Assembly: GCA_018333785.1 (NCBI GenBank)
Contig: JAGXSU010000057.1
Coordinates: 1 to 64,000, forward strand
Reading direction: 5' to 3'
Length of the DNA: 64,000 nt
Origin: Methylomicrobium sp.
GTDB taxonomy: Bacteria > Pseudomonadota > Gammaproteobacteria > Methylococcales > Methylomonadaceae
Within the stretch, counting starts at the first letter, position 1; every line of letters begins with the position of its first letter. The position numbers were made by a program, and so were the translations under genes. Positions 1 to 64,000 of the stretch are shown piece by piece. The notes under the pieces are model-generated. The model was not told the origin of the DNA. It saw only the letters and a program-made list of their open reading frames with translations, and did not search any database.

Positions 1-189
1 GTTCGCCTTATCCCACGGTGCTTCACTACTGGGTGGCCGGGAGCTATTGCGCGAGTTTTGCTTCAAGCGCTCGCGTGCTTCCTTGAGATCGTTGAGCAAG
101 CGAATCGAAAGGCGACGCAAATCCTCTTCCGGCAGGTCAAGAAGCTTGTCTTCATCCAGTTGGTTTAGATCATGATCGCTCAGTTGCAT
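1..189 (-). CDS. IS66-family transposase (TnpC), N-terminal part, cut by window edge
   Basis: Only the first 63 codons are inside the window; the frame is open to base 1. The start codon is ATG at 189-187. The leucine- and acid-rich start is followed by the pattern KQNSRNSSRPPSSEAPW, which matches the QNSRNSSKPPSSD signature at the beginning of IS66 TnpC proteins. That family cuts and pastes IS66 elements with a DDE nuclease domain, which would lie outside the window. No TnpA or TnpB helper gene is visible upstream, as in the single-gene ISBst12 branch. The gene on the right, read on the same strand, ends inside this start region, so the element end probably lies between about 190 and 260. 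I could not define the terminal repeat. Confidence 0.8.
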   Translation of the reverse strand, partial: MQLSDHDLNQLDEDKLLDLPEEDLRRLSIRLLNDLKEARERLKQNSRNSSRPPSSEAPWDKAN

Positions 190-665
190 GGCGCACAGAA
201 TAAGTCTTGGTGGCTTAAAAATACAGTTTTTTTGTGGGGGTCTGAATAGTTACGTTTTTTCACAGAGTCGGACTTTATCAAGTCAAAATAAGTAAGCAAC
301 TTTTCCTTGTCCCACAGACCGTCCGCCTCTAATTCCCACAAGTTTTTTAAATCGTCTTTAATTTCCTCGGCGACCTGTATATCGTCCGCTATCACATCGT
401 ATCTGTAAGTAACTAAATCGATCAGAGTTACCTCACTAACCTGGAAATCTTTGCACAGGCCTTGTATATTCTCCTCGAGAATTTCAAGCGCCTCATGCTT
501 GTCCGATGCCAGGCAAAGAACATTTTCATAAGTGACTTTCAAATTATAAAAGCTTAGCGTTGTTTCGCATTCATCTGGATATTCCTGAAGTTCCTTTTGC
601 AGCAAATCATAAAGTTGGATTTTTTCATGCCGGGATAGCATGGAGACGTCGGGAAGCTTGGTCAT
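180..665 (-). CDS. hypothetical protein, C-terminus probably replaced by IS66 end
   Basis: The reading frame encodes 161 residues and starts with ATG at 665. The first ~135 residues are acidic and helical (rich in Glu, Asp, Leu), typical of a soluble small bacterial protein. I recognise no family. The last ~25 residues have a different composition and overlap the start codon of the IS66 transposase by a few bases, so the native end was probably lost when the insertion sequence arrived. No signal peptide or membrane segment is visible. Function unknown. Confidence 0.5.
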   Translation of the reverse strand: MTKLPDVSMLSRHEKIQLYDLLQKELQEYPDECETTLSFYNLKVTYENVLCLASDKHEALEILEENIQGLCKDFQVSEVTLIDLVTYRYDVIADDIQVAEEIKDDLKNLWELEADGLWDKEKLLTYFDLIKSDSVKKRNYSDPHKKTVFLSHQDLFCAPCN

Positions 666-966
666 GAAATATTTGCTAATTTGTAAATTTAAAACAGAAA
701 GGTAAGACCTAAAGTCATCGAAGATTAAACTTTGTTCCTGATCTTGTCGATAGCTGAACGGTCAAATCGTTACTGATGTTGTTAGTTTAACGCTATTGGC
801 CTGGTAAAAACCTCAACGTCAGCTATCAAGAATTGCGAATTCACACTCGGCCAACAGCGGCCTTACATTGTTGGTGGAAAATCCTATAAGCCTGTCCAAA
901 ACTATTTCATTGTTTTATTGTTTGTCCAATATCGCTCAAACAAAATTCAAAAAACTCATTAAAACC

Positions 967-1281
967 ATGACTTTTTATCAAGAACCTACTTACTACGAAA
1001 AAACCATACTCTCAGATTTACAGGGCGCTTGGGAAGTGCTGAGGGATGAGGTAATCAAAGAGCATGCTAACAAAGACTATTCTCGGTTGTTGCTCCATAT
1101 TAATGAAGCAATGAGTTGGGAAAGCGTGAGGAATTTACATTCCATGAAAAATACCTTTGTTCTTATACAGAGTATCGCTCAACAAATTAATGTATCAGAT
1201 GAAATAATTGATTTGGTGGAGGATGTAAGGGATATCTTATACGAAGCTTTAAGTGAAATTGAGCATGGAAAAATATTATAA
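967..1281 (+). CDS. hypothetical small protein
   Basis: A 104-residue frame starting at ATG 967. The frame is open further upstream to a TTG at 868, but the added residues are low in charge and less protein-like, so the ATG is preferred; neither start has a clear ribosome binding site. The protein is helical and charged (WEVLRDEV, IDLVEDVRDILYEALSEIE), with no signal peptide or metal motif. I do not recognise it. It is bordered by gene-free DNA on both sides, so nothing in the context helps. Confidence 0.45.
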   Translation: MTFYQEPTYYEKTILSDLQGAWEVLRDEVIKEHANKDYSRLLLHINEAMSWESVRNLHSMKNTFVLIQSIAQQINVSDEIIDLVEDVRDILYEALSEIEHGKIL

Positions 1282-1817
1282 ATTTGCCTTGAAGCGGTAT
1301 CGATTAGAAATATTTTATTTAGGGTATATGGAATTGGATCTTGAAATACTGTGTACCTGGCATTCGAACCGACAATTTTTCGAGAAGATCGCCGACAGCA
1401 CCTAACCATTTGTGCAGGTCAGGACTGACCTCTTTATTGTAATGAATATAGCATGCCTATCCGGTTAGCCCCCAAGCCGCCTATATGTTGTGATTCCGAA
1501 ATTGAACATAGCCGTTAAATCTGATGGTAGATACCTGGGCGGTTTACCTTAAAACTATAGGTAGTAGCTTTGGGTGTATAGCGGATAGGTAAGGAATATA
1601 GCAGGATGAAGTTTGGGAATCGGCCAACAGGAAACCGATGCTGGTTTTCATTCAACGGCTGGTTATCTTGAAAGCGGTCATTCAGCGAACGACATGATGG
1701 ACATCCATATACCCAAACCCGACGATCAGGGCGCAATAATTATTTTGAATACTGAACGAACATAAATCTGAGCAAGCTGCTCGGCTTTATCGCATAGCGT
1801 CCCTGTTGACCGCTGGG
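1282..1817. other. gene-free stretch holding a repeat relic with an internal insertion
   Basis: No convincing gene. Bases 1406-1453 match 22138-22185 at roughly 85 percent by eye, and 1594-1630 match the continuation 22170-22210. In the 22 kb copy the two parts are contiguous. Here they are separated by about 150 bp bracketed by a 15-bp near-identical direct repeat (1439-1453 and 1589-1603). This looks like an insertion in one copy, or a deletion between the repeats in the other. Confidence 0.5.
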
Positions 1818-2210
1818 TTACAGCGCACCGTCAAAATCATGCGCATCATAATCTGGCTCCCTCATTCCAAATATTACCTCGACGATCGGCAGTGCTTCTT
1901 CAAACTCAGCCGTAGTCAACGCGAAGCTCACTTCAACATGATTGTGATTGAGTCTCGCAATTTCAAACGCTAAGCAGGTTGGACTGAACTCAACCAATTT
2001 CAACTTGAAATGACCTATGTACTCATCATCGTCAGACTCGATGTAGCACTTGCCACCATCGAAAGATTCGAACTGACTTTGAACCATCAAGTAGGGTGCT
2101 GGTTGCTTGAAAAAATCGCGAAGCTTTTCATCGCTATCCTCGGAATCAAGGAGAATCTGGTAGTAGTCACCGCTCGCAATGGCCGATACTTTTTTAGCGT
2201 AAAGTTGCAT
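1818..2210 (-). CDS. hypothetical acidic protein
   Basis: 130 residues from ATG 2210 to TAA 1818. The protein is strongly acidic (runs such as ESDDDEYIG and DSEDSDEKLRD) with alternating hydrophobic stretches typical of a beta-rich cytoplasmic domain. Its composition resembles small immunity-type or phage-like proteins, but I cannot name a family. No signal peptide. The next minus-strand gene (2297-2578) lies 86 bases upstream and is also acidic, so the two may be a small transcription unit. No Shine-Dalgarno sequence is obvious. Confidence 0.5.
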   Translation of the reverse strand: MQLYAKKVSAIASGDYYQILLDSEDSDEKLRDFFKQPAPYLMVQSQFESFDGGKCYIESDDDEYIGHFKLKLVEFSPTCLAFEIARLNHNHVEVSFALTTAEFEEALPIVEVIFGMREPDYDAHDFDGAL

Positions 2211-2296
2211 GGTGCAGTATTGTGCGCTTTAGCGTCAGAACTCACGCGTTACCAAAGGCCAGAGCGAAGCGGAGGCCTCTGGGAATCGCGTGCAGG

Positions 2297-2578
2297 TCAT
2301 TGGTGGCATTGCTCCATCCTCATGTCCACGATCTTCCTTGCCGCTTCATCTAAGTGCATGTCGAAGAATTCCATCGCTGCGTCGTCGTCAACGGTGATGC
2401 CGAAGGCATCTTCAATGTCGTCGAAAGGGGGAGTGCCCTCAATGATGTCGGGGGGGTCGTTGGTTGACCACATGCAGCACATCTGCTTTGAATCATCATC
2501 GTGCTCCAGGTACTGGCGACGGTGCTTCTGGTATATCAGGTGCAGCGTCTCGTAGACGTTTGCGTAGTCGTCAGTCAT
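2297..2578 (-). CDS. hypothetical acidic small protein
   Basis: 93 residues from ATG 2578. It is very acidic, with the stretches DDIEDAFGITVDDDAAMEF and HLDEAARKIVDMR, and two cysteines in KQMCCMW. It is likely cytoplasmic, with no signal peptide. I do not recognise the family. It sits directly upstream of, and co-directional with, the acidic gene at 1818-2210, so the pair may be co-transcribed. The regular codon use supports a real gene rather than a chance frame. Confidence 0.5.
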   Translation of the reverse strand: MTDDYANVYETLHLIYQKHRRQYLEHDDDSKQMCCMWSTNDPPDIIEGTPPFDDIEDAFGITVDDDAAMEFFDMHLDEAARKIVDMRMEQCHQ

Positions 2579-3260
2579 CTCTTGTCTCTCATGCCAACAA
2601 AGAATTAGATGGTTAAACCGAAAAACCGTGTCTATAGGATAATTTATTGAACCGCATATGACTTCCCTTCTCTATATCATCGGTGATGAATAATAATGGC
2701 CGGTAAAGTTTAAACTGTTGCCATTGAATCAGATTAAGCGACAGACCGCAACGGGTCGATAGCGGCTTTGGCTGCTTCAAAACCATGAAAAATGAATGTG
2801 AGCTATTTAGACTGGCTTTCTTAAATCAGCCAATTCCAGATCGAATTAAGGCTGATCATATCCATGCCTTGTGCCTGATTAGGTGGGGACCGCGGCTTGG
2901 TCGAACTTTTTCTTGACCTGGACTACATTCTTGAACTTGAATGGATTTGTGGTGAAAATGAACACACATTAAGAATCATTCCGGGCGATCAAAATCATCA
3001 CAAGGCGGTATCCTGGCTTCAAATTAGCTACAGTAAACTACATTTTTCGCTGCTGTGCTTTAAACTTCAGGGACGTTCTTGGTGTACCCCATCGTCGGTG
3101 ACAACAAAACTTGTTGATCGTAGGTCAGTCCCCACGCGTCGGCAACCTGAACGCATTACGCCTTATCAGCTCATATCAAGTCATCTAAAAACTTGGCTGG
3201 CTGGTATCATGGAAGCAGATGTGAGGCGGGAGGCAGTTGCCGCATATTTCATTTATTCCA
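2579..3260. other. gene-free or unresolved stretch
   Basis: A plus-strand frame (2897-3349, 150 codons) crosses this stretch, but its sequence does not look protein-like and it runs over the TIGR02450 gene in another phase, so I do not call it. No tRNA, clear terminator or repeat was seen. A perfect GGGAGG purine run at 3228-3233 lies too close to a TTG at 3237 and too far from the ATG at 3261 to settle the next gene's start. Confidence 0.3.
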
Positions 3261-3479
3261 ATGGCAAGAATCAATCCCGAAAAACAGCTAATGACAAAAT
3301 GGACAGCAGTGGAACCAAAACGAAAAGAGCGGCATTTTATTGTAACTAAACTGATATGTTTAACTGATGAAATCTTTGTTGTCGCCTGTGTGCTTGAAGC
3401 TGTGATCAATAAAAATAACTATGAAATGGACTGGCGCGAACTTAAAGACACAAAGGTCTGGAAAACGGGATGGGAATAA
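3261..3479 (+). CDS. TIGR02450-family small Trp-rich protein
   Basis: 72 residues from ATG 3261 (a TTG at 3237 would add eight). The order of motifs NPEKQLMTKWTAV, KRKERHFIVTKLI, VLEAVI, and the ending DWRELKD-W-GW match the TIGR02450 family of ~70-residue conserved proteins of unknown function; the three late tryptophans are characteristic. The stop overlaps the start of the CIA30-like gene by ten bases (3470-3479), so the two are translationally coupled. No membrane segment. The function of the family is not known to me. Confidence 0.75.
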   Translation: MARINPEKQLMTKWTAVEPKRKERHFIVTKLICLTDEIFVVACVLEAVINKNNYEMDWRELKDTKVWKTGWE

Positions 3480-4060
3480 AACAACTCATCGCTAAACTCT
3501 TCATATTGATAATCTTTGGGGTAACGAGATCGGTGCTAGCAAATGATTTTATAATTGATGATCGAAGAAGTGGCAATCTGAAATCCAACCTCGGCATTGA
3601 ATGGCGCGTGGTCACCGACCAGGTAATGGGCGGAATGTCCAGCGGCAAGCTCACCCTGGATAGAAATAGAGGAAGAGACTGTTTACGTATGCAAGGGGAT
3701 GTCTCAACTAAGAACAACGGCGGTTTTGTGCAAATAGCATTGTCATTGTCTGATCAAGACCACTTCGATGCATCAGCGTTTGCTGGCATTGTCATGGAAG
3801 TAGCTGGCAACAACGAAGACTACAACCTGCATTTTCGCACTTCGGACCTTGGCTTCCCATGGCAATCCTATCGTGCCCGCTTCAAAGCTACCCGCGACTG
3901 GCAAACCCTCCGCATTCCTTTTGACGATTTGGAGGCCTACAAAACAACACAGAAATTCCGGCCAAATAAACTGAAACGTATCGGACTGGTGGGTATCGGG
4001 CGCGACTTTAAGGCGGATCTATGCCTCGCCTCTATCCATTTTTATAGTGGGAATAATTAG
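3470..4060 (+). CDS. secreted CIA30-domain protein
   Basis: 196 residues. Residues 1-24 form a signal peptide with a hydrophobic core and a cleavage-like VLAND. The rest matches the CIA30 / NADH-ubiquinone oxidoreductase intermediate-associated protein 30 fold: WRVVTDQVMGGMSSG early, then a galactose-binding-like beta sandwich with FAGIVMEV, YNLHFRTS, and the closing GLVGIGRDF and LASIHFY. In bacteria these are periplasmic or lipid-linked proteins of uncertain role and need not relate to respiratory complex I. It overlaps the upstream TIGR02450 gene and abuts the downstream gene (stop 4058-4060, next ATG 4061), so the three form one operon. Confidence 0.8.
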   Translation: MGIKQLIAKLFILIIFGVTRSVLANDFIIDDRRSGNLKSNLGIEWRVVTDQVMGGMSSGKLTLDRNRGRDCLRMQGDVSTKNNGGFVQIALSLSDQDHFDASAFAGIVMEVAGNNEDYNLHFRTSDLGFPWQSYRARFKATRDWQTLRIPFDDLEAYKTTQKFRPNKLKRIGLVGIGRDFKADLCLASIHFYSGNN

Positions 4061-4501
4061 ATGCCAACTACCTTGTACCGAATCCTATTCGCAAGCTTCC
4101 TGGGCATGGCTTCCTGTACACAGGAATTACCGCAAGTACTTGTAACCATCGCTGATGCGAGAATTCACAAAGCTAAATTCATTGATACAGGTGAGCCCGG
4201 CGATTCGGCGGGCGATATCCTGACCTTCGATCAGCCCTTACTAAACGAAAAAGCTGAGCCGATCGGCAACAATAGCGGCACATGCATACGCACACGCATG
4301 GGTCACAGCTTCCAATGCCAATGGACCTTGACACTAAAAAACGGCAGCATCCAGGTGGCGGGACGGGAATTGGATCAAGGGGCGTCAGAAATTGCGATTG
4401 TTGGTGGCACAGGCCAATACGCAGGCATCAGCGGGCAAATGGAATCCGTCAATAATGGAGATGGTACTTTTACACAAACTTTGCACTATTGGATTAGATA
4501 G
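4061..4501 (+). CDS. allene-oxide-cyclase-like barrel protein, likely lipoprotein
   Basis: 146 residues. The N-terminus has a short hydrophobic stretch ending in GMASC, a plausible lipobox with the lipid-bearing Cys near residue 19. The mature part carries DTGEPGDSAGDILTF followed by QPL, a Cys-containing strand GTCIRT, and GGTGQYAGISGQM, the pattern of small barrel proteins of the allene oxide cyclase / dirigent type. Bacterial members are secreted and mostly of unknown substrate, so cyclase activity should not be assumed. It starts one base after the CIA30 gene stop. A periplasmic pairing of the two is inferred from context only. Confidence 0.65.
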   Translation: MPTTLYRILFASFLGMASCTQELPQVLVTIADARIHKAKFIDTGEPGDSAGDILTFDQPLLNEKAEPIGNNSGTCIRTRMGHSFQCQWTLTLKNGSIQVAGRELDQGASEIAIVGGTGQYAGISGQMESVNNGDGTFTQTLHYWIR

Positions 4502-4652
4502 TATTCGAGAATTATTTATCAGCCACATAATGCCCTGATCACCTTGTAATCGGTCCGTCTTCTTTGAAAAAGCCAGAAATGAGTTTTAAGAAGGTTAATA
4601 AAATATAAGGTTGGTTACGGCCAATATCTGCCGGCCGGGGTATTTACCAATT

Positions 4653-4934
4653 TGGCCCAGTGGGAGCGAAGCTACAATTTGACGACATATAAGCAAAAGC
4701 CACTTTAGACGACTCTACTCCGCGTTTCCCAAAACACATCGGAACATCAAGTTTTGGGAATTTATTTCAGGAGACAGTTTTGAGCGATGAAAATCCGGTA
4801 TTTTGAGTGGCAGATGGATATCTGGTTCGATGTCTTAAAAATGTAGGTTTTCGAGAGACTCTGATTAAAAGCCCTGACACACAAGGCTTTCAGCCCAAAT
4901 GTCGTCAAATTGTAGCTTCGCTCCCACTGGGCCA
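4653..4934. mobile_element. 282-bp miniature inverted-repeat element
   Basis: The left end 4653-4687 and the right end 4900-4934 are perfect 35-bp inverted repeats beginning TGGCCCAGTGGGAGCGAAG. The inside has no transposase; a small 64-codon frame is not convincing. A second, partial and inverted copy lies at 57731-57905 and covers the left end plus about 140 bp of interior. No target duplication is evident. The right end abuts the stop codon (4936-4938) of the lipoprotein gene. This fits a MITE mobilised by a transposase encoded elsewhere. Confidence 0.75.
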
Positions 4935-4935
4935 G

Positions 4936-5541
4936 TTAGTGACTCGATCTTTCTTTTTTAATTCTTTCTTCGATTACGATCGTTTGAAGCACCGCAAGTG
5001 ATCCATACAGCTGCTTGTTATCCCTATTCTCATACATCAGATCACTGATTGAATCATCTGCCTTGCCCAACTCCCTCCAATTCATCAGATAGGGACTCAC
5101 TGGCAGAAGGCGTGGCTCATAAACTCTCAATACGGATTTATCTCCTATTTGAGCTTGTTTTTCGTTCAGCGCCATTGCTCTTGCCACTTCCTCTTCAGGC
5201 GCAAGGTATTGGGGGTAATGCCGTTCTCTGATTCGATCAGTCACCAGGCGCCATGTATTTTCATTGAAATACTTTTGATTTTCCGGATAGGTGAGTTTTG
5301 CGCTTTTTGAATAGCTCCGATTGCTCATCCTTTGATAATTTTCATTTAACACCAGCATCTGCTCACATTCTTTACGAATAAGCTGAGAACTTTTGTCACC
5401 ACCAAAAGCTGAATTGCCTGCCCTTTCTTCCTCGCACTCTTCGATCGACAACAATCTCAACCGATCTTGATTCGTGCGATCAATGGAACAAGCCGACAAT
5501 AAAATCGGTAGCAAAAGAATTAAAATGATTTTTTTTTGCAT
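4936..5541 (-). CDS. putative lipoprotein, paralogue-like to next gene
   Basis: 201 residues from ATG 5541. The start was chosen because it gives a clean lipoprotein signal: MQKK, a run of Ile/Leu, then LLSAC as lipobox with Cys 18. A longer frame to 5637 overlaps the upstream gene and lacks this logic. The mature protein is hydrophilic (SIEECEEERAG, WRLVTDRIRERHYPQYL) with no recognised domain. It starts four bases after the stop of the upstream lipoprotein gene. Both have a conserved HYP motif and an ALNEK/ERNAL-like stretch, so they may be distant paralogues. The gene ends two bases before the miniature element at 4653-4934. Confidence 0.6.
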   Translation of the reverse strand: MQKKIILILLLPILLSACSIDRTNQDRLRLLSIEECEEERAGNSAFGGDKSSQLIRKECEQMLVLNENYQRMSNRSYSKSAKLTYPENQKYFNENTWRLVTDRIRERHYPQYLAPEEEVARAMALNEKQAQIGDKSVLRVYEPRLLPVSPYLMNWRELGKADDSISDLMYENRDNKQLYGSLAVLQTIVIEERIKKERSSH

Positions 5542-5545
5542 ACCA

Positions 5546-6124
5546 CTACCCCTTGCGCCGTTTAAGTTCCAAACCAATGGCCGACTCCAGTTCGCGATAC
5601 CCATTACTATTGCAAAGCGTGTCGTTGGCATGCCCAATAACAGTATTAACCGCCATCAGCTCATAAATTTCGATAAGCCTTGCGTTTGGTATTTCTTCCA
5701 ATTTGTCTGGCAGCACATTCATGAGCGCATTGCGCTCTTGGATTGCTTTTCGCCGTTCCGTGGGCAAACGACCCCAAGGTCCATTCTTCTCAATTTTCAT
5801 CTCAGGATAATGTTCATCAATATAAAGACTTTTTACGAAATCCCAGCAAACTGGATCCTCGCCTAATGGGTCTTTTGCAACCCTCTCGCTTTCCGAAGGG
5901 GATTGTCTTACCAGATTCATCTTTCGAAATTTCTGAAAATTCACAATCTGGTGGCACTCGTGATGAGCTTGCAAGTATCCGTGCTGACCATTGATTTTAG
6001 ATTCTGCCATCCGCTTCATCGCACATTCATCGAGCTCGGCGTTTTTTATCAGCGCAAATCGCTGAGCTTGAGTACAGCCGGCTGCCCCAATCGCCACCAT
6101 CATTAACCATATCAATCTCATCAT
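5546..6124 (-). CDS. putative lipoprotein
   Basis: 192 residues from ATG 6124, with a purine-rich run just upstream. Residues 1-17 form a lipoprotein signal ending in GAAGC. The mature part is hydrophilic and has several cysteines (DECAMKRM, HHECHQIV, PVCWDF, TLCNSN), suggesting disulfides in the periplasm. I do not recognise the family. It is the fifth gene of a minus-strand run that begins with flhD and flhC. It is spaced 130 bases from the upstream HTH gene, so it may have its own promoter. Confidence 0.55.
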   Translation of the reverse strand: MMRLIWLMMVAIGAAGCTQAQRFALIKNAELDECAMKRMAESKINGQHGYLQAHHECHQIVNFQKFRKMNLVRQSPSESERVAKDPLGEDPVCWDFVKSLYIDEHYPEMKIEKNGPWGRLPTERRKAIQERNALMNVLPDKLEEIPNARLIEIYELMAVNTVIGHANDTLCNSNGYRELESAIGLELKRRKG

Positions 6125-6254
6125 CCCTATCCCCTAACATCAACAGAGAGCTGTTTGTCGTGTGTTCTCGCATTTACTATCGCATACACCCTGTAGAATG
6201 CAATTTCCGGATCCAGTGGCTTTTGGTCAATTTCGCAGTGAAACAATAAAAAAT

Positions 6255-6638
6255 TTATTTGGCGTTTCGCTGCTTGTAATTTTTTATAAGGCTTAACAAG
6301 AAATCATTTGATGCTATTGATTTGTCTATTATTGTTAGATCAAAGCTCTTTTCCATTTTGTAAAGCATTCGCAGCAGCGGCTCTTCTCCCATTGCGAGTT
6401 TAGCGTTTTGAATTTTTGATACCGTTGATGAATCAAGACCTATATCGTCTCCTACGGCTTGATTTGTTTTGTATCGAAAAAAATATTTGAAAGCTGTAAG
6501 AAGTGCGGCAGCATAATTCTCTCCCTCATCGACATTGGCTAGTTTTAGCGCAACTAATTCCTCTGCAACTTGAGCGGACGAGTTTTTCACGCCATTTCCA
6601 GTCGCGTCCAGTTTTACTTGATTTTGTGCAATTTCCAA
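6255..6638 (-). CDS. small helix-turn-helix protein
   Basis: 127 residues from ATG 6638. The central part, KTNQAVGDDIGLDSSTVSKI, has the spacing and residues of a helix-turn-helix (turn around DIGLD, recognition helix STVSKI), like phage and XRE-type DNA-binding proteins. The N-terminal third is polar, and the C-terminus is basic (IKNYKQRNAK). It starts eight bases after another small HTH gene, so the two are probably made together. A regulatory or plasmid-control role is inference. Confidence 0.55.
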   Translation of the reverse strand: MEIAQNQVKLDATGNGVKNSSAQVAEELVALKLANVDEGENYAAALLTAFKYFFRYKTNQAVGDDIGLDSSTVSKIQNAKLAMGEEPLLRMLYKMEKSFDLTIIDKSIASNDFLLSLIKNYKQRNAK

Positions 6639-6646
6639 ATGTAGTT

Positions 6647-6949
6647 CTAAAAGCTTTTCCCAATACTTTCCGTTGCAATTTTCTCCATTAGGCTAACAGC
6701 ATTCACGTGCCCAAGTCGGTCCAAGACTTTCAGTCGTAGCCCTAATCCTAATTTCTTTGATCCGGCACGAACCTGGGACACGAAAGAATCATTCACACCC
6801 AAAAAAATCGCAACGTGATGATAATCTTCAAACCCAAAATTATCTTTTATGGCTTCAATCAGAATGGCGTCATTTTTACGTTTCAAGACAACAAACTCAC
6901 CACAATTGGCCCCCAACTCAACATTATCATCTCTGACCGCCCAAACCAT
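6647..6949 (-). CDS. small helix-turn-helix protein
   Basis: 100 residues from ATG 6949. The middle, HHVAIFLGVNDSFVSQVRAG, reads as a helix-turn-helix (turn at LGVND, recognition helix FVSQVRAG), followed by a helical tail. It is similar in layout to the adjacent downstream gene but not clearly a duplicate. It lies 46 bases after flhC on the same strand and may be part of the flhDC transcript. It could be a regulator that modulates the plasmid FlhDC, but this is only inferred from position. Confidence 0.55.
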   Translation of the reverse strand: MVWAVRDDNVELGANCGEFVVLKRKNDAILIEAIKDNFGFEDYHHVAIFLGVNDSFVSQVRAGSKKLGLGLRLKVLDRLGHVNAVSLMEKIATESIGKSF

Positions 6950-6995
6950 GGTTCAGTCTAGTGGAGATCCTTTACCCAAACTATTTTTAACAGAA

Positions 6996-7658
6996 TCAGA
7001 TAGCCTCCGAATGAAATATGTATTTTGAATAAATATCGAATTCCATCTTGTTAGTGGCGTCAATTTGCGGAAACTTCCATTTTTTCCTTCCTAGGGTGTC
7101 TCTGGTCGAGTTACACAATGGGCATAATTTATAAATATCAGGGTAATTCTGGATTGAAACGAATGTAGATTTGCAGCAACTGCAAGTCTTTCCTCCTATG
7201 TAAGACATTGTCACTTGCTGGCCGATATGCCAGGCGCGATTAATGGTAAGTAACTTTGGGCTATCCCCTACCACTTCCTCATAAAGCGTGTAGGCAGAAA
7301 GAAAAATCTCCCCTTTGGTTATATGATTGGAGGCATCTTCCGTTTCTGATGATTTGAGGTTTTTAGTTTTGGATAACATCTTATAGATGTTGAAATAGAT
7401 GGATGCATGTAGGCAGTTTTGAGGCGACTTTATGATCCATTCCGGATCATACGGTAATTGCCCTGCCTTTGGTCTTTTACCGTGAATCTCTTTGTGGAAT
7501 TGAAGTGCCGAGGCTTTGGATACTTGACAAACGGCTCGAACAATAGAGGGTCTCCCCCCTTTTTCTATAATCCCTTTAGCAAGATCGATCTTTCTTCTAA
7601 GTCCTATGATATCTGTCTCTTTCGGAGTCAGACGTAAGTGAGATTCAGTCATGCTCAT
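6996..7658 (-). CDS. flhC: FlhC-like flagellar master regulator subunit
   Basis: 220 residues from ATG 7658. It follows FlhC from end to end: an N-terminal helical DNA-contact region (RAVCQVSKASALQFHKEIHGKRP), LPYDPEWII, the conserved HASIYFNIYKM block, LTINRAWHIGQQ, and a zinc site formed by CSCC near residue 167 and CPLC near 188. FlhC pairs with FlhD to activate class II flagellar and other genes. The start overlaps the end of flhD by 14 bases (7645-7658), the usual coupled order. Chromosomes of motile Beta- and Gammaproteobacteria normally carry one flhDC. A plasmid copy might retune host motility or control plasmid genes. Confidence 0.85.
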   Translation of the reverse strand: MSMTESHLRLTPKETDIIGLRRKIDLAKGIIEKGGRPSIVRAVCQVSKASALQFHKEIHGKRPKAGQLPYDPEWIIKSPQNCLHASIYFNIYKMLSKTKNLKSSETEDASNHITKGEIFLSAYTLYEEVVGDSPKLLTINRAWHIGQQVTMSYIGGKTCSCCKSTFVSIQNYPDIYKLCPLCNSTRDTLGRKKWKFPQIDATNKMEFDIYSKYIFHSEAI

Positions 7659-7938
7659 ACTCTTGATTCGATCTTGGAATGTGGATCAAGGCTGCGGCAA
7701 TACTGGAAGTTATACCGGTTGGCGTTTTAGTGACTGGGATTCGAAATATTGCTTTTCCACAGTCTGACAAAGTTTTAAGTTCATCCATGGATAAGGAGGA
7801 TATGTTCTTAATCTCTTTATCGCTGAGATTGAAACGCCACATAGCTTCCATAGGATTGCTTCTTGAACACTCTCTAGCGAGCATCAAAAATTGAAGGTTG
7901 ATAGCCTTCAAATCTTCATTCAAAAGACTCATAAACAA
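7645..7938 (-). CDS. flhD: FlhD-like flagellar regulator subunit
   Basis: 97 residues from ATG 7938. Near the N-terminus, DLKAINLQFLMLARECSRSN and then AMWRFNLSDKEIKNISSLSMDEL and CGKAIFRIP match the order and spacing of FlhD (about 105 residues), a small helical protein that complexes FlhC. It is the promoter-proximal gene of a minus-strand run of six genes. Together with the overlapping flhC it gives a complete FlhD4C2-type activator. Sequence divergence from enteric FlhD appears substantial, so its targets may differ. Confidence 0.8.
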   Translation of the reverse strand: MFMSLLNEDLKAINLQFLMLARECSRSNPMEAMWRFNLSDKEIKNISSLSMDELKTLSDCGKAIFRIPVTKTPTGITSSIAAALIHIPRSNQEYEHD

Positions 7939-8312
7939 AGCCCCTCTATCATTTGATATTAAAATATTCCCAGAGGCACCAAATGATTGGGCCTATGTCG
8001 CGTTCCATTTACGAGCATTTCTTTTAATAATTAATAAGTAATGCACTTTATCTAAATTGATTTATGCAGTCGATATAAAGTCCGCTGCGTTTTTTTTAAA
8101 CTGCCGTTCTTTGTAATGGGCATGTTATGTAATATCGTGGAGGTTGCTGTTTTTTAGCACCTAAAAATTCGTAGTCCTTGTCAATCCTCGTGGTACGATT
8201 TGACCGTGACCCTTTCAAATCATCATGTTTTATGTATGCTATTAACGTCGAAAAAAATAATATCAACAATGAGTTACGAATGCAAATACATTAATTTTTT
8301 TTATTTGGTTTT
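7939..8312. other. divergent intergenic region between flhD and the 8313 gene
   Basis: 374 bp without a gene, AT-rich, between genes transcribed away from each other, so it should hold both promoters. I could not pick a convincing -35/-10 pair on either strand, and no strong palindrome was seen. Confidence 0.4.
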
Positions 8313-9242
8313 ATGAAAATGGTCTATCCTATTAGCGACTTAGGTTGCGCCGTTTTGCGAATGTCATTCTCTGATTGGCTTGATGTACGCGAACCTGAAT
8401 TCTTTGATGTTGATGAAGGCGATCTTTACGGTTTTGTTCAACAGATTCCGTCCCTGTATGCTTATTCATTCACCGTAGTCTTAGTGAAGGTCGGCACTAC
8501 GCTCTTCAAATTAACCGGGAAGCGGCGGAAGGAAGCGTGGGTAACCGGCACGCTGTCCAAACCTGATTACCTAACGGCCTTGATATTCGACATGACCGAA
8601 GCTGATTTTCAGACGTTATGCCGTGAAGCGAAGGCGAAGCAATTTGAGGCGCTACCGCCACATGAAGTAGTGAAAGCCGCCTACAGCGAATTGGGGCTGA
8701 CCTTTGTTTCCGAGAGACTGCGTAATGGATTTATCAATGAGGCTATTCATATCGCGCTAAGGGGCCGTCAACGCTCTCTCCAAGACAAACGATCAATCAG
8801 AGAGCGCGAGGACATCAACATGAAAAAGGCTATTGAATTATTTAAAAGCGAACTCTTATTAATAGATGGCTTACTCCCTAAGTCGGATATTTTTACAACC
8901 GGTGTATTAGCCGGTTCTCTCATAATGCTCGGTCTGAATAAACCAATTACTGAATTTCTGAAACGTTTGAACAATAATCAAGGGAAAACTAAAGATGGGC
9001 TAGCTGACCCAATTGAATGTTTGTTAAAGGCAATTCATCGCCACAAGATAAGTCAGCGAACAATGCAGCCGCGTATGGCAATAGATTTGGCAAAAAAAAC
9101 GGTACATGCTATTGCCATTTGGCTAGAAGGTGAGCAATCAGCTAAGTATTGGCGAATGAGGGATTTAACTGGGCATGAGTTGATGCCTCTGATTATGGAA
9201 CTGAAGCAACTAAAGATGAAGAATGCGGAAAGAGATTTATAA
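8313..9242 (+). CDS. hypothetical protein upstream of SBP and kinase genes
   Basis: 309 residues from ATG 8313. No signal peptide. The N-terminal half has mixed alpha/beta character (FVQQIPSLYAYSFTVVLVKVG, KRRKEAWVTGTL) and the middle is basic and helical (LRGRQRSLQDKRSIREREDI). A hydrophobic patch around residue 200 (GVLAGSLIMLGL) is probably a buried helix. I cannot assign a family. The stop overlaps the start of the binding-protein gene by 20 bases (9223-9242), so it is co-transcribed with the binding protein and kinase and may be part of the same signalling unit. Confidence 0.6.
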   Translation: MKMVYPISDLGCAVLRMSFSDWLDVREPEFFDVDEGDLYGFVQQIPSLYAYSFTVVLVKVGTTLFKLTGKRRKEAWVTGTLSKPDYLTALIFDMTEADFQTLCREAKAKQFEALPPHEVVKAAYSELGLTFVSERLRNGFINEAIHIALRGRQRSLQDKRSIREREDINMKKAIELFKSELLLIDGLLPKSDIFTTGVLAGSLIMLGLNKPITEFLKRLNNNQGKTKDGLADPIECLLKAIHRHKISQRTMQPRMAIDLAKKTVHAIAIWLEGEQSAKYWRMRDLTGHELMPLIMELKQLKMKNAERDL

Positions 9243-10086
9243 CCTATTGAAATCGATTATTATCCTTTTCAGTTGCTCATCATTCGCAAAAGACCCTAAG
9301 GTAGTCATTGTTTACTCGACGGAGGTTTTAGGGAATCCGACCTACACTGAGGTAATAGCAGGCATCGAGCACATCAATAGGCATGTTCAACGAATAGAGT
9401 CTACTGGCGATAACAATAATTTAAGCGCCATTCTTGATGGGTCGCATTCAACCCGTGTTATCGCCCTTGGCAAGGGGATTGCTGAGACAATTTACAGAAC
9501 TCATTATCGAGAACGAACGTTGGCAGGACTGGTATACTTTAATCGGGACCAATACAGTGGTGTAGGTTTGGCGATTGATAATCGGGCGTTGGTTGAAGAC
9601 TTAGCTAGATTATTGCCGTCAATCAAAAAATTCTTTGTTGTTCAACAATCCAATTTTCAGACCATTGATTATGTGCCATCTAATTTAAAGTCCTCTGCCG
9701 TCATGGAAGTAAGGGAGGGGGTTGATGCGCTAGAGACCATTCGTGTCCTTGGCCGGTTACTGGATGAAGCCACGCCCTCTGATGCAATATTTATCCCTGC
9801 GAACTTACCCAAAAATATTCTGTACGAAGTAACTAAGGTCGCATGGGATAAAAAAATCATCCTTTTATCGACCAACCTAAGTCACTTGGAGAATGGCGCT
9901 CTCATGGCCGTTTTTCCTGATTATTTTGCTTTGGGAGAGCAATTAGGCCGCTTGGTTGAAAGTTCTGGACCTGTCTACGAAAACATTAAGGTCATTAAAT
10001 ACGCACTGAATCGGCGGGTTGCCCAACACCTTGCCATTGAGTTCGATCCGAGTGTGTTAGATTCATTCGCCTTTAAAATCAAATGA
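9223..10086 (+). CDS. periplasmic substrate-binding protein (ABC_sub_bind-like)
   Basis: 287 residues from ATG 9223. Residues 1-22 are a signal peptide (basic start, IIILFSCSSFA). The mature part opens with KVVIVYSTEV and has two Rossmann-like lobes, with RVIALGKGIAETIY and FFVVQQSN, then SDAIFIPAN, IILLSTNLSHLENGALMAVFPDY and the GEQLGRLVESS stretch. That order resembles the PF04392-type binding proteins often found without an ABC transporter but next to sensor kinases. The stop overlaps the kinase start (10083-10086), so it most likely feeds ligand information to that kinase. The ligand is unknown. Confidence 0.7.
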   Translation: MRKEIYNLLKSIIILFSCSSFAKDPKVVIVYSTEVLGNPTYTEVIAGIEHINRHVQRIESTGDNNNLSAILDGSHSTRVIALGKGIAETIYRTHYRERTLAGLVYFNRDQYSGVGLAIDNRALVEDLARLLPSIKKFFVVQQSNFQTIDYVPSNLKSSAVMEVREGVDALETIRVLGRLLDEATPSDAIFIPANLPKNILYEVTKVAWDKKIILLSTNLSHLENGALMAVFPDYFALGEQLGRLVESSGPVYENIKVIKYALNRRVAQHLAIEFDPSVLDSFAFKIK

Positions 10087-11537
10087 GCCTGCTCGACCGC
10101 TACAACATACAACAGCGGTTCAATCTATTGATTTTCATTTCCATTTTCCTGGCGTCATGCTTCTTGATCGGATTCATGAACAAGTTGATTTCCAATTACA
10201 TCAACGACTACACAAGCCATTACTGGCGAGAACATACCGCAACATTTGCTGATTCAGCCATATACTCTGTAATCTTAGGCTCAACATCACAGTCTGAATC
10301 CGTAACCCATAGCTTTGCGTCCGACAAGAACGTATTGGGCGCAACGATTTACGATAATCAGGGAGAGATTTTAGCTTCTTATGGCACCCGGTCTGTATGC
10401 GAACTAAATCCGGCTTTTCGCACTGAAGAACCCAGTGATGCGGATAACCGAGACTCCTGGTGCTTCTATTCGCCTATCTACCAAGAAAGCTACTTAGGGT
10501 ACGTTGAATTAGTCATATCGAAAGCTGAATATGACTTAGTCATGAAGAAGCTTTTACTAGGCTCAATATTGATTATTCTCGTTTTCTCGTTATTTTTTAT
10601 AGTCATTGTCAGGCGTTTGTCACGACTATTTACTTCGACTTTGATGGAAATGGCAAGGGTCCTCAATAAGGTAAGCGTAGGAGAGCGAGGAAATCGAGTT
10701 CATTTTTCGGGGTCATCCGAAATCAATAACATGAGAATTACGCTAAATGAAATGTTGGCTAATATCGAAACTACAGAAGCAGAGCTAGAGAAAAGCGTCG
10801 AAGAGCGGACGAGTGCATTAAAAATAGCGCTGGAAAGCAGCGAAACCGCCAACGTGTATAAGGCGCAAATTATGTCTATGGTGTCCCACGAAATGAAGAC
10901 GCCTTTACACGCCATAGGGGGATATTTACAACTATCGGCTGAGCGTTTACCGGATGATCCTGCCTTCACAGATAATCGAGCATTACATGCAAAGGCATTG
11001 GTTCGCGTTAATGACTTGAATAATTTAATCGACAATATTCTGTTACATGCCAAGCTAGAGGCTGACCGTTATGAAGTGGCACTGACTTCTATTGCAATTG
11101 CCCCTCTGATAAATGCGTGCGCAGAGAATGTTACCCCTTTGCTTAACCGCAATCGAAATCAGCTACAGCTCATTGGCTCTGATGCCGTGTTTGTATCGGA
11201 TAGCGAGGTTTTGCGGCACATTTTGAATAACTTATTGAGCAACGCGTGCAAGTTCACCACAGATGGTGTCATTACGCTAACATGGCGACTTAGCCAAGCT
11301 TTTTTAATTATTGAGGTTGCTGACACCGGCTGTGGAATACCCGCTGAGTTTTGCGATCAAATTTTTGATCCATGGTGGCAGGTAGACATGAGTCTAAGCC
11401 GGCGCTATGGTGGGCATGGCCTTGGGTTGGCAATAACAAAACAGTTTGTGCAACGCTTAAACGGCGACATTTCTGTTGAGCCAAACCTCGTCTGCGGCTC
11501 TGTTTTCACAATCAGGATACCGAACTCCAAATCCTAG
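10083..11537 (+). CDS. membrane sensor histidine kinase
   Basis: 484 residues from ATG 10083, overlapping the binding-protein stop by four bases. Two membrane helices (about 13-35 and 155-178) frame a ~120-residue periplasmic sensor. A HAMP-like linker follows, then the H-box SMVSHEMKTPLHAIGGY near residue 270 with the phospho-accepting His. The ATPase domain shows the N-box NNLLSNACKF, the G1 box VADTGCGIP and the G2 box GGHGLGLAI. It is a class I orthodox kinase without a receiver. Its end overlaps the convergent response regulator by 26 bases. The obvious partner is that regulator, which may control the P450 and TonB receptor genes. Confidence 0.9.
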   Translation: MSLLDRYNIQQRFNLLIFISIFLASCFLIGFMNKLISNYINDYTSHYWREHTATFADSAIYSVILGSTSQSESVTHSFASDKNVLGATIYDNQGEILASYGTRSVCELNPAFRTEEPSDADNRDSWCFYSPIYQESYLGYVELVISKAEYDLVMKKLLLGSILIILVFSLFFIVIVRRLSRLFTSTLMEMARVLNKVSVGERGNRVHFSGSSEINNMRITLNEMLANIETTEAELEKSVEERTSALKIALESSETANVYKAQIMSMVSHEMKTPLHAIGGYLQLSAERLPDDPAFTDNRALHAKALVRVNDLNNLIDNILLHAKLEADRYEVALTSIAIAPLINACAENVTPLLNRNRNQLQLIGSDAVFVSDSEVLRHILNNLLSNACKFTTDGVITLTWRLSQAFLIIEVADTGCGIPAEFCDQIFDPWWQVDMSLSRRYGGHGLGLAITKQFVQRLNGDISVEPNLVCGSVFTIRIPNSKS

Positions 11538-12450
11538 CTTGTTCGTCTTCGGATAAGCTCTGCGGTAAGATTATTTTAATTGCATCAATAATACGTCTTG
11601 CTTTTTCAATGTTGCTACCCTTTAGCTCTCGTTCCAATTCACAGACTAAATTGCTCAATTTTTTCTGTTTCTGGTCGTGATAGTAGTCCTGATAAATGAG
11701 TTTTGCTTTATTTAATTGGCTACCGCATTGCGCTCTTAATTCCATCAATGTATACGGTTTTGGCAAATATTGACTGGCTCCGTTCAGGATAAAGTCTTTG
11801 TTATATTCTGGCTTATCAAAGGCCGTCATTACTATAACTGGCTGGTTCTTATCTAGATCCATTATTTCCGATAGCACTGCATCGCCTTTGCGCCCCGGAA
11901 GCATGTAGTCAAGCAAGATAAGATCGTGACGTTTCTTTTTCCATAATGCTACACCTTGTTCGCCGTCTGGAACTGTATCAACCTCATAGTCGCTTTTTAA
12001 GGCCTCAAATACTATTTCTGAGGCGTCTTCATCGTCCTCGATGACTAGAACGCTGGCCTTGACCTGTCCTCGCCGCCCGCGAACATATCCGGCGCTATGG
12101 GCCATCTGAAGATTTTCTACCAAGTCAGCAATTGAAGTGACGTGGAAGTGATGTTCTTTGGCGAGAATAAGCGGTACCTCGGTGTCACAAGTTTCGCTTA
12201 TCAAGTAAATTGGCACCGCATGTCTAACCAATTTCTTCGAATATACCAGTTTTGATAACTGCCATATATCAGTGCCATCGAACGAATAATCTGTGACAAT
12301 GAAATCATATTCATCGCTCTTTAAGGCCTCAATGAAATCATCGATTGTCTCTATGACTGATGTACTTCAGCTTGCGCTTGCTACACCCAGGAATTGTTTG
12401 GTGATCGCATTGCTGATTTCATAGTCACTTGAGGCAACAATCACTTTCAT
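11512..12450 (-). pseudogene. dual-receiver response regulator interrupted by an in-frame TGA
   Basis: Reading from ATG 12450 the same frame runs to 11512 (313 codons) with one internal stop, TGA at 12369-12367 (codon 28). Without it the protein would have two receiver domains. The first has VIVASSDYE, the acceptor-like IVTDYSF and VPIYLISE. The second has VLVIEDDEDASE, acceptor Asp in LILLDYMLPG, VIVMTAF and the Lys in LPKPY. A ~60-residue helical tail follows; no DNA-binding output domain is visible. Translation could restart at a TTG (12231), giving 239 residues with only the second receiver intact. The stop follows a GCAAGC duplication. It shares strand with the P450 gene 88 bases upstream and converges on the kinase. 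Confidence 0.75.
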
Positions 12451-12538
12451 TATAAATATCTTCGCTAAAGGTTTTAATTGTCCACCATGATGACCTGTAT
12501 CTATAGTCAACTGTGGAGGGCTTGATTTCGACATGTAC

Positions 12539-13846
12539 TTACATGGTCTGATTAGTTGGTGTAATTGAAACGATTACATCCCTCTCAGGCTTATACGTAA
12601 TACTAACGGTTGGTTTAATGTCTTCGTTGACGAGAATTGTGAATTCTCGTAACACGGTGACAATAATCACCATCATTTCCAACTCGGCAAAATGCCGGCC
12701 AACACAATTGTGCACGCCACCACCGAACGGCAGAAACGTGTATTTATGGCGCGGAGTAACGCCACTGTTTAAAAAGTGTTCTGGGTGAAATTCGTTTGGC
12801 CGCTCCCACCACCTACCATCACGATTGGTCGAATACAGGCTCATTATTACTGACGTACCTTGTGGAACCGTTTTTCCTCCTACAGTAATCGTCTCTGCTG
12901 TATCTCTACTAAGGGCGATAGCCTGCGGATATAAGCGTAATGTCTCATAAAGCGCCGCCTTGGTGTAGATCAACTGTTCTATAGTGTCTGGCGTCAACTT
13001 GTCATCCTTGAGGCCCTGAATTTCACTGGTGATCCGTTTATGGACCGCCTCATGCTTACCTATGAGGTAAAAGAACCATATTAACGTATTAACAGTCGTG
13101 TCTTGTCCTGCCAGGAACAACGTAACCGCTTCATCCCTTAGTAACGCTCTCGACATATGCGAGCCGTTTCTATCCCTGCCTTTCATCATTAGCGAAATTA
13201 AATCATGGCCTGTCGGTTCGATGCCATCGATTTTGGCATCAACATAGGCCACGAATTGATTGATGGCTTTCTCCATCCGCCTGTTTTGGAGAAAAAAAAG
13301 CTGTTTTAATATTCCCTTACCTAGCGTCTCTGTTAGCAAATGCGGAAATAACCCTTTTACAATGGTATCAATCGCAGACATCAATAATTCTTCACTATTC
13401 GCTGATTTTGTCTGGCCGAACATTACTTGAATCAGAATGCTTTGAATGATTGCTTTTAATTCTTCCGATATGTTTACTTTAGTGATGCCATCGTTTTTAA
13501 GCCGCATTGCCGCTTTGTCGGCTTCTTTAAGCATAATGCCGTGCCACTCGGCGATTGCTTGCTTTGTAAACAGTGGCTGCATTAATCGCCGCTGGTTTGT
13601 CCATGTAGCGCCCTTGCTGTTAAAAAGCCCATCGCCGAACATTGGTTTTTTGGCTTCATAAAGCGAGTCTCTATTCAGTAGCCCCCGCGCTTCTTGATTG
13701 AATATTTCCTCGTAATGTTCAGGATTTGATGTAAACAAAAGCCTCTTATTAAAAAATTTGGTTTGCACAAAGTCGCCATATTTTTTGTGTATAGCGGTTA
13801 ATGCACCTGCCGGATTTGTAATGAGTCTAACGAGATAAATAAGCAT
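12539..13846 (-). CDS. cytochrome P450
   Basis: 435 residues from ATG 13846. The I-helix oxygen-activation motif AGQDTT, the ExxR pair in ETLRLYP, the PERF-like region, and the heme-binding loop FLPFGGGVHNCVGRHFAE with its Cys thiolate are all intact, and the length is right for a soluble bacterial P450. The first ten residues are hydrophobic (MLIYLVRLI), which may be a weak membrane contact. P450s insert oxygen into lipophilic substrates using electrons from a ferredoxin partner. No redox partner gene is nearby, so a chromosomal one would be needed. The start is two bases from the TonB receptor stop, so the pair is one operon. Confidence 0.92.
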   Translation of the reverse strand: MLIYLVRLITNPAGALTAIHKKYGDFVQTKFFNKRLLFTSNPEHYEEIFNQEARGLLNRDSLYEAKKPMFGDGLFNSKGATWTNQRRLMQPLFTKQAIAEWHGIMLKEADKAAMRLKNDGITKVNISEELKAIIQSILIQVMFGQTKSANSEELLMSAIDTIVKGLFPHLLTETLGKGILKQLFFLQNRRMEKAINQFVAYVDAKIDGIEPTGHDLISLMMKGRDRNGSHMSRALLRDEAVTLFLAGQDTTVNTLIWFFYLIGKHEAVHKRITSEIQGLKDDKLTPDTIEQLIYTKAALYETLRLYPQAIALSRDTAETITVGGKTVPQGTSVIMSLYSTNRDGRWWERPNEFHPEHFLNSGVTPRHKYTFLPFGGGVHNCVGRHFAELEMMVIIVTVLREFTILVNEDIKPTVSITYKPERDVIVSITPTNQTM

Positions 13847-13848
13847 GA

Positions 13849-15888
13849 CTAGAATGTCGCTTTGACTTGTCCCAAGACGGTACGCCCAAGAATGGATTCA
13901 TCGCCCGGAAATAGAATAGGATTTAACGTTGGCTCTTTTAGAGTTGCATTAAAAATATTGTTGATTCTAAATGTGAATTCGATTGGTTTCGCTATCTTTG
14001 TCGATAGTGTTAGCCCCGCCGTAAAATAGTCGGATAAATTACTACGCGGATCATCGGACGGCCGTTTTCGTTCCCCAATCCAATTTAGCTGAGTCCCAAT
14101 CGCCCAATTGTCGGTAATATCCCAGTGTATTAAGCCTTTTACCATGTGTTCTGGCATTAGGCCTGTATAGGGAGTGGATGGCAACCCATGATAACTGTAG
14201 CTAACAGCGAAATCCGCAGCGCTATTTAATGCGTACTTTGCTTCTGTTTCGAAGCCAATCCCATCAATTGGGTCGCTGTTACGAAAACCAACAGGGGTTA
14301 CACTTGAGGAATGAGTGGAGGTGATTAAATTATCTTGTTTAAACCAATAAACATTGGCAGACGTCAATAAATCAGACGACCATTTTTTTTCTATCTGGAA
14401 TTCAACCGTATTTACAGTCTCCGCTTTAATTGTAGTGCCCGGAGTCAGCGGTAGATTCTTCTCGAGAAACGAGGGTGGGCGAAATGCCCTGCTGTATAAC
14501 AACTTGGTTGTCAAATTCAAATCGACGTTCCACACCAGCGCGATACGCGGGCTATACCCGGGTGATACGTCTGAGTAATAGTCATAGCGAAAGCCAGTAG
14601 TTAGATACCAATCTGTTGAGAAATTCCACTCATCCTGTATTAGCGCATAGTAGTTTGTTCGCTCTTTCGATGCTAACAATGGATCTCTTCCAAATGCCGA
14701 TACTTCCGTTAATGGAATTTGCTGCACAAAAGTTGGAGTAATGATGTAATTGATTTTGTTAGTTCCATCATTCCAATTATAAATAAGTCCTGTACCGCCT
14801 GTGATCGTGTGTTTTTTGATGCCAACGTAATTGATTTGTGTGGTGAGTCCTGTTGTACCCTGGAAACCAGACACACTATTTATTGCGCCTGATGGCAATA
14901 ATCCGCCGAATGTCCCGGCCGGCAACAAATTAGTAACAGTACTTGGATTTTGTCCCAAGAAATAAAACGTCGTTTTATTTGTTACTGTATCGGTAATTTC
15001 ATTATTTAGGGATAGGTCAAGATTGTAGATATCATTATTTGTGCCGCCCGTATCATCAAGGGCATACGCGGCTCCAATACCCGTTTCTACATGTCTAAAT
15101 CCTTGATAACCCGCTCGAAGCCGGATCATGTCTTTGTAGGCCACGTCTAGCCGCGCATCAATGTCTCCCCGACCATTATTGGTGAATCCTGGTGCATTGG
15201 AGACATTGGTTCCAAACTGGTTATCTAGAACTGTCTGTGCGTCTTGGTTGACTCGTCCTTCATAACCATTTGTACTACCCCCTTGTATGGCTACGCTATA
15301 TTCTATGTCGCCCGATTCGTCACCGTATTCAGCCCATCCTTCATAGGTATCTTGATTGCCAAAAAACCCACCTGCATCGCCACCTTTGAGCGCTTTACCG
15401 GTTTTCAGAATAATGTTGATAACTCCGGTCGTAGCGTCACCACCATAGAGCATTGAACCCGGTCCTCTAATCACTTCTATGTGTGCAATATTCTTAACCG
15501 GCAGATTCCATTCGTATGGTTTACCTCCAAATAATGTATTCCGAACAGGTACGCCATTAATTAAAATCAATACTTGCGCGTTTGTCTCAGAATATACCCC
15601 TCGAAAACCAATTACATTAACGCCATTCCTGGCGTTGCTTACATGTACACCCGGTAAATATTCGAGAACATCCGTTAAGCGTCTAGCACCGATTCTCTCA
15701 ATATCTTTGGCCGTCATAACCGACGTAACACTGGGACTTAGGCTTTGCGGCAAAGGGCGCCCTGATGCAATTGATTGCATTTGATCAGAACCATGAATCA
15801 ACATGAGGTCATCTTCAGTTTCGGCAAATACGTTTTGTGTCAGACCAAAACATATCAACAGGTATTTTGCTTTTTGGGATCCAGTCAT
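13849..15888 (-). CDS. TonB-dependent outer-membrane receptor
   Basis: 679 residues from ATG 15888; a TTG three codons upstream is possible. A signal peptide (KAKYLLICFGLTQNVFA) is followed by a plug domain with SVTSVMTAKDIERIGARRL, VLEYLPGVHV, the GVPVRNTLFGG loop and IEVIRGPGSMLYGGDATTGV, all standard plug motifs. The remainder is a 22-strand barrel with many aromatic turn residues, and the end is the expected ...VLGQVKATF with C-terminal Phe. It takes up a large or scarce ligand using TonB energy, possibly from the ExbBD-TonB set at 23-26.5 kb. It lies upstream of the P450 in the same transcript, so imported ligand may be the P450 substrate. That link is inferred. Confidence 0.92.
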   Translation of the reverse strand: MTGSQKAKYLLICFGLTQNVFAETEDDLMLIHGSDQMQSIASGRPLPQSLSPSVTSVMTAKDIERIGARRLTDVLEYLPGVHVSNARNGVNVIGFRGVYSETNAQVLILINGVPVRNTLFGGKPYEWNLPVKNIAHIEVIRGPGSMLYGGDATTGVINIILKTGKALKGGDAGGFFGNQDTYEGWAEYGDESGDIEYSVAIQGGSTNGYEGRVNQDAQTVLDNQFGTNVSNAPGFTNNGRGDIDARLDVAYKDMIRLRAGYQGFRHVETGIGAAYALDDTGGTNNDIYNLDLSLNNEITDTVTNKTTFYFLGQNPSTVTNLLPAGTFGGLLPSGAINSVSGFQGTTGLTTQINYVGIKKHTITGGTGLIYNWNDGTNKINYIITPTFVQQIPLTEVSAFGRDPLLASKERTNYYALIQDEWNFSTDWYLTTGFRYDYYSDVSPGYSPRIALVWNVDLNLTTKLLYSRAFRPPSFLEKNLPLTPGTTIKAETVNTVEFQIEKKWSSDLLTSANVYWFKQDNLITSTHSSSVTPVGFRNSDPIDGIGFETEAKYALNSAADFAVSYSYHGLPSTPYTGLMPEHMVKGLIHWDITDNWAIGTQLNWIGERKRPSDDPRSNLSDYFTAGLTLSTKIAKPIEFTFRINNIFNATLKEPTLNPILFPGDESILGRTVLGQVKATF

Positions 15889-16773
15889 AGTAACCAATGG
15901 TTAAAGGTTATTCCATTTTATCTATTACGATATTTAATTCTTGCCCCATTGGATCTGTTGCTTCTTCAGATGGTGCGAATAGGATTGTTATGGGTATTGC
16001 TATGTCTTTGTAAGTAACTCTAAGGTATCGAACAGAGTATCTAACGTGACTATTCACGTGCTTTTTTTGCAATAAGAAACGAACAAAAATGCCCCGTCCT
16101 TACACACCAGTCCCGTTACTACTCGATACTTTTTGCTCTTATCCTGAATAATATTAATTTCTTTCACGGCTTTAGTTTTAAAAAACTCAACAAGCTCGGC
16201 TTCTTCTATAGTGTATATATTGATTACGTTATGCCAGTAACAGTGAAATGTAATTAAACACCGTTAAACTCAATAATTTTATACAATATAACAGGCGGAT
16301 TCAACTCCGAAGTGCACTCACCAACACCAGGATATGAAGAAGATTAGCAGCTATAGTTTCAAGCCTTTTCAATCCGACCAAAGGCGAGAAATTACTTGAG
16401 AAACTACAACCAGCTAACCCAAAAACTAAAATACCAGATCGAGATATTAAAGAACCAAAAAGACATGGCGGAATTACTTCAGGTCTCACCCAGTCCGTTA
16501 CCTGCTTCATTTTGGTTATTCGGTTATGTAATGGTAGGTCTACTAAGTTGGAAACGAGCCGGGCGCATAATAGTTTGACAGGATAAATCTTCGCTCTAAG
16601 CAATTAGCCATGATTAAACACTCGTGGTGTTTTGCAGTCAGGTAGGGTGATGGCATGCTTCTTCCTGTTAAATGAGTCGGTGCATTTTGACAACGTTTAG
16701 GGGTGAGGAGGCGTCCATGTCATCACCCTATTCTAACGTGGATTGACAAGCTCAAAGTCTCGGGAGCATGCAA
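15889..16773. other. mostly gene-free stretch upstream of the TonB receptor
   Basis: The only plausible coding trace is the broken minus-strand frame at 16000-16254 described separately. Other frames here (for example 16301-16603) are not protein-like. The promoter of the receptor-P450 operon should lie near 15900-16000, but I see no strong consensus. Confidence 0.35.
16000..16254 (-). pseudogene. remnant of a small protein gene with in-frame TGA
   Basis: A minus-strand frame reads IYTIEEAELVEFFKTKAVKE, then YRVVTGLVCKDGAFLFVSYC and CKKST, meets TGA (16056-16054) and continues in the same frame as IVTLDTLFDTLELL to TAG at 16000. The composition is clearly protein-like, but there is no good start codon upstream and one internal stop. 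It is therefore probably a decayed ~80-residue gene. It lies just upstream of the TonB receptor on the same strand. No family recognised. Confidence 0.35.
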
Positions 16774-17199
16774 ATGGACGATAATTACTGTTTAATACGC
16801 TTTGTCGAAGCCCAAGCTTCTGTTTATGAGCACGTGTGCTCGGAACTGCGCCGGGGCCATAAAACCAGCCACTGGATGTGGTTCATTTTTCCGCAAATAA
16901 AAGGCCTTGGGCACAGCGCTGTAGCGAAAGATTTTGCTATTTCATCCCGCAAAGAAGCTGAAGCGTATCTGCAGCATCCATTATTGGGCCCAAGGCTTCA
17001 CGAATGCACTCGACTGGTTAACGCCCTTGAAGGCCTTTCAATCAGCCAGATTTTCGGTTATCCGGATGATCTGAAGTTTTTATCCTGCATGACACTCTTT
17101 GTCCACGCCACGACTGATAACCAAGACTTTGCTACGGCTATTCAAAAGTATTTTGCAGGCCATGAGGATCCGTTAACGATTGAGCGGCTGGAGGGGTAA
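16774..17199 (+). CDS. DUF1810 family protein
   Basis: 141 residues from ATG 16774. This start is preferred over the ATG at 16768 because the GGGAG at 16762-16766 is seven bases from it. The hallmark TSHWMWFIFPQIKGLGHS is intact near residue 35, with the family pattern RFVEAQ at the start, HPLLGPRLHECTRLV, IFGYPDDLKFLSCMTLF and the late FAxAIQKYF. DUF1810 proteins are small cytoplasmic proteins of unknown activity. It stands alone, with no operon partner. Confidence 0.85.
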   Translation: MDDNYCLIRFVEAQASVYEHVCSELRRGHKTSHWMWFIFPQIKGLGHSAVAKDFAISSRKEAEAYLQHPLLGPRLHECTRLVNALEGLSISQIFGYPDDLKFLSCMTLFVHATTDNQDFATAIQKYFAGHEDPLTIERLEG

Positions 17200-17344
17200 A
17201 TTGGGTTGCCAAGTGTTCGCATAAACCAGGACTGGTTTCATAGGGCACGGAAGTGATAGGCTTAAGCGGGCGCAGGAAATCTGCCCGGCCAACAGCTTGT
17301 GTTGTTAACCCTAATTTTTAACGCTAATTTAGCTCAATGGTACT

Positions 17345-17373
17345 GTGATTGTACGTACCTTACGTGCTATAGT
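17345..17373 (+). promoter_or_regulatory. probable promoter/operator of the tacAT pair
   Basis: A -10-like TATAGT at 17368-17373 is preceded by TGC (extended -10). The palindrome GTACGTAC (17351-17358) and a second ACGT (17362-17365) lie between it and a weak -35. A GGAG ribosome site (17382-17385) sits eight bases before the tacA ATG. Toxin-antitoxin operators commonly overlap the promoter in this way, so autoregulation by TacA-TacT is likely. Confidence 0.45.
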
Positions 17374-17393
17374 GTCTAAAAGGAGAAAATCTT

Positions 17394-17666
17394 ATGATTT
17401 CGAATAAACGTACAGATCGCATTGACCTTAGAATTCATCCTAAAGCTAAAGAAGCGCTTCAAGCTGCCGCATCACTTCGGCATAAATCAGTCAGCGAATT
17501 CATTCTGGAAAGCGCCTTGGATGCTGCCGATGAAGTCCTGGCGGATCGCCGGTACTTTAGCCTTACTACCGAACAGTGGGAGGCTTTTCATGCCGCGTTG
17601 GATGCTCCACCGAAGTCCTTACCCAGACTGGAACGATTAATGCACGAGCCAGGTTTTTTCGATTGA
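17394..17666 (+). CDS. tacA: DUF1778 / TacA-type antitoxin
   Basis: 90 residues. The start RTDRIDLRIHPKAKEALQAA followed by SVSEFILESALDAADEVL is a ribbon-helix-helix DNA-binding domain of the DUF1778 family. The C-terminal half, ending in RYFSLTTEQWEAFHAALDAP and the short LERLMHEPGFF tail, is the toxin-wrapping segment. Such antitoxins neutralise an adjacent GNAT toxin and repress their own promoter. The stop TGA overlaps a TTG start of the toxin gene (TTGA, 17663-17666), giving coupled translation with antitoxin first. A strong AGGAG ribosome site precedes it. Confidence 0.9.
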   Translation: MISNKRTDRIDLRIHPKAKEALQAAASLRHKSVSEFILESALDAADEVLADRRYFSLTTEQWEAFHAALDAPPKSLPRLERLMHEPGFFD

Positions 17667-18181
17667 GCCGGGAAACCCCGGAAAACCGCCAGATTGTTAA
17701 GCTCTATCAGACCCACGGTGTCGAGGCTTTTGATTGCGGCCAGGACAGTTTAAATCAGTATTTAAAGCGATACGCGTTAATGAGTCAGCGCGGCGACGGT
17801 GCCCAAACTTATGTGGGCGTATGCGGGGATAAGATCATTGGTTATTACACCCTGGTTGTCGGGGAAGTCGCTTATGACGATGCTCCGCAACGGTTAGTCA
17901 AAGGGCTTTCTCGTCACGGAGTGCCGGTCATGTTATTGGCTCGTCTTGCTACAGATCTTGCCTGGCAAGGGCAAGGCGTCGGCGCTGGTTTATTAAGAGA
18001 TGCAATGCAACGCACCCTTCAAGCGGCTGATATCGCCGGTATCAGGGCATTTCTGGTTCACGCCAAAGATACTAAAGCCAAGGCATTTTATGAGCATTTC
18101 AACTTTTCGCCATCCCCCACCGACCCTTATCATTTGTTTTTATTAGTTAAAGACATCAGAAAAACCATGGGGAATAGTTAA
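17663..18181 (+). CDS. tacT: GNAT-type toxin (TacT-like tRNA acetyltransferase)
   Basis: 172 residues from TTG 17663; the frame is open upstream but only this start fits the four-base overlap with the antitoxin. The fold runs VEAFDCGQDSLNQYLKRYA, YVGVCGDKIIGYYTLVVGEV, the acetyl-CoA loop ATDLAWQGQGVGAGLLRDA (Q/RxxGxG type), AFLVHAKDTKAKAFYEHFNF with the catalytic-region Tyr, and the closing HLFLLVKDI. TacT toxins acetylate the amino group of charged tRNA and stop translation. Together with tacA this is a plasmid-addiction module. Confidence 0.9.
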   Translation: MSRETPENRQIVKLYQTHGVEAFDCGQDSLNQYLKRYALMSQRGDGAQTYVGVCGDKIIGYYTLVVGEVAYDDAPQRLVKGLSRHGVPVMLLARLATDLAWQGQGVGAGLLRDAMQRTLQAADIAGIRAFLVHAKDTKAKAFYEHFNFSPSPTDPYHLFLLVKDIRKTMGNS

Positions 18182-18182
18182 C

Positions 18183-18356
18183 ATGGTCGAAACCAACTGG
18201 CAGCACAAAATCGACGTTGTAATTAACGGAAAATCCGCCGACATTGAAAAAATTGATGACACTTTTTTCATCGAAATGGCCGGTGTTTTCATGGCCTTAC
18301 TAGCTACTTCGATGCCAAGCTACAAAAGTCTATTGTTATTGTTCAGAATTGAGTGA
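18183..18356 (+). CDS. small ORF directly after tacT
   Basis: A 57-codon frame starting two bases after the tacT stop. The first 40 residues (WQHKIDVVINGKSADIEKID) are protein-like; the end (SLLLLFRIE) looks random. It may be the start of a longer gene that has been truncated. No recognised domain and no clear ribosome site. Kept as a weak call because of its tight position in the toxin-antitoxin transcript. Confidence 0.3.
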   Translation: MVETNWQHKIDVVINGKSADIEKIDDTFFIEMAGVFMALLATSMPSYKSLLLLFRIE

Positions 18357-18466
18357 CGCTTTAATTCACTAATCGGCAACATTGACATGATGCGTAGTAA
18401 GTCAGGAAGAATCAAGAGAGTCTTGACAAGATCCTTCCTTTACTTGAATCCTCCGGCAATGAGCAA

Positions 18467-19780
18467 TTAACCCCACTCCTTCATTTCATTCAGGTAATTG
18501 CCGACAGCATTGACGATGAGCTGATGCTTTTTTTCCAGCAATGAAGCCAACAAGAGTACCGCCAAGCCTAAGCTGATTGAAAATAGCCAAGGTGCGTTGC
18601 TATAAGCGTCGACCACATAACCGCAGTAAAACAGAATGCCACCTAGTAAATTCAGTTGCCCCAGGAAGAAGGGCGCTTTTTCGCGAAATTTCAGCCCGCC
18701 CGTCACAACCAGGGCGATGCCGGTTGATAATGCCAATAACGGCGCAAAAGCTTGGTTATTGAACAAAGCGGTGAAAACCAAGCCGGTTGCTAATACCGAT
18801 CCCAGCGAACGGTAAGCTTTAGCGTGATAAACCACTTGGGTCGATAGTGCAAACATCGTAATGGCGACCGGGATCGCCACTGTGTAAAAGTTATTGGATA
18901 GGCCAAAATGTTGCACGGTCATCGGACCTATCAAAAAGACGGCAACCGTGCCGGCGCATTGGCTTAAATAAATGACTAATGCTGATTGTGTGTACTGCTT
19001 GACAGCAAGGATGCCGACGGTGGCAGTCATGGCGGCAAGGGCGATCGCCAGCCAGTACGACAGGGGGTATAACAGACTTCTGCCGAGGAGTATCAGCAAG
19101 GGCAAGCTTACCAAAGCTCTTGCGGTTAGGCCTTCGGTCAGTTTCATCGTATTATCTGATTGGAACCTATGATCGATAAGGGTTATTCCGGCAAACAACA
19201 CAATAAGCAAAACCGGCAAGCCAATGCCCTCCCGAATCGGCAAAAGCAAGGCTAGATTACCGAGCAAGGCCGCTTGCATCAAGGTTTTGACCTGACGTTT
19301 CGCCAACATGGAAAAACTGGTGTAGCTGACGGCAACCAACAGCAATACGGTAATGCCTAAATCAACGGCAATTAAAACCGGATGGACATCGCCAAATTGC
19401 AGCCAGCTATAGTCCGGTTGCGGTGCCTGAGCACCTTGCACGTAGGCATACACCATCGCACTGACTTGGGACACCTGCACCGGCAAAAAGGCCGCACCCA
19501 AGGCGAAAAACAAGCGTGCACCGGTGCGCTCCTGCAACCCATAATTGCACACCAAGCCGCCAACACACAGCGCCAAAACGATCGCCAAACTCACCCAATA
19601 ACGGTAAGCGGGCAATAAATCGGCATGACTTTGAAACATAAAACCGACCGCCGAAAGAATAATCAGCAGACTGCCAGCCCAACGCAGATAACGGATGATT
19701 TGGCGGCTGGATGATTGCGGTATGGTTTCGTTTGGGGTACTGACTTCTGTCGAAGCCCAGTGATAATTGCTGATAGCCAT
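18467..19780 (-). CDS. polytopic inner-membrane protein of a PspA-like module
   Basis: 437 residues from ATG 19780. After a ~30-residue polar tail there are about twelve hydrophobic helices (for example AGSLLIILSAVGFMF, WVSLAIVLALCVGGLV, GLPVLLIVLFAGITL, LGLAVLLLASLLE), giving a many-pass membrane protein resembling DUF2157-type proteins. No transporter signature residues. It starts ten bases after the PspA-like gene, so both come from the same sigma-54 promoter (20480-20495). A role as membrane partner of the PspA-like protein in envelope stress is inferred from this arrangement. Confidence 0.7.
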   Translation of the reverse strand: MAISNYHWASTEVSTPNETIPQSSSRQIIRYLRWAGSLLIILSAVGFMFQSHADLLPAYRYWVSLAIVLALCVGGLVCNYGLQERTGARLFFALGAAFLPVQVSQVSAMVYAYVQGAQAPQPDYSWLQFGDVHPVLIAVDLGITVLLLVAVSYTSFSMLAKRQVKTLMQAALLGNLALLLPIREGIGLPVLLIVLFAGITLIDHRFQSDNTMKLTEGLTARALVSLPLLILLGRSLLYPLSYWLAIALAAMTATVGILAVKQYTQSALVIYLSQCAGTVAVFLIGPMTVQHFGLSNNFYTVAIPVAITMFALSTQVVYHAKAYRSLGSVLATGLVFTALFNNQAFAPLLALSTGIALVVTGGLKFREKAPFFLGQLNLLGGILFYCGYVVDAYSNAPWLFSISLGLAVLLLASLLEKKHQLIVNAVGNYLNEMKEWG

Positions 19781-19790
19781 GATAATTGTC

Positions 19791-20441
19791 CTATTCGGTG
19801 GGGTATTGGGTAGTGAGTTCGTCGAGCAGCATTTTCAATTCCAGGGTGCTTTCTTCCTGCACAAACTCATCGGCAAAACTGTCTTTGATGGTCGCTACCG
19901 GGCTGGTCAGTTCTGCGCCGATGACCGACTGTTCCCAGCGTTTAAAAATCTCTTGCGCCCCGGTTGAGGGGTTGACGTGTTCGGCACGTAACGAAGTGTG
20001 TAACTGAATCCGGTTTTGCCGGGCGGATAGCACCTCTTTTTGCGTATACGACGCGTGTAACTGTGCCTGGATATCCGCTAAATCTCTCTGGCATTGGTCG
20101 AATTGCGCCTTGGCCTTAGCGAGTTCCGGCTCGATTGTCTTCATTTGCTTTTGGACTTGGAGCAAGCGTTTGACACATTCCAAAGCCTTGGCTTCGTCTT
20201 GGTCCTTGATTTTAACTGCCCGGCTCGTCCAAATTTCAGCTTGTTTATTCAGGTCGGACCTTTTTGTTTCAAACTGTTGAATCATCTCTTGGAGACGATG
20301 TTGGTGGAGGCGGGTTTTACCTTGGAAAGCTTCCAATTCCTTGATGGCGACCCCGGCGACGGCTTCGTGGTTTTCAAAATCGTCGGCGACTTCGTCCAAT
20401 TGGGCTTTCAGGGTAACAAAAATACGTTTTAAACTGTTCAT
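19791..20441 (-). CDS. PspA/IM30-like coiled-coil protein
   Basis: 216 residues from ATG 20441. The protein starts MNSLKRIFVTLKAQLDEVAD and is almost entirely long heptad-rich helices up to residue ~150 (HRLQEMIQQFETKRSDL, AKALECVKRLLQVQKQMKT, KAQFDQCQRDLADIQAQL), then an acidic tail. This matches the layout of PspA/IM30 proteins, which coat and protect the inner membrane and bind a sigma-54 activator, though residue identity is modest. It is first in a two-gene operon and is divergent from a sigma-54 activator gene, the classic psp arrangement. Confidence 0.65.
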   Translation of the reverse strand: MNSLKRIFVTLKAQLDEVADDFENHEAVAGVAIKELEAFQGKTRLHQHRLQEMIQQFETKRSDLNKQAEIWTSRAVKIKDQDEAKALECVKRLLQVQKQMKTIEPELAKAKAQFDQCQRDLADIQAQLHASYTQKEVLSARQNRIQLHTSLRAEHVNPSTGAQEIFKRWEQSVIGAELTSPVATIKDSFADEFVQEESTLELKMLLDELTTQYPTE

Positions 20442-20479
20442 AAAGCTGTCCTATCTATGTGTGATGACAGATAGGGTTT

Positions 20480-20495
20480 AGCAATAAGAGAGCCA
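20480..20495 (-). promoter_or_regulatory. sigma-54 promoter of the PspA-like operon
   Basis: On the minus strand TGGCTCTCTTATTGCT has the GG and GC elements at exactly the spacing of the consensus TGGCAC-N5-TTGCW. It lies 39 bases upstream of the ATG at 20441, with a start site expected near 20469. The divergent gene encodes a GAFTGA-bearing sigma-54 activator, which supports the call. Confidence 0.75.
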
Positions 20496-20533
20496 GTTTT
20501 TTAATACATTAAATAACAATGAGTTAACCTATT

Positions 20534-20561
20534 TTGCACTTTCGATCTCTTAAGCTATAGT
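20534..20561 (+). promoter_or_regulatory. sigma-70 promoter of the activator gene
   Basis: TTGCAC (20534-20539), a 16-base spacer and TATAGT (20556-20561) form a good vegetative promoter, ending 28 bases before the activator ATG at 20590. A constitutively made activator and a sigma-54-dependent target operon is the usual psp-type logic. Confidence 0.6.
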
Positions 20562-20589
20562 CATAAAATGACTACACCCCATACATAAA

Positions 20590-22074
20590 ATGAACAAACT
20601 AAATTCAGAACAGCACGCCGTTTTTGCCAAAATCGCAGCGTTAGCGTTTGTAAATCCCTTCAGCCGCGAACGCGAACAGACTGATTGGCAGGTGCTCAAC
20701 CTGCATCCACAAGCCATTTCGGCTGCGGAGCGACGAAAATTAGTGATCGAAACAATAAACAGCCAGTTCCAGACTTTAACCCGGCAACAACGTTTCGATA
20801 TCCGTCATTATCAAGGCAAAACCCAAGCGATGATGCAGTTGGCGTGGCTGGTTAAAGTGTTTTACAGTTATCAACAAGGCTTTGATGATTTTATCAAGGC
20901 GCAGCAAAAAGCCGGGGACAAGGCCCTGGCTCTTCCGTTTGCCAAGGCCCTTAGCGAAGAATTTGAACTGGCAGGTTTTACCCCGCAACAAGCTTCACAC
21001 TCCATCGCGCTGTTGTTCCAATTGCAGCGTGCCTTTCGCTTTATTGATGAAGCGGTTTCCGGCACCAGTTCGGCTATTGTCGAATTACGAACGCGGCTTT
21101 GGAACAATATTTTTACCTTTAATCCGGAGTGGTATCTCAATTACCTGTGCAAGCGTATGGAGGATTTTTCGCTGTTATTACTGGGCGAGACAGGGACGGG
21201 CAAAAGCCGGGTAGCGAAAGCGATCGGTTGCTCGGGGTATATTCCTTTCGATGCCTCAACGGGTAAATTTATGGAAAGCTTTACCGTCTCGTTCAGAGCG
21301 ATCAACCTGTCGCAATTTTCCACGGGTGTATTGGAATCGGAATTGTTTGGCCACAAAAAAGGCGCATTTACCGGGGCAATCGACAACCATCCCGGCTTGT
21401 TCGCTCAATGTAGTAAGCACGGCTCGGTGTTTATCGACGAAATCGGTGAACTCGACATTCCCATCCAGGTTAAATTGCTGAATGTCTTGCAAGACCGTCT
21501 GTACAGCCCGGTTGGCAGCCATGAGCAACGCCGGTTTGAAGGCCGGATTATCAGTGCCACTAACCGGCCGATCGAACAATTAATGGCATCAGGACACTTT
21601 AGAAAAGATTTTTACTACCGCTTATGTTCCGACGTGATTACCTTGCCCAACTTACAGGAGCGCCTCAGCCAAGATCCCAATGAATTGCGGGCATTAATCA
21701 CCAGTTTAGTGCACCGGGTCATTGACTCACCGGAAGCGGAACTCATTGACAGGATTGAAGCCCGTATTCGGGAAGTCGTCCCCAAAATGTACCACTGGCC
21801 GGGTAATGTCAGGGAACTGGAACAATGCATTCGGCGGATTTGTATTACCGGCAGCTATCAAGTCCACTCATTACCGACTGTTACCCTCGCCAATGAGCGA
21901 ATTGTTCAAACAGATGCCGAAGGAAAATACCTGTCAGCTCAACAGTTGTTGCAAAAATACTGCCGCTTTTTATTCGACCAGCATAATAGCTACGAGGCCG
22001 TTGCCAGAATTGCGGGTTTGGATAGGCGAACGGTGAAAAAGTATATTGACTTAGGTGATCGTGGGTTGCAATAG
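20590..22074 (+). CDS. sigma-54-dependent transcriptional activator
   Basis: 494 residues from ATG 20590. Residues ~1-175 are a helical region I do not recognise. The AAA+ core follows: Walker A LLGETGTGKSRVAKAI, ELFGHKKGAFTGAID (the GAFTGA loop that contacts sigma-54), Walker B GSVFIDEIGEL, the RFEGRIISATNR sensor, the arginine-finger region FRKDFYYRL and WPGNVRELEQ. The end, NSYEAVARIAGLDRRTVKKYID, is a Fis-like helix-turn-helix. No receiver domain is present, so it is controlled by its N-terminal region or, as in PspF, by a PspA partner. It is transcribed away from the PspA-like operon. Confidence 0.9.
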   Translation: MNKLNSEQHAVFAKIAALAFVNPFSREREQTDWQVLNLHPQAISAAERRKLVIETINSQFQTLTRQQRFDIRHYQGKTQAMMQLAWLVKVFYSYQQGFDDFIKAQQKAGDKALALPFAKALSEEFELAGFTPQQASHSIALLFQLQRAFRFIDEAVSGTSSAIVELRTRLWNNIFTFNPEWYLNYLCKRMEDFSLLLLGETGTGKSRVAKAIGCSGYIPFDASTGKFMESFTVSFRAINLSQFSTGVLESELFGHKKGAFTGAIDNHPGLFAQCSKHGSVFIDEIGELDIPIQVKLLNVLQDRLYSPVGSHEQRRFEGRIISATNRPIEQLMASGHFRKDFYYRLCSDVITLPNLQERLSQDPNELRALITSLVHRVIDSPEAELIDRIEARIREVVPKMYHWPGNVRELEQCIRRICITGSYQVHSLPTVTLANERIVQTDAEGKYLSAQQLLQKYCRFLFDQHNSYEAVARIAGLDRRTVKKYIDLGDRGLQ

Positions 22075-23015
22075 ACCTTAAATGCTCAAAGCTTCAGCGG
22101 CCATAGGACCGTATCAACCCATGCCTAAACGCTCGGCCCATTTCTGCAGGTCACGACTGACCGCTTTATGGTAATGAATATGGCAAAATGAAGTTTGGCA
22201 ATCAGCTAATTGCTGACCTTGGTATTTTAGTTTTTGTGACAGAAATTAATCGTTTCGCGGCAAGCCTCATCCTGAAAACATGGCGGCATGGATGTTGAGC
22301 ATTTTTGACCTGTCTGGCGACAGAATGGGATGAGTCTTTTTCTAGACAAAATCAGGGAAAAAACAAAGTCAGGACTTGCATTCAAACATTTCTTGGCGCT
22401 ATGCGATTCGCATCAACAGGGTCAGCTTGCAATCATGCATTTATAAAATTGCTTGAAAGACCGCATTCCAACCAATTTATGTCACACAATTCATGAACAA
22501 CTAGGACTGGATTGGGTCGGGTGTTGACCGTCCGCTCTTCAGATTCATCGCCGGAAAGCTGTCATTGAATTCCAATTCCTGAAAGCGGCCAGTCATCACT
22601 GAATCCTACCGACCCAAACCCGTCATACGACGGTCTCCAAAGCGGCCGCATGCCCGAGCATCGTTTCTCGGGTTTCGCTTCTACGAAGCAGCCTTTCGTG
22701 GTCTCCGGCATCGGCCAATTCCCGCCGGACAACACTCAAAAACCAACGACTGCATACCAGCGTGTTGCGGTCAATGACTTGGCCGATTAAAACTATTGGA
22801 GCCTTTAACACTCTATATCGGGGAGTTTCCTGCTCCAGTTAATTGGGTACGTTACAACGACAACTGCAACAAATCATCTCTCCATTCACAGAGTACCGGT
22901 TGTCCTATTAAAACAAATCAAGCGGGAATTATTCCTGATTATTCAAGCCCCTAATCGCCCAGTACTCATTCCAAGTTATTCTCAACAGCTTTGAATTGCG
23001 ATTTTCAGTATAAAG
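22075..23015. other. gene-free region with two dispersed repeat copies
   Basis: About 940 bp with no convincing gene; a 62-codon minus-strand frame near 22623-22811 is not supported. It contains one copy of the repeat shared with the 1.4-1.6 kb region (22138-22210) and one copy of the 102-bp GGGTCG-CGACCC repeat (22514-22615). It separates the sigma-54 block from the ExbB-TonB operon, whose promoter should lie in the last 150 bases. Confidence 0.5.
22514..22615 (+). repeat. 102-bp GGGTCG...CGACCC repeat, copy 1
   Basis: Begins GGGTCG and ends CGACCC, with a conserved core CTCTTCAGATTCATCG and GAAAGCTGTCAT. The same length and core recur at 29461-29562 (same orientation) and 29738-29839 (inverted), with about 80-85 percent identity judged by eye. 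No coding capacity. Likely a REP/MITE-type repeat of this host lineage. Confidence 0.75.
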
Positions 23016-24749
23016 ATGCTTATTTCAAGTAAAAAGCGAATTTTTGTCGTTATTTTATGGCTGTTGCTATCGCCTTTGTTAGTTACTGCCGCCAACATTC
23101 CAAATACAGCGCAGTCGGCCACAGCGAATCAGACATCAGCCAGTACCGATATGCTTGGCGAGCGCTTACGGACACTCGCAAACCAAACCATCGCCGATTT
23201 GCAAAACCGCATCGATAATGACGCGCCTTATTTACCCGCAGAACGCGCGTCCCGACTCGAGCGTATACGACTGCTGCCGGACGGCAACGATCCCGAATTG
23301 ACCGAGAAGTACCGGCGCATTCTGGAGGCCTACCGCATCGAGCTCGATTACGCAAAGAGTATCGAAACTTACCAGGACGTCTTACATGATGCGGGCAGTG
23401 ACCGCCTGGTGGAATTTTTGCGGGTTGGTAGGCTGGGTTTTTTTTACCAATCCCTGGATGGTCGAGAATCCGGCGTTTGGGACTCTAAACAACGGCAATG
23501 GCGACGCCTTTCCAGCGAAGACAACGAGGACATCAGTCTGGATTTGCGGATCGCGAAAGAACTGGAACCGCCGCAATTGATGATGGTACCGCTGTTTGGC
23601 CCCGAGTCGCTGCCAAGGTCCGACCGGTCAAGTAGCGAAAACACGCAACTGCCTTGGACTGTTGCAGCGACAGACTCGACCGAAATGGCTTTGGCCGGTA
23701 AGGAAGGTTTGTTCGCCGCGTTACGCGAATTCGCCGCCAATCTGAAAAGCGATTACCCCTGGCCTTTGCTGGGCCTTGCGGGGTTGACTGAAAACAACTT
23801 GCTGGACCGGCTTGCGGATAGCCGGGCCATGACCACACCCGAAGGCGTGGCGGAACTATTCGCGCTACTAAACAAGCTGCTGGATGCGCAATCCCGCAGT
23901 CTGAAATTCAACGCGGCGGTTTATGCGCCCACTGGCGTGGCAACCGAGCGGGAAGTGGTACGGATTGGCGACTTCGGCCTGATCGCCGACGGCCGGTATC
24001 TGGCCTATAACCGCGAAACAGCACGCCTTGCGGAACTCTCGCGCCAACCCGGTTCGGCGATACTGGCGCAGGCGGGCCGATTTGGGCAGGAATCGGCTTC
24101 GTTGTGTCGCGTGGCGATCGACGCGTCTTCCGGGCAGACCTTGCAATTGCTGGTACAGATTCCCAGTCTGGCGGAGCGGATCGACCAGGGCGGTCCGGTC
24201 GGTTACCTGATCCTGTTACTTGCCGGTTTGGCGTTGGCGCTGAGCGTTTACCGCTTCGCACAACTGACGCGGGTCGGCCAATGTATGCGCAGCCAATTGC
24301 TTGGCGGCAATTGGCTGCCGGATAATCCGCTCGGCCGCATTCTGAGTAAACTGGAACATTCGCCGATGAACGACGACGAAGCTTTATATCTGGTGATCGA
24401 AGATGCGCTGGCGGCGGAACAGGCCAAGCTGGATTACGGCCTGACATTTTTGAAACTGATTGCTGCGATTGCGCCGATGCTGGGCCTGCTGGGTACGGTA
24501 ACCGGCATGATCGAAACCTTTCAGGCTATTGCCCTGCATGGTTCCGGCGATCCCAAACTGATGTCCGGGGGTATTTCCGAAGCCTTGGTAACTACCGTAG
24601 AAGGGTTGGTCACTGCCATTCCCATTTTGCTGTTGCATAGCCTGCTAAGCGGTAAAAGCCAGGCGTTGGGCGCGCTGCTGGAAGCCCACGCTTCCGCCGC
24701 GCTTGCGCAACGGTTGGAAGCGCGTCACCCTGTGCCGGGTAACGCCTAA
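23016..24749 (+). CDS. exbB: MotA/TolQ/ExbB proton-channel protein with long periplasmic N-domain
   Basis: 577 residues from ATG 23016. Signal peptide (KKRIFVVILWLLLSPLLVTAA) at 1-26, then ~350 residues of soluble, partly coiled-coil sequence (residues 50-110, RIRLLPDGNDPELTEKYRRI). There is a membrane helix near 390 (GYLILLLAGLALALSVY), then the ExbB/TolQ core FLKLIAAIAPMLGLLGTVTG, MIETFQAI and GGISEALVTTVEGLVTAIP. Known long ExbB proteins usually have a separate DUF3450 partner gene; here a comparable domain is fused. It is first in a tight four-gene operon and drives TonB with the proton gradient. Confidence 0.88.
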   Translation: MLISSKKRIFVVILWLLLSPLLVTAANIPNTAQSATANQTSASTDMLGERLRTLANQTIADLQNRIDNDAPYLPAERASRLERIRLLPDGNDPELTEKYRRILEAYRIELDYAKSIETYQDVLHDAGSDRLVEFLRVGRLGFFYQSLDGRESGVWDSKQRQWRRLSSEDNEDISLDLRIAKELEPPQLMMVPLFGPESLPRSDRSSSENTQLPWTVAATDSTEMALAGKEGLFAALREFAANLKSDYPWPLLGLAGLTENNLLDRLADSRAMTTPEGVAELFALLNKLLDAQSRSLKFNAAVYAPTGVATEREVVRIGDFGLIADGRYLAYNRETARLAELSRQPGSAILAQAGRFGQESASLCRVAIDASSGQTLQLLVQIPSLAERIDQGGPVGYLILLLAGLALALSVYRFAQLTRVGQCMRSQLLGGNWLPDNPLGRILSKLEHSPMNDDEALYLVIEDALAAEQAKLDYGLTFLKLIAAIAPMLGLLGTVTGMIETFQAIALHGSGDPKLMSGGISEALVTTVEGLVTAIPILLLHSLLSGKSQALGALLEAHASAALAQRLEARHPVPGNA

Positions 24750-24754
24750 TCGAC

Positions 24755-25270
24755 ATGTCTGAGTTTTCCGACACGTTGGCGGCATTCCATCGGGCCGAAC
24801 AACATATCGAAGATCTAATGGCGTTGGGCGGGCCGGTGATGTGGCCTCTGCTGGTCGTGTCCATCCTGCTTTGGACCCTGGTGCTGGAGCGTTACTGGTT
24901 TATGTTCTTGATTTTGCCGCGATTGATCGCTTACCAACGAACCTGCACACCATCCGCCGCCAGCCGCGTAATTGCCCAAACCGAAACCTTGTTGGCCGTC
25001 TGGCGGTTTTTAAGGCTGATCAAAACCCTGTCGGGCGTGCTGCCGATGCTGGGGTTGTTGGGCACAGTGACCGGGATTATCGAAACCTTCGATTTGATCC
25101 GGGTCTTCGGTAGTGCCGAAACTCGCATTGTTGCCCGTGGCATCTCGCAAGCCTTGATCACCACGCTGGCCGGCCTGGTGATGGGCTTGTTCGGGGTGGG
25201 CATCGGCTACGACCTCAACCGGCGCGCCATGGCCGCGGAAGCTACAATCCATCAGGTACTGAAACCATGA
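24755..25270 (+). CDS. exbB: ExbB-like proton-channel protein
   Basis: 171 residues from ATG 24755, five bases after the previous gene. A first membrane helix (VMWPLLVVSILLWTLVLERYWF) precedes the paired helices LIKTLSGVLPMLGLLGTVTG, GIIETFDLI and ARGISQALITTLAGLVMGLF, the conserved ExbB/TolQ core. It is a second, standard-size ExbB beside the long one. Two ExbB homologues with one ExbD and one TonB is the pattern of the four-component Ton systems seen in several Gammaproteobacteria. The stop overlaps the exbD start. Confidence 0.9.
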   Translation: MSEFSDTLAAFHRAEQHIEDLMALGGPVMWPLLVVSILLWTLVLERYWFMFLILPRLIAYQRTCTPSAASRVIAQTETLLAVWRFLRLIKTLSGVLPMLGLLGTVTGIIETFDLIRVFGSAETRIVARGISQALITTLAGLVMGLFGVGIGYDLNRRAMAAEATIHQVLKP

Positions 25271-25695
25271 GAAGACGTAAGCGTTTCAATCTAAGGACAC
25301 GTCCCGAGGACGACAACAGCGACCCGATCAACCTGACGCCGTTGATCGACATGGTATTCATTTTGTTGATCTTTTTTCTGGTGACTACTTCGTTTATTCG
25401 CGAATCGTCGGTAGCGGTGCGCCGCCCGCATGCCGATACTGCGCAGTCGCAAGCCAATGCCGATTTGGTGGTCACCATCAGCGCCGACGAGCAAATCTGG
25501 CTGAATGATAGCGCGGTCGATATTCGCCTGTTGCGAGCCAGCATCGAGGCGCAAAATCCGGCCGGAGGTGGCCGCTCGGCGATCATCCTCGCCGATCAAA
25601 TGACCAGTACCGGCTTGCTGGTCAAGGTCATGGACCAACTACGCCAGGCCGGCTTCGAGAATATTTCGGTCGCCGCCAGTTCCGGCGACAGTTGA
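25267..25695 (+). CDS. exbD: ExbD/TolR-family protein
   Basis: 142 residues from ATG 25267, overlapping the previous stop by four bases. A basic N-terminus (RRRKRFNLR) is followed by INLTPLIDMVFILLIFFLVTTSF, where the Asp in PLIDMVF is the proton-carrying residue conserved in ExbD. A short periplasmic domain ends in VKVMDQLRQAGFENISVA. It forms the stator with the two ExbB proteins. The stop overlaps the tonB start. Confidence 0.93.
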   Translation: MRRRKRFNLRTRPEDDNSDPINLTPLIDMVFILLIFFLVTTSFIRESSVAVRRPHADTAQSQANADLVVTISADEQIWLNDSAVDIRLLRASIEAQNPAGGGRSAIILADQMTSTGLLVKVMDQLRQAGFENISVAASSGDS

Positions 25696-26498
25696 TGACA
25701 ACGGCAAGCAGCATCGCCCGGCCTAACCGGAAAGTTCTGGTACCCAGCTTGGCCTTGTTGGCTGCGGTGACGGTCAACATCTGCTTGCTATTATTGATCG
25801 GCGCCTTGATCAGCGACCGGCGCATCGAACTGGCGCAACAACCGCAACTGCAACCGATCGATTTCGTGCGGGTGCGCCCCAAGCCACATCGCCCGGAGCC
25901 GATCGAGAGTAAAGTGCCGGTCGAGGCTACCAGCATTCAGCAGGCTACCTCTCAGCCTCAACCCGTCGTAGCAAAACGATCACCACTGCCAAGAAAACCG
26001 CGCCCGGCAAAAGCCGAAAAACGGCTAGCCTCTCAAAAAAAACTTTCCGGGGTTGCCGCGCCAAGGCTGGACATTCCCGCCCTGGGGGATGGTGCGGCAT
26101 TGCCCAGCGTACCCGGCAGCGATGCGCGTTTGACGGGGCCTCCCGCACAATGGAATCCCGAAAAACAACCTGCTCCCGCCGAAAGCGGGGACACGACGGA
26201 AGGTGGGGCCGGTGGCTCGAGTAGAAGTAAATTGGTGGCCTTATCCAGAACCCTGCCGGACTATCCGCCGATGGCGCGCTCTCGCGGCATTCAGGGCTGG
26301 GTGGAATTGGAACTCAGTGTCACGCCCTCCGGCATGGTGGGTTCGGCTAAGGTCGTCGCGGCCAATCCGAAGGGCGTATTCGACGAAGCAGCTCTGGAAG
26401 CGGTCAAGCAATGGCGATTTCAACCTGCCTATAAGGATGGTCAAGCTATCGAGCAACGTGCGCGCCAAAGGGTGAAATTCACGCTGAAGCAGCAATGA
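25692..26498 (+). CDS. tonB: TonB-family energy transducer
   Basis: 268 residues from ATG 25692. One membrane anchor (LALLAAVTVNICLLLLIGALI) is followed by a Pro/Lys-rich linker (VRPKPHRPEPIESKVPV, SPLPRKPRPAKAEKR). The C-terminal TonB domain shows LVALSRTLPDYPPMARSRGI, QGWVELELSVTPSGMVGSAK, FDEAALEAVKQWRFQPA and VKFTLKQ. It carries the energy captured by ExbB/ExbD across the periplasm to TonB-dependent receptors. The only receptor in the window is 13849-15888, about 8 kb away. The four-gene operon ends here. Confidence 0.93.
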   Translation: MMTTASSIARPNRKVLVPSLALLAAVTVNICLLLLIGALISDRRIELAQQPQLQPIDFVRVRPKPHRPEPIESKVPVEATSIQQATSQPQPVVAKRSPLPRKPRPAKAEKRLASQKKLSGVAAPRLDIPALGDGAALPSVPGSDARLTGPPAQWNPEKQPAPAESGDTTEGGAGGSSRSKLVALSRTLPDYPPMARSRGIQGWVELELSVTPSGMVGSAKVVAANPKGVFDEAALEAVKQWRFQPAYKDGQAIEQRARQRVKFTLKQQ

Positions 26499-26591
26499 GG
26501 CTGAGACAATTAGGCTGTTTTTCGCTCCCGAGCCAAAACCAACCGGCAGTATTTGAATTAGTGATAGAGTCAACATCATCGATCAAATTTT

Positions 26592-26612
26592 CGTCACTTT
26601 ATTCAAGTGACG
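26592..26612. terminator. hairpin after the TonB operon
   Basis: A perfect 8-bp inverted repeat, CGTCACTT and AAGTGACG with a 5-base loop, lies 94 bases after the tonB stop. It has no downstream T-run on the plus strand, so it may be a weak or factor-assisted terminator, or an operator for the PepSY gene. Confidence 0.35.
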
Positions 26613-26725
26613 AATAATCGTCTTCGGTGTATTCATTGTCTATGGGAGGCTATGAAGCGCTGAAATAAACGGGTAGCGAGTGCGCTCGAATACCCACCGT
26701 TAATACAACACGCGAGGTACACACC

Positions 26726-27253
26726 ATGAAAAACATCCAATCCAAATATTGCTTGGTCGCCGCCATTGTTTTGACGGGGGCCATAGGCACGGTTAACGCG
26801 GAATACCCGAAAACCGATTTCAGCATCGAACAATGTCTGCATGCCGCGTTGGCAGAGAAAAACGGTGGGGTGGTTAAAGTCGAACTGAAAATCGAAAACG
26901 GCGTACCCACCTACGAATTCGACATCGAAACGCCGGACGGCAAAGCCTGGGATATCGAGTGCGACACTAAAACCGGCAAGATCACCGAGATTGAGCAAGA
27001 AGTCAAAAACGCCGACGACCCCTTGTTCAAAGCTAAACTGAAAGTCAGCGAAGCCGATGCCCGCAAAATTGCCTTGGCTGCGCATCCCGGCGACATAGTC
27101 GAAGTGGAATATGAAATCGAGCCCGATGGCGCCGCGTCATACGAATTCGACATCAAAGGCAAGGACGGCAAGGAAATGAAAGTGGAAGTGGACGCGACCA
27201 GCGGTAAAATCGTCGAAGCCAACAGTGAGATTTACCAAATCGGTCAGGAATAA
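26726..27253 (+). CDS. secreted protein with two PepSY domains
   Basis: 175 residues from ATG 26726. Signal peptide at 1-25 ([15 protein letters not shown]). Two copies of the PepSY pattern follow. The first has [20 protein letters not shown] with [10 protein letters not shown]. The second, after [20 protein letters not shown], has [13 protein letters not shown] and [10 protein letters not shown]. PepSY domains are secreted beta-alpha-beta modules thought to inhibit or bind peptidases or to accompany sensor proteins. It is expressed alone behind the TonB operon with a stem-loop after it. Confidence 0.88.
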
Positions 27254-27269
27254 GGCCTTTTCAACCCTT

Positions 27270-27304
27270 GGCAGTGCGTCTGTCCTAACCTGCGGCGCAC
27301 TGCC
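27270..27304 (+). terminator. stem-loop after the PepSY gene
   Basis: GGCAGTGCG (27270-27278) pairs perfectly with CGCACTGCC (27296-27304) across a 17-base loop, 17 bases after the stop. There is no strong T-run, so the terminator call is moderate. Confidence 0.45.
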
Positions 27305-27363
27305 GTCATAATCTCACTTCCCGCCTTTAGAACCAGTGCCGATGCCAAATTCTACAGGTTATT

Positions 27364-27594
27364 TTGGCTGGCGGCACCATCGGCATTGGCATGGCGCAAA
27401 ACAAATCGCCTCATGGCTTTTATACGGCCAACTTGGTTAAAGCGTTGGAGGCGAGCCATATTGGGGGTAAAGATTCCAGCCTCAGCTATTACCGCATTAC
27501 ATTTGTCTCATTAAGGTCTAACGGATATGACTTTTTCTCGCTAAGTCGGCTTAATTTTCCTTTTTTCCAGGACGGATTGACAAGCCAAATCTAG
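27364..27594 (+). pseudogene. possible fragment of an enzyme gene
   Basis: The frame reads ILAGGTIGIGMAQNKSPHGF followed by YTANLVKALEASH and then loses protein character. There is no proper start. The motif weakly recalls the C-terminal part of caspase-like peptidases, where a G-rich loop precedes a conserved SPF-ALL stretch, but the match is not firm. The rest of 27254-27641 holds no other gene I can support. Confidence 0.25.
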
Positions 27595-27641
27595 TCGACC
27601 TAAACTGCAAAACATTCTGTTTTTCCGGTATTTAAAGTTGT

Positions 27642-28376
27642 ATGAAGCGTTTAGTGTCTTTGGTTGTTTTGTCCCTGTCGGGGAGTTTTGCCTTCTACAG
27701 TTTACCTGTGCTGGCGGCTGATTTAAGCCGAGAACAAGTGGTTGAATTGAGTCATGATAAGAAGCACAAACTCAATTTAAAAAAGAAAGATCTTTCAGGG
27801 CTTGATCTATCGGGTATTGATTTAAGTGGCGCAGATTTATTTTCCGCCAATCTGGACGGCTGCAACCTGGATGGCGCGAAACTCAATGGGGCAACGCTCG
27901 ATCGGGCGCAAATACGCAAGGCCAGTTTGGTTAAGGCCGATTTGTCCTCTGCCAGCCTGTACGCCATAGTCCTGGACTATTCTGATCTAACCGAAGCGAA
28001 TCTCAGCAACAGCCGCATCATCGGCTTGTTGAATCATGTCAATTTAACTCATGCCCAACTGATGGGAGCCAATTTGGGTGCAGACATGGCCAATCAAGGC
28101 ATGGCTCCAGCGAGAATCGAAATGAACAATGTGGTACTGACCGGTGCTGATCTAAGTAACGTTAATTTGAGGCACGCCATCATGCCGAATGCCAATCTGC
28201 AAAACGCCAATTTGCACAAGGCGCAACTGCAATGGGCTGATTTATCCAGAACCGACTTCACAGGTGCCGAGATTGCCGAGGCCGACTTTAGCAACGCCAT
28301 TCTGGATGGCGCGAAGCTGAACAAAGCCAACGGTCGCGACTCAGCGCTTGGTTTGAAAAAAAACGCTAATCCTTGA
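27642..28376 (+). CDS. secreted pentapeptide-repeat protein
   Basis: 244 residues from ATG 27642. Signal peptide at 1-26 ending PVLAA. From residue ~50 the A(D/N)LxX repeat runs almost continuously (LSGLDLSGIDLSGADLFSAN, LDGCNLDGAKLNGATLDRA, LSNVNLRHAIMPNANLQNAN, AEADFSNAILDGAKLNKAN), with one break around 135-165. This makes a right-handed quadrilateral beta helix. Some cytoplasmic members mimic DNA and guard gyrase, but this one is exported, so a structural or surface role is more likely. The stop overlaps a short frame leading to the next gene, which starts 63 bases later. Confidence 0.9.
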   Translation: MKRLVSLVVLSLSGSFAFYSLPVLAADLSREQVVELSHDKKHKLNLKKKDLSGLDLSGIDLSGADLFSANLDGCNLDGAKLNGATLDRAQIRKASLVKADLSSASLYAIVLDYSDLTEANLSNSRIIGLLNHVNLTHAQLMGANLGADMANQGMAPARIEMNNVVLTGADLSNVNLRHAIMPNANLQNANLHKAQLQWADLSRTDFTGAEIAEADFSNAILDGAKLNKANGRDSALGLKKNANP

Positions 28377-28438
28377 TTTGTTACATACCTTCACAGCTTT
28401 CTTATCCGCTTTCTAACTTAACCCCACCCTATTTGCCT

Positions 28439-28864
28439 ATGTATCAATTCACAAAATCCATATCCACTGTATTGCCTATCGCTACTTATATATTGGCACT
28501 TACAAACCTGAGTGTTTGCACTGCGGCACCCAATGAAGATCAGGTACCTAACCTTGTCGGCACCTGGACTGGCGAAAACCAAACCTACTCTGAGAAAAAA
28601 GGTTATTTAAACTGGAATAAGACCGTTCAAATTCTCGAGCAGAAGGGCAGGATATTCAAGGGACAATTCACCTACCAGGATGGCACCAAGCATTTTTTTG
28701 GTGTCATCTACCCAGATAACACCACGTTTACTTGGGTGGCAACCGATAGTAAAGGCTATAACCAGGGCCGTATTCATGGCAAGAACAATATAAGCGCCTG
28801 TTATACGGAATCCGGTGCGGATGCGACGGTTGGTTGTGCCGAATTGACCAAAAAAGGTCAATAA
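28439..28864 (+). CDS. secreted hypothetical protein, beta-rich
   Basis: 141 residues from ATG 28439, chosen because it gives a signal peptide (MYQFTKSISTVLPIATYILA ending near CTAAP); the frame is open 22 codons further upstream. The mature part has LVGTWTGENQTYS, VQILEQKGRIFKGQFTYQDG, FFGVIYPDNTTFTWVATD and GRIHGKNNISACYTESG, a repetitive beta pattern typical of small secreted barrel proteins. Two cysteines near the end could form a disulfide. Family not recognised. It follows the pentapeptide-repeat gene closely and is probably co-transcribed. Confidence 0.6.
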   Translation: MYQFTKSISTVLPIATYILALTNLSVCTAAPNEDQVPNLVGTWTGENQTYSEKKGYLNWNKTVQILEQKGRIFKGQFTYQDGTKHFFGVIYPDNTTFTWVATDSKGYNQGRIHGKNNISACYTESGADATVGCAELTKKGQ

Positions 28865-28936
28865 GTCGTCGTTAGAGCCGCCGTGTTTACACTCATCAAC
28901 AGTAACCTTGCCAACGAACATTAAGGAATTACGAGC

Positions 28937-29335
28937 ATGATCGGTATCTGGGGAAACCATTCCAGCGAATTCCTATTCGTCGTAGGCGTGTCAACATTGT
29001 TGATCTTCGGTATTCCGATGGCGATCTGGCCGATTCAATGGGCAAAAACTCTACGATGGGTTATTCCAAGCCAAACTGAGCTAGCCGTCTATTATGGCCG
29101 GTGCTTAGGTTGTGTTGCATTCGTAATTGGTGTGTTTGGTGTGGTGGCATCAGGAGGGCCGACTGTTCAGCCCTTTTATTTCCAGTTTTTGCTGACTTGT
29201 TGGGTTCTCATGGTTGTAGTGCACATTTACGGAGCACTAAAAAGAATTCAGCCTATAACCGAAACCTATGAAATTGGATTTTGGTTCAGTTTGACAATTC
29301 TGACCCTAATGTTCTGGCCGAGTATTCCCAACTAA
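28937..29335 (+). CDS. small inner-membrane protein
   Basis: 132 residues from ATG 28937. Four hydrophobic helices: FLFVVGVSTLLIFGIPMAIW, CVAFVIGVFGVVASGG, FYFQFLLTCWVLMVVVHIYG and GFWFSLTILTLMFWPSI. There are no charged residues inside the helices and no transport motif. It lies 72 bases after the secreted-protein gene on the same strand. Function unknown. Confidence 0.6.
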   Translation: MIGIWGNHSSEFLFVVGVSTLLIFGIPMAIWPIQWAKTLRWVIPSQTELAVYYGRCLGCVAFVIGVFGVVASGGPTVQPFYFQFLLTCWVLMVVVHIYGALKRIQPITETYEIGFWFSLTILTLMFWPSIPN

Positions 29336-29460
29336 ACAGCGTCTCGTCGGAACAGAACCTGCATTGTTTTCATGTTTTTAACTTTCGTAGCTAGCTATAA
29401 CAACGGTCGGCTTTCTGTGGAGAACTAGACGTTCAAATATTTATAGCCGCCGACCGCTGT

Positions 29461-29839
29461 GGGTCGCCTGGCGACTGTCCGCTCTTCAGATTCATCGCCC
29501 GAAAGCTGTCATGGAATTCCGATACCTGAAAGCGGCCGTTCGTCACTGAGTTAAACCGACCCTTAGCCGCCAAAGAAAATGAATTTGCAAGGACAACAAA
29601 TGGCAAAATAAGCTGCCATTCAAAATGTAGGTGCGATTAGCTTGCGTAATCGCACATTTCGAAGCCAACATTCCTCCGATTACGCTGTCGCTAATCGGAG
29701 CTACGCGGGCTAAACTTCAAGGCGCCAAGGTCTGGAAGGGGTCGGTTTAACTCTGTGCGACCGGCTGCTTTCGGGAATCGGAATTTAATGACAGCTTTCC
29801 GACGATGAATCTGAGGAGCAGACAGTCGCATGACGACCC
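29461..29839. mobile_element. 379-bp element with 102-bp inverted terminal repeats
   Basis: The arms 29461-29562 and 29738-29839 are inverted copies (about 83 percent identical by eye) of the 102-bp GGGTCG-CGACCC repeat also found at 22514-22615. The 175-bp centre has no gene but contains the small palindrome GTGCGATTAGCTTGCGTAAT (running into CGCAC) and a related GATTACGCTG-TCGCTAATC, which resemble dispersed intergenic repeats. This could be a composite of two REP-like units, or a MITE. It occupies most of the gene-free interval 29336-30145; the last ~300 bp, AT-rich, should hold the promoter of the next gene. Confidence 0.65.
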
Positions 29840-30145
29840 AAAAGCGACAGTCACCAAACAATTAAATTATGTTTTGCTAAGCTATAAAGCAGACATTCAG
29901 TGACTTAAAACTAGTGTGTAGCATTTGAGTTTTTATATTGGAATTGGAAAGCTAATTTCACACATTCCTCATTAAAGGTTAATATTTAATAACTTTAAAC
30001 TAGATTGAGGCTGCGTCAAACAAATCATACTATGAGTTACTGAGTTGACAGACTCTACAGTAATTTTTTAACTAGTCGGTACTTTAAAAGTAACTACACA
30101 TAAACCGAATTGTATAAACCTAAAAAAATATAAAGGAATTGTAAA

Positions 30146-31261
30146 ATGATTGGATTTAAACAAACGACCGCTGTAGCGTTGTTAGCTGCGAGTTTTGCAG
30201 TAAGCAACACCGCTCAAGCTGGATTACTTTATAACATTATCGATTTGGGTACTTTATTTGGTGGTCCAGACAGCTATGGTCTCGATATTAATGCTTCTGG
30301 GCAAGTGTCTGGACAAGCAAGTAACCCTAGTGGCGTTGCTCATGCATTTGTCACTAACCAAACTGGTCAAATGATCGACTTAGGCGCTCAGTTTGGTAGG
30401 AATGACAGTATTGGCATGAGTATTAATGCTTCTGGGCAAGTTGTAGGTTTTTCGCCAAACAGTATCAACGCTCACGCCTTTTTCACCAATACAGGAGGAC
30501 AAGTTATTGATTTGGGCACATTAGGGGGAAGCCAAAGTATCGGATATGGTATTAATGACTCTGGGCAAGCAACCGGTTGGTCTTCTACTAGCAATGGTGG
30601 TTACCGTGCCTTTGTCACCGGCCCTGGCGGACAAATGATTGAAATGGGCACACTTGGCGGAGCCAATAGCTTTGGATATGGAATTAATGCTTCTGGACAG
30701 GTTACCGGAGCGGCCATGACAGCAAGCGGCAGTTTACATGCTTTTGTCACAAACTTAAGCGGACAAATGATTGATTTGGGCACTTTACCTGGTGGACACG
30801 ATAGTCTTGGATGGAGAGTTAATGTTTTCGGGCAAGTGACTGGGCAGGCAAGTACAGCGACTGATAGTCGTCATGCCTTCGTTACAAATCCAAGCGGACA
30901 ATTGATTGACTTAGGCACTTTAGGCGGTCACGATAGCGTTGGATCAGGAATTAATGCTTACGGTCAGGTAGTTGGTTATTCCGATACAAAGAATGGCAGT
31001 CGAGAAGCATTTGTTACAGACAACGGCACTATGGTGAACCTAAATACGCTGCTGGTTTCAAGTGCAACAGGCTGGGTACTTAAAGAGGCCAGAGGAATAA
31101 ATGACTTAGGCCAAATCACTGGATATGGTATGAATAATGGGTTAAATCACGCATATGTATTAACGCCCGTAACTACTGTGCCGGTACCAGAAGCAATCTG
31201 GTTGTTTAGCTCCGCAATTTTGGGTATTACAGGCTTAAGTCGCCGAAAAATCAGGAAATAA
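30146..31261 (+). CDS. HAF-repeat extracellular protein with PEP-CTERM anchor
   Basis: 371 residues from ATG 30146, preceded by AAAGGAATTG as ribosome site. Signal peptide at 1-25 (VALLAASFAVSNTAQA). The mature part is at least seven tandem ~40-residue units, each with IDLGTLGG, then a G-INASGQVTG element and an HAFVTN strand; this is the HAF repeat described for surface proteins. The C-terminus VPVPEAIWLFSSAILGITGL then RRKIRK is a PEP-CTERM type sorting signal, cleaved by an exosortase that would have to be on the chromosome. It is probably released into, or anchored in, extracellular polymer. Confidence 0.9.
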   Translation: MIGFKQTTAVALLAASFAVSNTAQAGLLYNIIDLGTLFGGPDSYGLDINASGQVSGQASNPSGVAHAFVTNQTGQMIDLGAQFGRNDSIGMSINASGQVVGFSPNSINAHAFFTNTGGQVIDLGTLGGSQSIGYGINDSGQATGWSSTSNGGYRAFVTGPGGQMIEMGTLGGANSFGYGINASGQVTGAAMTASGSLHAFVTNLSGQMIDLGTLPGGHDSLGWRVNVFGQVTGQASTATDSRHAFVTNPSGQLIDLGTLGGHDSVGSGINAYGQVVGYSDTKNGSREAFVTDNGTMVNLNTLLVSSATGWVLKEARGINDLGQITGYGMNNGLNHAYVLTPVTTVPVPEAIWLFSSAILGITGLSRRKIRK

Positions 31262-31467
31262 TATAGTTAACTCTAAATTAGTTATCACAAAACCAAATCC
31301 AGAATTGAAGTTATAATTCTGAGCTTAAATTCTAGCAGCAATTAAAGTAACAATTGTTTTCTATTGCTCAGAGACCTAAACGTTTAGCGCATCCTATACT
31401 CCTGAGTGAGTGCCCAACACCATCTAATCTAAAGACTTATTTAATAATTTGGAGTTATGAGGTCAAT

Positions 31468-32310
31468 ATGGAGCCATCTACAGTTTCAAAACAACTATTT
31501 TTTAATACGGTCAGAATTGATACGCGTAAGGCTGATGGCACAACAGGTTCAGGAACAGGTTTCGTATTTCTTCAAAGTCAAAATAGCCTTCATTACCCGT
31601 TTATTGTCACAAATAAACACGTTATCGCAGACTCTATTTCAACGGGAATAACCTTTATAACCAAGAAAGATGGCAAGCCACAATTAGGTAATGGTTTTAG
31701 ATTAAGTATCGAGGGGCTAGGTGATGCATGGCATGGACACCCAGACGAAAATGTTGATGTTACTGTCATTCCACTCGCTCCTTTAGAGGAAAGAATAAAG
31801 GAGTTAGGGCAAGAAATTTTCGTTCAGCCAATTACCAAAGAAATTATTGCCCTTGAAGATGACTTGCGTAGTTTGGACGCTATTGAAGAGGTAACCTTTA
31901 TTGGTTATCCCAATGGCTTATGGGATTCAAAGCATTTGACACCAATTCTTCGTAAGGGGCATACAGCAACTCCTATAGAATTAAATTTTCAAGGGAGACC
32001 AATTTTTCTAATCGATGCCTCTGTTTTTCCTGGCTCTAGTGGTAGTCCTGTGTTTATACTTAATCAGGGAAGCTACATGAAGGACGGAAATGTTATTTTG
32101 GGAAGCCGACTTATATTTGTGGGTATTGTGGCGGAAGTTTTTGTTAAGCAAGACATAAACAATTTGCTTGAAATAACGTTACCAACTGCAAACAAGCAGT
32201 TCGCTACTATTTCAAATCAAATGATTGATCTCGGATTAGTATTCAAATCCACCACTGTAATTGAAGCTATTAAAAGTTGTATTGCAGAACGTGAAAAAGC
32301 AAATACCTAG
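31468..32310 (+). CDS. trypsin-like serine protease
   Basis: 280 residues from ATG 31468, chosen because GAGG (31459-31462) sits five bases before it; the frame is open upstream to 31354. The catalytic triad is readable: His in IVTNKHVIAD, Asp in ENVDVTVIPL, and Ser in VFPGSSGSPVF. The order TGSGTGFVF before the His is typical of S1C/trypsin-2-like peptidases. There is no signal peptide or PDZ domain, so it is probably cytoplasmic. Proteins like this occur as single genes and in defence loci; nothing nearby supports a specific partner. Confidence 0.85.
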   Translation: MEPSTVSKQLFFNTVRIDTRKADGTTGSGTGFVFLQSQNSLHYPFIVTNKHVIADSISTGITFITKKDGKPQLGNGFRLSIEGLGDAWHGHPDENVDVTVIPLAPLEERIKELGQEIFVQPITKEIIALEDDLRSLDAIEEVTFIGYPNGLWDSKHLTPILRKGHTATPIELNFQGRPIFLIDASVFPGSSGSPVFILNQGSYMKDGNVILGSRLIFVGIVAEVFVKQDINNLLEITLPTANKQFATISNQMIDLGLVFKSTTVIEAIKSCIAEREKANT

Positions 32311-32740
32311 AAACAATTCCTCGATTCGCTCCAAATTATATGATGTTTCAGGCATGATGACTGGCTGCTCTCCGAAATCATCCCATCATTTAACTGTTTA
32401 CTATGAGAGTCAGCTTCTGGCCGTTATGACACAGTGATAATTTCAATTTGCTCGCCGGATACCGGACATTCGACTGGATTATAGAATGTTTTAATCGTTG
32501 AAATTGAATAGTCATCCCGACCGACAAGTCATGGCCGTAACAAGACGATCAATCTCTAATCAACCAAGCCAAGAGATATCCGAAAGTCAAATTCCAACCA
32601 GTTGATCAAATTCAACGATCAAGACTGTCGGTCATCAATCCAACCTCATTCTGCAAATAGCCCTTTAATTTTTCACTGGTCTCCATTGAGTTGCGCTTAT
32701 CCTAGCTATCCTCCCCTACTCCGTTATACGACAAATCGAC
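32311..32740. other. gene-free stretch containing a dispersed repeat
   Basis: No gene seen. Bases 32534-32599 match 62996-63091 (GTAACAAGACG, ACCAAGCCAAGAG and AAGTCAAATTCCAACC in the same order), except that the 63 kb copy carries an expanded pentamer run in the middle. This is a repeat family of unknown type. Confidence 0.5.
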
Positions 32741-32977
32741 GTGCGACGGACTTTCTTGCCCGCACACATTAAACCCGTCCACCATTCCCTTGACAGGCTT
32801 TTTATCATCGGCAAGTCAAACTGGCATGCCATCACTGCCTGGGCGGACTACCTGACAAGCAGGGACCCACCGGCCATTGCCTATAATGAAATAATCGGCG
32901 TAATACAAAAAGCCAATTCGGAGTCCCTTTCCGCATTATCCGATGAATTGTCCCGTTCGGTCGGCTGCGTTAAATAA
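32741..32977 (+). CDS. doubtful small ORF
   Basis: A 78-codon frame from GTG 32741. The part HHSLDRLFIIGKSNWHAITA and the following AWADYLTSRDPPAIAYNEII are protein-like, but there is no ribosome binding site and no recognised family. It converges on the recombinase gene. It could be the remnant of a longer gene. Kept at low confidence. Confidence 0.25.
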   Translation: MRRTFLPAHIKPVHHSLDRLFIIGKSNWHAITAWADYLTSRDPPAIAYNEIIGVIQKANSESLSALSDELSRSVGCVK

Positions 32978-33005
32978 ACCTGTCTTTTTATCACTGCAAA
33001 ACGAG

Positions 33006-34742
33006 CTATTCGTCGGAAAACGCGGCACTTACCACCCGTTGCCTTTCTTTTGCATCGGTATCCAGGTACAACGAGGTCGTGCTGATGTTGGCATGACCCA
33101 GTTCATCCCTGATATAAGCCAGGGGCACTTGCCGGTCATTAGCCAGATAACTGCCATAACTGTGGCGGAGCCAGTGGGTTGAGGCTTTCTTGAGTTTGTT
33201 GGCCAGTCGCAATTGGTTGGCGTCACCCTCCGAAGTCAGGTGATCATACATCTGCTCAAAAAAACCTGACAGAATATGGTGGATACCCCCCGGGGTAAGA
33301 TGCCGACGCCCGGTTCTATCTCGCAAGTTGGGGATGAGGGGTGCTTCGTGCGGAAGGAGATCAAAATGGGTTGGCAAGCCCCTCACCCTTAAATAAGCCT
33401 TCAATTCTTCGACAAAAATCTGAGGTAAAGACGTCTTCCGTTCCTTAGTGTTCTTGCCGACCACCTTCAGGAAATAATGCTCGCCGGCCTCGTCCTCAAG
33501 ACATTCGATGTCACCCAAACTAGCGGCGGCCAGTTCATGAATCCGAAGCCCGGTATGGAAGGCAAACTTCAGGATAAACAGGGTACGCCGGTTTAGGGCA
33601 AACTCCGCATCTCCTTCCTGGATCAGGCTTTCCGCATAGCTAAACACCCCTTGCATCTGCGCGTGGGTAAAGGCGCGGTTATGGGTTTGCGGGGTCGTTT
33701 GAGCAAACTTGGTGTTTTGAATACTGTCGAAATTGTTATGTTTCAGGTAATTTTGTTTGACTAACCAGTCCATGCACGAGGCAATGACGGTCTTGGCGTA
33801 AGCGACACTCCGTGGCGACAGCACCAGTTGGGGCTGCGGGTTGCCCTGACTATCGGCCGATTGGCCGGTATTTTTGGGACGGTAGTAAAAGGGCTTCCAG
33901 TTGCCCCGGCTTTTGATGGCAGGCTCCAGGGACACCCACTGGCGATTGCTAGCATCCAGCGTCTTGAGGAAATGGACATACGCCTTACAGTCTGTAGTGT
34001 CAAGGGACGACACTGCTTTGCCACGCGCCAAAACCGCCCACAATAATAAGCGTTCCAGTTCCTTCTTATAGGCAGTGAGGGTTTTGGCATTGCCGTCCTT
34101 GAGAGATAACCAGCTGGTGATGGCATCCAGGTCATGTTCTGCCTGGATTCGGCACGGTTCCGCCGCGCGGTTACTGCCCTGTGAGCCACTGAGCGCCTCC
34201 GGGATAGACACCCGTTCCAACGGCGCTACTTGACTAAGGGGGACCGGCAAGGCCAAGGGCTTGCGCTTCCTATTCAGTTGGTAGCCCAGTTGTAGGGCAT
34301 GGCTGTCAAAAAAGCCCAGCAAGTTTTTGAGTTCCGGTGCCAAGCCCTCAGGCAAAACGATATCCCCGGCAAATGTCCCTTCCAAACAATCAACCAAGTC
34401 CGCTAGGGACTTAATGTTTCCGGGTAATTCACTCAGAACACGTTCATCGAACCATTGCCCCACCTCATCTGCCAAGGTAGGCACGGGGTCTGGCAGGCTA
34501 TTGAGGCGGTCCAATGCCTTGAGGAACCCCCGCCGCCATTCATCGGAGGTTTGGCGTTCTCCCAGCCACTGACCCAGTGAATCGGACAGGCGATAGTACC
34601 TAGACTTATTCGCTAGACCCAGGCGCAAAACCTTGACCTGCATTTTGGCCGGCACACTGCCTTCTGGCACCTGGTCCTCCAGTACCTCCCAAGCCAAATA
34701 ATAGGCCCACCCGCGCAGTAACGTGGCATCAGCAAGATTCAT
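33006..34742 (-). CDS. large tyrosine recombinase / integrase
   Basis: 578 residues from ATG 34742. The first ~200 residues are a helical extension of the DUF3701 kind seen in plasmid integrases. Then comes a SAM-like core-binding domain (TSWLSLKDGNAKTLTAYKKE), followed by the catalytic domain: Arg in FHTGLRIHELAA, Lys in VVGKNTKERKTSLP, HWLRHSYGSYLA (His-x-x-Arg), the late His in ELGHANISTTSLYL, and Tyr as the LY nucleophile. All five catalytic residues are present. Such enzymes resolve plasmid multimers or integrate elements. It is divergent from kfrA and next to the partition region, so a multimer-resolution role is likely. Confidence 0.9.
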   Translation of the reverse strand: MNLADATLLRGWAYYLAWEVLEDQVPEGSVPAKMQVKVLRLGLANKSRYYRLSDSLGQWLGERQTSDEWRRGFLKALDRLNSLPDPVPTLADEVGQWFDERVLSELPGNIKSLADLVDCLEGTFAGDIVLPEGLAPELKNLLGFFDSHALQLGYQLNRKRKPLALPVPLSQVAPLERVSIPEALSGSQGSNRAAEPCRIQAEHDLDAITSWLSLKDGNAKTLTAYKKELERLLLWAVLARGKAVSSLDTTDCKAYVHFLKTLDASNRQWVSLEPAIKSRGNWKPFYYRPKNTGQSADSQGNPQPQLVLSPRSVAYAKTVIASCMDWLVKQNYLKHNNFDSIQNTKFAQTTPQTHNRAFTHAQMQGVFSYAESLIQEGDAEFALNRRTLFILKFAFHTGLRIHELAAASLGDIECLEDEAGEHYFLKVVGKNTKERKTSLPQIFVEELKAYLRVRGLPTHFDLLPHEAPLIPNLRDRTGRRHLTPGGIHHILSGFFEQMYDHLTSEGDANQLRLANKLKKASTHWLRHSYGSYLANDRQVPLAYIRDELGHANISTTSLYLDTDAKERQRVVSAAFSDE

Positions 34743-34985
34743 TTCACATCCCCTTTCAGCCCCTCAACGGGACAATTTTCTTTTATCAACAAAACCAACA
34801 ACTTATCCAAAAATTTTACCTAAAAATCCGGATCGGACGTCTGGCCTAGTTAATATAATCGGAAACTTGTTCTATTAAGTATAATTATAGTTATATTTAA
34901 TATAAATTCATATTAATGAATTATTTTAGTGTTTTAGTTGATAATTTATTCACTATGACCTATCTTATTCCCCGGGAAGCCCGTC

Positions 34986-35239
34986 ATGCCTAGAAACCGC
35001 CCAAACGGAGCTTTTTGCAAGGGATTGAGTCCTGTAATTAGGTCTCATGCCGCAAGCATCGCCCTGAAGTTGACCCCGAGTTCAAGCGCTGGGAAAACGA
35101 GTTTTCCCAGCATTTTGACTCACCTGCGTCCTTATTAACGGGTTGGGCAACTGGGAAGCCTGTAAAATCCAGCCAATATGGCCTTGAACATTATGAAACG
35201 ATCGATTTAAAGCGGCTAAATCGCCCTCTCACCCGGTGA
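34986..35239 (+). pseudogene. frameshifted small gene upstream of kfrA
   Basis: Two frames fit end to end: ATG 34986 reading PRNRPNGAFCKGLSPVIR, then, after a one-base shift near 35045, CRKHRPEVDPEFKRWENEF continuing to GWATGKPVKSSQYGLEHYE and stop TGA at 35237-35239. The second part is clearly protein-like. It ends four bases before the kfrA start, as an operon partner would. A 24-base perfect palindrome (35088-35111, stem GCTGGGAAAAC) lies within it and could double as an operator. Family not recognised. Confidence 0.4.
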
Positions 35240-35243
35240 ACCG

Positions 35244-36143
35244 ATGAACAAAACCAGCACTTACAGCAAGGCTTATGAGGCCTGTGAAGCCTTTTTTTTG
35301 GAATCGGGCCAAGTACCCACGATAGAAGCCATCAGACCGATGATTGGCGTCAATAGCCCTTCGATTATTTCCAGCGCCATTAAGAGTTGGAAGCAGGACT
35401 TATCGCTCAATGTCCGCAGCCAACAAGGGCTAGACCCTGGAACGCCGAAAGCCTTAATGGACGCGGCCAATGAATTGTGGGCACTGGCGCTAACGGAGGC
35501 AAAAGCCAGCATCAAGGATAAGATCTCAGGGCTAGATGCTAAACAACTCCAATTGGACCAATTAACGGAAGATCTCAAGAAAGAAGCTGACCGCATTGGC
35601 CAATTAGTCAAAATCACTGAAGAAAAATACCAAGAAGAAGCCACCTACCTCAAAAAGGAAAACGAACGTCTCGCCGCTGAAACGGCCACGGCATTAGCCC
35701 AGTTAGAGAGTTACAGAACGACCGTCAGCGCAGTCGAAATGAAAAATGCCGTACTCAGCGAAGCAATCCGGCAAGAGAAGGAAAAATATCAGAAGCTCGA
35801 TATTCAATATGAACGGGAACATGAGTGGTCGTTCAAACGGATCGAAGAAGAAAAAGAAAATCATCGCCGTGAGACGGCACAGGACATGTATCGTTTACAA
35901 TCGGAAGCCACCAGGAACAAGCAAGCTGCGGAAATAGCCCAAACAAAATTAGGTCAACTCAGCCAGCAATTGAATGAATACCGGGACAAGGTCAGCCTAT
36001 TGGAAACAAACCTAGCGGAAGAAAAACTTAAATTAGCAGGATTGACCTTGGACAAGGCTAATTTACAAAGTGAAATTAATGTCCTACAAGAGCGGATCAG
36101 AAAATTGACGACTAAAGTCAAGAAAAGTACGATTCAGAAATAA
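35244..36143 (+). CDS. kfrA: KfrA-like plasmid DNA-binding coiled-coil protein
   Basis: 299 residues from ATG 35244. Residues 1-75 (YSKAYEACEAFFLESGQVPT, IEAIRPMIGVNSPSIISSAI, KSWKQ) match the KfrA_N helix-turn-helix domain. From ~90 to the end it is an unbroken coiled coil (QLDQLTEDLKKEADRIGQL, ERLAAETATALAQLESYRT, LQSEINVLQERIRKL), as in KfrA of IncP and other plasmids. KfrA proteins bind their own promoter and are thought to scaffold plasmid segregation. It is divergent from the recombinase and convergent with the partition operon. Confidence 0.88.
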   Translation: MNKTSTYSKAYEACEAFFLESGQVPTIEAIRPMIGVNSPSIISSAIKSWKQDLSLNVRSQQGLDPGTPKALMDAANELWALALTEAKASIKDKISGLDAKQLQLDQLTEDLKKEADRIGQLVKITEEKYQEEATYLKKENERLAAETATALAQLESYRTTVSAVEMKNAVLSEAIRQEKEKYQKLDIQYEREHEWSFKRIEEEKENHRRETAQDMYRLQSEATRNKQAAEIAQTKLGQLSQQLNEYRDKVSLLETNLAEEKLKLAGLTLDKANLQSEINVLQERIRKLTTKVKKSTIQK

Positions 36144-36328
36144 CATCATAAATTGTCAGAATGAAAGTATTTTTCTCACCCTCTCCAATTTGATTGGGAG
36201 ATAGGTAGTTGAAAAGACTTACGGAATAGGGTTCTTTTCACACGCACTGTAAAACAAGCACCTATGACCACAATTCAAATCGGGCGAGAAGTTAAATATG
36301 GACTAAAGCTAACACTCAATTGATCTGG

Positions 36329-36712
36329 TTAGGTATTTGTAATTATCAAACCAAGCATTCTTCTGTTTATTGCTGCACGAATAATTGAAGATTGAGTAGC
36401 ATTCAAGCTTGGGTTCAATAAGGCTACGCGATGAGCTTCTTGATTAATTTTATTAACAACACTCTCTGGGACACTAAAAACATCTTGCGCATTTGGCTTT
36501 ATCATCAGTTCAGATAAAAGGGCACCTTCCCACCCTTCTCTCGAAAGTAATTCATTTATAGCTTCTACAACCCACTTACTTTTTTGACGCATATTATAAC
36601 CATCGTTAAGAATCCTAACAGGCAACGATGATTTCAGTGAAGAAGGTAATTTAACGGTTATTTTTCTAACTGAACTTGATTCTAATATATGTTGAGCTAA
36701 ACGATCACCCAT
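36329..36712 (-). CDS. small third gene of the partition operon
   Basis: 127 residues from ATG 36712, overlapping the parB stop by eight bases. It begins RKITVKLPSSLKSSLPVRIL, suggestive of a ribbon-helix-helix strand, followed by QKSKWVVEAINELLSREGW and a second similar helix pair ending in SIIRAAINRRMLG. It may be a DNA-binding accessory or repressor for the par operon. I do not know a named family. It is the last gene before the convergent kfrA. Confidence 0.6.
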   Translation of the reverse strand: MGDRLAQHILESSSVRKITVKLPSSLKSSLPVRILNDGYNMRQKSKWVVEAINELLSREGWEGALLSELMIKPNAQDVFSVPESVVNKINQEAHRVALLNPSLNATQSSIIRAAINRRMLGLIITNT

Positions 36713-37763
36713 GTTTACGCTCCCAATAGATTAAAAATTCTTCAAAACCTTTTTTTGCATTTTTTGGGTTATCCCAATTTATCGACTCGAAATGATCTTT
36801 AACTTCACCTTCTGAGTTTGTCAGAACGAGAGTACGCAATGCCTTAAGGTTATCTGTTTTTCCAAGTGAAACTCTTGAGATTTTGTCCGGTGCCGGACGA
36901 TCGCCGAACCATTTATCGTGAAGGAGTTTTCTTAATTCTTGATCAGCTTTAACTATTTCTAAAAGTTTGCTAAAGGAAACCAGGTTAGAAATAACTTTCT
37001 TTATTACCTCCATAACATAAGCATCTTTTCTACTATCAACTATTGCTAGCCATTCATAAGCCTGTGAGCGTGAAACGCCTAATGTGTCTATTAAATCTCT
37101 CCATTTTATTTTTTTACCTAAACTTTCTCGACGATCAGCAAAACTAATCAACCATCTAAGTTTATCCCCTATAGTCAAATCAACCCGTTGCATGTTATCA
37201 ATCATTGCCATGCGTTCTTTTGTTAATTCATCTGGCCTACGTAATATTACCTTTACCTCAATTCGTTCAATATATAGAAGCGACATGTCAGGTTCGGGGT
37301 TTACTATTATTTCGTTATAGCCTTCTTGGTTTTCATTTTCTACAGTACGAATATGAAAAATAGAAAAAATGAAAGCCATAACTCGACGTTGACCACCTAG
37401 CAGTTGAACTTTCTTACCAGGCAAAGCTAAAGCCAATGGAGGGTTAAGAATGCCGAACTCCTTAATACTCATAGAAAGGCCGATAAGCTCTTCAAGCTGT
37501 TCTGATTTGACTTTGTAATTATCGTCACTTTCGAGAATTTTTCCCCGGTAAATATCCTCAAGGTTAAGATGAAATTTACGTGGTTGCTCATCCCAAAGTT
37601 CAATATCTGATACTGTAATTTGACGAAGTTCATATTCTTGAAGAGTAGCCGACTCAGCCGCCGCTATTTTTTCAGCCACCCTATTTATTGTCCCGGACTG
37701 AACACCTAAAGGTTTACGTTTTATCAATACACCAGGTCTTTTGGTTTTAGATTCTGTATTCAT
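36705..37763 (-). CDS. parB: ParB-like partition protein
   Basis: 352 residues from ATG 37763, overlapping parA by four bases. The ParB/Srx domain is recognisable: the LWDEQPRKFHLN segment near residue 60, IKEFGILNPPLAL, LLGGQRRVMAFIF (the GERRxxA-like arginine patch, here GGQRRVMA) and LRRPDELTKERMAMIDNMQR. The central HTH is IGDKLRWLISFADRRESL followed by LIDTLGVSRSQAYEWLAIV. It should bind parS-like sites, probably the three palindromes noted here, one of which lies inside this gene. It works with ParA to segregate the plasmid. Confidence 0.85.
   Translation of the reverse strand: MNTESKTKRPGVLIKRKPLGVQSGTINRVAEKIAAAESATLQEYELRQITVSDIELWDEQPRKFHLNLEDIYRGKILESDDNYKVKSEQLEELIGLSMSIKEFGILNPPLALALPGKKVQLLGGQRRVMAFIFSIFHIRTVENENQEGYNEIIVNPEPDMSLLYIERIEVKVILRRPDELTKERMAMIDNMQRVDLTIGDKLRWLISFADRRESLGKKIKWRDLIDTLGVSRSQAYEWLAIVDSRKDAYVMEVIKKVISNLVSFSKLLEIVKADQELRKLLHDKWFGDRPAPDKISRVSLGKTDNLKALRTLVLTNSEGEVKDHFESINWDNPKNAKKGFEEFLIYWERKHG
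36885..36898. promoter_or_regulatory. parS-like palindrome inside parB
   Basis: GTCCGGTGCCGGAC differs from the sites at 38702 and 42919 by a single central base. It lies within the parB coding region. It may be a chance codon run or a true weak site; the three sites share a 12-of-14 or better match. Confidence 0.45.
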
Positions 37764-38665
37764 CTGAAAATCCTCTCAAATATTATTTTACAAAACTCCT
37801 CTGCCTCTATTCGGGCTGGTGTGTTTTCGTGCATTTCGAATAATGATCGTGGATTAGCGTATGTTGACGAACTATTAGCATACGTTTGAAGATATCGCAT
37901 AGGTGGCTGAATAAGTTTATCTCCTAACACACTATTTTGTGACACTTGTTCTAGTGTTCGACGTTGTGCTGCCGATTGAGGGTCAAATTTAGTTGCTAAA
38001 ATACCTACTAGCATTAATTTTTCAGCTTCCCTTGTTTGATTTTCTGCTTGCCACAATTGAGCCATATCTGCCATACCCGCAATGGAATCCTCTTGCATTT
38101 CTGTAGGTATTAATAAGTGGGTTGCTGCGCGTGCAGCTGAGGCGGTTAGTGCTGACGTTTGAGGAGGAGTGTCAATAATTACCAAATCGAATTCTTCTTG
38201 ATAATATTCTATCGATAACATTGTGCGCATGTGATCAACCACTGCCTCTTGAACGCTCTTTCTTTCAACTTGTTCAAGAAAGTTTGTTAACTCTTTTTTG
38301 TGGGATGGTATGAAGTGTAAATTAGGGATATTAGTTGGATATGGCTCAACATATCCTAGTCTAAAAAATTGGGCTATAGACCAATATCCAGGTGGTGAAT
38401 ACGGTAACTCATCCCAAAGGGGATCCTTTGGATCAAAGTTTGGATGTAAAGGAGGGTCCATTCCATCATTTGTCATTTCTAGAAATCTTGCAGAAAAATT
38501 ACATTGTGGATCGATATCGATCCCTAAAACCCGCACACCTTCCCTAACTGAATATTCAGTTAATAATTTAGAAAGGGTTGTTTTGGCTACTCCACCTTTA
38601 TGATTGCTAATAGTAAGAACCTTTAAGTTAGAGTATGTCGGTATTATTGTTTGCTCTCTGGACAT
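37760..38665 (-). CDS. parA: ParA-like partition ATPase
   Basis: 301 residues from ATG 38665. The deviant Walker A is NHKGGVAKTTLSKLL (KGGVAKTT), the Walker A' region is VLGIDIDPQCNFSARFL, and the Walker B region is FDLVIIDTPPQTSALTASAA. It lacks the long N-terminal HTH of type Ia ParA, so promoter control may fall to ParB or the third gene. It is the first gene of parA-parB-orf; a 16-bp palindrome sits 37 bases upstream of the start. Confidence 0.92.
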   Translation of the reverse strand: MSREQTIIPTYSNLKVLTISNHKGGVAKTTLSKLLTEYSVREGVRVLGIDIDPQCNFSARFLEMTNDGMDPPLHPNFDPKDPLWDELPYSPPGYWSIAQFFRLGYVEPYPTNIPNLHFIPSHKKELTNFLEQVERKSVQEAVVDHMRTMLSIEYYQEEFDLVIIDTPPQTSALTASAARAATHLLIPTEMQEDSIAGMADMAQLWQAENQTREAEKLMLVGILATKFDPQSAAQRRTLEQVSQNSVLGDKLIQPPMRYLQTYANSSSTYANPRSLFEMHENTPARIEAEEFCKIIFERIFR

Positions 38666-38701
38666 TATGATTTCTCCAGCATCATATACATTTTTAAAAA
38701 A

Positions 38702-38717
38702 CGTCCGGTACCGGACG
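38702..38717. promoter_or_regulatory. parS / par operator palindrome
   Basis: CGTCCGGTACCGGACG is a perfect 16-bp palindrome in the parA promoter region. Near-identical copies lie at 42919-42932 (downstream of rep) and 36885-36898 (inside parB). Being upstream of parA, it may serve both as operator and centromere. Confidence 0.7.
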
Positions 38718-39841
38718 GTATATATTCTTAGTCATACCTGCCTCTTGATAGTACCATAATAAGCAATATTTTGTGCTTCGCTAATTAAAATTTTTTCCAA
38801 ATTTGGGCGTTTAACATTTTTTAAATAAGTGTTATAAAAAGTCGGCAACGCTGAATAGCATTGGATAATTTCATGCTCGTATGAAATCATGAGCAAGCAC
38901 AACACTGTTATCCTCCTTCATGGCCTCAAATTCCACTTAGAAGCCAAGAGAAAAAACCTGAATCACCTGCTCTAGTTCCAAATTGTGCCAGCCGCTTTGT
39001 TTAGCACAAACTTTTGTGTGATGAACCCGGAACGGTTAAAAATGGTTAAACCATAATGTGGTAGGAAGAAATAGCCTGGCAGAATAATACTGGTAGCAAG
39101 CCGACCAATAAGCTTCGTTGAGTTACGTAACATTCCTTCTCGATACTTACAGCAAACAGCTAAGGCCCTCAATTACATGTTCAAGGACGGACGCTTTCTA
39201 CAAAAACAAGTCGTTGAGTCATCTGCAAACCTGCATCCTTCCCTATTTGCAAAATTTATTTGATAAAAGCTTTTAATGATAAAAGTTCAAAAGGTCGAGT
39301 TTAGCTTTATACAAGACGCACTGTATTAACCAAGCCCATGTCAGCTACTTTGAAGCAAAAGTAAGGATTTAACCGCCAACACACCCTTGCTCATCAAGAC
39401 GATGAACAAGTCAACCGGTAGACTGTTCGGACCGACACGTTTGATTTTCCGTGAGCTGTTGACAAATTCAGCTAACGAGTAAATTGTTTTAGAACCGGCG
39501 ATTTTATGTGTCGGTTGCAAACATATAGCGAATAATCAGTGGGGTATGTAGGCAGTTTTATTGGCATCTGTGCAGATTAAAATTTTGTTTCTGCGATTGA
39601 AAAATCATTGACTAAAGAAATCAAACCAGATGTCTACCTAAAAAAGTTTTTTGAGGTACAAACTGATATGATTTCTGCAATTATTTAATAGGGTTGAAGT
39701 TAAAGGTCATAGTAATTGTTATGCCTATATGTTGTTGTTTATAAATACAACAAACAACAATATGTTGTTGTGTACTTTATTATGCTTAACCTTTTGAATA
39801 AAAAGAAAAAAAATAAAAAAGGTAACCAAAATTGTTACTAT
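38718..39841. other. gene-free left part of the origin region
   Basis: No supported gene in about 1.1 kb. Base composition becomes very AT-rich from about 39680 to 39840, where TATGTTGTTG-like repeats and homopurine runs appear. This would suit a DNA unwinding region beside the iterons. No consensus DnaA box TTATCCACA was seen. Confidence 0.45.
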
Positions 39842-40031
39842 AAGTCACAGATTTTGTTAATTATCACCCTTAAATTGGTTTATTAAGTCACTACATCTGG
39901 TAATTTAAGTCACATCATTTGTTACTAAAGGTCTCTTTTTTTGTTAAAAAAATTGCATTAGGTTACTTTTTTTGTTGCTAATAAGTCACCAGATTTGGTG
40001 ATAGCTTTTGTTAGGTCATATTATTTGTTCT
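39842..40031 (-). repeat. iteron array 1 (~22-bp units)
   Basis: At least seven related units read AAGTCAC-NN-ATTTGTTA on the plus strand, starting near 39842, 39885, 39907, 39928, 39960, 39983 and 40013, with a weaker one near 39863; most spacings are 21-22 or 43 bp. On the minus strand each reads like TAACAAAT-NN-GTGACTT, the same word as the second array but in the opposite orientation. Helical-phase spacing is what replication-initiator sites show. Confidence 0.75.
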
Positions 40032-40529
40032 AGAGCTCAAGGCTTACAGGTCAACGGTAAACCGATTATGGTCTAATACACATTCAACTCGATGATAAAC
40101 ACAGGTAGGGATTAACAAAGTCAATGGGATGCGGGTAGAGATACACCTCAGTCAGTAACAACACAGGAAACATAGCCAGCACGGTTACCGCAAGAACTCA
40201 GCAATTGCTTGACCTGCTCTACATCATTTTAGTAATCCAGCTAAATAGGGCGCCATCGTTAAAGAACAAAGAAAAGCCCTGAACAGAAGCATATAGCACA
40301 CCCCTATCAACCTGAACCCAAGCAAAGCCAGCGGATGGAATTTGTAATTTGCGTTTCCATTAACATAAATTTTGAGTGGACAACTCCTGCAGGTGACAAT
40401 TTCTGACTTAAGATAATTCTGTGTTTTGTATTGAATTTTCTCAAAGTAGTTAACGTTCGGAAAACCAGACCTAAAGGTACGGGATAAAATTACTCATAGA
40501 ATTAAGCGTTTATCTTAATAAGTTGATTA
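40032..40529. other. spacer between iteron arrays
   Basis: About 500 bp without a gene or a clear repeat. It separates two iteron arrays of opposite orientation. Confidence 0.4.
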
Positions 40530-41470
40530 TAAAGTCATGTGACTTTGGTTCTTTGAAATTATCGCAATATGATCAATCAAATTCAGAACAAAAAAAGGTC
40601 ACCTTATTTGGTGATTTTATATTCATCATAAATTTAGATGAGTAAATTTGGTTATGAGCAAAAACATGAATAGGCGTTGTTACCATATTTTGTGACCTTG
40701 CTATAAGTGCCTTAACAAATCTTGTGACTTATGCTTTCTGAGAATAGCGCAAGATGACCTATCAAATTCATAATATAACAAAGGTCACCTTATTTGGTGA
40801 TTTGATATTGACCATAATTTTTTGACGAGTAACATCGATTTGAGTAGAAACATGAACTGGCGTCGTCAACAAATTTTGTGACTTAACCTGAAGATCCTTA
40901 ACAAATCTTGTGACTTATGATTTAGGAGATTAATTTAAGATGACCTATTCAATTCAGAAAATACAAAGGTCACCTTTTTTGGTAATTAAATATTCATCAT
41001 AAATTTCGACGAGTAAATTCATTTTGAGCAGAAACATGAGTAGCCGTCATTAACAAATTTTGTGACTTATGCTTTTGGAGATTAATGCAAGATGATCTAT
41101 TCAATTCAGAGCAAAACAAAAGTCACCTTATTTGGTAATTTGAAATTGACCATAATTTCCGACGAGTAAATTTGTTTTGAGCAGAAACATGAATTGGAAC
41201 CGTTAACAAATTTTGTGACTTAACTAGTAGTTCGTTTCATCAAAATGCTTACAATAAGAGAATCACCATTAGCTTGCCGTAGCTTATGTTTTGCAGGGAC
41301 TATGAGGCTCGATCAACTTTCTAAATAATGTAAATGTTTTATTAAAACGTACTACTAGAAGAGTCTTAACAAATCTTGTGACTTATGATTAAGGTGAAAG
41401 GCGCTAGATGACACGTTAAATTCAGAAGAAAAAAAGGTCACTTTATTTGTTAATTTAATATTTTTTATAA
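40530..41470 (+). repeat. iteron array 2: long nested tandem repeats upstream of rep
   Basis: Five long units begin with (G)GTCACC-TTATTTGGT at 40597, 40783, 40968, 41121 and 41436 (steps 186, 185, 153, 315). Each holds ATTCATCATAA- or TTGACCATAATT-like words, GAGTAAATT and AAACATGAA, and ends in one or two copies of AACAAATYTTGTGACTTA (TTGTGACTTA at 40722, 40876, 40908, 41060, 41213 and 41376). The last step contains an extra ~140 bp. A partial unit precedes the first. Repeated initiator sites inside a larger repeat suggest an expanded origin or incompatibility region for the adjacent Rep protein. Confidence 0.8.
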
Positions 41471-41546
41471 AGTTTGACTAATTTAGAAAATTTTAAGATT
41501 ATCATCATAAGACACCTAAAAAAATGTTTAGATTGTGACCTAACAG

Positions 41547-42848
41547 ATGAATAATACATTCCCATTAACATTAGATTCTTTTGGCAACAAAGAATCCAAC
41601 GATCATTTCAACAAGGCTGTTGGCACAATCCATATTAAAGTCCAATCCGGAAGTTTGGGGCTTGTCCAAAGGAAATTAATCAATGCATTCCATTTCATAG
41701 CTAAGGACGATCCTAGTCGAGAAACTCATTACATCAAACGTCAAGACCTGTTTGCTATGATTGGATATCATTCAAATAATATTATTGATTTTAAGGAAAG
41801 CGCTAGAAAGCTTACTAATATCAATGTTGAATGGGATTATCTGCGGGAGGATACGGAACGAGTATGGGGTGTAAGTAATATCATCTCGGAAATAGAATTT
41901 GTGACCAACGGTATTGTTGCATTTAGTTTCCCAAGACGCATCCGTGAATTCATGGCAACCCAAGAACACCGTGGGCTTGTCAATATGCAGATTCAAAAAA
42001 AGTTCACGATGAGTTATGCCTTATCGCTGTATGAAAATACGACAATTTACCGTGTCGCGGGGAGCACCCCAAAATTTAGCGTAAGAGAGTTGAAAACTCT
42101 TCTTGTGGTTGATGATGAAGAAAATACGACTTATAAGTTGTTCAAGCACTTCAATAACAAAATTATTGCTCCAGCTGTAAAAGAAATTAATGAAGTATCT
42201 GACATTATGATAGAGGCCATATTTTACAAAAACGGAAGAAATGTTGAACAGATCAGTTTTAATGTGGCCGTGAAGCCGCAGTCATTCCTTGATTTTGATG
42301 AAACGCCAAGTATATCTTCTTTGCACGAACGCTTAGTTTCGTTTGGCTGCAATCCAAAAGTTGCGTTAGATATAATAGATAAGCATGATAGCGAATACAT
42401 TCTTGGGAACCTTGACTATGTGGAAAATCAGATCTTATCGCCAAGCGGAAAAGAAATTAGGAATCCCATGGGGTTTTTCATGGACGCATTGGCTAAAGAT
42501 TACCGTACGAAAGAGCCAGAAATTGTAAGGAAAGCTAGGGAAAAAAGAGAGATTGAGTCTAAGAAAAAAATTGAGGAAGAAAAGCGCATATTCGAAAAAA
42601 ATAACAGACTAGCCGAAGAAAACAGGTTAAAGATTGAAACAGCGAAATGCCGATTTAATGCTTTGCCTGAAGATGAAAAGGTCTATTTACAAGAGTCGTT
42701 TTTAGTTGAGACCATGGAATCAAATGCTATTGTTGCCAAAAAGTTTAAAGAGAGCGGCCTTAAGTCGACTATGGTGTCGGCTGTATTTTACTCGTTTTTG
42801 AGCAATTTATGGCTTGAAAAGGAACAGATTGAACGGTCTAAGTTTTGA
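41547..42848 (+). CDS. repB: Rep_3-superfamily replication initiator
   Basis: 433 residues from ATG 41547. Two winged-helix domains are apparent. The first, IHIKVQSGSLGLVQRKLINA and then YIKRQDLFAMIGYHS, is the usual Rep_3 N-terminal signature. The second has MSYALSLYENTTIYRVAG followed by FSVRELKTLLVVDDEENTTY and IAPAVKEINEVSDIMIEAIF. A long charged C-terminal extension (residues ~320-370, REKREIESKKKIEEEKRIFE) is unusual. It binds iterons to open the origin; two arrays lie directly upstream. After the stop, overlapping palindromic AGTAGTACTACT motifs (about 42877-42897) may act as a terminator. Confidence 0.88.
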   Translation: MNNTFPLTLDSFGNKESNDHFNKAVGTIHIKVQSGSLGLVQRKLINAFHFIAKDDPSRETHYIKRQDLFAMIGYHSNNIIDFKESARKLTNINVEWDYLREDTERVWGVSNIISEIEFVTNGIVAFSFPRRIREFMATQEHRGLVNMQIQKKFTMSYALSLYENTTIYRVAGSTPKFSVRELKTLLVVDDEENTTYKLFKHFNNKIIAPAVKEINEVSDIMIEAIFYKNGRNVEQISFNVAVKPQSFLDFDETPSISSLHERLVSFGCNPKVALDIIDKHDSEYILGNLDYVENQILSPSGKEIRNPMGFFMDALAKDYRTKEPEIVRKAREKREIESKKKIEEEKRIFEKNNRLAEENRLKIETAKCRFNALPEDEKVYLQESFLVETMESNAIVAKKFKESGLKSTMVSAVFYSFLSNLWLEKEQIERSKF

Positions 42849-42918
42849 AACTGTTGTTTATTAAAAAACTGTGTGAAGTAGTACTACTAAGTAGTAGGTA
42901 TAACTAAGAATATAAACT

Positions 42919-42932
42919 GTCCGGTACCGGAC
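42919..42932. promoter_or_regulatory. parS-like palindrome downstream of rep
   Basis: GTCCGGTACCGGAC is a perfect 14-bp palindrome, identical to the core of the site upstream of parA 4.2 kb away. It sits between rep and the next gene, where a centromere or an operator would fit. Confidence 0.65.
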
Positions 42933-43119
42933 GTTTTAATTGTATCTACATTTCTATAATCAAAGGTTTTGATTGACAAATCTGTTTCGTACAGCAGACT
43001 CATACAAAATAACCTGAAAAAATCCACTAAATTTCCTGACTTTATCGTTAGATAAGTTGGACCCGCCAAACCGAAATGTAATATCAATTACGCCATATCT
43101 GGAAAGCGGCGATGAACTT

Positions 43120-43389
43120 ATGAAATTTAATCCTAATACAAAACAACTTTTTACAAATGAAGGCGATTTGATAAAAAGGCTTCACTGCCCACATGGGGTT
43201 AATTGGAAAGACTTATATCACTCTGACGCCATCAAAAAGTATTGTCACTTCTGCGGAAAAAGTATCATTGATACTCAAAATCTCGACGATGATGCAGTTA
43301 TTGCTATTGTCATACAGGATGAAGGAGTTTGTTTGAAACTGGATCTCAATGACCCAACTATACGGATAATAAACCACAATGTTTTCTAA
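43120..43389 (+). CDS. small Cys-motif hypothetical protein
   Basis: 89 residues from ATG 43120 (a TTG at 43057 would add 21). It reads FNPNTKQLFTNEGDLIKRLH, CPHGVNWKDL, then KYCHFCGKSIIDT, where two CxxC-like cysteines suggest a small zinc finger. I recall similar short proteins in other proteobacterial plasmids with the same KRLHCP and CxxC order, but no function. Its last ten bases overlap the start of the next gene. Confidence 0.6.
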   Translation: MKFNPNTKQLFTNEGDLIKRLHCPHGVNWKDLYHSDAIKKYCHFCGKSIIDTQNLDDDAVIAIVIQDEGVCLKLDLNDPTIRIINHNVF

Positions 43390-43846
43390 TCAGAAAGAAG
43401 CAAATAGTCTTAGGGGCATTAAGACTGCCCGAGATGAAAAATCCATAAATGAAGCTGCTCGGAATGGATTTTTTCCCTTGCTTAAGAGGGTAGAGAAATC
43501 TGAAAGCATTAAATCAAAATACGCCGTATTGCAAAATAAGAAAACTGGAGAAATCGAGGTAATAGGCGATTTTCGTGGTGGTTTCTGTAGCAGAGACTAC
43601 GAAATGGTTATAGATTTTTCTTTTTACTACCCGCATAATTTTTCATCACCCTTTGCAGCCTATTTGATACCACAAGACATCAAGGTTGGTGAGAGAGTAT
43701 ATATTGAGGATCTCATCGAAGATTTTATTGGTGTCCGATGGAACCAAGGTGACACTTATCGTTTGGAGTCGTGCGAGGCGGTCTGGAACGGAAAAGACTT
43801 TGATATTCAATATGACGCTAACCAGTGTGCTGACTTTATTGGGTAA
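43379..43846 (+). CDS. hypothetical protein
   Basis: 155 residues from ATG 43379, overlapping the upstream gene. The core, KYAVLQNKKTGEIEVIGDFR, then YEMVIDFSFYYPHNFSSPFA and AYLIPQDIKVGERVYIEDLI, is a compact alpha/beta protein. Near the end comes CEAVWNGKDFDIQYDAN. No signal peptide or known motif. It is in a two-gene unit downstream of rep. Function unknown. Confidence 0.6.
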   Translation: MFSNQKEANSLRGIKTARDEKSINEAARNGFFPLLKRVEKSESIKSKYAVLQNKKTGEIEVIGDFRGGFCSRDYEMVIDFSFYYPHNFSSPFAAYLIPQDIKVGERVYIEDLIEDFIGVRWNQGDTYRLESCEAVWNGKDFDIQYDANQCADFIG

Positions 43847-44048
43847 CAAAACGAATAACATTTGAGTCAATTCGGACGCACCGCCTGCGGCCCCGTGCCA
43901 TTCTGAAATGCAACTGCCATAGATTCTTATCATTTCTACTCAAAACCCGGATTTGGAATTTTTAGCATTGACTGCATAAGCTTCCTCAAAAGCAGCACAT
44001 AATTTAGGGGGACCTTAAGGATTGCTTCGTAAATGAGTAACATCCTAA
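43847..44048. other. gene-free junction
   Basis: No gene. It bridges the plasmid core and the mosaic region to the right, which begins with a truncated hsdR. Confidence 0.3.
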
Positions 44049-44204
44049 TCAGGTATGCTTTAATAGAAGGGGGTTTGAAGTCCAGTTCGCCAGCAAGTCC
44101 GCCTCGCTCGGATTTTTGATGACATCCGCGTCGCCCCAGCTTCGCTGGTCCAGTTCGTGGATCACGGCAGCTTCAAATTCGGATTCTTTGGAAAAGGTGT
44201 TCAT
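44049..44204 (-). pseudogene. truncated type I restriction enzyme gene (hsdR start)
   Basis: The frame from ATG 44204 reads NTFSKESEFEAAVIHELDQR and then GDADVIKNPSEADLLANW, the known N-terminus of HsdR-type type I restriction subunits. After LLANW it diverges and stops at 44049 (51 codons). The truncation point coincides with a Tn3 inverted-repeat tip (44070-44084). The ATG overlaps the stop of the DUF1016 gene (ATGA), so the two were co-translated in an intact restriction locus. Confidence 0.7.
44070..44084 (+). mobile_element. tip of a Tn3-type inverted repeat
   Basis: GGGGTTTGAAGTCCA is identical to the first 15 bases of the 38-bp inverted repeat at 56737-56774 and close to that at 58513-58550. 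Only the tip remains, and hsdR coding sequence follows directly. It marks the break in hsdR. Confidence 0.5.
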
Positions 44205-45265
44205 GATTTTGCTATGTATTTCTGCTCTGCCAAGCGTTCTCTGATTTCAATCAAGGCGGTGTGGAGCTTGTTCTCCAAAACCGCCTTGGATGGCAGTTCC
44301 GTCCAATACTCCGCCACCATGATGTTGTCTTTTTGCAGGTTCATCAGCTCCACCTGCTCGGTGCCTGCTTGGGCGCACAGAATCAGGCCAATGGGCGCTG
44401 CTTCATCGGGCTGGCGTTCATACTTGTCCAGCCAGTTGAGGTAAAGCTCCATCTGCCCTTTGTGAGCCGCCTTGAAACGGTCAATCTTGAGCTCAACGGC
44501 CACCAGCCGTTTGAGGCGGCGGTGATAAAACAGCAGGTCGAGATAAAAGTCTTCGCCATCGATAATCATGCGCTTTTGGCGTTCTACAAAGGCGAAGCCC
44601 TTGCCCAATTCCAGGATAAATTGCTCCAGCTCGCGAATCAGCGCCTGCTCCAGATCGTTCTCCAGGTAGCCCTGCGGCAGGCCGAGAAAATCGAAAAAGT
44701 AAGGGTCTTTGAACGAGCCCGCAAGCGCATGGGTAACGTCGGTGGCTGTGGCCAGGGCCAGCTTGCTATCCGCAATGTGCGCGCGCTCAAAGGCTTTGCG
44801 CTCGATTTGCCGGATCAGTTCTCGCTTGCTCCACACATGGTCGATGGCTTGGCGGGCATAAAAATGGCGGGCTGCATCGTCTGGCAGCATGAGCAGAACA
44901 GTGAAATGCGTCCAACTCAATTGTGACACCAGCGGTGTCACAATTCCGATGTCGGGGAACATCTCCGCGAATTGCATCATGCGGCGCAGGTTTCTGGCCT
45001 CGAAGCTCTTGCCGTACTGCGCCACGAGCTCTCCGGCGAGCGACGGTATTACCTGCTTGCCATAGGCCGCCCGCTCGCCCCGCAACACGTCGGTATTGAT
45101 GCGTTGGCCCACCTGCCAGTAGGTCAGGGTCAGGGCGCTATTGACCGCAGCAACGGCTTGCGACTTCCCACGGCCGATGATCTCCCGCAAATCGGTCAAC
45201 AGCAAGGCGCTGGGCATGGAAGGGGCAGTCGAGGGTGTCGGGTCGTTATTCATGGGGGGGGTCAA
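44201..45265 (-). CDS. DUF1016 (YhcG-type) PD-(D/E)XK nuclease-domain protein
   Basis: 354 residues from ATG 45265. The N-terminal domain has REIIGRGKSQAVAAVNSAL, LTYWQVGQRIN and NLRRMMQFAEMFPD. The C-terminal nuclease domain shows GKGFAFVERQKRMIIDGED, YLDLLFYHRRLKRLVAVELK (the D-x-n-ExK active-site arrangement) and FKAAHKGQMELYLNWLDKYE. Proteins of this family often sit inside type I restriction loci, and here the downstream gene is the start of hsdR, supporting that origin. Whether it cuts DNA is unknown. With hsdR truncated and no hsdM or hsdS here, the locus is broken. Confidence 0.9.
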   Translation of the reverse strand: MTPPMNNDPTPSTAPSMPSALLLTDLREIIGRGKSQAVAAVNSALTLTYWQVGQRINTDVLRGERAAYGKQVIPSLAGELVAQYGKSFEARNLRRMMQFAEMFPDIGIVTPLVSQLSWTHFTVLLMLPDDAARHFYARQAIDHVWSKRELIRQIERKAFERAHIADSKLALATATDVTHALAGSFKDPYFFDFLGLPQGYLENDLEQALIRELEQFILELGKGFAFVERQKRMIIDGEDFYLDLLFYHRRLKRLVAVELKIDRFKAAHKGQMELYLNWLDKYERQPDEAAPIGLILCAQAGTEQVELMNLQKDNIMVAEYWTELPSKAVLENKLHTALIEIRERLAEQKYIAKS

Positions 45266-45276
45266 ATTGTTAGTTG

Positions 45277-45420
45277 TTAATAGTTTTTCTTGGAGGATTT
45301 GATGATTTCGGTGGTTTCGTGTTGGAGGCTTTGAAACTGGCTTTGATTGAGATAATCAGTTTCTTTGAGCCGCTCTAGCCAATAGAACGTCTCGTTCGTC
45401 TCTTTCTGAGCAATTCCGAG
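45277..45420 (-). pseudogene. C-terminal fragment of a four-helix-bundle (S23/IVS) protein gene
   Basis: Minus-strand reading gives IAQKETNETFYWLERLKETD then SQFQSLQHETTEIIKSSKKN to TAA at 45279-45277, the usual ending of four-helix-bundle proteins of the 23S intervening-sequence type. The frame stops matching at ~45421, exactly where an inverted-repeat element (45434-45807) begins, so the 5' part was lost. It lies upstream of the DUF1016 gene on the same strand. Confidence 0.7.
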
Positions 45421-45433
45421 TTTATGTAAAGTC

Positions 45434-45807
45434 AGGGGTTGTAAGCCCTAACCCCGGAAATTTTGGAAAACTCAGTATAACAATAGCTTGCGTTACAGAA
45501 TGAACAAAATTGGTGCGTTAAGTTGATTGCGTAAACGTTCGTTTATGCAATAAATCTGATCTTGTCCATAAATCAAGGGTTTGAGTGTTGCATAAACATA
45601 TTGCTTTATTGCATCAATTGGCAACAGATTAATGCAATTATGCCAATTAAGTTTTAGTTAGTGTTATTTGCCTTCTCAGGCGGCTACGCAAAGGGTGATA
45701 TGGTGGTCAAATTCAACGGTTTGTTATCATTTGTTTTATCAGGATACCTGTAAAGCTTTGATTTTACAATACTTAAAAAATTTCTGGGGTTAGGACTTAG
45801 AACCCCT
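45434..45807. mobile_element. 374-bp inverted-repeat (MITE-like) element
   Basis: The ends 45434-45464 and 45777-45807 are 31-bp inverted repeats (AGGGGTT-TAAG-CCTAACCCC type, 3 mismatches). There is no transposase frame inside. It sits immediately beside the break in the four-helix-bundle gene, so its insertion probably caused the loss. The remaining gene-free stretch 45808-46562 contains a weak 94-codon frame that I do not call, and an AT-rich segment. Confidence 0.6.
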
Positions 45808-46562
45808 ATATAGCGGATTCAACAGCTCTTTTTAGGTTTATGGTCACGGATTAATGAAATTTCAGATTTAGTGGGAATAAACATAAATCTATCGTTACAA
45901 TTTAGATGTTTTAAATTAATGGTATTTGTTTCTACAAACAAATTCATTCAATAAAAACTGCAACAGTCTTGCCCTTTATGAGTAGCCTTAATCCTATTAG
46001 GGGTTAATTAACCAAAAGAACGGTTTGTCCCGACATCCATCTGGAACCCTTGGTATCACTGGCTTGCAGCCGAAAAATCGATTTCAAAATCGCCAATCAG
46101 TTTTTTGATAACCTCTTGAATGCTAAGAAGACTTCCCCGGTTGTAAAATTCATACATGAGCAGCCTTTCTCATGTGCAGAAAACACTGAGTACATAATAT
46201 GCGTATTGCTAGCCTTGCTCGCCCAGCGTGCAGAAAATTTTCGACATCGTTTGTTTAAACGTACCCTTCAAACTCAAAGTTATCTTTTGTGTCTATGGGG
46301 TGACCAGTCCACCCTGCGGTGTTCCGCTATTTAAAGTTGGAGAAAACATGGGCGCTAATTTCCAAGCTAGAAGCACGAATATTGATCTATAATATTAATG
46401 CATGGACCGGTTGAGCAAATGCTTGCCAGTTGGGGCTTTATTGTCTCAGCTATTGTGGCTTTCGAGCTATGATGGACTGGTCTTGGGTCGGTACGGCCGC
46501 CGGATCCGTGCAACTTTATTCCCAATGACAATAATTCTGTTTATCACTCAAAACTTGATATT

Positions 46563-48455
46563 TTAGGATTTTACCGATTTAGGCAATAGCGCAATAGCTG
46601 GGATTTTCTTTAGTAGCTTAACTAGTTCATATCGGGAATTAAGAAAAAGAGCATCATGAAACTCCTCAATATGCCCTTTTTCGCACTCTTTGGAATCAAG
46701 ACAAAGAGCCTTCTTAAGAGCCTGAAGAAGCTTGTTATTGCCTTTCTTTTTCCAGTAAAAAGTATGCGAAAAGCCTTTCCAAGGCGAGTCCAGAGGAACG
46801 TCTCTAATCCAATTTCCTAACTGTTTTTTGATAGGCCCCCCAATTATGTCACCCGAAAAGCCACAATACTTCGTCTTAAAATACAAGTTTGTCCATCTTG
46901 TAACGCCAAATGGGGCAGCGTGATGAAATACCACGAACGTGCGATGACTTTTTGAGAGTGGATCTTGATAGTCCAACTCATATGTCATTCGGTCCAATGA
47001 AATTTTGCCATCTTCTTTCATGCGGTCAGTGGGCTCCAATGGACAAAGCTCTGTTTGTGGGGGACAGGTAGGCAGTATACGAGCTTTTTTCAATTGATTG
47101 AAGGAGGATTTATTGGCCGTGATTAGGAAATCAGAATAGGTTAAAGGACTACCAAGGGTGACGAGATCAGTGATAAGCCAGGGTTGGCAGTTTACGCGCT
47201 GCTGAAACCATGCGGCATGTTGCTTCCTCCTAAAATCAACCGTGTGCTTCTCATCTTTATTAAAAAATGCACTCTTCTCGACCTCGATTATGTCTTCGAA
47301 CATTGGGTTAGTTGGCTGTTGGTGTTTATCGTGCATGCGCATCCAGGCGTACGTGATAATGTCATAAGCAATAACCGAACCCAGACTGTGACCAACCAAC
47401 ACGATGCGATCGTATTTTCCAGAGTTGTGTAGTTTCTCGATAAAGTTTACTCCCGCTTGCCGGATAGTATGGCGGTGTGCGATATTCGCTGGATGCGGAC
47501 GTAGGTAACGTGCGGCATCCCCGATGTAGTTGATCGCTAATCCTTTGAAGAACCCCAATAGCAGTGATACTAACAAAGCTACTATTCCCACCGAAGAGAC
47601 CAAGGCAATCCAGCGCGCAATTTCGATGCCAACGGACGATGCAATTGTCGCCCCTACCGCGATTAGGATCACTAGCCAAGTAAAACTCCAGAATGGGAGT
47701 AACTTGCCAGGCACTGACCTGGGGTGCCGGAACATCAGCGATAGCAGCCAGGAAGATATTTGGTTTAACGTAGTGTCACGTATAATATGTGCCCAATAGA
47801 ACTCATAAACATCTGTTCTAGGCATTTTCTTTGTTCCTTTAATCGTTACCTGGCGCAACTCGTACGAATCAGAGTAGTCATCTGGTTTGATCCACTTTGT
47901 AATATGACTACCATCCTTTTTGTCTTTGTCTTCGAATACGCCGCTATCAGCTAGGCTGTATAGCGTTTCGCCTGGCTGCTGCTCACCAATGCCGTGGATG
48001 ACCACCACAGCTTGGCGCACTTGTTTCCGGCGTTTGTTAATCTTTCTGGCGAGATCACAGAAATAATGAAGGCGTCTATCCCAATAATTATGTACCTCTT
48101 CCCAGTATTTGGTTGGGATGTCCGATTCCTTTACTGTAATCTTGCTGTGAGAGTCATCTATGCGGTTGATGAAGATAATTGCGAGGGTCTGATCGCCTTG
48201 AGGCCAGGATGATGGTCGATCAATGAGAATTGTGATGGACTTAGGTGAATTGACTTTCTGAATACGTGCCGTGCGCCACCAGTCGAGGGTTGTAATGGTT
48301 TCATCCGACAAGTGCAAGAAAGCTCCAACCTTAAGTTCAACATCGGCCTGCCGTCCAAGGAAATGTAACTGACCATCTCCACGCCAAACCAGATCCCATG
48401 CATCTTGGCGTGAGAGCGGAATTATCATAGATGAAGAGTATTCTCGGCTGCTCAT
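46563..48455 (-). CDS. SRPBCC-lipase fusion membrane protein
   Basis: 630 residues from ATG 48455 (a TTG 18 bases upstream is possible). The first ~145 residues resemble an SRPBCC/START-like ligand-binding domain (RQDAWDLVWRGDGQLHFLGR, GAFLHLSDETITTLDWWRTA). Then QAVVVIHGIGEQQPGETLYS begins an alpha/beta-hydrolase. Two membrane helices (LVILIAVGATIASSVGIEI, ALVSSVGIVALLVSLLLGFF) interrupt it. The nucleophile elbow is IVLVGHSLGSVIAYD, with a later LVTLGSPL. An esterase or lipase joined to a lipid-binding domain in the membrane is plausible; substrate unknown. It stands alone between element remains. Confidence 0.75.
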   Translation of the reverse strand: MSSREYSSSMIIPLSRQDAWDLVWRGDGQLHFLGRQADVELKVGAFLHLSDETITTLDWWRTARIQKVNSPKSITILIDRPSSWPQGDQTLAIIFINRIDDSHSKITVKESDIPTKYWEEVHNYWDRRLHYFCDLARKINKRRKQVRQAVVVIHGIGEQQPGETLYSLADSGVFEDKDKKDGSHITKWIKPDDYSDSYELRQVTIKGTKKMPRTDVYEFYWAHIIRDTTLNQISSWLLSLMFRHPRSVPGKLLPFWSFTWLVILIAVGATIASSVGIEIARWIALVSSVGIVALLVSLLLGFFKGLAINYIGDAARYLRPHPANIAHRHTIRQAGVNFIEKLHNSGKYDRIVLVGHSLGSVIAYDIITYAWMRMHDKHQQPTNPMFEDIIEVEKSAFFNKDEKHTVDFRRKQHAAWFQQRVNCQPWLITDLVTLGSPLTYSDFLITANKSSFNQLKKARILPTCPPQTELCPLEPTDRMKEDGKISLDRMTYELDYQDPLSKSHRTFVVFHHAAPFGVTRWTNLYFKTKYCGFSGDIIGGPIKKQLGNWIRDVPLDSPWKGFSHTFYWKKKGNNKLLQALKKALCLDSKECEKGHIEEFHDALFLNSRYELVKLLKKIPAIALLPKSVKS

Positions 48456-48557
48456 AGAATCATTCTTTAGCAAAAGTGTTTGGTTTCGGCGCGATTATAG
48501 AATGATTAGATAGTCAATGGCGTAATTCCGCCTAAATCGAACCGGAAAGAAAAAATA

Positions 48558-48743
48558 GATTGCGATTATTGGCTTTATAAGGGGCGGCACGCAATCGAAT
48601 GTCTGTTCGGCAAGCTCAAGCACTACCAGGGTTGCCACCCACAATGAGAAAAAAGCCAACAATTACATGGGGATGATCTAGTCCGTCCTTTTGTGGCTAC
48701 GATGAAACGTCAACAGAACCTATTAGTTTCTTGTCTAATTTAA
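48558..48743 (+). pseudogene. IS5-family transposase C-terminal remnant
   Basis: The plus-strand frame reads DYWLYKGRHAIECLFGKLKH, then QGCHPQ, an in-frame stop, and RPFVATMKRQQNLLVSCLI to TAA at 48743. The RHxIExxFGKLKHxR pattern is the last catalytic segment (DDE glutamate) of IS5-type transposases. The rest of the element is missing. It marks the left border of the cargo block at 48784-56546. Confidence 0.65.
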
Positions 48744-48783
48744 TTTTTTTGAGGCTGTCAATTAATATGGAAAGGCTCGTGCA

Positions 48784-50166
48784 TCACTCAATCCTATATG
48801 AGTTGCCCCTCCGCTCTGTTCGAAAGATTTTTTGGCTCTTGTCTATCCACCATCGCAGTTGCACTTCCGGGCTTTCCTGAATTTTCCGTTGGTATTCATT
48901 CTCCGAGATCTCCCCGCATAACCTTTTCCTACGAAGCTCGGGGTATGTATTCTTGTAGAACACCTCATAGCTTCGGTGTGGTGCTCTTGAAAGACCCCAG
49001 CAATCGGCTTGCTGTAGGTCGTGTTCGTATTCCTCTTTGCTGAGCCTTTCCTTGAAGAGCTGGCAGTTTTGCCCCCCCGGATAGAAGAACGGGTTCTCCG
49101 TTCCCGTTTCGTAGGGCGCTTCTGTTTCTGTTCCCAAGCTGTCTGCAAGCATCTCCAGTTCCCTGAGCAGTTCGAGGAGTACTTTCTCGTTACCTGCTGC
49201 TGGCATCTCGTTCAGGAACTCCGTCTTGAGCTGGGCGAGCTTGTGTGAGTATGATTGAAGAAGGAACTCACCATTCAGGGTCAGGTTGAAAGTTCCTCCG
49301 AAGTAGGGGATTGCTGTGCATCCCTTGCAGCATTCCAAGAATCCCCCTCGCCATGCTTTCATTTCTTCCCTTGCAAGGTGTTCTCCCGGTTTCCCGGTCC
49401 ACCTTTCCATTTTTGCCATTGCATGGTAGCAGGGAAGTACCAGCGATCCATCAGGTCCGATCGTGATCACTTGGCTATTCGCCGAACACGGAGGCATTTG
49501 GTGTTTGTTCTTGGCCTGCCTCTTGAAAAATCGTGCGAAATGGAGGTGGACGATTGCGTTGGGGGCGAAGAACTTTTCCCGGATTGCCAGTTCCACATCG
49601 TCGTGTTCTTTTCCGCCTTCGAAGTATTTGAACACGGGACTTAGGTAGGCCGTGGCCCCGTGCTTTCTAGCAAAAGCCAGAATCTCGTCCAGTTCATCCT
49701 TGTTTTCATCCGTGACCACCACCATCAGTTTTGGTGGTTTAATCTTGCTTGTTTCCTCGATTGTTGTCACTACTTCTTCAAGCCGGTCGATGCCTCGTGC
49801 TCGCTTGTATCGTTCTGGGCTCAGGGTGTCGAGCGAAATGTTGAATTTGTCGATCCACGGAAGGCATTCTATGAGCCGGTTTCTTGCTTCACTTCCGCCT
49901 GTGCCATTGCTTGTGACTTCGGTCTTGATTCCCAGCGCCTTGCATGCTTTGAGGAGCGCCTTCAACCCTTTATGGAGGTTCGGCTCCCCTCCAGTGAAGT
50001 CGATGTATCGCACGCCAGCTTCGTGGAGTTCCTCAATTACCCGTTTCCCTTCGACTTCGTCAAGCTCTGCTTTTCCGCTATATCTTTGGTCACTCCAGAC
50101 ATTGCAGTATTCACATCGAGAATTGCAACGGAAGGTGACATAAAATTTCGCAGCGAATGGTTTCAT
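48784..50166 (-). CDS. radical SAM protein with extra C-terminal cysteines
   Basis: 460 residues from ATG 50166, preferred over the ATG at 50181 because GGGAG lies about nine bases ahead. The [4Fe-4S]-SAM motif is VTFRCNSRCEYCNVW (CxxxCxxC). FTGGEPNLHKGL is the GGE motif, followed by EVTSNGTGG and FNISLDTLSPERYKRARG. A C-terminal part has cysteines at PPCSANSQV, VLPCYHAM and LECCKGCTA, resembling a SPASM-like second cluster site. Such enzymes modify peptides, sugars or cofactors by radical chemistry. It follows the malQ-type operon on the same strand after a frameshifted gene. Confidence 0.9.
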   Translation of the reverse strand: MKPFAAKFYVTFRCNSRCEYCNVWSDQRYSGKAELDEVEGKRVIEELHEAGVRYIDFTGGEPNLHKGLKALLKACKALGIKTEVTSNGTGGSEARNRLIECLPWIDKFNISLDTLSPERYKRARGIDRLEEVVTTIEETSKIKPPKLMVVVTDENKDELDEILAFARKHGATAYLSPVFKYFEGGKEHDDVELAIREKFFAPNAIVHLHFARFFKRQAKNKHQMPPCSANSQVITIGPDGSLVLPCYHAMAKMERWTGKPGEHLAREEMKAWRGGFLECCKGCTAIPYFGGTFNLTLNGEFLLQSYSHKLAQLKTEFLNEMPAAGNEKVLLELLRELEMLADSLGTETEAPYETGTENPFFYPGGQNCQLFKERLSKEEYEHDLQQADCWGLSRAPHRSYEVFYKNTYPELRRKRLCGEISENEYQRKIQESPEVQLRWWIDKSQKIFRTERRGNSYRIE

Positions 50167-50267
50167 GTCTTCTTCTCCCATTTTGCGGTAGAAACTGTAG
50201 GCATAATTCCTTCCTTTGCGATCGCTTAACGAAAGATTTTAAAAGATAAGATGATTGCGGTAGAAAT

Positions 50268-50856
50268 TCATTTTAACCTCAACTTATTGTAGTCATTCTT
50301 TAAATAATCCAGAGTCAATTTTACTTGCTTGTGAAAATCTTCTGGGTATGGATGTGGTTCGATCTTCTCTAAACTTGATTTTCCCTGTTCTTTCCATAAA
50401 AAATAAAGACAGTTAGAAATAGATTGATGATTTATAAAGTTATCAAGGCTTTTTTGTGTTTCTCCGTTTTCTAACTCTAGAAGATAAGATTTAGCATTGA
50501 TTAGTTCAGCCATTTTTGACTGAATTGGGAGAAGATAAAATTCGAAAAAGAAGTTCCAAACTTTGGAGTCATCATCTTTGAACTCGTCCCACTTTACTTT
50601 CCTCGCATCGTTGGGCAATATTTTTTTAGCAACTCCGTAGATAGCTTGATTCTGTTGAATCATACCCCATAGCGGACCATACAATTCTTCTATTTGCTGC
50701 CGCCGATATTCTAATTTTGCTTCCAGTTTCTGCTGTTCTCTGAGACGGCGTTGTTCTACTCGCCATCCTTGGACAGTCAGAATTGCCGTTGACTGCGGCG
50801 ACCAGAGCGACGATAGCACCAATTAGAGCTGCTAAAATTGTTGAATCTACGTTCAT
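50268..50856 (-). pseudogene. small membrane-anchored helical protein gene, frameshifted
   Basis: One frame gives ATG 50856 and the membrane helix STILAALIGAIVALVAAV. After a one-base shift near 50790 a second frame gives TAILTVQGWRVEQRRLREQQ then LEYRRQQIEELYGPLWGMIQ to the stop at 50268. Together they form one ~195-residue protein with an N-terminal anchor and a coiled domain. It is disrupted unless the shift is a sequencing error. It is AT-richer than its neighbours and sits between the aminotransferase and the radical SAM gene, so it was probably inserted into, or appended to, the cluster. Confidence 0.65.
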
Positions 50857-50952
50857 TGCAAAATAAGTCTCCATCGTACGATCAAAGATAAATAGAAGTT
50901 CATTCCCAGCAAAGGGGGCAGAAAGGATTCATACAAAGTGTTGCTTTAGAGT

Positions 50953-52242
50953 TTATGCTTTCTTTGCTTTTCTCAGTACGTTCCTAAGGAGTCCGAGGCC
51001 TTCCTTCAAGTCACCTTTTGAGATATTGAGAGGTGGCGCCAATCGGATGATACAACCTCCCAAAAGAGTTTTGACCCCCTCGGTCATCGCAAGTCTGAAC
51101 ACCCTTGCTGCGTGTACTTCGTCTGGCTCCTTTGTCTTTCGATCCTTCACGAACTCGATAGCCCCCAACAACCCAATCGACCTTGCATCGCCAATCTCGT
51201 TGAATTCCTCCCTCAGCTTATCCAGTCGTTCTTTGAGGTCTTTTGCGCGCTCAGCCACATTCGCTTTTGTTTTATCCGCATCCATCGCCTCCAGGGTCGC
51301 TGTGGCAGCCCTCAGGCTGAAGGGATGGGACGCAAAGGTTGCAGAAAACTCTCCCGGTTGCTCTGAGATCGGGTTCCGGCTTACTTCGTCCCGAGCGGTT
51401 ATCACCGCAAACGGGAAACCCGACGCGATTCCTTTCGCAAGGATTGCGATGTCTGGAGTAATTCCTAATTGGACCGAAGCCAGAAACTCCCCGGTTCTGC
51501 CGCCGCCGGTTAATATTTCATCGGCCGCTGTTGTGATCCCTTCGCTTTTGCAGAACTGACCAATTTCCTCCCAGTATCCTTGAGGGGGGATAATAACTCC
51601 CCGAGCGCCCATCACCGGCTCAAATATCAGTGCCCGTGCGTTGTGTTTCTTGAGGTTTTGGCATGTTTCCTTTGCACAGGCAATCTCGCATCCTGGGTAC
51701 TTTTTCTCCAATGGACAGCGATAGCAGTATGCCGGCGTTCCCTTGGCGTTGTTTTGGAAAGATCCTCTTCCCGGCACATCTCCTTCTTCTGCGTCCCGAA
51801 TCAGACGCTTTGCCCCAAGGGTTTTCCCGTGGTAGCCCTCGCGGATGGCGGCTATCGTCACTGGTTTCTTCCCGTGGTGGTTCACGATTATCCTGATTGT
51901 TGCCTCGACCGCTTCCGCGCCTGTTGTCAGGAAAACAAACCGGTTCAAGTGTATTGGAAGCCGTTCCTTGAGCATCCTCATGAGTTTGAGACGTTCTGGG
52001 TATGGGAAGTCATGGATATTCCCGAGTTTCCCAACTTGCTCCCGCAGAGCTTCGATCACATAAGGATGACAATGTCCCACAGCGTTTGTCAGGATACCTG
52101 CGGAGAGGTCGAGGTATTCCCTGCCATTGGTATCATAGAGCCGGCTTCCTTCCCCGCGTTCGAAGCAAATCCCAGCCTCCAGCGCCTCCGCCGAGATGCC
52201 TCTGACTAGGCCTTCTGCAATTTCCGTCTCAACGTAGTTCAT
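50953..52242 (-). CDS. class III PLP-dependent aminotransferase
   Basis: 429 residues from ATG 52242, which overlaps the previous stop as ATGA. The fold-I motifs are intact: GREYLDLSAGILTNAVGHCH, FLTTGAEAVEATIRI, GYHGKTLGAK, ALIFEPVMGARGVIIPP, AADEILTGGGRTGEFLA, and PLP-binding Lys in IAILAKGIASGFPF. An insert YCYRCPLEKKYPGCEIAC near residue 170 has five cysteines and resembles an insert I recall from some clostridial and archaeal aminotransferases. It transfers amino groups from a 4-aminobutyrate-, ornithine- or sugar-like donor. Its place beside an NDP-sugar epimerase and an SDR suggests amino-sugar or amino-acid conversion, but this is inferred. Confidence 0.92.
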   Translation of the reverse strand: MNYVETEIAEGLVRGISAEALEAGICFERGEGSRLYDTNGREYLDLSAGILTNAVGHCHPYVIEALREQVGKLGNIHDFPYPERLKLMRMLKERLPIHLNRFVFLTTGAEAVEATIRIIVNHHGKKPVTIAAIREGYHGKTLGAKRLIRDAEEGDVPGRGSFQNNAKGTPAYCYRCPLEKKYPGCEIACAKETCQNLKKHNARALIFEPVMGARGVIIPPQGYWEEIGQFCKSEGITTAADEILTGGGRTGEFLASVQLGITPDIAILAKGIASGFPFAVITARDEVSRNPISEQPGEFSATFASHPFSLRAATATLEAMDADKTKANVAERAKDLKERLDKLREEFNEIGDARSIGLLGAIEFVKDRKTKEPDEVHAARVFRLAMTEGVKTLLGGCIIRLAPPLNISKGDLKEGLGLLRNVLRKAKKA

Positions 52243-53333
52243 ACTTTCTGGGGTCTCGGCATCTCTTCCTTCCAATCCTTTGTCACCTCCCTGAGGCTTC
52301 CTGTCGCCACGCCGACCGCTCGCATGGCCTGTGTCGTTCCGTAGCGATCCAGCATTTGGAAGTGGGGTTCAAGTCCCTTGATTTGCCGTAGCGTCGTTTC
52401 GAGTCCGGGACATAGGGCTAGAATGTGTTCGATCATCCGACCACAGTAATAACGCCGGTAAGGAACGTTTTTCTCGATGGATTGTTTCGCTATCCAAGTA
52501 TGGGTGATCTTCTCCCGTTCCTCCGGATGGTAGAAGCGCCACGGCCCGTGCCTTGGATCTTCCCTGGTGAAGGTTCCCTGCGCGCAACTCCAGACCGTGT
52601 CAATCATCGGCGTCATTTTCTCCCAGATTCCATGGTCCTTTGCCATCATTGCAATAAGGCGTTGTTCGACGAAGAGGAGTTCTGGCTTGATAATGTTGAA
52701 AGTGCCGCCGACGAAATTATTTTCCATGAACCGTATCACCTCATCTGTGTATGCCTCCATGAATTTCCGGTCATTGAAACAGACGATAGACGTGTTTGCG
52801 GCCATAACGTCGAAGTCCCACTCATCCCTCAATTTGTATTCTTTGGGCAATTTTAGTGATTCCCTTGTCCCATACCAGTAAGTCTGCGGGTGAACATCCT
52901 CCCAATGGGTAAATACGAGCGCATTTTCCGCGACCGTTTTCTCGTCAATCCGGTTCCACAGGACCAAGTCCACGTCCAACAATATGCAGGGGGCTGTTTC
53001 CTCTCGGTATGCGAAGAACTTCCCGACAGAGTAGAAGCAGGAATTATCGAAAACTCCGGGCCGGATGTTTCTGTCGAGTATTGTGTCATCAAACACATCC
53101 CAGCACCCAAGCAAGCCTTTCTCGGATAGGTAGCGAATCACGTTGCTGTCACCGTAGAGTTTCAATCGACTTTTTGGGTAAAGGTCTTTGTACTTTAGCG
53201 CCGACAGTACGAATGTGAGCAGATAGTAGTCCTCGAATTTTTGCTCTAGGTTCACTCCTCGGTTGGGTTGTTCGTTGCCGCCACAGGTTCTTTCCTCCAG
53301 CGGGCTGCTCCAGAATACGTGGAACGCGTTCAT
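52239..53333 (-). CDS. DUF6734-like / glycosyltransferase-like protein
   Basis: 364 residues from ATG 53333, overlapping the SDR stop (ATGA); an ATG three codons upstream is less well placed. The opening MNAFHVFWSSPLEE, LTFVLSALKYKDLYPKSRLK, LYGDSNVIRYLSEKG and the acidic APCILLDVDLVLWNRIDEKT (a DxD-like metal site, DVDLV) resemble a GT-A fold protein of the DUF6734 type. Later ENNFVGGTFNIIKPELLF and the histidine-rich middle are unusual. Glycosyl transfer is plausible but not proven. It sits fourth in the coupled operon. Confidence 0.65.
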   Translation of the reverse strand: MNAFHVFWSSPLEERTCGGNEQPNRGVNLEQKFEDYYLLTFVLSALKYKDLYPKSRLKLYGDSNVIRYLSEKGLLGCWDVFDDTILDRNIRPGVFDNSCFYSVGKFFAYREETAPCILLDVDLVLWNRIDEKTVAENALVFTHWEDVHPQTYWYGTRESLKLPKEYKLRDEWDFDVMAANTSIVCFNDRKFMEAYTDEVIRFMENNFVGGTFNIIKPELLFVEQRLIAMMAKDHGIWEKMTPMIDTVWSCAQGTFTREDPRHGPWRFYHPEEREKITHTWIAKQSIEKNVPYRRYYCGRMIEHILALCPGLETTLRQIKGLEPHFQMLDRYGTTQAMRAVGVATGSLREVTKDWKEEMPRPQKV

Positions 53334-54037
53334 GATTTGCATGTTTGCCCTCCGTCGGCGATTAGATTTGTACCGTGCAGGAAGCTAGCTTCCGGTGAGC
53401 ACAACCAAAATACTGCATTTGCGATTTCTTGAGGTTTCGCGAGTCGATGCAGTGGGATGGCCTCTTTGATAGTGTCTTTACTTGTGGCGGTCATGCGGGT
53501 CTCTGTTCCCCCCGGCGAGATAGCGTTAATTCGAATATTTTGGTTAGCATATTCGTTGGCAGCTGCTTTCGTCAGCCCGATCACCCCATGTTTGGCGGCA
53601 ATGTACGCCGCCGATGTCTCGGCCGTTGCCGTAATTCCAGCAATCGAGGCGTTGTTGACGATAATTCCATGGCCTTGAGCAAGCATGGCCTTCAGCTCTA
53701 TCTGCATGCACCGGAAGATGCCGTTAAGGTTTGTGTCGATGATGTCCATCCAATCCTCCTCATGGATTTCGTGGATTGGCGATGGGGCGCATCCGCACCC
53801 GGCGTTGTTGAACGCAATGTCGATCCCGTCTCTCCTTGCGACTTCCTCAATACTTTTCCTAACCTCCTCTGGGTTCCGCACGTCCATCCGGTGAAAGTAC
53901 ATCCCAGATGTGATTGGCTTCCCCCTATTGTTTGTTCCGCAAACATGAACGTTGTCTCCGTTTTCGAGGAATCGTTTTGCGGTAGCCAGTCCGATACCCG
54001 AGGTTCCTCCGGTGATGAGTACGGTTCTTTTTTTCAC
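53330..54037 (-). CDS. short-chain dehydrogenase/reductase
   Basis: 235 residues from GTG 54037. The start overlaps the epimerase stop by four bases (GTGA); the longer frame upstream only overlaps the epimerase. NAD(P)-binding TGGTSGIGLATAKRFL (TGxxxGIG), NNAGCG, the catalytic Ser in NASIAGI, and YIAAKHGVIGLTKAAA (YxxxK) are all present, with the ISPGGTETRM region at the end. It oxidises or reduces a hydroxyl or keto group of a sugar or amino-acid-like substrate made by the other enzymes. Confidence 0.92.
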   Translation of the reverse strand: MKKRTVLITGGTSGIGLATAKRFLENGDNVHVCGTNNRGKPITSGMYFHRMDVRNPEEVRKSIEEVARRDGIDIAFNNAGCGCAPSPIHEIHEEDWMDIIDTNLNGIFRCMQIELKAMLAQGHGIIVNNASIAGITATAETSAAYIAAKHGVIGLTKAAANEYANQNIRINAISPGGTETRMTATSKDTIKEAIPLHRLAKPQEIANAVFWLCSPEASFLHGTNLIADGGQTCKS

Positions 54038-55029
54038 GTTTTTTGCTGTTCTCCTTGTCCCTGGAACCACGCCACTGTTTTCTCGATCCCCATTTCCAGG
54101 GAATGGGTCGGTTCGAAACCTAGGAGCCGTTTTGCTTTTTGGAATGACATGGATTGGAAATGGAGTTCGCCTCCAGTGATTTCTTTCATGGTGCATCCAC
54201 CTTCGTAGCCTGCTTTCAGGGAGATCATCTCGACAATCCTGTCCACCGTGTAGCATTGCCCTGTTCCCAGGTTGAATACTTCACCGAGGTACATCCCCAT
54301 TTCCAATGCCCCGATAGTCCTTTCCAGGCCGTCTATAATGTCCTCAATGTATATCAGGTCCCTCTGGAACAACTGTTTTCTTCCGTCCATGTCGCGGAAG
54401 TAATGGACCACAGGTTGTTTTCCTTCCCGGATCTGCTTCAGTGTTCTTGGGACAATCCGGGAGTCATTGCGATCCCATGCACCATAGACATTGCAGAACC
54501 GAGTTACGATTATTGGGACGTTATAGTTTCTCCAAAATCCTCTGGCAATAGTGTCTGCGCACGCCTTGGATATGTCATAAGTATATTCTGGTTCGAGCGC
54601 TTCTGTCTCCACATAGGCAGTTCCCATTCCATTACCGTAAACTTTGTCGGTTGAGGCAAAGATAACCCCTTTGATTTGGCCTGGGTTGCGCCTTATAGCT
54701 TCCATGACGTTCCACGTTCCACGAACGTTCGTCTCAAATGTATCCAACGGGTTGTTGGCGGCGGCTCCAACCGTAGCACTTGCCGCCAAGTGGATTACGT
54801 AGTCGACTCGGTGTTTTTCGAGGATTCTTTCAATTTTCTCAATGTCCTCAATTTTGCCTTCGTGGACTATCGCGCCTTTCAGATAGTCTCCAGTTTCTGC
54901 TTCTTCTTTTGGAACGAGTGCCACAAATTGAGCGCCCTTTGGGGCCAGGTTCAGGTATAGATTCGTCCCGATAAATCCTGTCAGCCCTGTGCAGAAGATT
55001 GTTTTTTTCTCGTAGTCAGTAGCTTTCAT
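54034..55029 (-). CDS. NAD-dependent NDP-sugar epimerase/dehydratase
   Basis: 331 residues from ATG 55029, overlapping the malQ stop (ATGA). Cofactor loop FCTGLTGFIGTNLYLNL (TGxxGFIG), DYVIHLAASATVGAAANNPL, GVIFASTDKVYG (the catalytic Thr position), the pair YTYDISKAC (YxxxK), RFCNVYGAWDRNDSRIVPRT and FNLGTGQCYTVDRI. This is an extended SDR like CDP-glucose 4,6-dehydratase, GDP-mannose dehydratase or UDP-sugar epimerases. The exact activity cannot be read from the sequence. It is the second gene of the coupled operon. Confidence 0.92.
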   Translation of the reverse strand: MKATDYEKKTIFCTGLTGFIGTNLYLNLAPKGAQFVALVPKEEAETGDYLKGAIVHEGKIEDIEKIERILEKHRVDYVIHLAASATVGAAANNPLDTFETNVRGTWNVMEAIRRNPGQIKGVIFASTDKVYGNGMGTAYVETEALEPEYTYDISKACADTIARGFWRNYNVPIIVTRFCNVYGAWDRNDSRIVPRTLKQIREGKQPVVHYFRDMDGRKQLFQRDLIYIEDIIDGLERTIGALEMGMYLGEVFNLGTGQCYTVDRIVEMISLKAGYEGGCTMKEITGGELHFQSMSFQKAKRLLGFEPTHSLEMGIEKTVAWFQGQGEQQKT

Positions 55030-56546
55030 CGGTGGCTCTTCTGGTTTGGGAGTCTCCCGTAAGTTTCGGCCAACTTACAGAGCCTTGCTTGGTGGGCTTC
55101 CGTGAACTGGCCTTCCTTGAGCCGCCAGCGCCACCCGTTGATTTTTCCTGGACAATTTGTTCTTGCAGAGTTATCAAGCTCAAGTACATCTTGCATGAGG
55201 ATGATCACGGTGTCGGCAATGCTCATGTAGGCAAGCCTATGGATGTTCCATAGAATTTCCTCTGGCATAATTGTGTTGGTGTATTCCATTGCTCGGTCCC
55301 TTATTTCGGGGTGACTTTCGTGGAGATAGCTCTGTAAGGTCTCGTTATCGTGGGTACTGGGATAGACTACATTCCGGTGAGTTTTGTAGTTGTGGGGAAG
55401 GTGCTCGTTGTGCAGTTTGCCGTCGAAGGCGAATTGCAACACCTTCATCCCTTGCCATCCGATTTTCTCCAGCACATCCTGCACTTCTGGAGTTATTATC
55501 CCGAGGTCTTCAGCCAAGACTGTTCCTCCCTCTTCCTTCGCAGCGGCATCGATTGCCTCTGCTATGGCGAGCCCGGGAGCGTCTTCCCACCTGTTAAGGT
55601 AACGCTCCTCCGGTCGTGCGTGGATTTTGTAGAATCGTCTCAGCCCGATGAAATGGTCGATTCGGATGATGTCATAGAGGCGTGCGTTTCTTTTAATCCT
55701 CTTTTTCCACCAGCTGAAATTTTCTCTTTCCATTTCCGCCCAATTGTAGAGCGGGTTTCCCCAGCACCGTTCCGTGTCTGCGTACGCATCCGGCGGAACA
55801 CCCGCAGCGGCCTTCGCCTCGCCATCTTCATCCACTTGAAAAAGGTGGCGTTGTTCCCACACGTCAGCACTGTCCAGCGACACGTAGAGGGGACAGTCAC
55901 CGATGATCGCTATTCCGTTTTTTGCTGCATTGGCCTTCACGGCCTGCCACTGGGTCTCAAATTCAAATTGACAGAACTTCCAGAATGCGACTTCGTTCGC
56001 GAGAGCCCTTGTGTATTCTTTTTTGGCACCCCTGTCTCCACGCCGGATCGCCGCTGGCCATTCCATCCACGGTTTATCTCCATGGTAAACCTTAATTGCC
56101 CGGTATAGGCAATAGCCCTCAAGCCACTCCGCGTTTTCCTCTTCGAAGCGTTCTGCTTCCTTGGTCTTCCCCACTGTTTGGGCTCGGACGAATGCTTTTT
56201 GCAGGATAGGCCGCCGCGTTGCGTAGATTCTTCCGTAGTCTATTGTGTCGCTTTGATCGACGAGCGGCACAATCTCATCCTCTTTGAGAAGTCCCTTGCT
56301 TACGAAAATGTCGAGATCGATGAAGTAGGGATTTCCGGCGAATGCCGAGCATGACTGGAACGGGCTGTTGCAGGAGGGGGTCGGCAACATGGGCAGCACT
56401 TGCCAGTATTGCTGCCCAGCATTCTTTAGTTCCCGAAGGAACTGGTGCGCCGCTTCCCCAAACGTCCCAATTCCATAGCGTGAAGGGAGCGCGCTGATTG
56501 GTAACATGATTCCAGCACCGCGCCGGTCAAGTTTCGGTAGTTTCAC
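55026..56546 (-). CDS. malQ: 4-alpha-glucanotransferase
   Basis: 506 residues from GTG 56546, the length usual for MalQ; the frame is open for 55 codons further upstream (to 56711), but these do not look like MalQ. Motifs in order: GIMLPISALPSRYGIGTFG, FAGNPYFIDLDI, NGIAIIGDCPLYVSLDSADV, GVPPDAYADTERCWGNPLYN, YDIIRIDHFIGLRRFY (catalytic Asp), GGTVLAEDLGIITPEV (catalytic Glu), and STHDNETLQSYL (catalytic Asp). It remodels alpha-1,4-glucans (maltodextrin, glycogen). Being the first gene of a coupled operon of sugar-nucleotide genes is unusual. A Tn3 inverted repeat lies 26 bases beyond the open frame. Confidence 0.92.
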   Translation of the reverse strand: MKLPKLDRRGAGIMLPISALPSRYGIGTFGEAAHQFLRELKNAGQQYWQVLPMLPTPSCNSPFQSCSAFAGNPYFIDLDIFVSKGLLKEDEIVPLVDQSDTIDYGRIYATRRPILQKAFVRAQTVGKTKEAERFEEENAEWLEGYCLYRAIKVYHGDKPWMEWPAAIRRGDRGAKKEYTRALANEVAFWKFCQFEFETQWQAVKANAAKNGIAIIGDCPLYVSLDSADVWEQRHLFQVDEDGEAKAAAGVPPDAYADTERCWGNPLYNWAEMERENFSWWKKRIKRNARLYDIIRIDHFIGLRRFYKIHARPEERYLNRWEDAPGLAIAEAIDAAAKEEGGTVLAEDLGIITPEVQDVLEKIGWQGMKVLQFAFDGKLHNEHLPHNYKTHRNVVYPSTHDNETLQSYLHESHPEIRDRAMEYTNTIMPEEILWNIHRLAYMSIADTVIILMQDVLELDNSARTNCPGKINGWRWRLKEGQFTEAHQARLCKLAETYGRLPNQKSHR

Positions 56547-56736
56547 CTCGGTGTTTGGTTTTTGTGTATCCCGCCTTAGCGTATCGCCTTGCATGACGGC
56601 ACCACCATTTTGCAAACAACCAACGGCTTGTCCATAAGGTGTATCCCAGAAGTTAATTCTTCTTTGATTTGTTTGACTAGGTGTTGGCTTATCTCTCAGA
56701 AATTGATTCATAAATGATTCTCTGTCGCGTAACTAA

Positions 56737-56774
56737 GGGGTTTGAAGTCCAAAGGTACGAAAACGTACGTTAGC
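56737..56774 (+). mobile_element. Tn3-family 38-bp inverted repeat
   Basis: Starts GGGG and contains ACGAAAAC and ACGTTAG at the same positions as the known Tn3 38-bp end (GGGGTCTGACGCTCAGTGGA then ACGAAAACTCACGTTAAG). A second copy in the same orientation is at 58513-58550. The GGGG edge faces the malQ operon, so the transposon body would lie to the right, where a resolvase remnant is found. Confidence 0.75.
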
Positions 56775-56903
56775 GGCTATAGTCAGTATATTTAAGTTAA
56801 ACCCGCCTTTTAATTCCAACAAAGACCATTAAAACTCAATAGGACTATCTGAAAGCTGGTTTACGGGTACAGCCGACATACATGTAAAAATAGGACATAG
56901 CGA

Positions 56904-57263
56904 CTAATCTAACCCGCCAGACCCAATTTTGTCGCCTTCTTTAGCTTTTTTCGTAGACGCAAGGATTCGATAGACGGTAGCCTCCCCGATGTTCAACTGC
57001 CTGGCAATCTTGGATTTTGCTAAACCACTTTCGGCTAGACTAACGACTTCTTGACGTAACTCTGCGGCCAGTGGTGTCCGACCTTTATACTTTCCTGCTG
57101 CTTTAGCTTTAGCCACACCTTCTCTTTGCCGCTCCAGCATCATTTCCCGCTCGAATTGGGCTACACCGCCCAAGACTGTCAGCATCAGTTTTCCGGTTGG
57201 GGTCTGAGTGTCCATGCCGAGATTAAGAATTCGTAAGCCAACCTGTTTTTGCTCCAGTGTTTT
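56904..57263 (-). pseudogene. serine resolvase/invertase C-terminal remnant
   Basis: The frame reads KTLEQKQVGLRILNLGMDTQ and then TPTGKLMLTVLGGVAQFERE, MMLERQREGVAKAKAAGKYK and a final helix-turn-helix (GLAKSKIARQLNIGEATVYR), the second half of a Tn3-type serine resolvase. The catalytic N-terminal half with the nucleophile Ser is gone; homology stops near 57264, where an inverted-repeat element begins. An internal ATG at 57215 would allow a 103-residue DNA-binding piece. Confidence 0.85.
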
Positions 57264-57677
57264 AATGATGGGTAAATTTAAACAAACGTCAGCATTGTTT
57301 CATAGGATTTTTTGCAATGCCGCGTCTGGCGTTGCTTTGAGCCACTTTTTAGTTCCCCAAAAAAATGCCAGTTTTTGATAGCTAAAATTGGGAAGTGGGA
57401 AATTGACGCTGAGCCTTATGGACTGTGGCTTTCCGTAATTTCCAATGGAACTTTAGTGCAAACTTCTCCGAAAGTGCGTTGGATTTTCTGAAAAAAGCCA
57501 GGAATACTTATTATAAACAATAAGTTGTGCGTACTGCATGTGGAAACAATTTTGTTTCTGTTCTATCTGCATTCAAACCATTGTTTTACTTTGAGTATTA
57601 AGCATTCGCCGAAGTTTATCAACGCACTTTCTGAGAGGCTTGCTTTAGTGTCGTTTGTTTAAACTCACCCATCATTG
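57264..57677. mobile_element. 414-bp inverted-repeat element in the resolvase gene
   Basis: The ends 57264-57288 and 57653-57677 match as a 25-bp inverted repeat (AATGATGGGT...TTTAAACAAACG, 2 mismatches). A second, imperfect inverted pair, containing GAAAGTGCGTTG and its complement, lies inside (57450-57482 and 57619-57652). There is no transposase. The left end truncates the resolvase gene. Confidence 0.6.
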
Positions 57678-57730
57678 CTGAATTCACGGATAAACCCTAT
57701 GAAACTTTAGAGCCTTTTGTTGATTAGCAC

Positions 57731-57905
57731 CCAGATATCCATATGCCACTCAAAATACCGCATTTTCATCTCTCAAAACTGTCTTCTGAAATAAATTCCC
57801 AAAAGCTTGATTGATCCGATGAGTTTTGGGAGACGCGGAGCATAGTCATCTAAAGTGGCTTTTGCTTATATGTCGTCAAATTGTAACTTCGCTCCCACTG
57901 GGCCA
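57731..57905 (-). repeat. partial inverted copy of the 4.65-kb miniature element
   Basis: The reverse complement of this segment matches 4653-4825 at about 84 percent by eye, starting with TGGCCCAGTGGGAGCGAAG and including GCAAAAGCCACTTTAGA, TCCCAAAACTCATCGGAT and ATTTATTTCAG. Only one end is present. The element family therefore occurs in two states on this plasmid, 53 kb apart. Confidence 0.75.
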
Positions 57906-58105
57906 ATCAAGATTAATGAACACGAAATGTTATTGCAGTCCGAGTTATGCACTGGACAGGAAAAGCAGGATTCCGCTATCGTGAAAAAGAAAAAGAGAGA
58001 TTAGAGAACGTGGTTGCAACTATTAGTGCCTGTTTTGATTTCAAACCACTATAATTATGGGCGTAAAAAATCACAAGGCTAACCGCCAAGGCAAGTGAAA
58101 AGTAT

Positions 58106-58471
58106 ATGTCTATATTAGACCTCAAAAATATCGACTTAGACAAATTGCTATATCAACTGGATACTGCACTCAAAATTAATATCGATTCCGATCTTGAATC
58201 AAATAAGGATAAAGAGCAGATTAAAGCCATTATGTATTTGGTACATGCGAAACTGATATTGCTACGCGCATTGAACAACAAACATTTACCCGTTCAGGAC
58301 GGTGAGTTATTAGCATCTAGCAATACTATTCGTGACGCGCTTGAAAATGATCCCACTGTGATGTTTTTTAAAGATGAAGAATTTTGGGCAGAACATAGTG
58401 AAAAGTTTGCAACAATGAACTCTGATGAGCGTCGGGAATTTTACAAACACAAAAATGCGGACTTCCATTAA
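58106..58471 (+). CDS. hypothetical protein
   Basis: 121 residues from ATG 58106. Helical and charged (LDLKNIDLDKLLYQLDTALK, QIKAIMYLVHAKLILLRAL, KDEEFWAEHSEKFATMN), likely a soluble helical-bundle protein. No domain recognised. It is flanked by element remains on both sides. A purine-rich AAGTGAAAAGT precedes the start, weak as a ribosome site. Confidence 0.5.
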   Translation: MSILDLKNIDLDKLLYQLDTALKINIDSDLESNKDKEQIKAIMYLVHAKLILLRALNNKHLPVQDGELLASSNTIRDALENDPTVMFFKDEEFWAEHSEKFATMNSDERREFYKHKNADFH

Positions 58472-58512
58472 GTGTAGCGATGTTTGCAGGCCGCTACAAT
58501 TAGCTTGGTCAA

Positions 58513-58550
58513 GGGGGTTGAAGTCCAGTGGGACGAAAACGTACGTTAGC
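58513..58550 (+). mobile_element. Tn3-family 38-bp inverted repeat, second copy
   Basis: 28 of 38 positions match the classical Tn3 end by eye, including GTGG, ACGAAAAC and ACGTTA; it differs from the copy at 56737-56774 at only a few places. It is in the same orientation as that copy. No transposase gene is found to its right, so it is a relic. Confidence 0.75.
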
Positions 58551-59077
58551 GTCCAACTAAATTCTATTTGCAGCAAAAAGCCATTACGGAACGATAATAA
58601 TATTTTCTGAAGGCTGGTTTAACGGCCTGAGTTGCCCCATCATGACCTGTTCCGCCAGTGTAAATGAGTAATTGCGTATTCTGATTTATTTGAACACCCA
58701 TTGTAGTCAATTTGAACAGCTATTCCAGCATCTTCAAAACCGTTCCTGGAAAATCCCAAAAGCGTTCAGCTTAAATCGGGATCGGTGTTCAACTTCGATC
58801 AGAATGACTGTTCAGATTAGGCCAGAATATTCCTTTTCATGATAGGACGACTTGATACAGTCAATTTTCGCGTGGTTCGAGAACAATTATCGGAACCCGC
58901 TTGAGAGTATAGCAACGGCTCTTTCCGTCCGCCAAAACGCATGGACATTTCCCGGCCGATAAACACCAACCTGAATTCTCTTTTGCTGTCTTTTTGTTTG
59001 CTCTACAAAAACAAACTACAATAAGAACAAATAGAGAACATAATGGCGCTTTAACACACCTCAAACCACGATAACCC
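58551..59077. other. gene-free stretch with short repeated words
   Basis: No gene. Words such as TTTGAACACCCAT, TTTGAACAGCTATT, GTTCAACTTCGATCAG and GTTCAGATTAGG recur between 58690 and 58830; they resemble the repeated ends of IS21-like elements, but this is a weak match. The last 100 bases before umuD contain no canonical LexA box. Confidence 0.35.
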
Positions 59078-59512
59078 ATGCACAGCTTTCCGGACAATAT
59101 CCTCTTCCTTGCACGCACACTGATGCCGGTGGCCTTGCCGCTGTTTTCCGGTAAAGTCGCCGCCGGTTTCCCTTCGCCCGCCGATGATTATGTTGAAAAA
59201 ACGCTGGACTTAAACGAGCTGCTGGTACAAAAGCCCGCCGCGACGTTCTTTGTCCGCGCGGAAGGCGAATCGATGCTCGGTGCCGGCATTCATCCCAATG
59301 ACATTCTGGTCGTCGATCGGTCAATCGAGCCGGTACCGGGCAAGATTGTGATTTGTGCACTGAATGGGGAATTGGTGGTGAAGCGGTTGAGACGCCAGAC
59401 AGGGCAATGGCTGTTAGGTTCGGAAAACCCGGCCTATCAGGATATCGTTCTTCTCGAAGAGCTGGAGGTGGTTATATGGGGCGTGGTCACGAGCGTGATT
59501 CATCCGGTGTGA
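59078..59512 (+). CDS. umuD: UmuD-like SOS protein
   Basis: 144 residues from ATG 59078. The self-cleavage site lies in AAGFPSPADD (Ala-Gly), the catalytic Ser in VRAEGESMLGAGI, and the Lys in NGELVVKRLRRQ; the order and spacing match UmuD/LexA-type proteases. UmuD' partners UmuC as DNA polymerase V subunits in error-prone repair. No umuC follows: the next 150 bases hold only short frames, then a convergent gene. It is therefore a lone plasmid umuD that might work with a chromosomal UmuC. Confidence 0.9.
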   Translation: MHSFPDNILFLARTLMPVALPLFSGKVAAGFPSPADDYVEKTLDLNELLVQKPAATFFVRAEGESMLGAGIHPNDILVVDRSIEPVPGKIVICALNGELVVKRLRRQTGQWLLGSENPAYQDIVLLEELEVVIWGVVTSVIHPV

Positions 59513-59659
59513 TGCAACCGAAGACTTTAGAAACACAAGTCAGAATGGATTTCGCAGCGCTACACGACGGATTAGCGGGGGTGAAATGCTCTTAAAATAC
59601 ATGGCCGTTGACGACCCCAAGGCGACATTTGAAGCTTTGTGCTCGACTGCAGTCTATTG

Positions 59660-60295
59660 TTAGCTTTCGACTTCATATTGTTTCAAAAATTTACCATATA
59701 CCATTAAAGCATCATCCAGTTGTTTTTGGTTTTCTAAGCGGTTTAGATCAGATTCAGAGGCATATAGCATTTCTATCATTTCGCTGAAATATTTCCTATA
59801 CCCATCATATTTCTTCCAGCTCACGGGATAGTTGCAATTTTTATGATAACTGTAAGAGCGAAAAACGTGCTGATCCGCAATTGGATACTCTAGAGGTTTG
59901 CTTATGTGGAAAACAAATATTTCCCATATAACCCCGTTTGGAAAAAACTGGCTTGTTATTTTCTTGAACTCTTCAGGGTTGACTTCTGACCTGCGGAACG
60001 AGTTTATAACTGACAGCTTCGATAAAACTCGGTCTACCCTATGGTTAGAGGCGCCCTCGTTAGGGCCGCTAAATATTGTATTTGTCAAATATTTGGGGTC
60101 TTTCCATCTCAGCAAATTGACAACATTTGATTTTGTTAAATCGTTATCAATATTAATCTCATGAAAATAATCAATTTCTTCTTCTGAGCCGATCTTCTTT
60201 ACAGAATACTTATAATAGGCGGACCAGAAATTTACGAATTTCCTCAAATTGGAAAGATTATATTCAGCAAATTTTGCTGGCTCAAGTGTGTACAC
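59660..60295 (-). CDS. hypothetical protein
   Basis: 211 residues from ATG 60295. Rich in Tyr, Phe, Lys and Glu (FVNFWSAYYKYSVKKIG, EEEIDYFHEINIDNDL, WKKYDGYRKYFSEMIEMLY), with no signal peptide and no recognised motif. AT-rich compared with its neighbours, and bounded by a GC-richer stretch at 60300, which suggests separate transfer. I recall similar stand-alone proteins from integron or defence contexts but cannot identify a family. Confidence 0.5.
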   Translation of the reverse strand: MYTLEPAKFAEYNLSNLRKFVNFWSAYYKYSVKKIGSEEEIDYFHEINIDNDLTKSNVVNLLRWKDPKYLTNTIFSGPNEGASNHRVDRVLSKLSVINSFRRSEVNPEEFKKITSQFFPNGVIWEIFVFHISKPLEYPIADQHVFRSYSYHKNCNYPVSWKKYDGYRKYFSEMIEMLYASESDLNRLENQKQLDDALMVYGKFLKQYEVES

Positions 60296-60376
60296 ATAGT
60301 CTCCTAGAAAGCTAACGTGGAAGTGAGCGGGCTGCGGGGCTTTTCGCGCAGGTCCGCTCGACTGCCGGGTTGGGCG

Positions 60377-60800
60377 TCATCCCACCTGCTCACTCGGTGG
60401 ATAGCGATCGTACTTCGGCAATTCGTGCGCATGCTCCATCCAGATGATGCGCTCTGCGACTTGAATATGAATTCGTGCTGGTACGGCATCTGGCTCGTCG
60501 TACGTTGCGCTCTGAACGTCAATTAGACCGGGTAGAATAGAAGCATTCTCGTAGAAAAGCCCTGTCCCGCAGTCTGGGCAGAACTGCCGTCGGCCATGTT
60601 GCGATGACTCGTAAGTCTTAGGTGCGCCCTTCGTAATCTTGATGGCCTCATGGGGATACATGGTCCATCCCACCATTGGAGCGCCGGAGTGCCGCCGACA
60701 GTCAGAACAATGACATAGCGCATGAGTCAGCGGCTCGCCTTCAACTTCGTACCGAATGGCTCCGCCATGACAACCGCCAGGAAGTTATATATGGACATAT
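60377..60800 (-). pseudogene. GFA-family (glutathione-dependent formaldehyde-activating-like) gene with frameshift
   Basis: From a missing-base point near 60780 the frame reads GGCHGGAIRYEVEGEPLTHA then LCHCSDCRRHSGAPMVGW, RQFCPDCGTGLFYEN, IDVQSATYDEPDAVPARIHI and ends near 60377. This is a near-complete GFA zinc-binding domain; the first cysteine pair is GGCHGG instead of the usual CxC. The likely ATG (60800) is in another frame; adding one G to the GG run at 60776-60784 would join them. GFA proteins bind glutathione adducts. The gene is probably non-functional as read. Confidence 0.65.
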
Positions 60801-60893
60801 AACGCCCCCGCCGTTAAGCATCGATCACAAAAAGCTTTCTTAATGGCGTGCATTTTGTGGATGTAGGCGGCCTGCAAACGGTTTTCTGGTGCA

Positions 60894-62179
60894 TTAGGCA
60901 TAGCGGTATCCATCGGGTTGTTGAAGTAATTTGTAATATTTGGCGTTGGCCGTAATTTTGGCGGGCTTACCCTTGCGAGTCACTCGAATATCGAGTCGGC
61001 CGTCGGCGCGAATGCCGGCCAGGTTTCCCCGCCAGCGTCCCGCATATTTGCCGGTGGGCTGATCCAGTTCGACATAGGCGCCGATTTTGAAGCCTTGGTA
61101 GTCGGTGCAGGCCCGAGCCGCACCGCGCGGAAAACCGAACCGGTCGCGTTTCTGGTTGAGCCGGGTACCGTGGCCGGCGCACATGACGTTTAGCGGTTTT
61201 ATCGAGGGCACATGCAAAACATCCACATACCCCACGCAGGCGGCATCGGCCCAATGGCTTTTGGCAATACCCAGGCGAGAGCGATTGAATTTGGTTTGGC
61301 CGCCTGTGCCTGTGTCGACAGGCAAGCCAATGGCTTTCAATGCGTTGAACAAAGCCCAACGGGTGCTGTTGACGGCGGCGGCATCTTTGAGAGGGGTATT
61401 GGTTTGGCTCAGAATCCTTTTCAACAGGTCGGGCTTGCGTTTCAAGAACTGCTCGACGGGCTGTGCGCCTTTCCGACCGTTGCAGTCGTGGCAAGCCAAG
61501 GTCAAATTGGACACCCGGTTCGAGCCGCCATTGGCCTTGGCAACGATATGCTCAACTTCCAACGGCAAATCGCTTTTTCCGCAATAGGCGCATTGGCGGC
61601 CCCATTTTTCCAACAGGTACTCGCGGATCTCGTAACCGGCCAGCGTGCCTTGTTGATACGCCACACCCGTGATGTCCGGGTTTTGCATCAACTGCATGTC
61701 GAAGCGGACCAGTTCCTGAGCGATGGCCGTTACCGGCACAAATTTCAGTAACCGAGTTACCCAGGTCATCGTCGTGTCTACCCGGTGCTGCAAGGAAGGA
61801 GCCAGCCATCCGGCCGGTGTCGGTTATTGAACCGTGGTGCCCGATAGCGGGTATGACGTTGCCGGCGTCCACGGCGGTAGGCCCGTCGATCGGCAAGCTC
61901 ATTCCGGATCATTTGCCCGCGATGGTTGAGTTCGATGCCCGCCAAAACGGTCGAGCCCCGATTGAAATCGCCTACTAAGGCGATGCCGGTGGTTTTTGAG
62001 CCGGGATCGAGCTTGAGCGTGACGGGCTGAACGGTGCCGCCCACACGGTCCTTCAAAATGATCGTCATCGGAAACCGCCGGAACACGGCGGCCTTGCCGT
62101 TGGACAGCAGGCGTCTTGCGCGTGCCGGATGGCATGGCATCAAAGGGTTGCGCCGACTGTCGAGAACCAAAATACGCAT
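60894..62179 (-). pseudogene. iscB: IscB RNA-guided nuclease gene with one frameshift
   Basis: Two frames join at about 61800. The first (ATG 62179) has the RRXRR start VLDSRRNPLMPCHPARARRL, RuvC-I with Asp in KLDPGSKTTGIALV, and RRGRRQRHTRYRAPRFNNR. One missing base (17 instead of 18 in GGCTGGCTCCTTCCTTG) shifts into LQHRVDTTMTWVTRLLKF, RuvC-II Glu region AIAQELVRFDMQL, the HNH motif CAYCGKSDLPLEVEHIVAKA then CHDCNGRKG, and RuvC-III with His and Asp in KSHWADAACVGY. The total is ~428 residues, the usual IscB size. All catalytic residues survive. Without repair or frameshifting no full protein is made. Its guide RNA is directly upstream. Confidence 0.88.
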
Positions 62180-62183
62180 AGTG

Positions 62184-62415
62184 TTCCTAAAAAGTTTGAA
62201 CCTTACGGTTCGTTCTGGAGAGGTTGCCCGCTCCGTAACGTGTGCCTCGCCCGGTTATGAAGAGTTTTTACCGGCGGCACGGCCCGTTGCCCTGGCCCCG
62301 TGCTGTTTAACCGCCTGCCGCAGCGCCCGGAGCCGGCAAAACCCCGGGGTGCCTGTTTCGCCGCGAGGATTCACGGCATTTCTTCATAACGTCTCCCGTG
62401 CATCACGGGGAGCTG
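62184..62415 (-). ncRNA. HEARO / omegaRNA of IscB
   Basis: Directly 5' of iscB on the same strand and very structured. A perfect 10-bp closing helix pairs GTTATGAAGA (plus 62381-62390, read on the minus strand) with TCTTCATAAC (plus 62254-62263). GC-rich internal helices include CACCCCGGGGT and GCCGTG-region pairs. A hairpin CTCCCCGTG-CACGGGAG (62393-62412) precedes it. GAACCGTAAGGTTC near 62196-62209 closes the 3' side before the iscB ATG. Location, size and fold match the HEARO RNA of IscB loci. The guide segment would be beyond 62413 on the minus strand. The 5' end is not fixed. Confidence 0.75.
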
Positions 62416-62706
62416 GTTGAGTCTTAACCCGATACCGCTGGGCTAATTTTGAAGCCTGAGTTTTCAAACACGGATGACTGAAGACTCAGGCGACACCAGG
62501 AACTCAACTTAGTTTCATAATTTCTACCTCCTACAAGTAATGACATCTGCACGATGCCACGAAATCTGACGCCCAACAAGTTATTAATCTGTTCACAGTA
62601 TATCTACCATGAAAACTGGGTCGCAACAGTAAACTCGTGAACTGCAAGGATTGCCCCCTTCCGTATATCATTCAAACTGAGCCAATAGGTGAAATTGGAG
62701 GGTGTC
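62416..62706. other. gene-free stretch including possible omegaRNA guide end
   Basis: Contains the presumed 5' end and guide of the omegaRNA near 62413-62440 and short TGAAGACTCAG / CTCAG repeats, then AT-rich sequence. No gene seen. Confidence 0.35.
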
Positions 62707-62814
62707 ATGTTGACCGTTACCGCATCCTTAAGTCAGGCGTTCGAGTCGCAGCTTAGTTTACGCAACATTCCGGACCAGCAACGCCGTGATTTTCATAAGT
62801 GGCTTAGGTTTTAA
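62707..62814 (+). pseudogene. truncated start of an integrase/recombinase gene
   Basis: ATG 62707 follows a perfect GGAGGG. The 35 codons read LSQAFESQLSLRNIPDQQRR then FHKWLRF, the N-terminal SAM-like core-binding start of tyrosine recombinases of the integron/XerC type, which normally continues YLDFC. The frame ends at TAA 62812-62814, where a different sequence begins, so the gene was cut 35 codons after its start. Confidence 0.6.
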
Positions 62815-63516
62815 CTGGATTTTGACCCAAGCCTAATCATTGGTGGCAATGACTCACTTTGCCGTCAGTGATCAAAGATATTTTTTTGGCCGTTTGGTTG
62901 AGGTCGCCAATGGCTGCATTGTAGTAATTCAATTCCAGAATCTGGCTTCGGCAGAATGGAAGCTTTGGAGAAACGCGAGCGTCAAGAATAAAATGAGTCG
63001 TAACAAGACGGTATAATCCAACCCAACCCAACCCAACCCAACCCAACCCAACCCAACCAAGCCAAGAGCTATCCAAAGTCAAATTCCAACCTCTTTTAGC
63101 AAATAGCCGTTCTTTGAATCGCTTCATACGCTAGAGGATTGCCTATTGCGGTTGTCCATTATTTCCATCAGATCATAGGTTTTGCCGCTATCTCAAAGCC
63201 TAGTCAACAACTGGTTCTGGTCTTTGTTCAGCCAGTTGCATAGCAGTAATGACGCCATTTGAATCTGGGTCAAGTCCCGGGAGGCCGGTTCGAATTAAGC
63301 CCTCCATGCAGCAACAGCATCGAGCGCTTCTGCTGCTACCCAGTCTGCATAATTGGCGCAAAACAGCGAGTAGCTGTGAAAGTCGTCGGTATTGGCAAAA
63401 AATGCGCAAAAAAAAATCGAAAGGGGCCGAAAAACCGCGTCTTTCACCTCGATGCAAAACAAATCACTGCTATATGATTAATCTTGTGTTTTAGTGAAAA
63501 AACCAGGAGATCATTT
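62815..63516. other. gene-free stretch with pentamer array and dispersed repeat
   Basis: On the minus strand a 96-codon frame (62837-63127) reads through the pentamer array as WVGLG repeats; its remainder (ARVSPKLPFCRSQILELNYY) may be a transposon fragment, but the whole is not a convincing gene. Bases 62996-63091 match 32534-32599. Frames at 63200-63500 are not convincing. The last bases carry AGGAG (63503-63507) for traC. Confidence 0.45.
63018..63057 (+). repeat. (CCAAC)8 pentamer microsatellite
   Basis: Eight perfect copies of CCAAC between GTATAAT and CAAGCC. The related sequence at 32.5 kb lacks the expansion. Pentamer arrays shift reading frame on slippage, but no gene here clearly depends on it. 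Confidence 0.9.
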
Positions 63517-64000
63517 GTGGGTGCCTTTGTATATGAAAAACAGCTTAAACGCCACACGCTAAGAGAGCTGATTCCCGTCGAATCGTATGACGATGAATCA
63601 AATTTGTTCACAATGGCCGACGGTTACATCGGCTTTGGTTTCGTGGCGAAACCCATTCCAGGATCTGATGAGTCAACCACTCAGCGATTAAACGTACTGT
63701 TTTCGTTTGACTACCCGAAAGAAAGCTTTATTCAAGTCATGCTTCTGGGATCTCAAGACATAAGACCCACGCTAGACAAGATCAAAGCCATGCGAACGAT
63801 TAAGGATGAGGCGTTGAAAGAGTCGATGAACAATCGACTGAAAATGCTAGAGTCAGGCTCTAGACAAGCGCTTAGCCTTCATGCGCCATCTTTAGTGCGC
63901 GAATACAAGGTGATTTTCACGATCAAAATTCCGCTTGAAAAAAAGAATCACCTCCCGACTCAGCATGAGATTGCATCCGCTCGTGATTTGAGATTGTCCT
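63517..64000 (+). CDS. traC: TraC-like conjugation ATPase, N-terminal part (runs off window)
   Basis: 161 codons from GTG 63517, with AGGAG nine bases upstream; open to the window end. The start VYEKQLKRHTLRELIPVESY followed by LFTMADGYIGFGFVAKPIPG and LNVLFSFDYPKESFIQVMLL fits the N-terminal domain of TraC, the VirB4-type ATPase of F-like type IV secretion systems. The Walker motifs would lie outside. TraC powers pilus assembly and DNA transfer. This single gene implies a tra region to the right and a self-transmissible or once-transmissible plasmid. Confidence 0.75.
   Translation, partial: MGAFVYEKQLKRHTLRELIPVESYDDESNLFTMADGYIGFGFVAKPIPGSDESTTQRLNVLFSFDYPKESFIQVMLLGSQDIRPTLDKIKAMRTIKDEALKESMNNRLKMLESGSRQALSLHAPSLVREYKVIFTIKIPLEKKNHLPTQHEIASARDLRLS

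Follow-up and report, generated by a model that had tools for sequence, protein, structure and literature searches.

A gene block on a probable plasmid from a Methylomicrobium assembly and its possible kinship with the amino-sugar half of acarbose-type biosynthesis

Six full-length genes in a 64,000-nucleotide stretch of Methylomicrobium sp. DNA (contig JAGXSU010000057.1, positions 1 to 64,000; hereafter the window) form one unit by codon use. Sequence comparison ties two of them, encoding a class III aminotransferase and a radical SAM enzyme, specifically to the acarbose-type clusters of Streptomyces. The reading that we prefer, and to which we give about an even chance, sees in the block a compact, horizontally transferred gene set akin to the one for the amino-sugar half of acarbose-type pseudo-oligosaccharide biosynthesis, with the cyclitol half lacking. 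Its product would probably be an amino-sugar-capped starch fragment, simpler than the acarbose type because the genes for the carbasugar half are missing.

The gene block and its borders

The block and the debris on either side of it are laid out as follows.

56904 to 57215, minus strand: resolvase fragment of a neighbouring element (PF00239, PF02796)
56737 to 56769, plus strand: terminal repeat, presumably of Tn3 type, at the right border (single copy found)
55026 to 56594, minus strand: MalQ, a GH77 4-alpha-glucanotransferase, first gene (PF02446, 509.5 bits; NCBIfam PRK14508.1-3, 546.7 bits)
54034 to 55029, minus strand: NDP-sugar 4,6-dehydratase/epimerase-like protein (Epimerase PF01370, 160.7 bits; STDKVYG and YDISK motifs)
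53330 to 54037, minus strand: SDR-family oxidoreductase with a GTG start inside the GTGA overlap (adh_short_C2 PF13561, about 180.3-180.4 bits)
52239 to 53333, minus strand: DUF6734-like protein, presumed GT-A-type glycosyltransferase (PF20508, 50.4 bits; D-x-D in LLDVDLVLW)
50953 to 52242, minus strand: class III (PLP) aminotransferase, acarbose-cluster type by searches and tree (Aminotran_3, 250.2 bits)
50268 to 50874, minus strand: gene broken across two reading frames (ORFs 50626-50874 and 50268-50822), outside the counted unit
48784 to 50181, minus strand: radical SAM enzyme, acarbose-cluster subfamily, start at 50181 or 50166 (Radical_SAM, 86.4 bits)
48560 to 48725, no strand assigned: IS5 transposase remnant at the left border (blastn)

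Much of this layout had been described in an earlier note made from the sequence alone. Pfam profile scores bear out the six families that it named, and all four junctions of its five overlapping minus-strand genes can be located (ATGA 55026-55029, GTGA 54034-54037, ATGA 53330-53333 and ATGA 52239-52242). The frameshifted gene that it placed between the aminotransferase and radical SAM genes is likewise visible as open frames in two registers. All six full-length genes are open and each spans its family (ORF list and profile search), with the start of MalQ uncertain among the listed candidates 56594, 56546 and 56711.

The note had also called for a comparison of codon use with the plasmid backbone, and this sets the six genes apart as one unit. 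In leave-one-out codon distances, each of the six, the radical SAM gene included, is nearer to the five overlapping genes than to 13 hand-picked backbone genes. The radical SAM gene lies at 0.70 from the five and 1.45 from the backbone, and no backbone gene comes closer to the five than 1.14. The distances of the broken gene, 1.44 to the five and 0.91 to the backbone, are like those of a backbone gene. One exception is a DUF1016-like backbone gene (44204-45265), which is nearer to the five (1.26) than to the other backbone genes (1.44). By codon use the six form one group and the broken gene falls with the backbone, so the six genes are probably one import; the broken gene was probably inserted later. 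It has no plasmid relative at 1e-5. Its identification as DUF3080 was discarded (15.8 bits against a cut-off of 26.5). With its F-type conjugation genes, the contig is probably a conjugative plasmid. Codon unity and these conjugation genes support the idea, put forward in the note, of one imported and transferable unit.

The IS5 remnant proposed beside the block is real: at about 48560-48725, blastn finds annotated IS5 transposase genes on Azotobacter and Polaromonas plasmids. At the other border, the repeat at 56737 resembles a Tn3 terminal repeat, has the resolvase fragment beside it and is followed by a second similar repeat in the same orientation at 58513. A stretch at about 46011-46154, on the IS5 side of the block, matches an annotated Tn3 transposase gene (blastn). 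The repeat at 56737 had been described as an inverted repeat. It is present once, but a search of the window allowing up to 3 or 2 mismatches finds no partner in the opposite orientation, which leaves a complete, block-carrying Tn3 element unsupported. Among 35 records matching the right flank, 11 are from Aeromonas and four from Methylomonas, with Methylotuvimicrobium in the top row.

Links of the aminotransferase and the radical SAM enzyme

The link with acarbose-type clusters comes from tblastn: the aminotransferase and the radical SAM protein were each searched on their own against 72,556 plasmids. Both have the same best match, the acarbose-type cluster of Streptomyces NBC_00467. The aminotransferase matches it at 42.8% identity and 339 bits, this being the sole plasmid record at 1e-60 (the next listed has 194 bits), and the radical SAM protein at 30.1% identity over 96%. 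The earlier note knew of no named system with this gene set. Nevertheless, the best relatives of these two genes are neighbours in acarbose-type Streptomyces clusters, where MalQ and 4,6-dehydratase genes of like kind are present too. The six in order, a co-occurrence that the note had suggested searching for, were not found elsewhere: 16 streptomycete clusters have no DUF6734 relative, and plasmids, phages, viral contigs and 348 other genomes of the phylum yielded none either.

The pairing recurs. All 17 streptomycete genomes searched have one aminotransferase match each at E<=1e-60, with 41-47% identity (in one genome limited to residues 184-435). In 16 of the 17 it shares a contig with the radical SAM gene, 6.1-18.7 kb apart. 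A sedoheptulose-7-phosphate cyclase also lies on that contig in 16 of the 17, 2.4-27.9 kb away; one cyclase match contains a TGA. The exception is S. murinus, whose radical SAM gene lies on a contig of 28,089 bases and whose aminotransferase and cyclase lie on another of 12,028 bases. An aminotransferase tree groups the window protein with 18 streptomycete proteins (support 100/100), on a long branch and with long-branch and composition warnings. The enzyme can be classed as an AcbV-type class III aminotransferase by comparison with those of streptomycete clusters rather than with Actinoplanes AcbV itself. Because its branch is long and the radical SAM identity is just 33-37%, substrates may have changed.

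For the radical SAM protein 19 full-length relatives were found, 18 from a genome scan, whose patterns were derived from the window and one Streptomyces protein and so favour Streptomyces-like matches, and one from the plasmid search. Aligned identity to the streptomycete relatives is 33-37%. As far as examined, the 19 adjoin sugar genes, which leaves the peptide-linked product once considered possible without support. Eight cysteines are invariant in all 19 rows: C19, C23 and C26, which form CX3CX2C, and C232, C251, C285 and C288 (the last two CX2C), which form a twitch-like pattern, together with C394. PMC6231123 defines the twitch domain and describes four-cysteine ligation in BtrN. The assignment made here (CX3CX2C plus four putative auxiliary-cluster cysteines) is one of sequence, because the structure model (pLDDT 69) has local values below 50 near most of these four cysteines. 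The C-terminal region carries an invariant CW..R.PH motif, and the relation extends over the full length, including this region and the eight cysteines, placing the protein in the Streptomyces subfamily.

A model of the C-terminal region matches the window's genome only among 349 genomes of its phylum, and the genome on which the search was centred only among 346 Actinomycetota genomes (up to seven candidates scored per genome in each case). In Planctomycetota one of 294 genomes matches, weakly and over 73 positions (up to nine candidates per genome). Several candidates were set aside: hits in Gillisia, two Brocadia and Persephonella genomes, none of the four matching the C-terminal model; the second plasmid match, in Bernardetia, which covers residues 8-306 only and has other gene surroundings; and 62 viral loci, partial within residues 2-247 at 22-37% and taken as ordinary cores. 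Scanning viral contigs with the radical SAM protein as the single query gave no match. In the literature searched, no paper turned up that ties radical SAM enzymes to the making of acarbose or trestatin, and none that assigns a role to the conserved radical SAM gene of the Streptomyces clusters.

What might this enzyme do? It could be of the DesII or AprD4 kind, a lyase or dehydratase that takes off an amino or hydroxyl group and leaves a deoxy sugar. DesII reportedly acts on TDP-4-amino-4,6-dideoxyglucose, the proposed product of the block's own aminotransferase, and the fold of the model matches DesII structures (8hzv_C at Z 17.9 and rmsd 3.9, 280 aligned). However, SuiB, BlsE, PqqE, MoaA, viperin and DesII rank close together in the fold search, so that the model does not settle the reaction or separate the candidates. 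Moreover, the four further invariant cysteines suggest an auxiliary cluster, which DesII is not known to have, and in the acarbose-type clusters that hold the subfamily the amino group would presumably stay. We regard this proposal as improbable.

A candidate pathway and its rivals

How much of an acarbose-type cluster is present? When 20 proteins of a Streptomyces region were compared with the 74-kb contig (tblastn, 1e-3), four had relatives, all within the block: the radical SAM enzyme, the aminotransferase, MalQ and the 4,6-dehydratase. The last two, at 24% and 28% identity, belong to the same families and give no sign of orthology. The other 16 have no relative on the contig at this threshold. 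The same search finds there no match to the ROK and PfkB kinases, NTase, HAD phosphatase or Streptomyces-type glycosyltransferase, and no relative of the cluster's ABC exporter or phosphotransferase. An AcbC-like sedoheptulose-7-phosphate cyclase is absent from the contig and was not found in the window genome. The single PF01761 match of that genome lies in a 365-aa open frame and is presumably AroB; the profile does detect a streptomycete cluster cyclase (9.6e-36). Across 16 Streptomyces cluster stretches, likeness is at family level for MalQ (21-26%, in 12), the epimerase (24-26%, in 10) and the SDR (28-40%, in six), and these three thus have no close Streptomyces counterparts. A dTDP-glucose 4,6-dehydratase at at least 55% occurs in nine of the 16 stretches and a DUF6734 relative in none.

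Perhaps, then, the block is what decay has left of a full acarbose-type cluster: the cyclitol half has gone, and the surviving genes have no joint product. The IS5 and Tn3-like debris on both sides and the backbone-like broken gene inside would fit, as would a contig without relatives of the cyclase, kinases, NTase and ABC exporter in a genome without a second PF01761 match. What does not fit is that none of the six frames is interrupted, that each covers its family and that five of the genes overlap tightly. Furthermore, MalQ, the epimerase and the DUF6734 protein are not the Streptomyces versions, which suggests different assembly rather than trimming. Decay is, in our judgement, a rather unlikely explanation.

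The epimerase-like protein falls below the cut-offs of TIGR01181 (147 bits against 365), TIGR02622 (127 against 278) and GalE (121 bits). It carries YxxxK and STDK (sequence and PDB alignments), the latter presumably a CDP-glucose-type motif. Across three profile libraries its best score is to the phage sugar-epimerase family phrog_540 (205 bits). The DUF6734 protein matches PF20508 over residues 4-239 (50.4 bits, cut-off 27). Other members were seen in Bacteroidota (five of 148 genomes; best phmmer 4.6e-7 to one), and at all seven loci there, taken without motif preselection, D-x-D lies inside the matched stretch. Plasmids, phages, viral contigs and the 349 own-phylum genomes contain no relative but the protein itself. 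From its sequence it is presumed to be a GT-A-type glycosyltransferase; a single-sequence structure model was left unused (mean pLDDT 32).

Such a combination recalls surface polysaccharides. An NDP-sugar dehydratase, an aminotransferase and a glycosyltransferase-like protein are a common O-antigen theme, and the block could be a fragment of an O-antigen or capsule locus in which the DUF6734 transferase puts an NDP-amino-deoxysugar on a glycan, MalQ and the radical SAM enzyme being passengers. The phrog_540 match also points this way. Yet O-antigen loci usually have aminotransferases of the DegT type rather than of class III, and no flippase or polymerase was recognised by eye in the ORF lists. 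MalQ shares the block's codon use and an overlap, and the aminotransferase and radical SAM protein lead to acarbose-type clusters. The note would have abandoned a single system had homologous clusters always sat in capsule or lipopolysaccharide loci, which is not the case. We consider this origin unlikely.

For the preferred reading, a relative of the amino-sugar half, we infer the following reactions, substrate nucleotide, transferase role, step order and product. Host RmlA, which the genome encodes, would supply dTDP-glucose. The epimerase-like protein would convert this to a 4-keto-6-deoxy sugar nucleotide, which the AcbV-type aminotransferase would turn into dTDP-4-amino-4,6-dideoxyglucose. 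The DUF6734 protein may then transfer the amino sugar to a malto-oligosaccharide, the glucan being lengthened or trimmed by MalQ. The radical SAM enzyme and the SDR might oxidise a sugar carbon and then reset it, acting like BtrN and other twitch-type dehydrogenases. There is a parallel for the transfer: AcbI forms 4-amino-4,6-dideoxyglucosyl maltose from dTDP-4-amino-4,6-dideoxyglucose and maltose, according to PMC9200736. For the route from glucan through nucleotide-sugar, keto and amino steps that the note had sketched, the block does hold enzymes of suitable kinds. A bolder idea, which we think a long shot, is a cyclitol-free glycosidase inhibitor. Here the radical SAM enzyme would act on the oligosaccharide and turn one of its glucose or aminodeoxyglucose residues into the warhead, which in acarbose comes from the sedoheptulose-7-phosphate cyclase pathway, and the same enzyme would be an unrecognised tailoring enzyme of the streptomycete clusters.

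Comparison with known systems

The twitch-type dehydrogenases BtrN, which carries out a two-electron alcohol oxidation, and SpeY share with the block's radical SAM enzyme CX3CX2C and four further conserved cysteines. The BtrN structure 4m7t matches its core fold (Z 13.8, rmsd 3.4, 214 aligned) and SpeY is matched by Foldseek. However, identity in these alignments is 18-19%, MoaA, SuiB, BlsE and PqqE rank above them, and the C-terminal CW..R.PH region sets the block's subfamily apart. The DUF6734 protein shares D-x-D with Pfam DUF6734 (PF20508), but its similarity to the Bacteroidota members is low.

By enzyme kind, the block resembles the Actinoplanes acb system as presented in PMC9200736, with amination to dTDP-4-amino-4,6-dideoxyglucose (AcbV), maltose coupling (AcbI) and a 4-alpha-glucanotransferase (AcbQ). 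It differs in having a DUF6734 protein in the place of AcbI and in lying on a contig without relatives of the streptomycete cyclase, kinases, NTase and glycosyltransferase. It also has a radical SAM enzyme, whereas the main text of PMC9200736 contains no word starting with "radical".

A further comparison is with those acarbose/trestatin-type clusters, in Streptomyces and Kitasatospora, in which PfkB, GMC, AKR and radical SAM genes occur. With these the block shares the radical SAM subfamily (33-37%) and the class III aminotransferase (41-47%), whereas MalQ (24%) and the dehydratase (28%) are distant and 16 of the 20 reference proteins are unmatched. An acarbose-like gene set sits on a probable conjugative plasmid far from the actinomycetes, a small natural experiment on acarbose-type chemistry. 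Because the block and the streptomycete clusters have in common the aminotransferase and the radical SAM enzyme and, by kind, MalQ and the 4,6-dehydratase, the step of the radical SAM enzyme probably falls within the amino-sugar/glucan half rather than the cyclitol half. This draws attention to the conserved radical SAM gene in the acarbose-type clusters of Streptomyces.

The gene block and its probable plasmid setting

48784-56594, minus strand: block of six full-length genes (ORFs and family profiles)
37763-38665: ParA-like gene
33009-34742: phage-type integrase gene
Contig bases 64001-74056 (the last 10 kb): genes with F-type TraC, TraF, TraH and TraG domains (domain matches)
Left border of the block: IS5 debris
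Right border of the block: Tn3-type repeat and resolvase fragment

The block encodes, in order, MalQ, an NDP-sugar dehydratase/epimerase-like protein, an SDR, a DUF6734 protein, a class III aminotransferase and a radical SAM enzyme. The first five genes are joined by overlaps (ATGA, GTGA, ATGA and ATGA), and a gene lying in two frames separates the aminotransferase from the radical SAM gene. Codon use was compared as leave-one-out distances to the five overlapping genes versus 13 backbone genes, hand-picked from ORF lists under labels of our own; the stretches used for the SDR and aminotransferase start 12 and 33 bases ahead of the now-preferred starts. The radical SAM gene groups with the five (0.70, against 1.45 for the backbone), whereas codon use in the broken gene is backbone-like (0.91, against 1.44 for the five). 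Twelve of the 13 backbone genes are closer to the backbone, the exception being a DUF1016-like gene (44204-45265). From these distances we read the six genes as a probable single import and the broken gene as a later insertion. The imported unit proposed in the earlier note is supported by six full-length genes, four overlaps and shared codon use: the block is real and is one unit. The epimerase-like protein (54034-55029, minus strand) matches the phage family phrog_540 at 205 bits, above the score of every Pfam or NCBIfam model.

The 64-kb window is the start of a 74,056-base contig in a 5.0 Mb genome. Judged by its ParA-like, integrase and F-type Tra genes, the contig is probably a conjugative plasmid or a piece of one. 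Among plasmid records, 35 match the right flank (Aeromonas commonest with 11, Methylotuvimicrobium top, Methylomonas in 4) and 12 the left, with Methylomonas top; that the host is a methanotroph is no more than a guess. A second Tn3-type terminal repeat (58513-58540, plus strand) lies about 1.8 kb from the repeat at 56737 in the same orientation. An overlapping ORF pair (60894-62179, minus strand), with RRXRR matches in both and HNH in one, looks like an IscB-type nuclease broken by a frameshift. For the 636-aa protein adjoining the block (46563-48473, minus strand), neither Pfam nor NCBIfam gives a match at 0.01; its stretches VVVIHGIGE and GHSLGS read as hydrolase-like.

Relatives in acarbose-type clusters

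A tblastn search of 72,556 plasmid records gave two for the radical SAM protein at E<=1e-10: Streptomyces NBC_00467, the best (30.1% over 96%), and Bernardetia (coverage 64%). The same Streptomyces plasmid is the single record for the aminotransferase at E<=1e-60 and the best of 95 at 1e-40 (339 bits, 42.8%); the next among the 30 of 95 matches listed reaches 194 bits and 34%. The two relatives lie about 17 kb apart within one cluster, annotated with a sedoheptulose-7-phosphate cyclase, MalQ, dTDP-glucose 4,6-dehydratase, kinases, sugar nucleotidyltransferases, a glycosyltransferase and an ABC exporter, genes that we read as indicating the acarbose type. The earlier view that no named system has such a gene set is not supported, since both proteins find their best plasmid match in one acarbose-type cluster. 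The best plasmid records of the epimerase-like protein and MalQ are others, and the DUF6734 protein has no match among the plasmid records.

A genome-contig scan used a two-row alignment, whose patterns come from the radical SAM protein of the window and one Streptomyces relative, so that differently shaped relatives may escape and Streptomyces-like hits are favoured. It returned 22 radical SAM loci: four partial ones from elsewhere and 18 from streptomycetes (17 Streptomyces, one Kitasatospora), matched from residue 2-11 to 414-454. Seventeen of the 18 genomes were searched, with 21-34 candidates scored in each, and every genome gave a single match to the window aminotransferase at E<=1e-60. 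This match and a cyclase share the radical SAM contig in 16 of the 17, as judged from contig number and equal length. In a tree of 28 aminotransferases the window protein groups with the 18 streptomycete ones (100/100), while six sequences from plasmids and three from the window's own genome fall elsewhere. The window protein sits on a long end branch (1.78), and the tree program issued warnings about long branches and unlike composition.

Relatives of NBC_00467 proteins were sought at 1e-10 in 16 stretches, up to about 30 kb either side and less at contig ends. Radical SAM, AKR, GMC, PfkB, HAD, RmlD-like, ROK, NTase, glycosyltransferase, phosphotransferase, ABC, aminotransferase, cupin and cyclase relatives occur in 16/16. 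MalQ is found in 12, RmlA in 9, NUDIX in 7, and dTDP-glucose 4,6-dehydratase in 9 at >=55% identity (11 at any identity); the two glycogen-synthase-like proteins have relatives in 2 and 0. Across the streptomycete radical SAM loci (L010-L027 and L094), PfkB, GMC oxidoreductase, aldo/keto reductase and radical SAM relatives stand jointly in 16/16 acarbose-type stretches.

No assigned role for this conserved radical SAM gene was found in the literature searched. No paper found there joins acarbose biosynthesis or trestatin with radical SAM; most subscription papers lay outside the search (the gac-cluster paper cited in PMC13240717 and PMC12498427 is an example), and a role may be in print. The sole paper found with both acarbose and radical S-adenosyl, the review PMC6804068, has the terms apart in the passages concerned, the second in a cited yatakemycin title. 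Neither PMC13240717 nor PMC12498427, which deal with the amylase-inhibitor and trestatin clusters of streptomycetes, has a word starting "radical" in its main text.

Proposed chemistry and comparison with known systems

Eight cysteines of the radical SAM protein are invariant in 19/19 rows: the three of CX3CX2C, a further four of which the last two form a CX2C, and C394. Its remaining five cysteines are peculiar to the window protein. The predicted structure has pLDDT under 50 at 226-236, 252-258, 280-282 and 284-301, around most of the four extra cysteines. Passages of PMC6231123 and PMC9012708 describe the twitch domain as binding one auxiliary cluster, ligated in BtrN by four cysteines; BtrN oxidises 2-deoxy-scyllo-inosamine to the ketone. 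The window protein resembles BtrN in its four extra invariant cysteines beside CX3CX2C. On this basis we favour, with moderate to low confidence, a dehydrogenase that would act on a sugar with the SDR as its partner.

In acarbose biosynthesis, AcbI joins maltose and dTDP-4-amino-4,6-dideoxyglucose, and an AcbV-like aminotransferase is encoded in most putative pseudo-oligosaccharide clusters (PMC9200736); AcbQ modifies acarbose (PMC10146171). The kinds of enzyme for this amino-sugar half appear to occur in the block, where the DUF6734 protein would take the place of the glycosyltransferase AcbI. A D-x-D present in 7/7 Bacteroidota loci matched by PF20508 aligns with window LLDVDLVLW; the word DUF6734 is absent from the papers searched.

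At a threshold of 1e-3, only four of 20 reference proteins from the NBC_00467 region find relatives on this contig, all within the block (radical SAM 30%, aminotransferase 43%, dehydratase 28%, MalQ 24% identity); the other 16 find none on its 74 kb. The window genome has a single DHQ-synthase match, taken as AroB, and an RmlA above its cut-off on another contig. Therefore, the block cannot be classified among the acarbose clusters; its resemblance is to their amino-sugar half. It is unusual in its cyclitol-free combination, its probable plasmid home and its conserved radical SAM gene.
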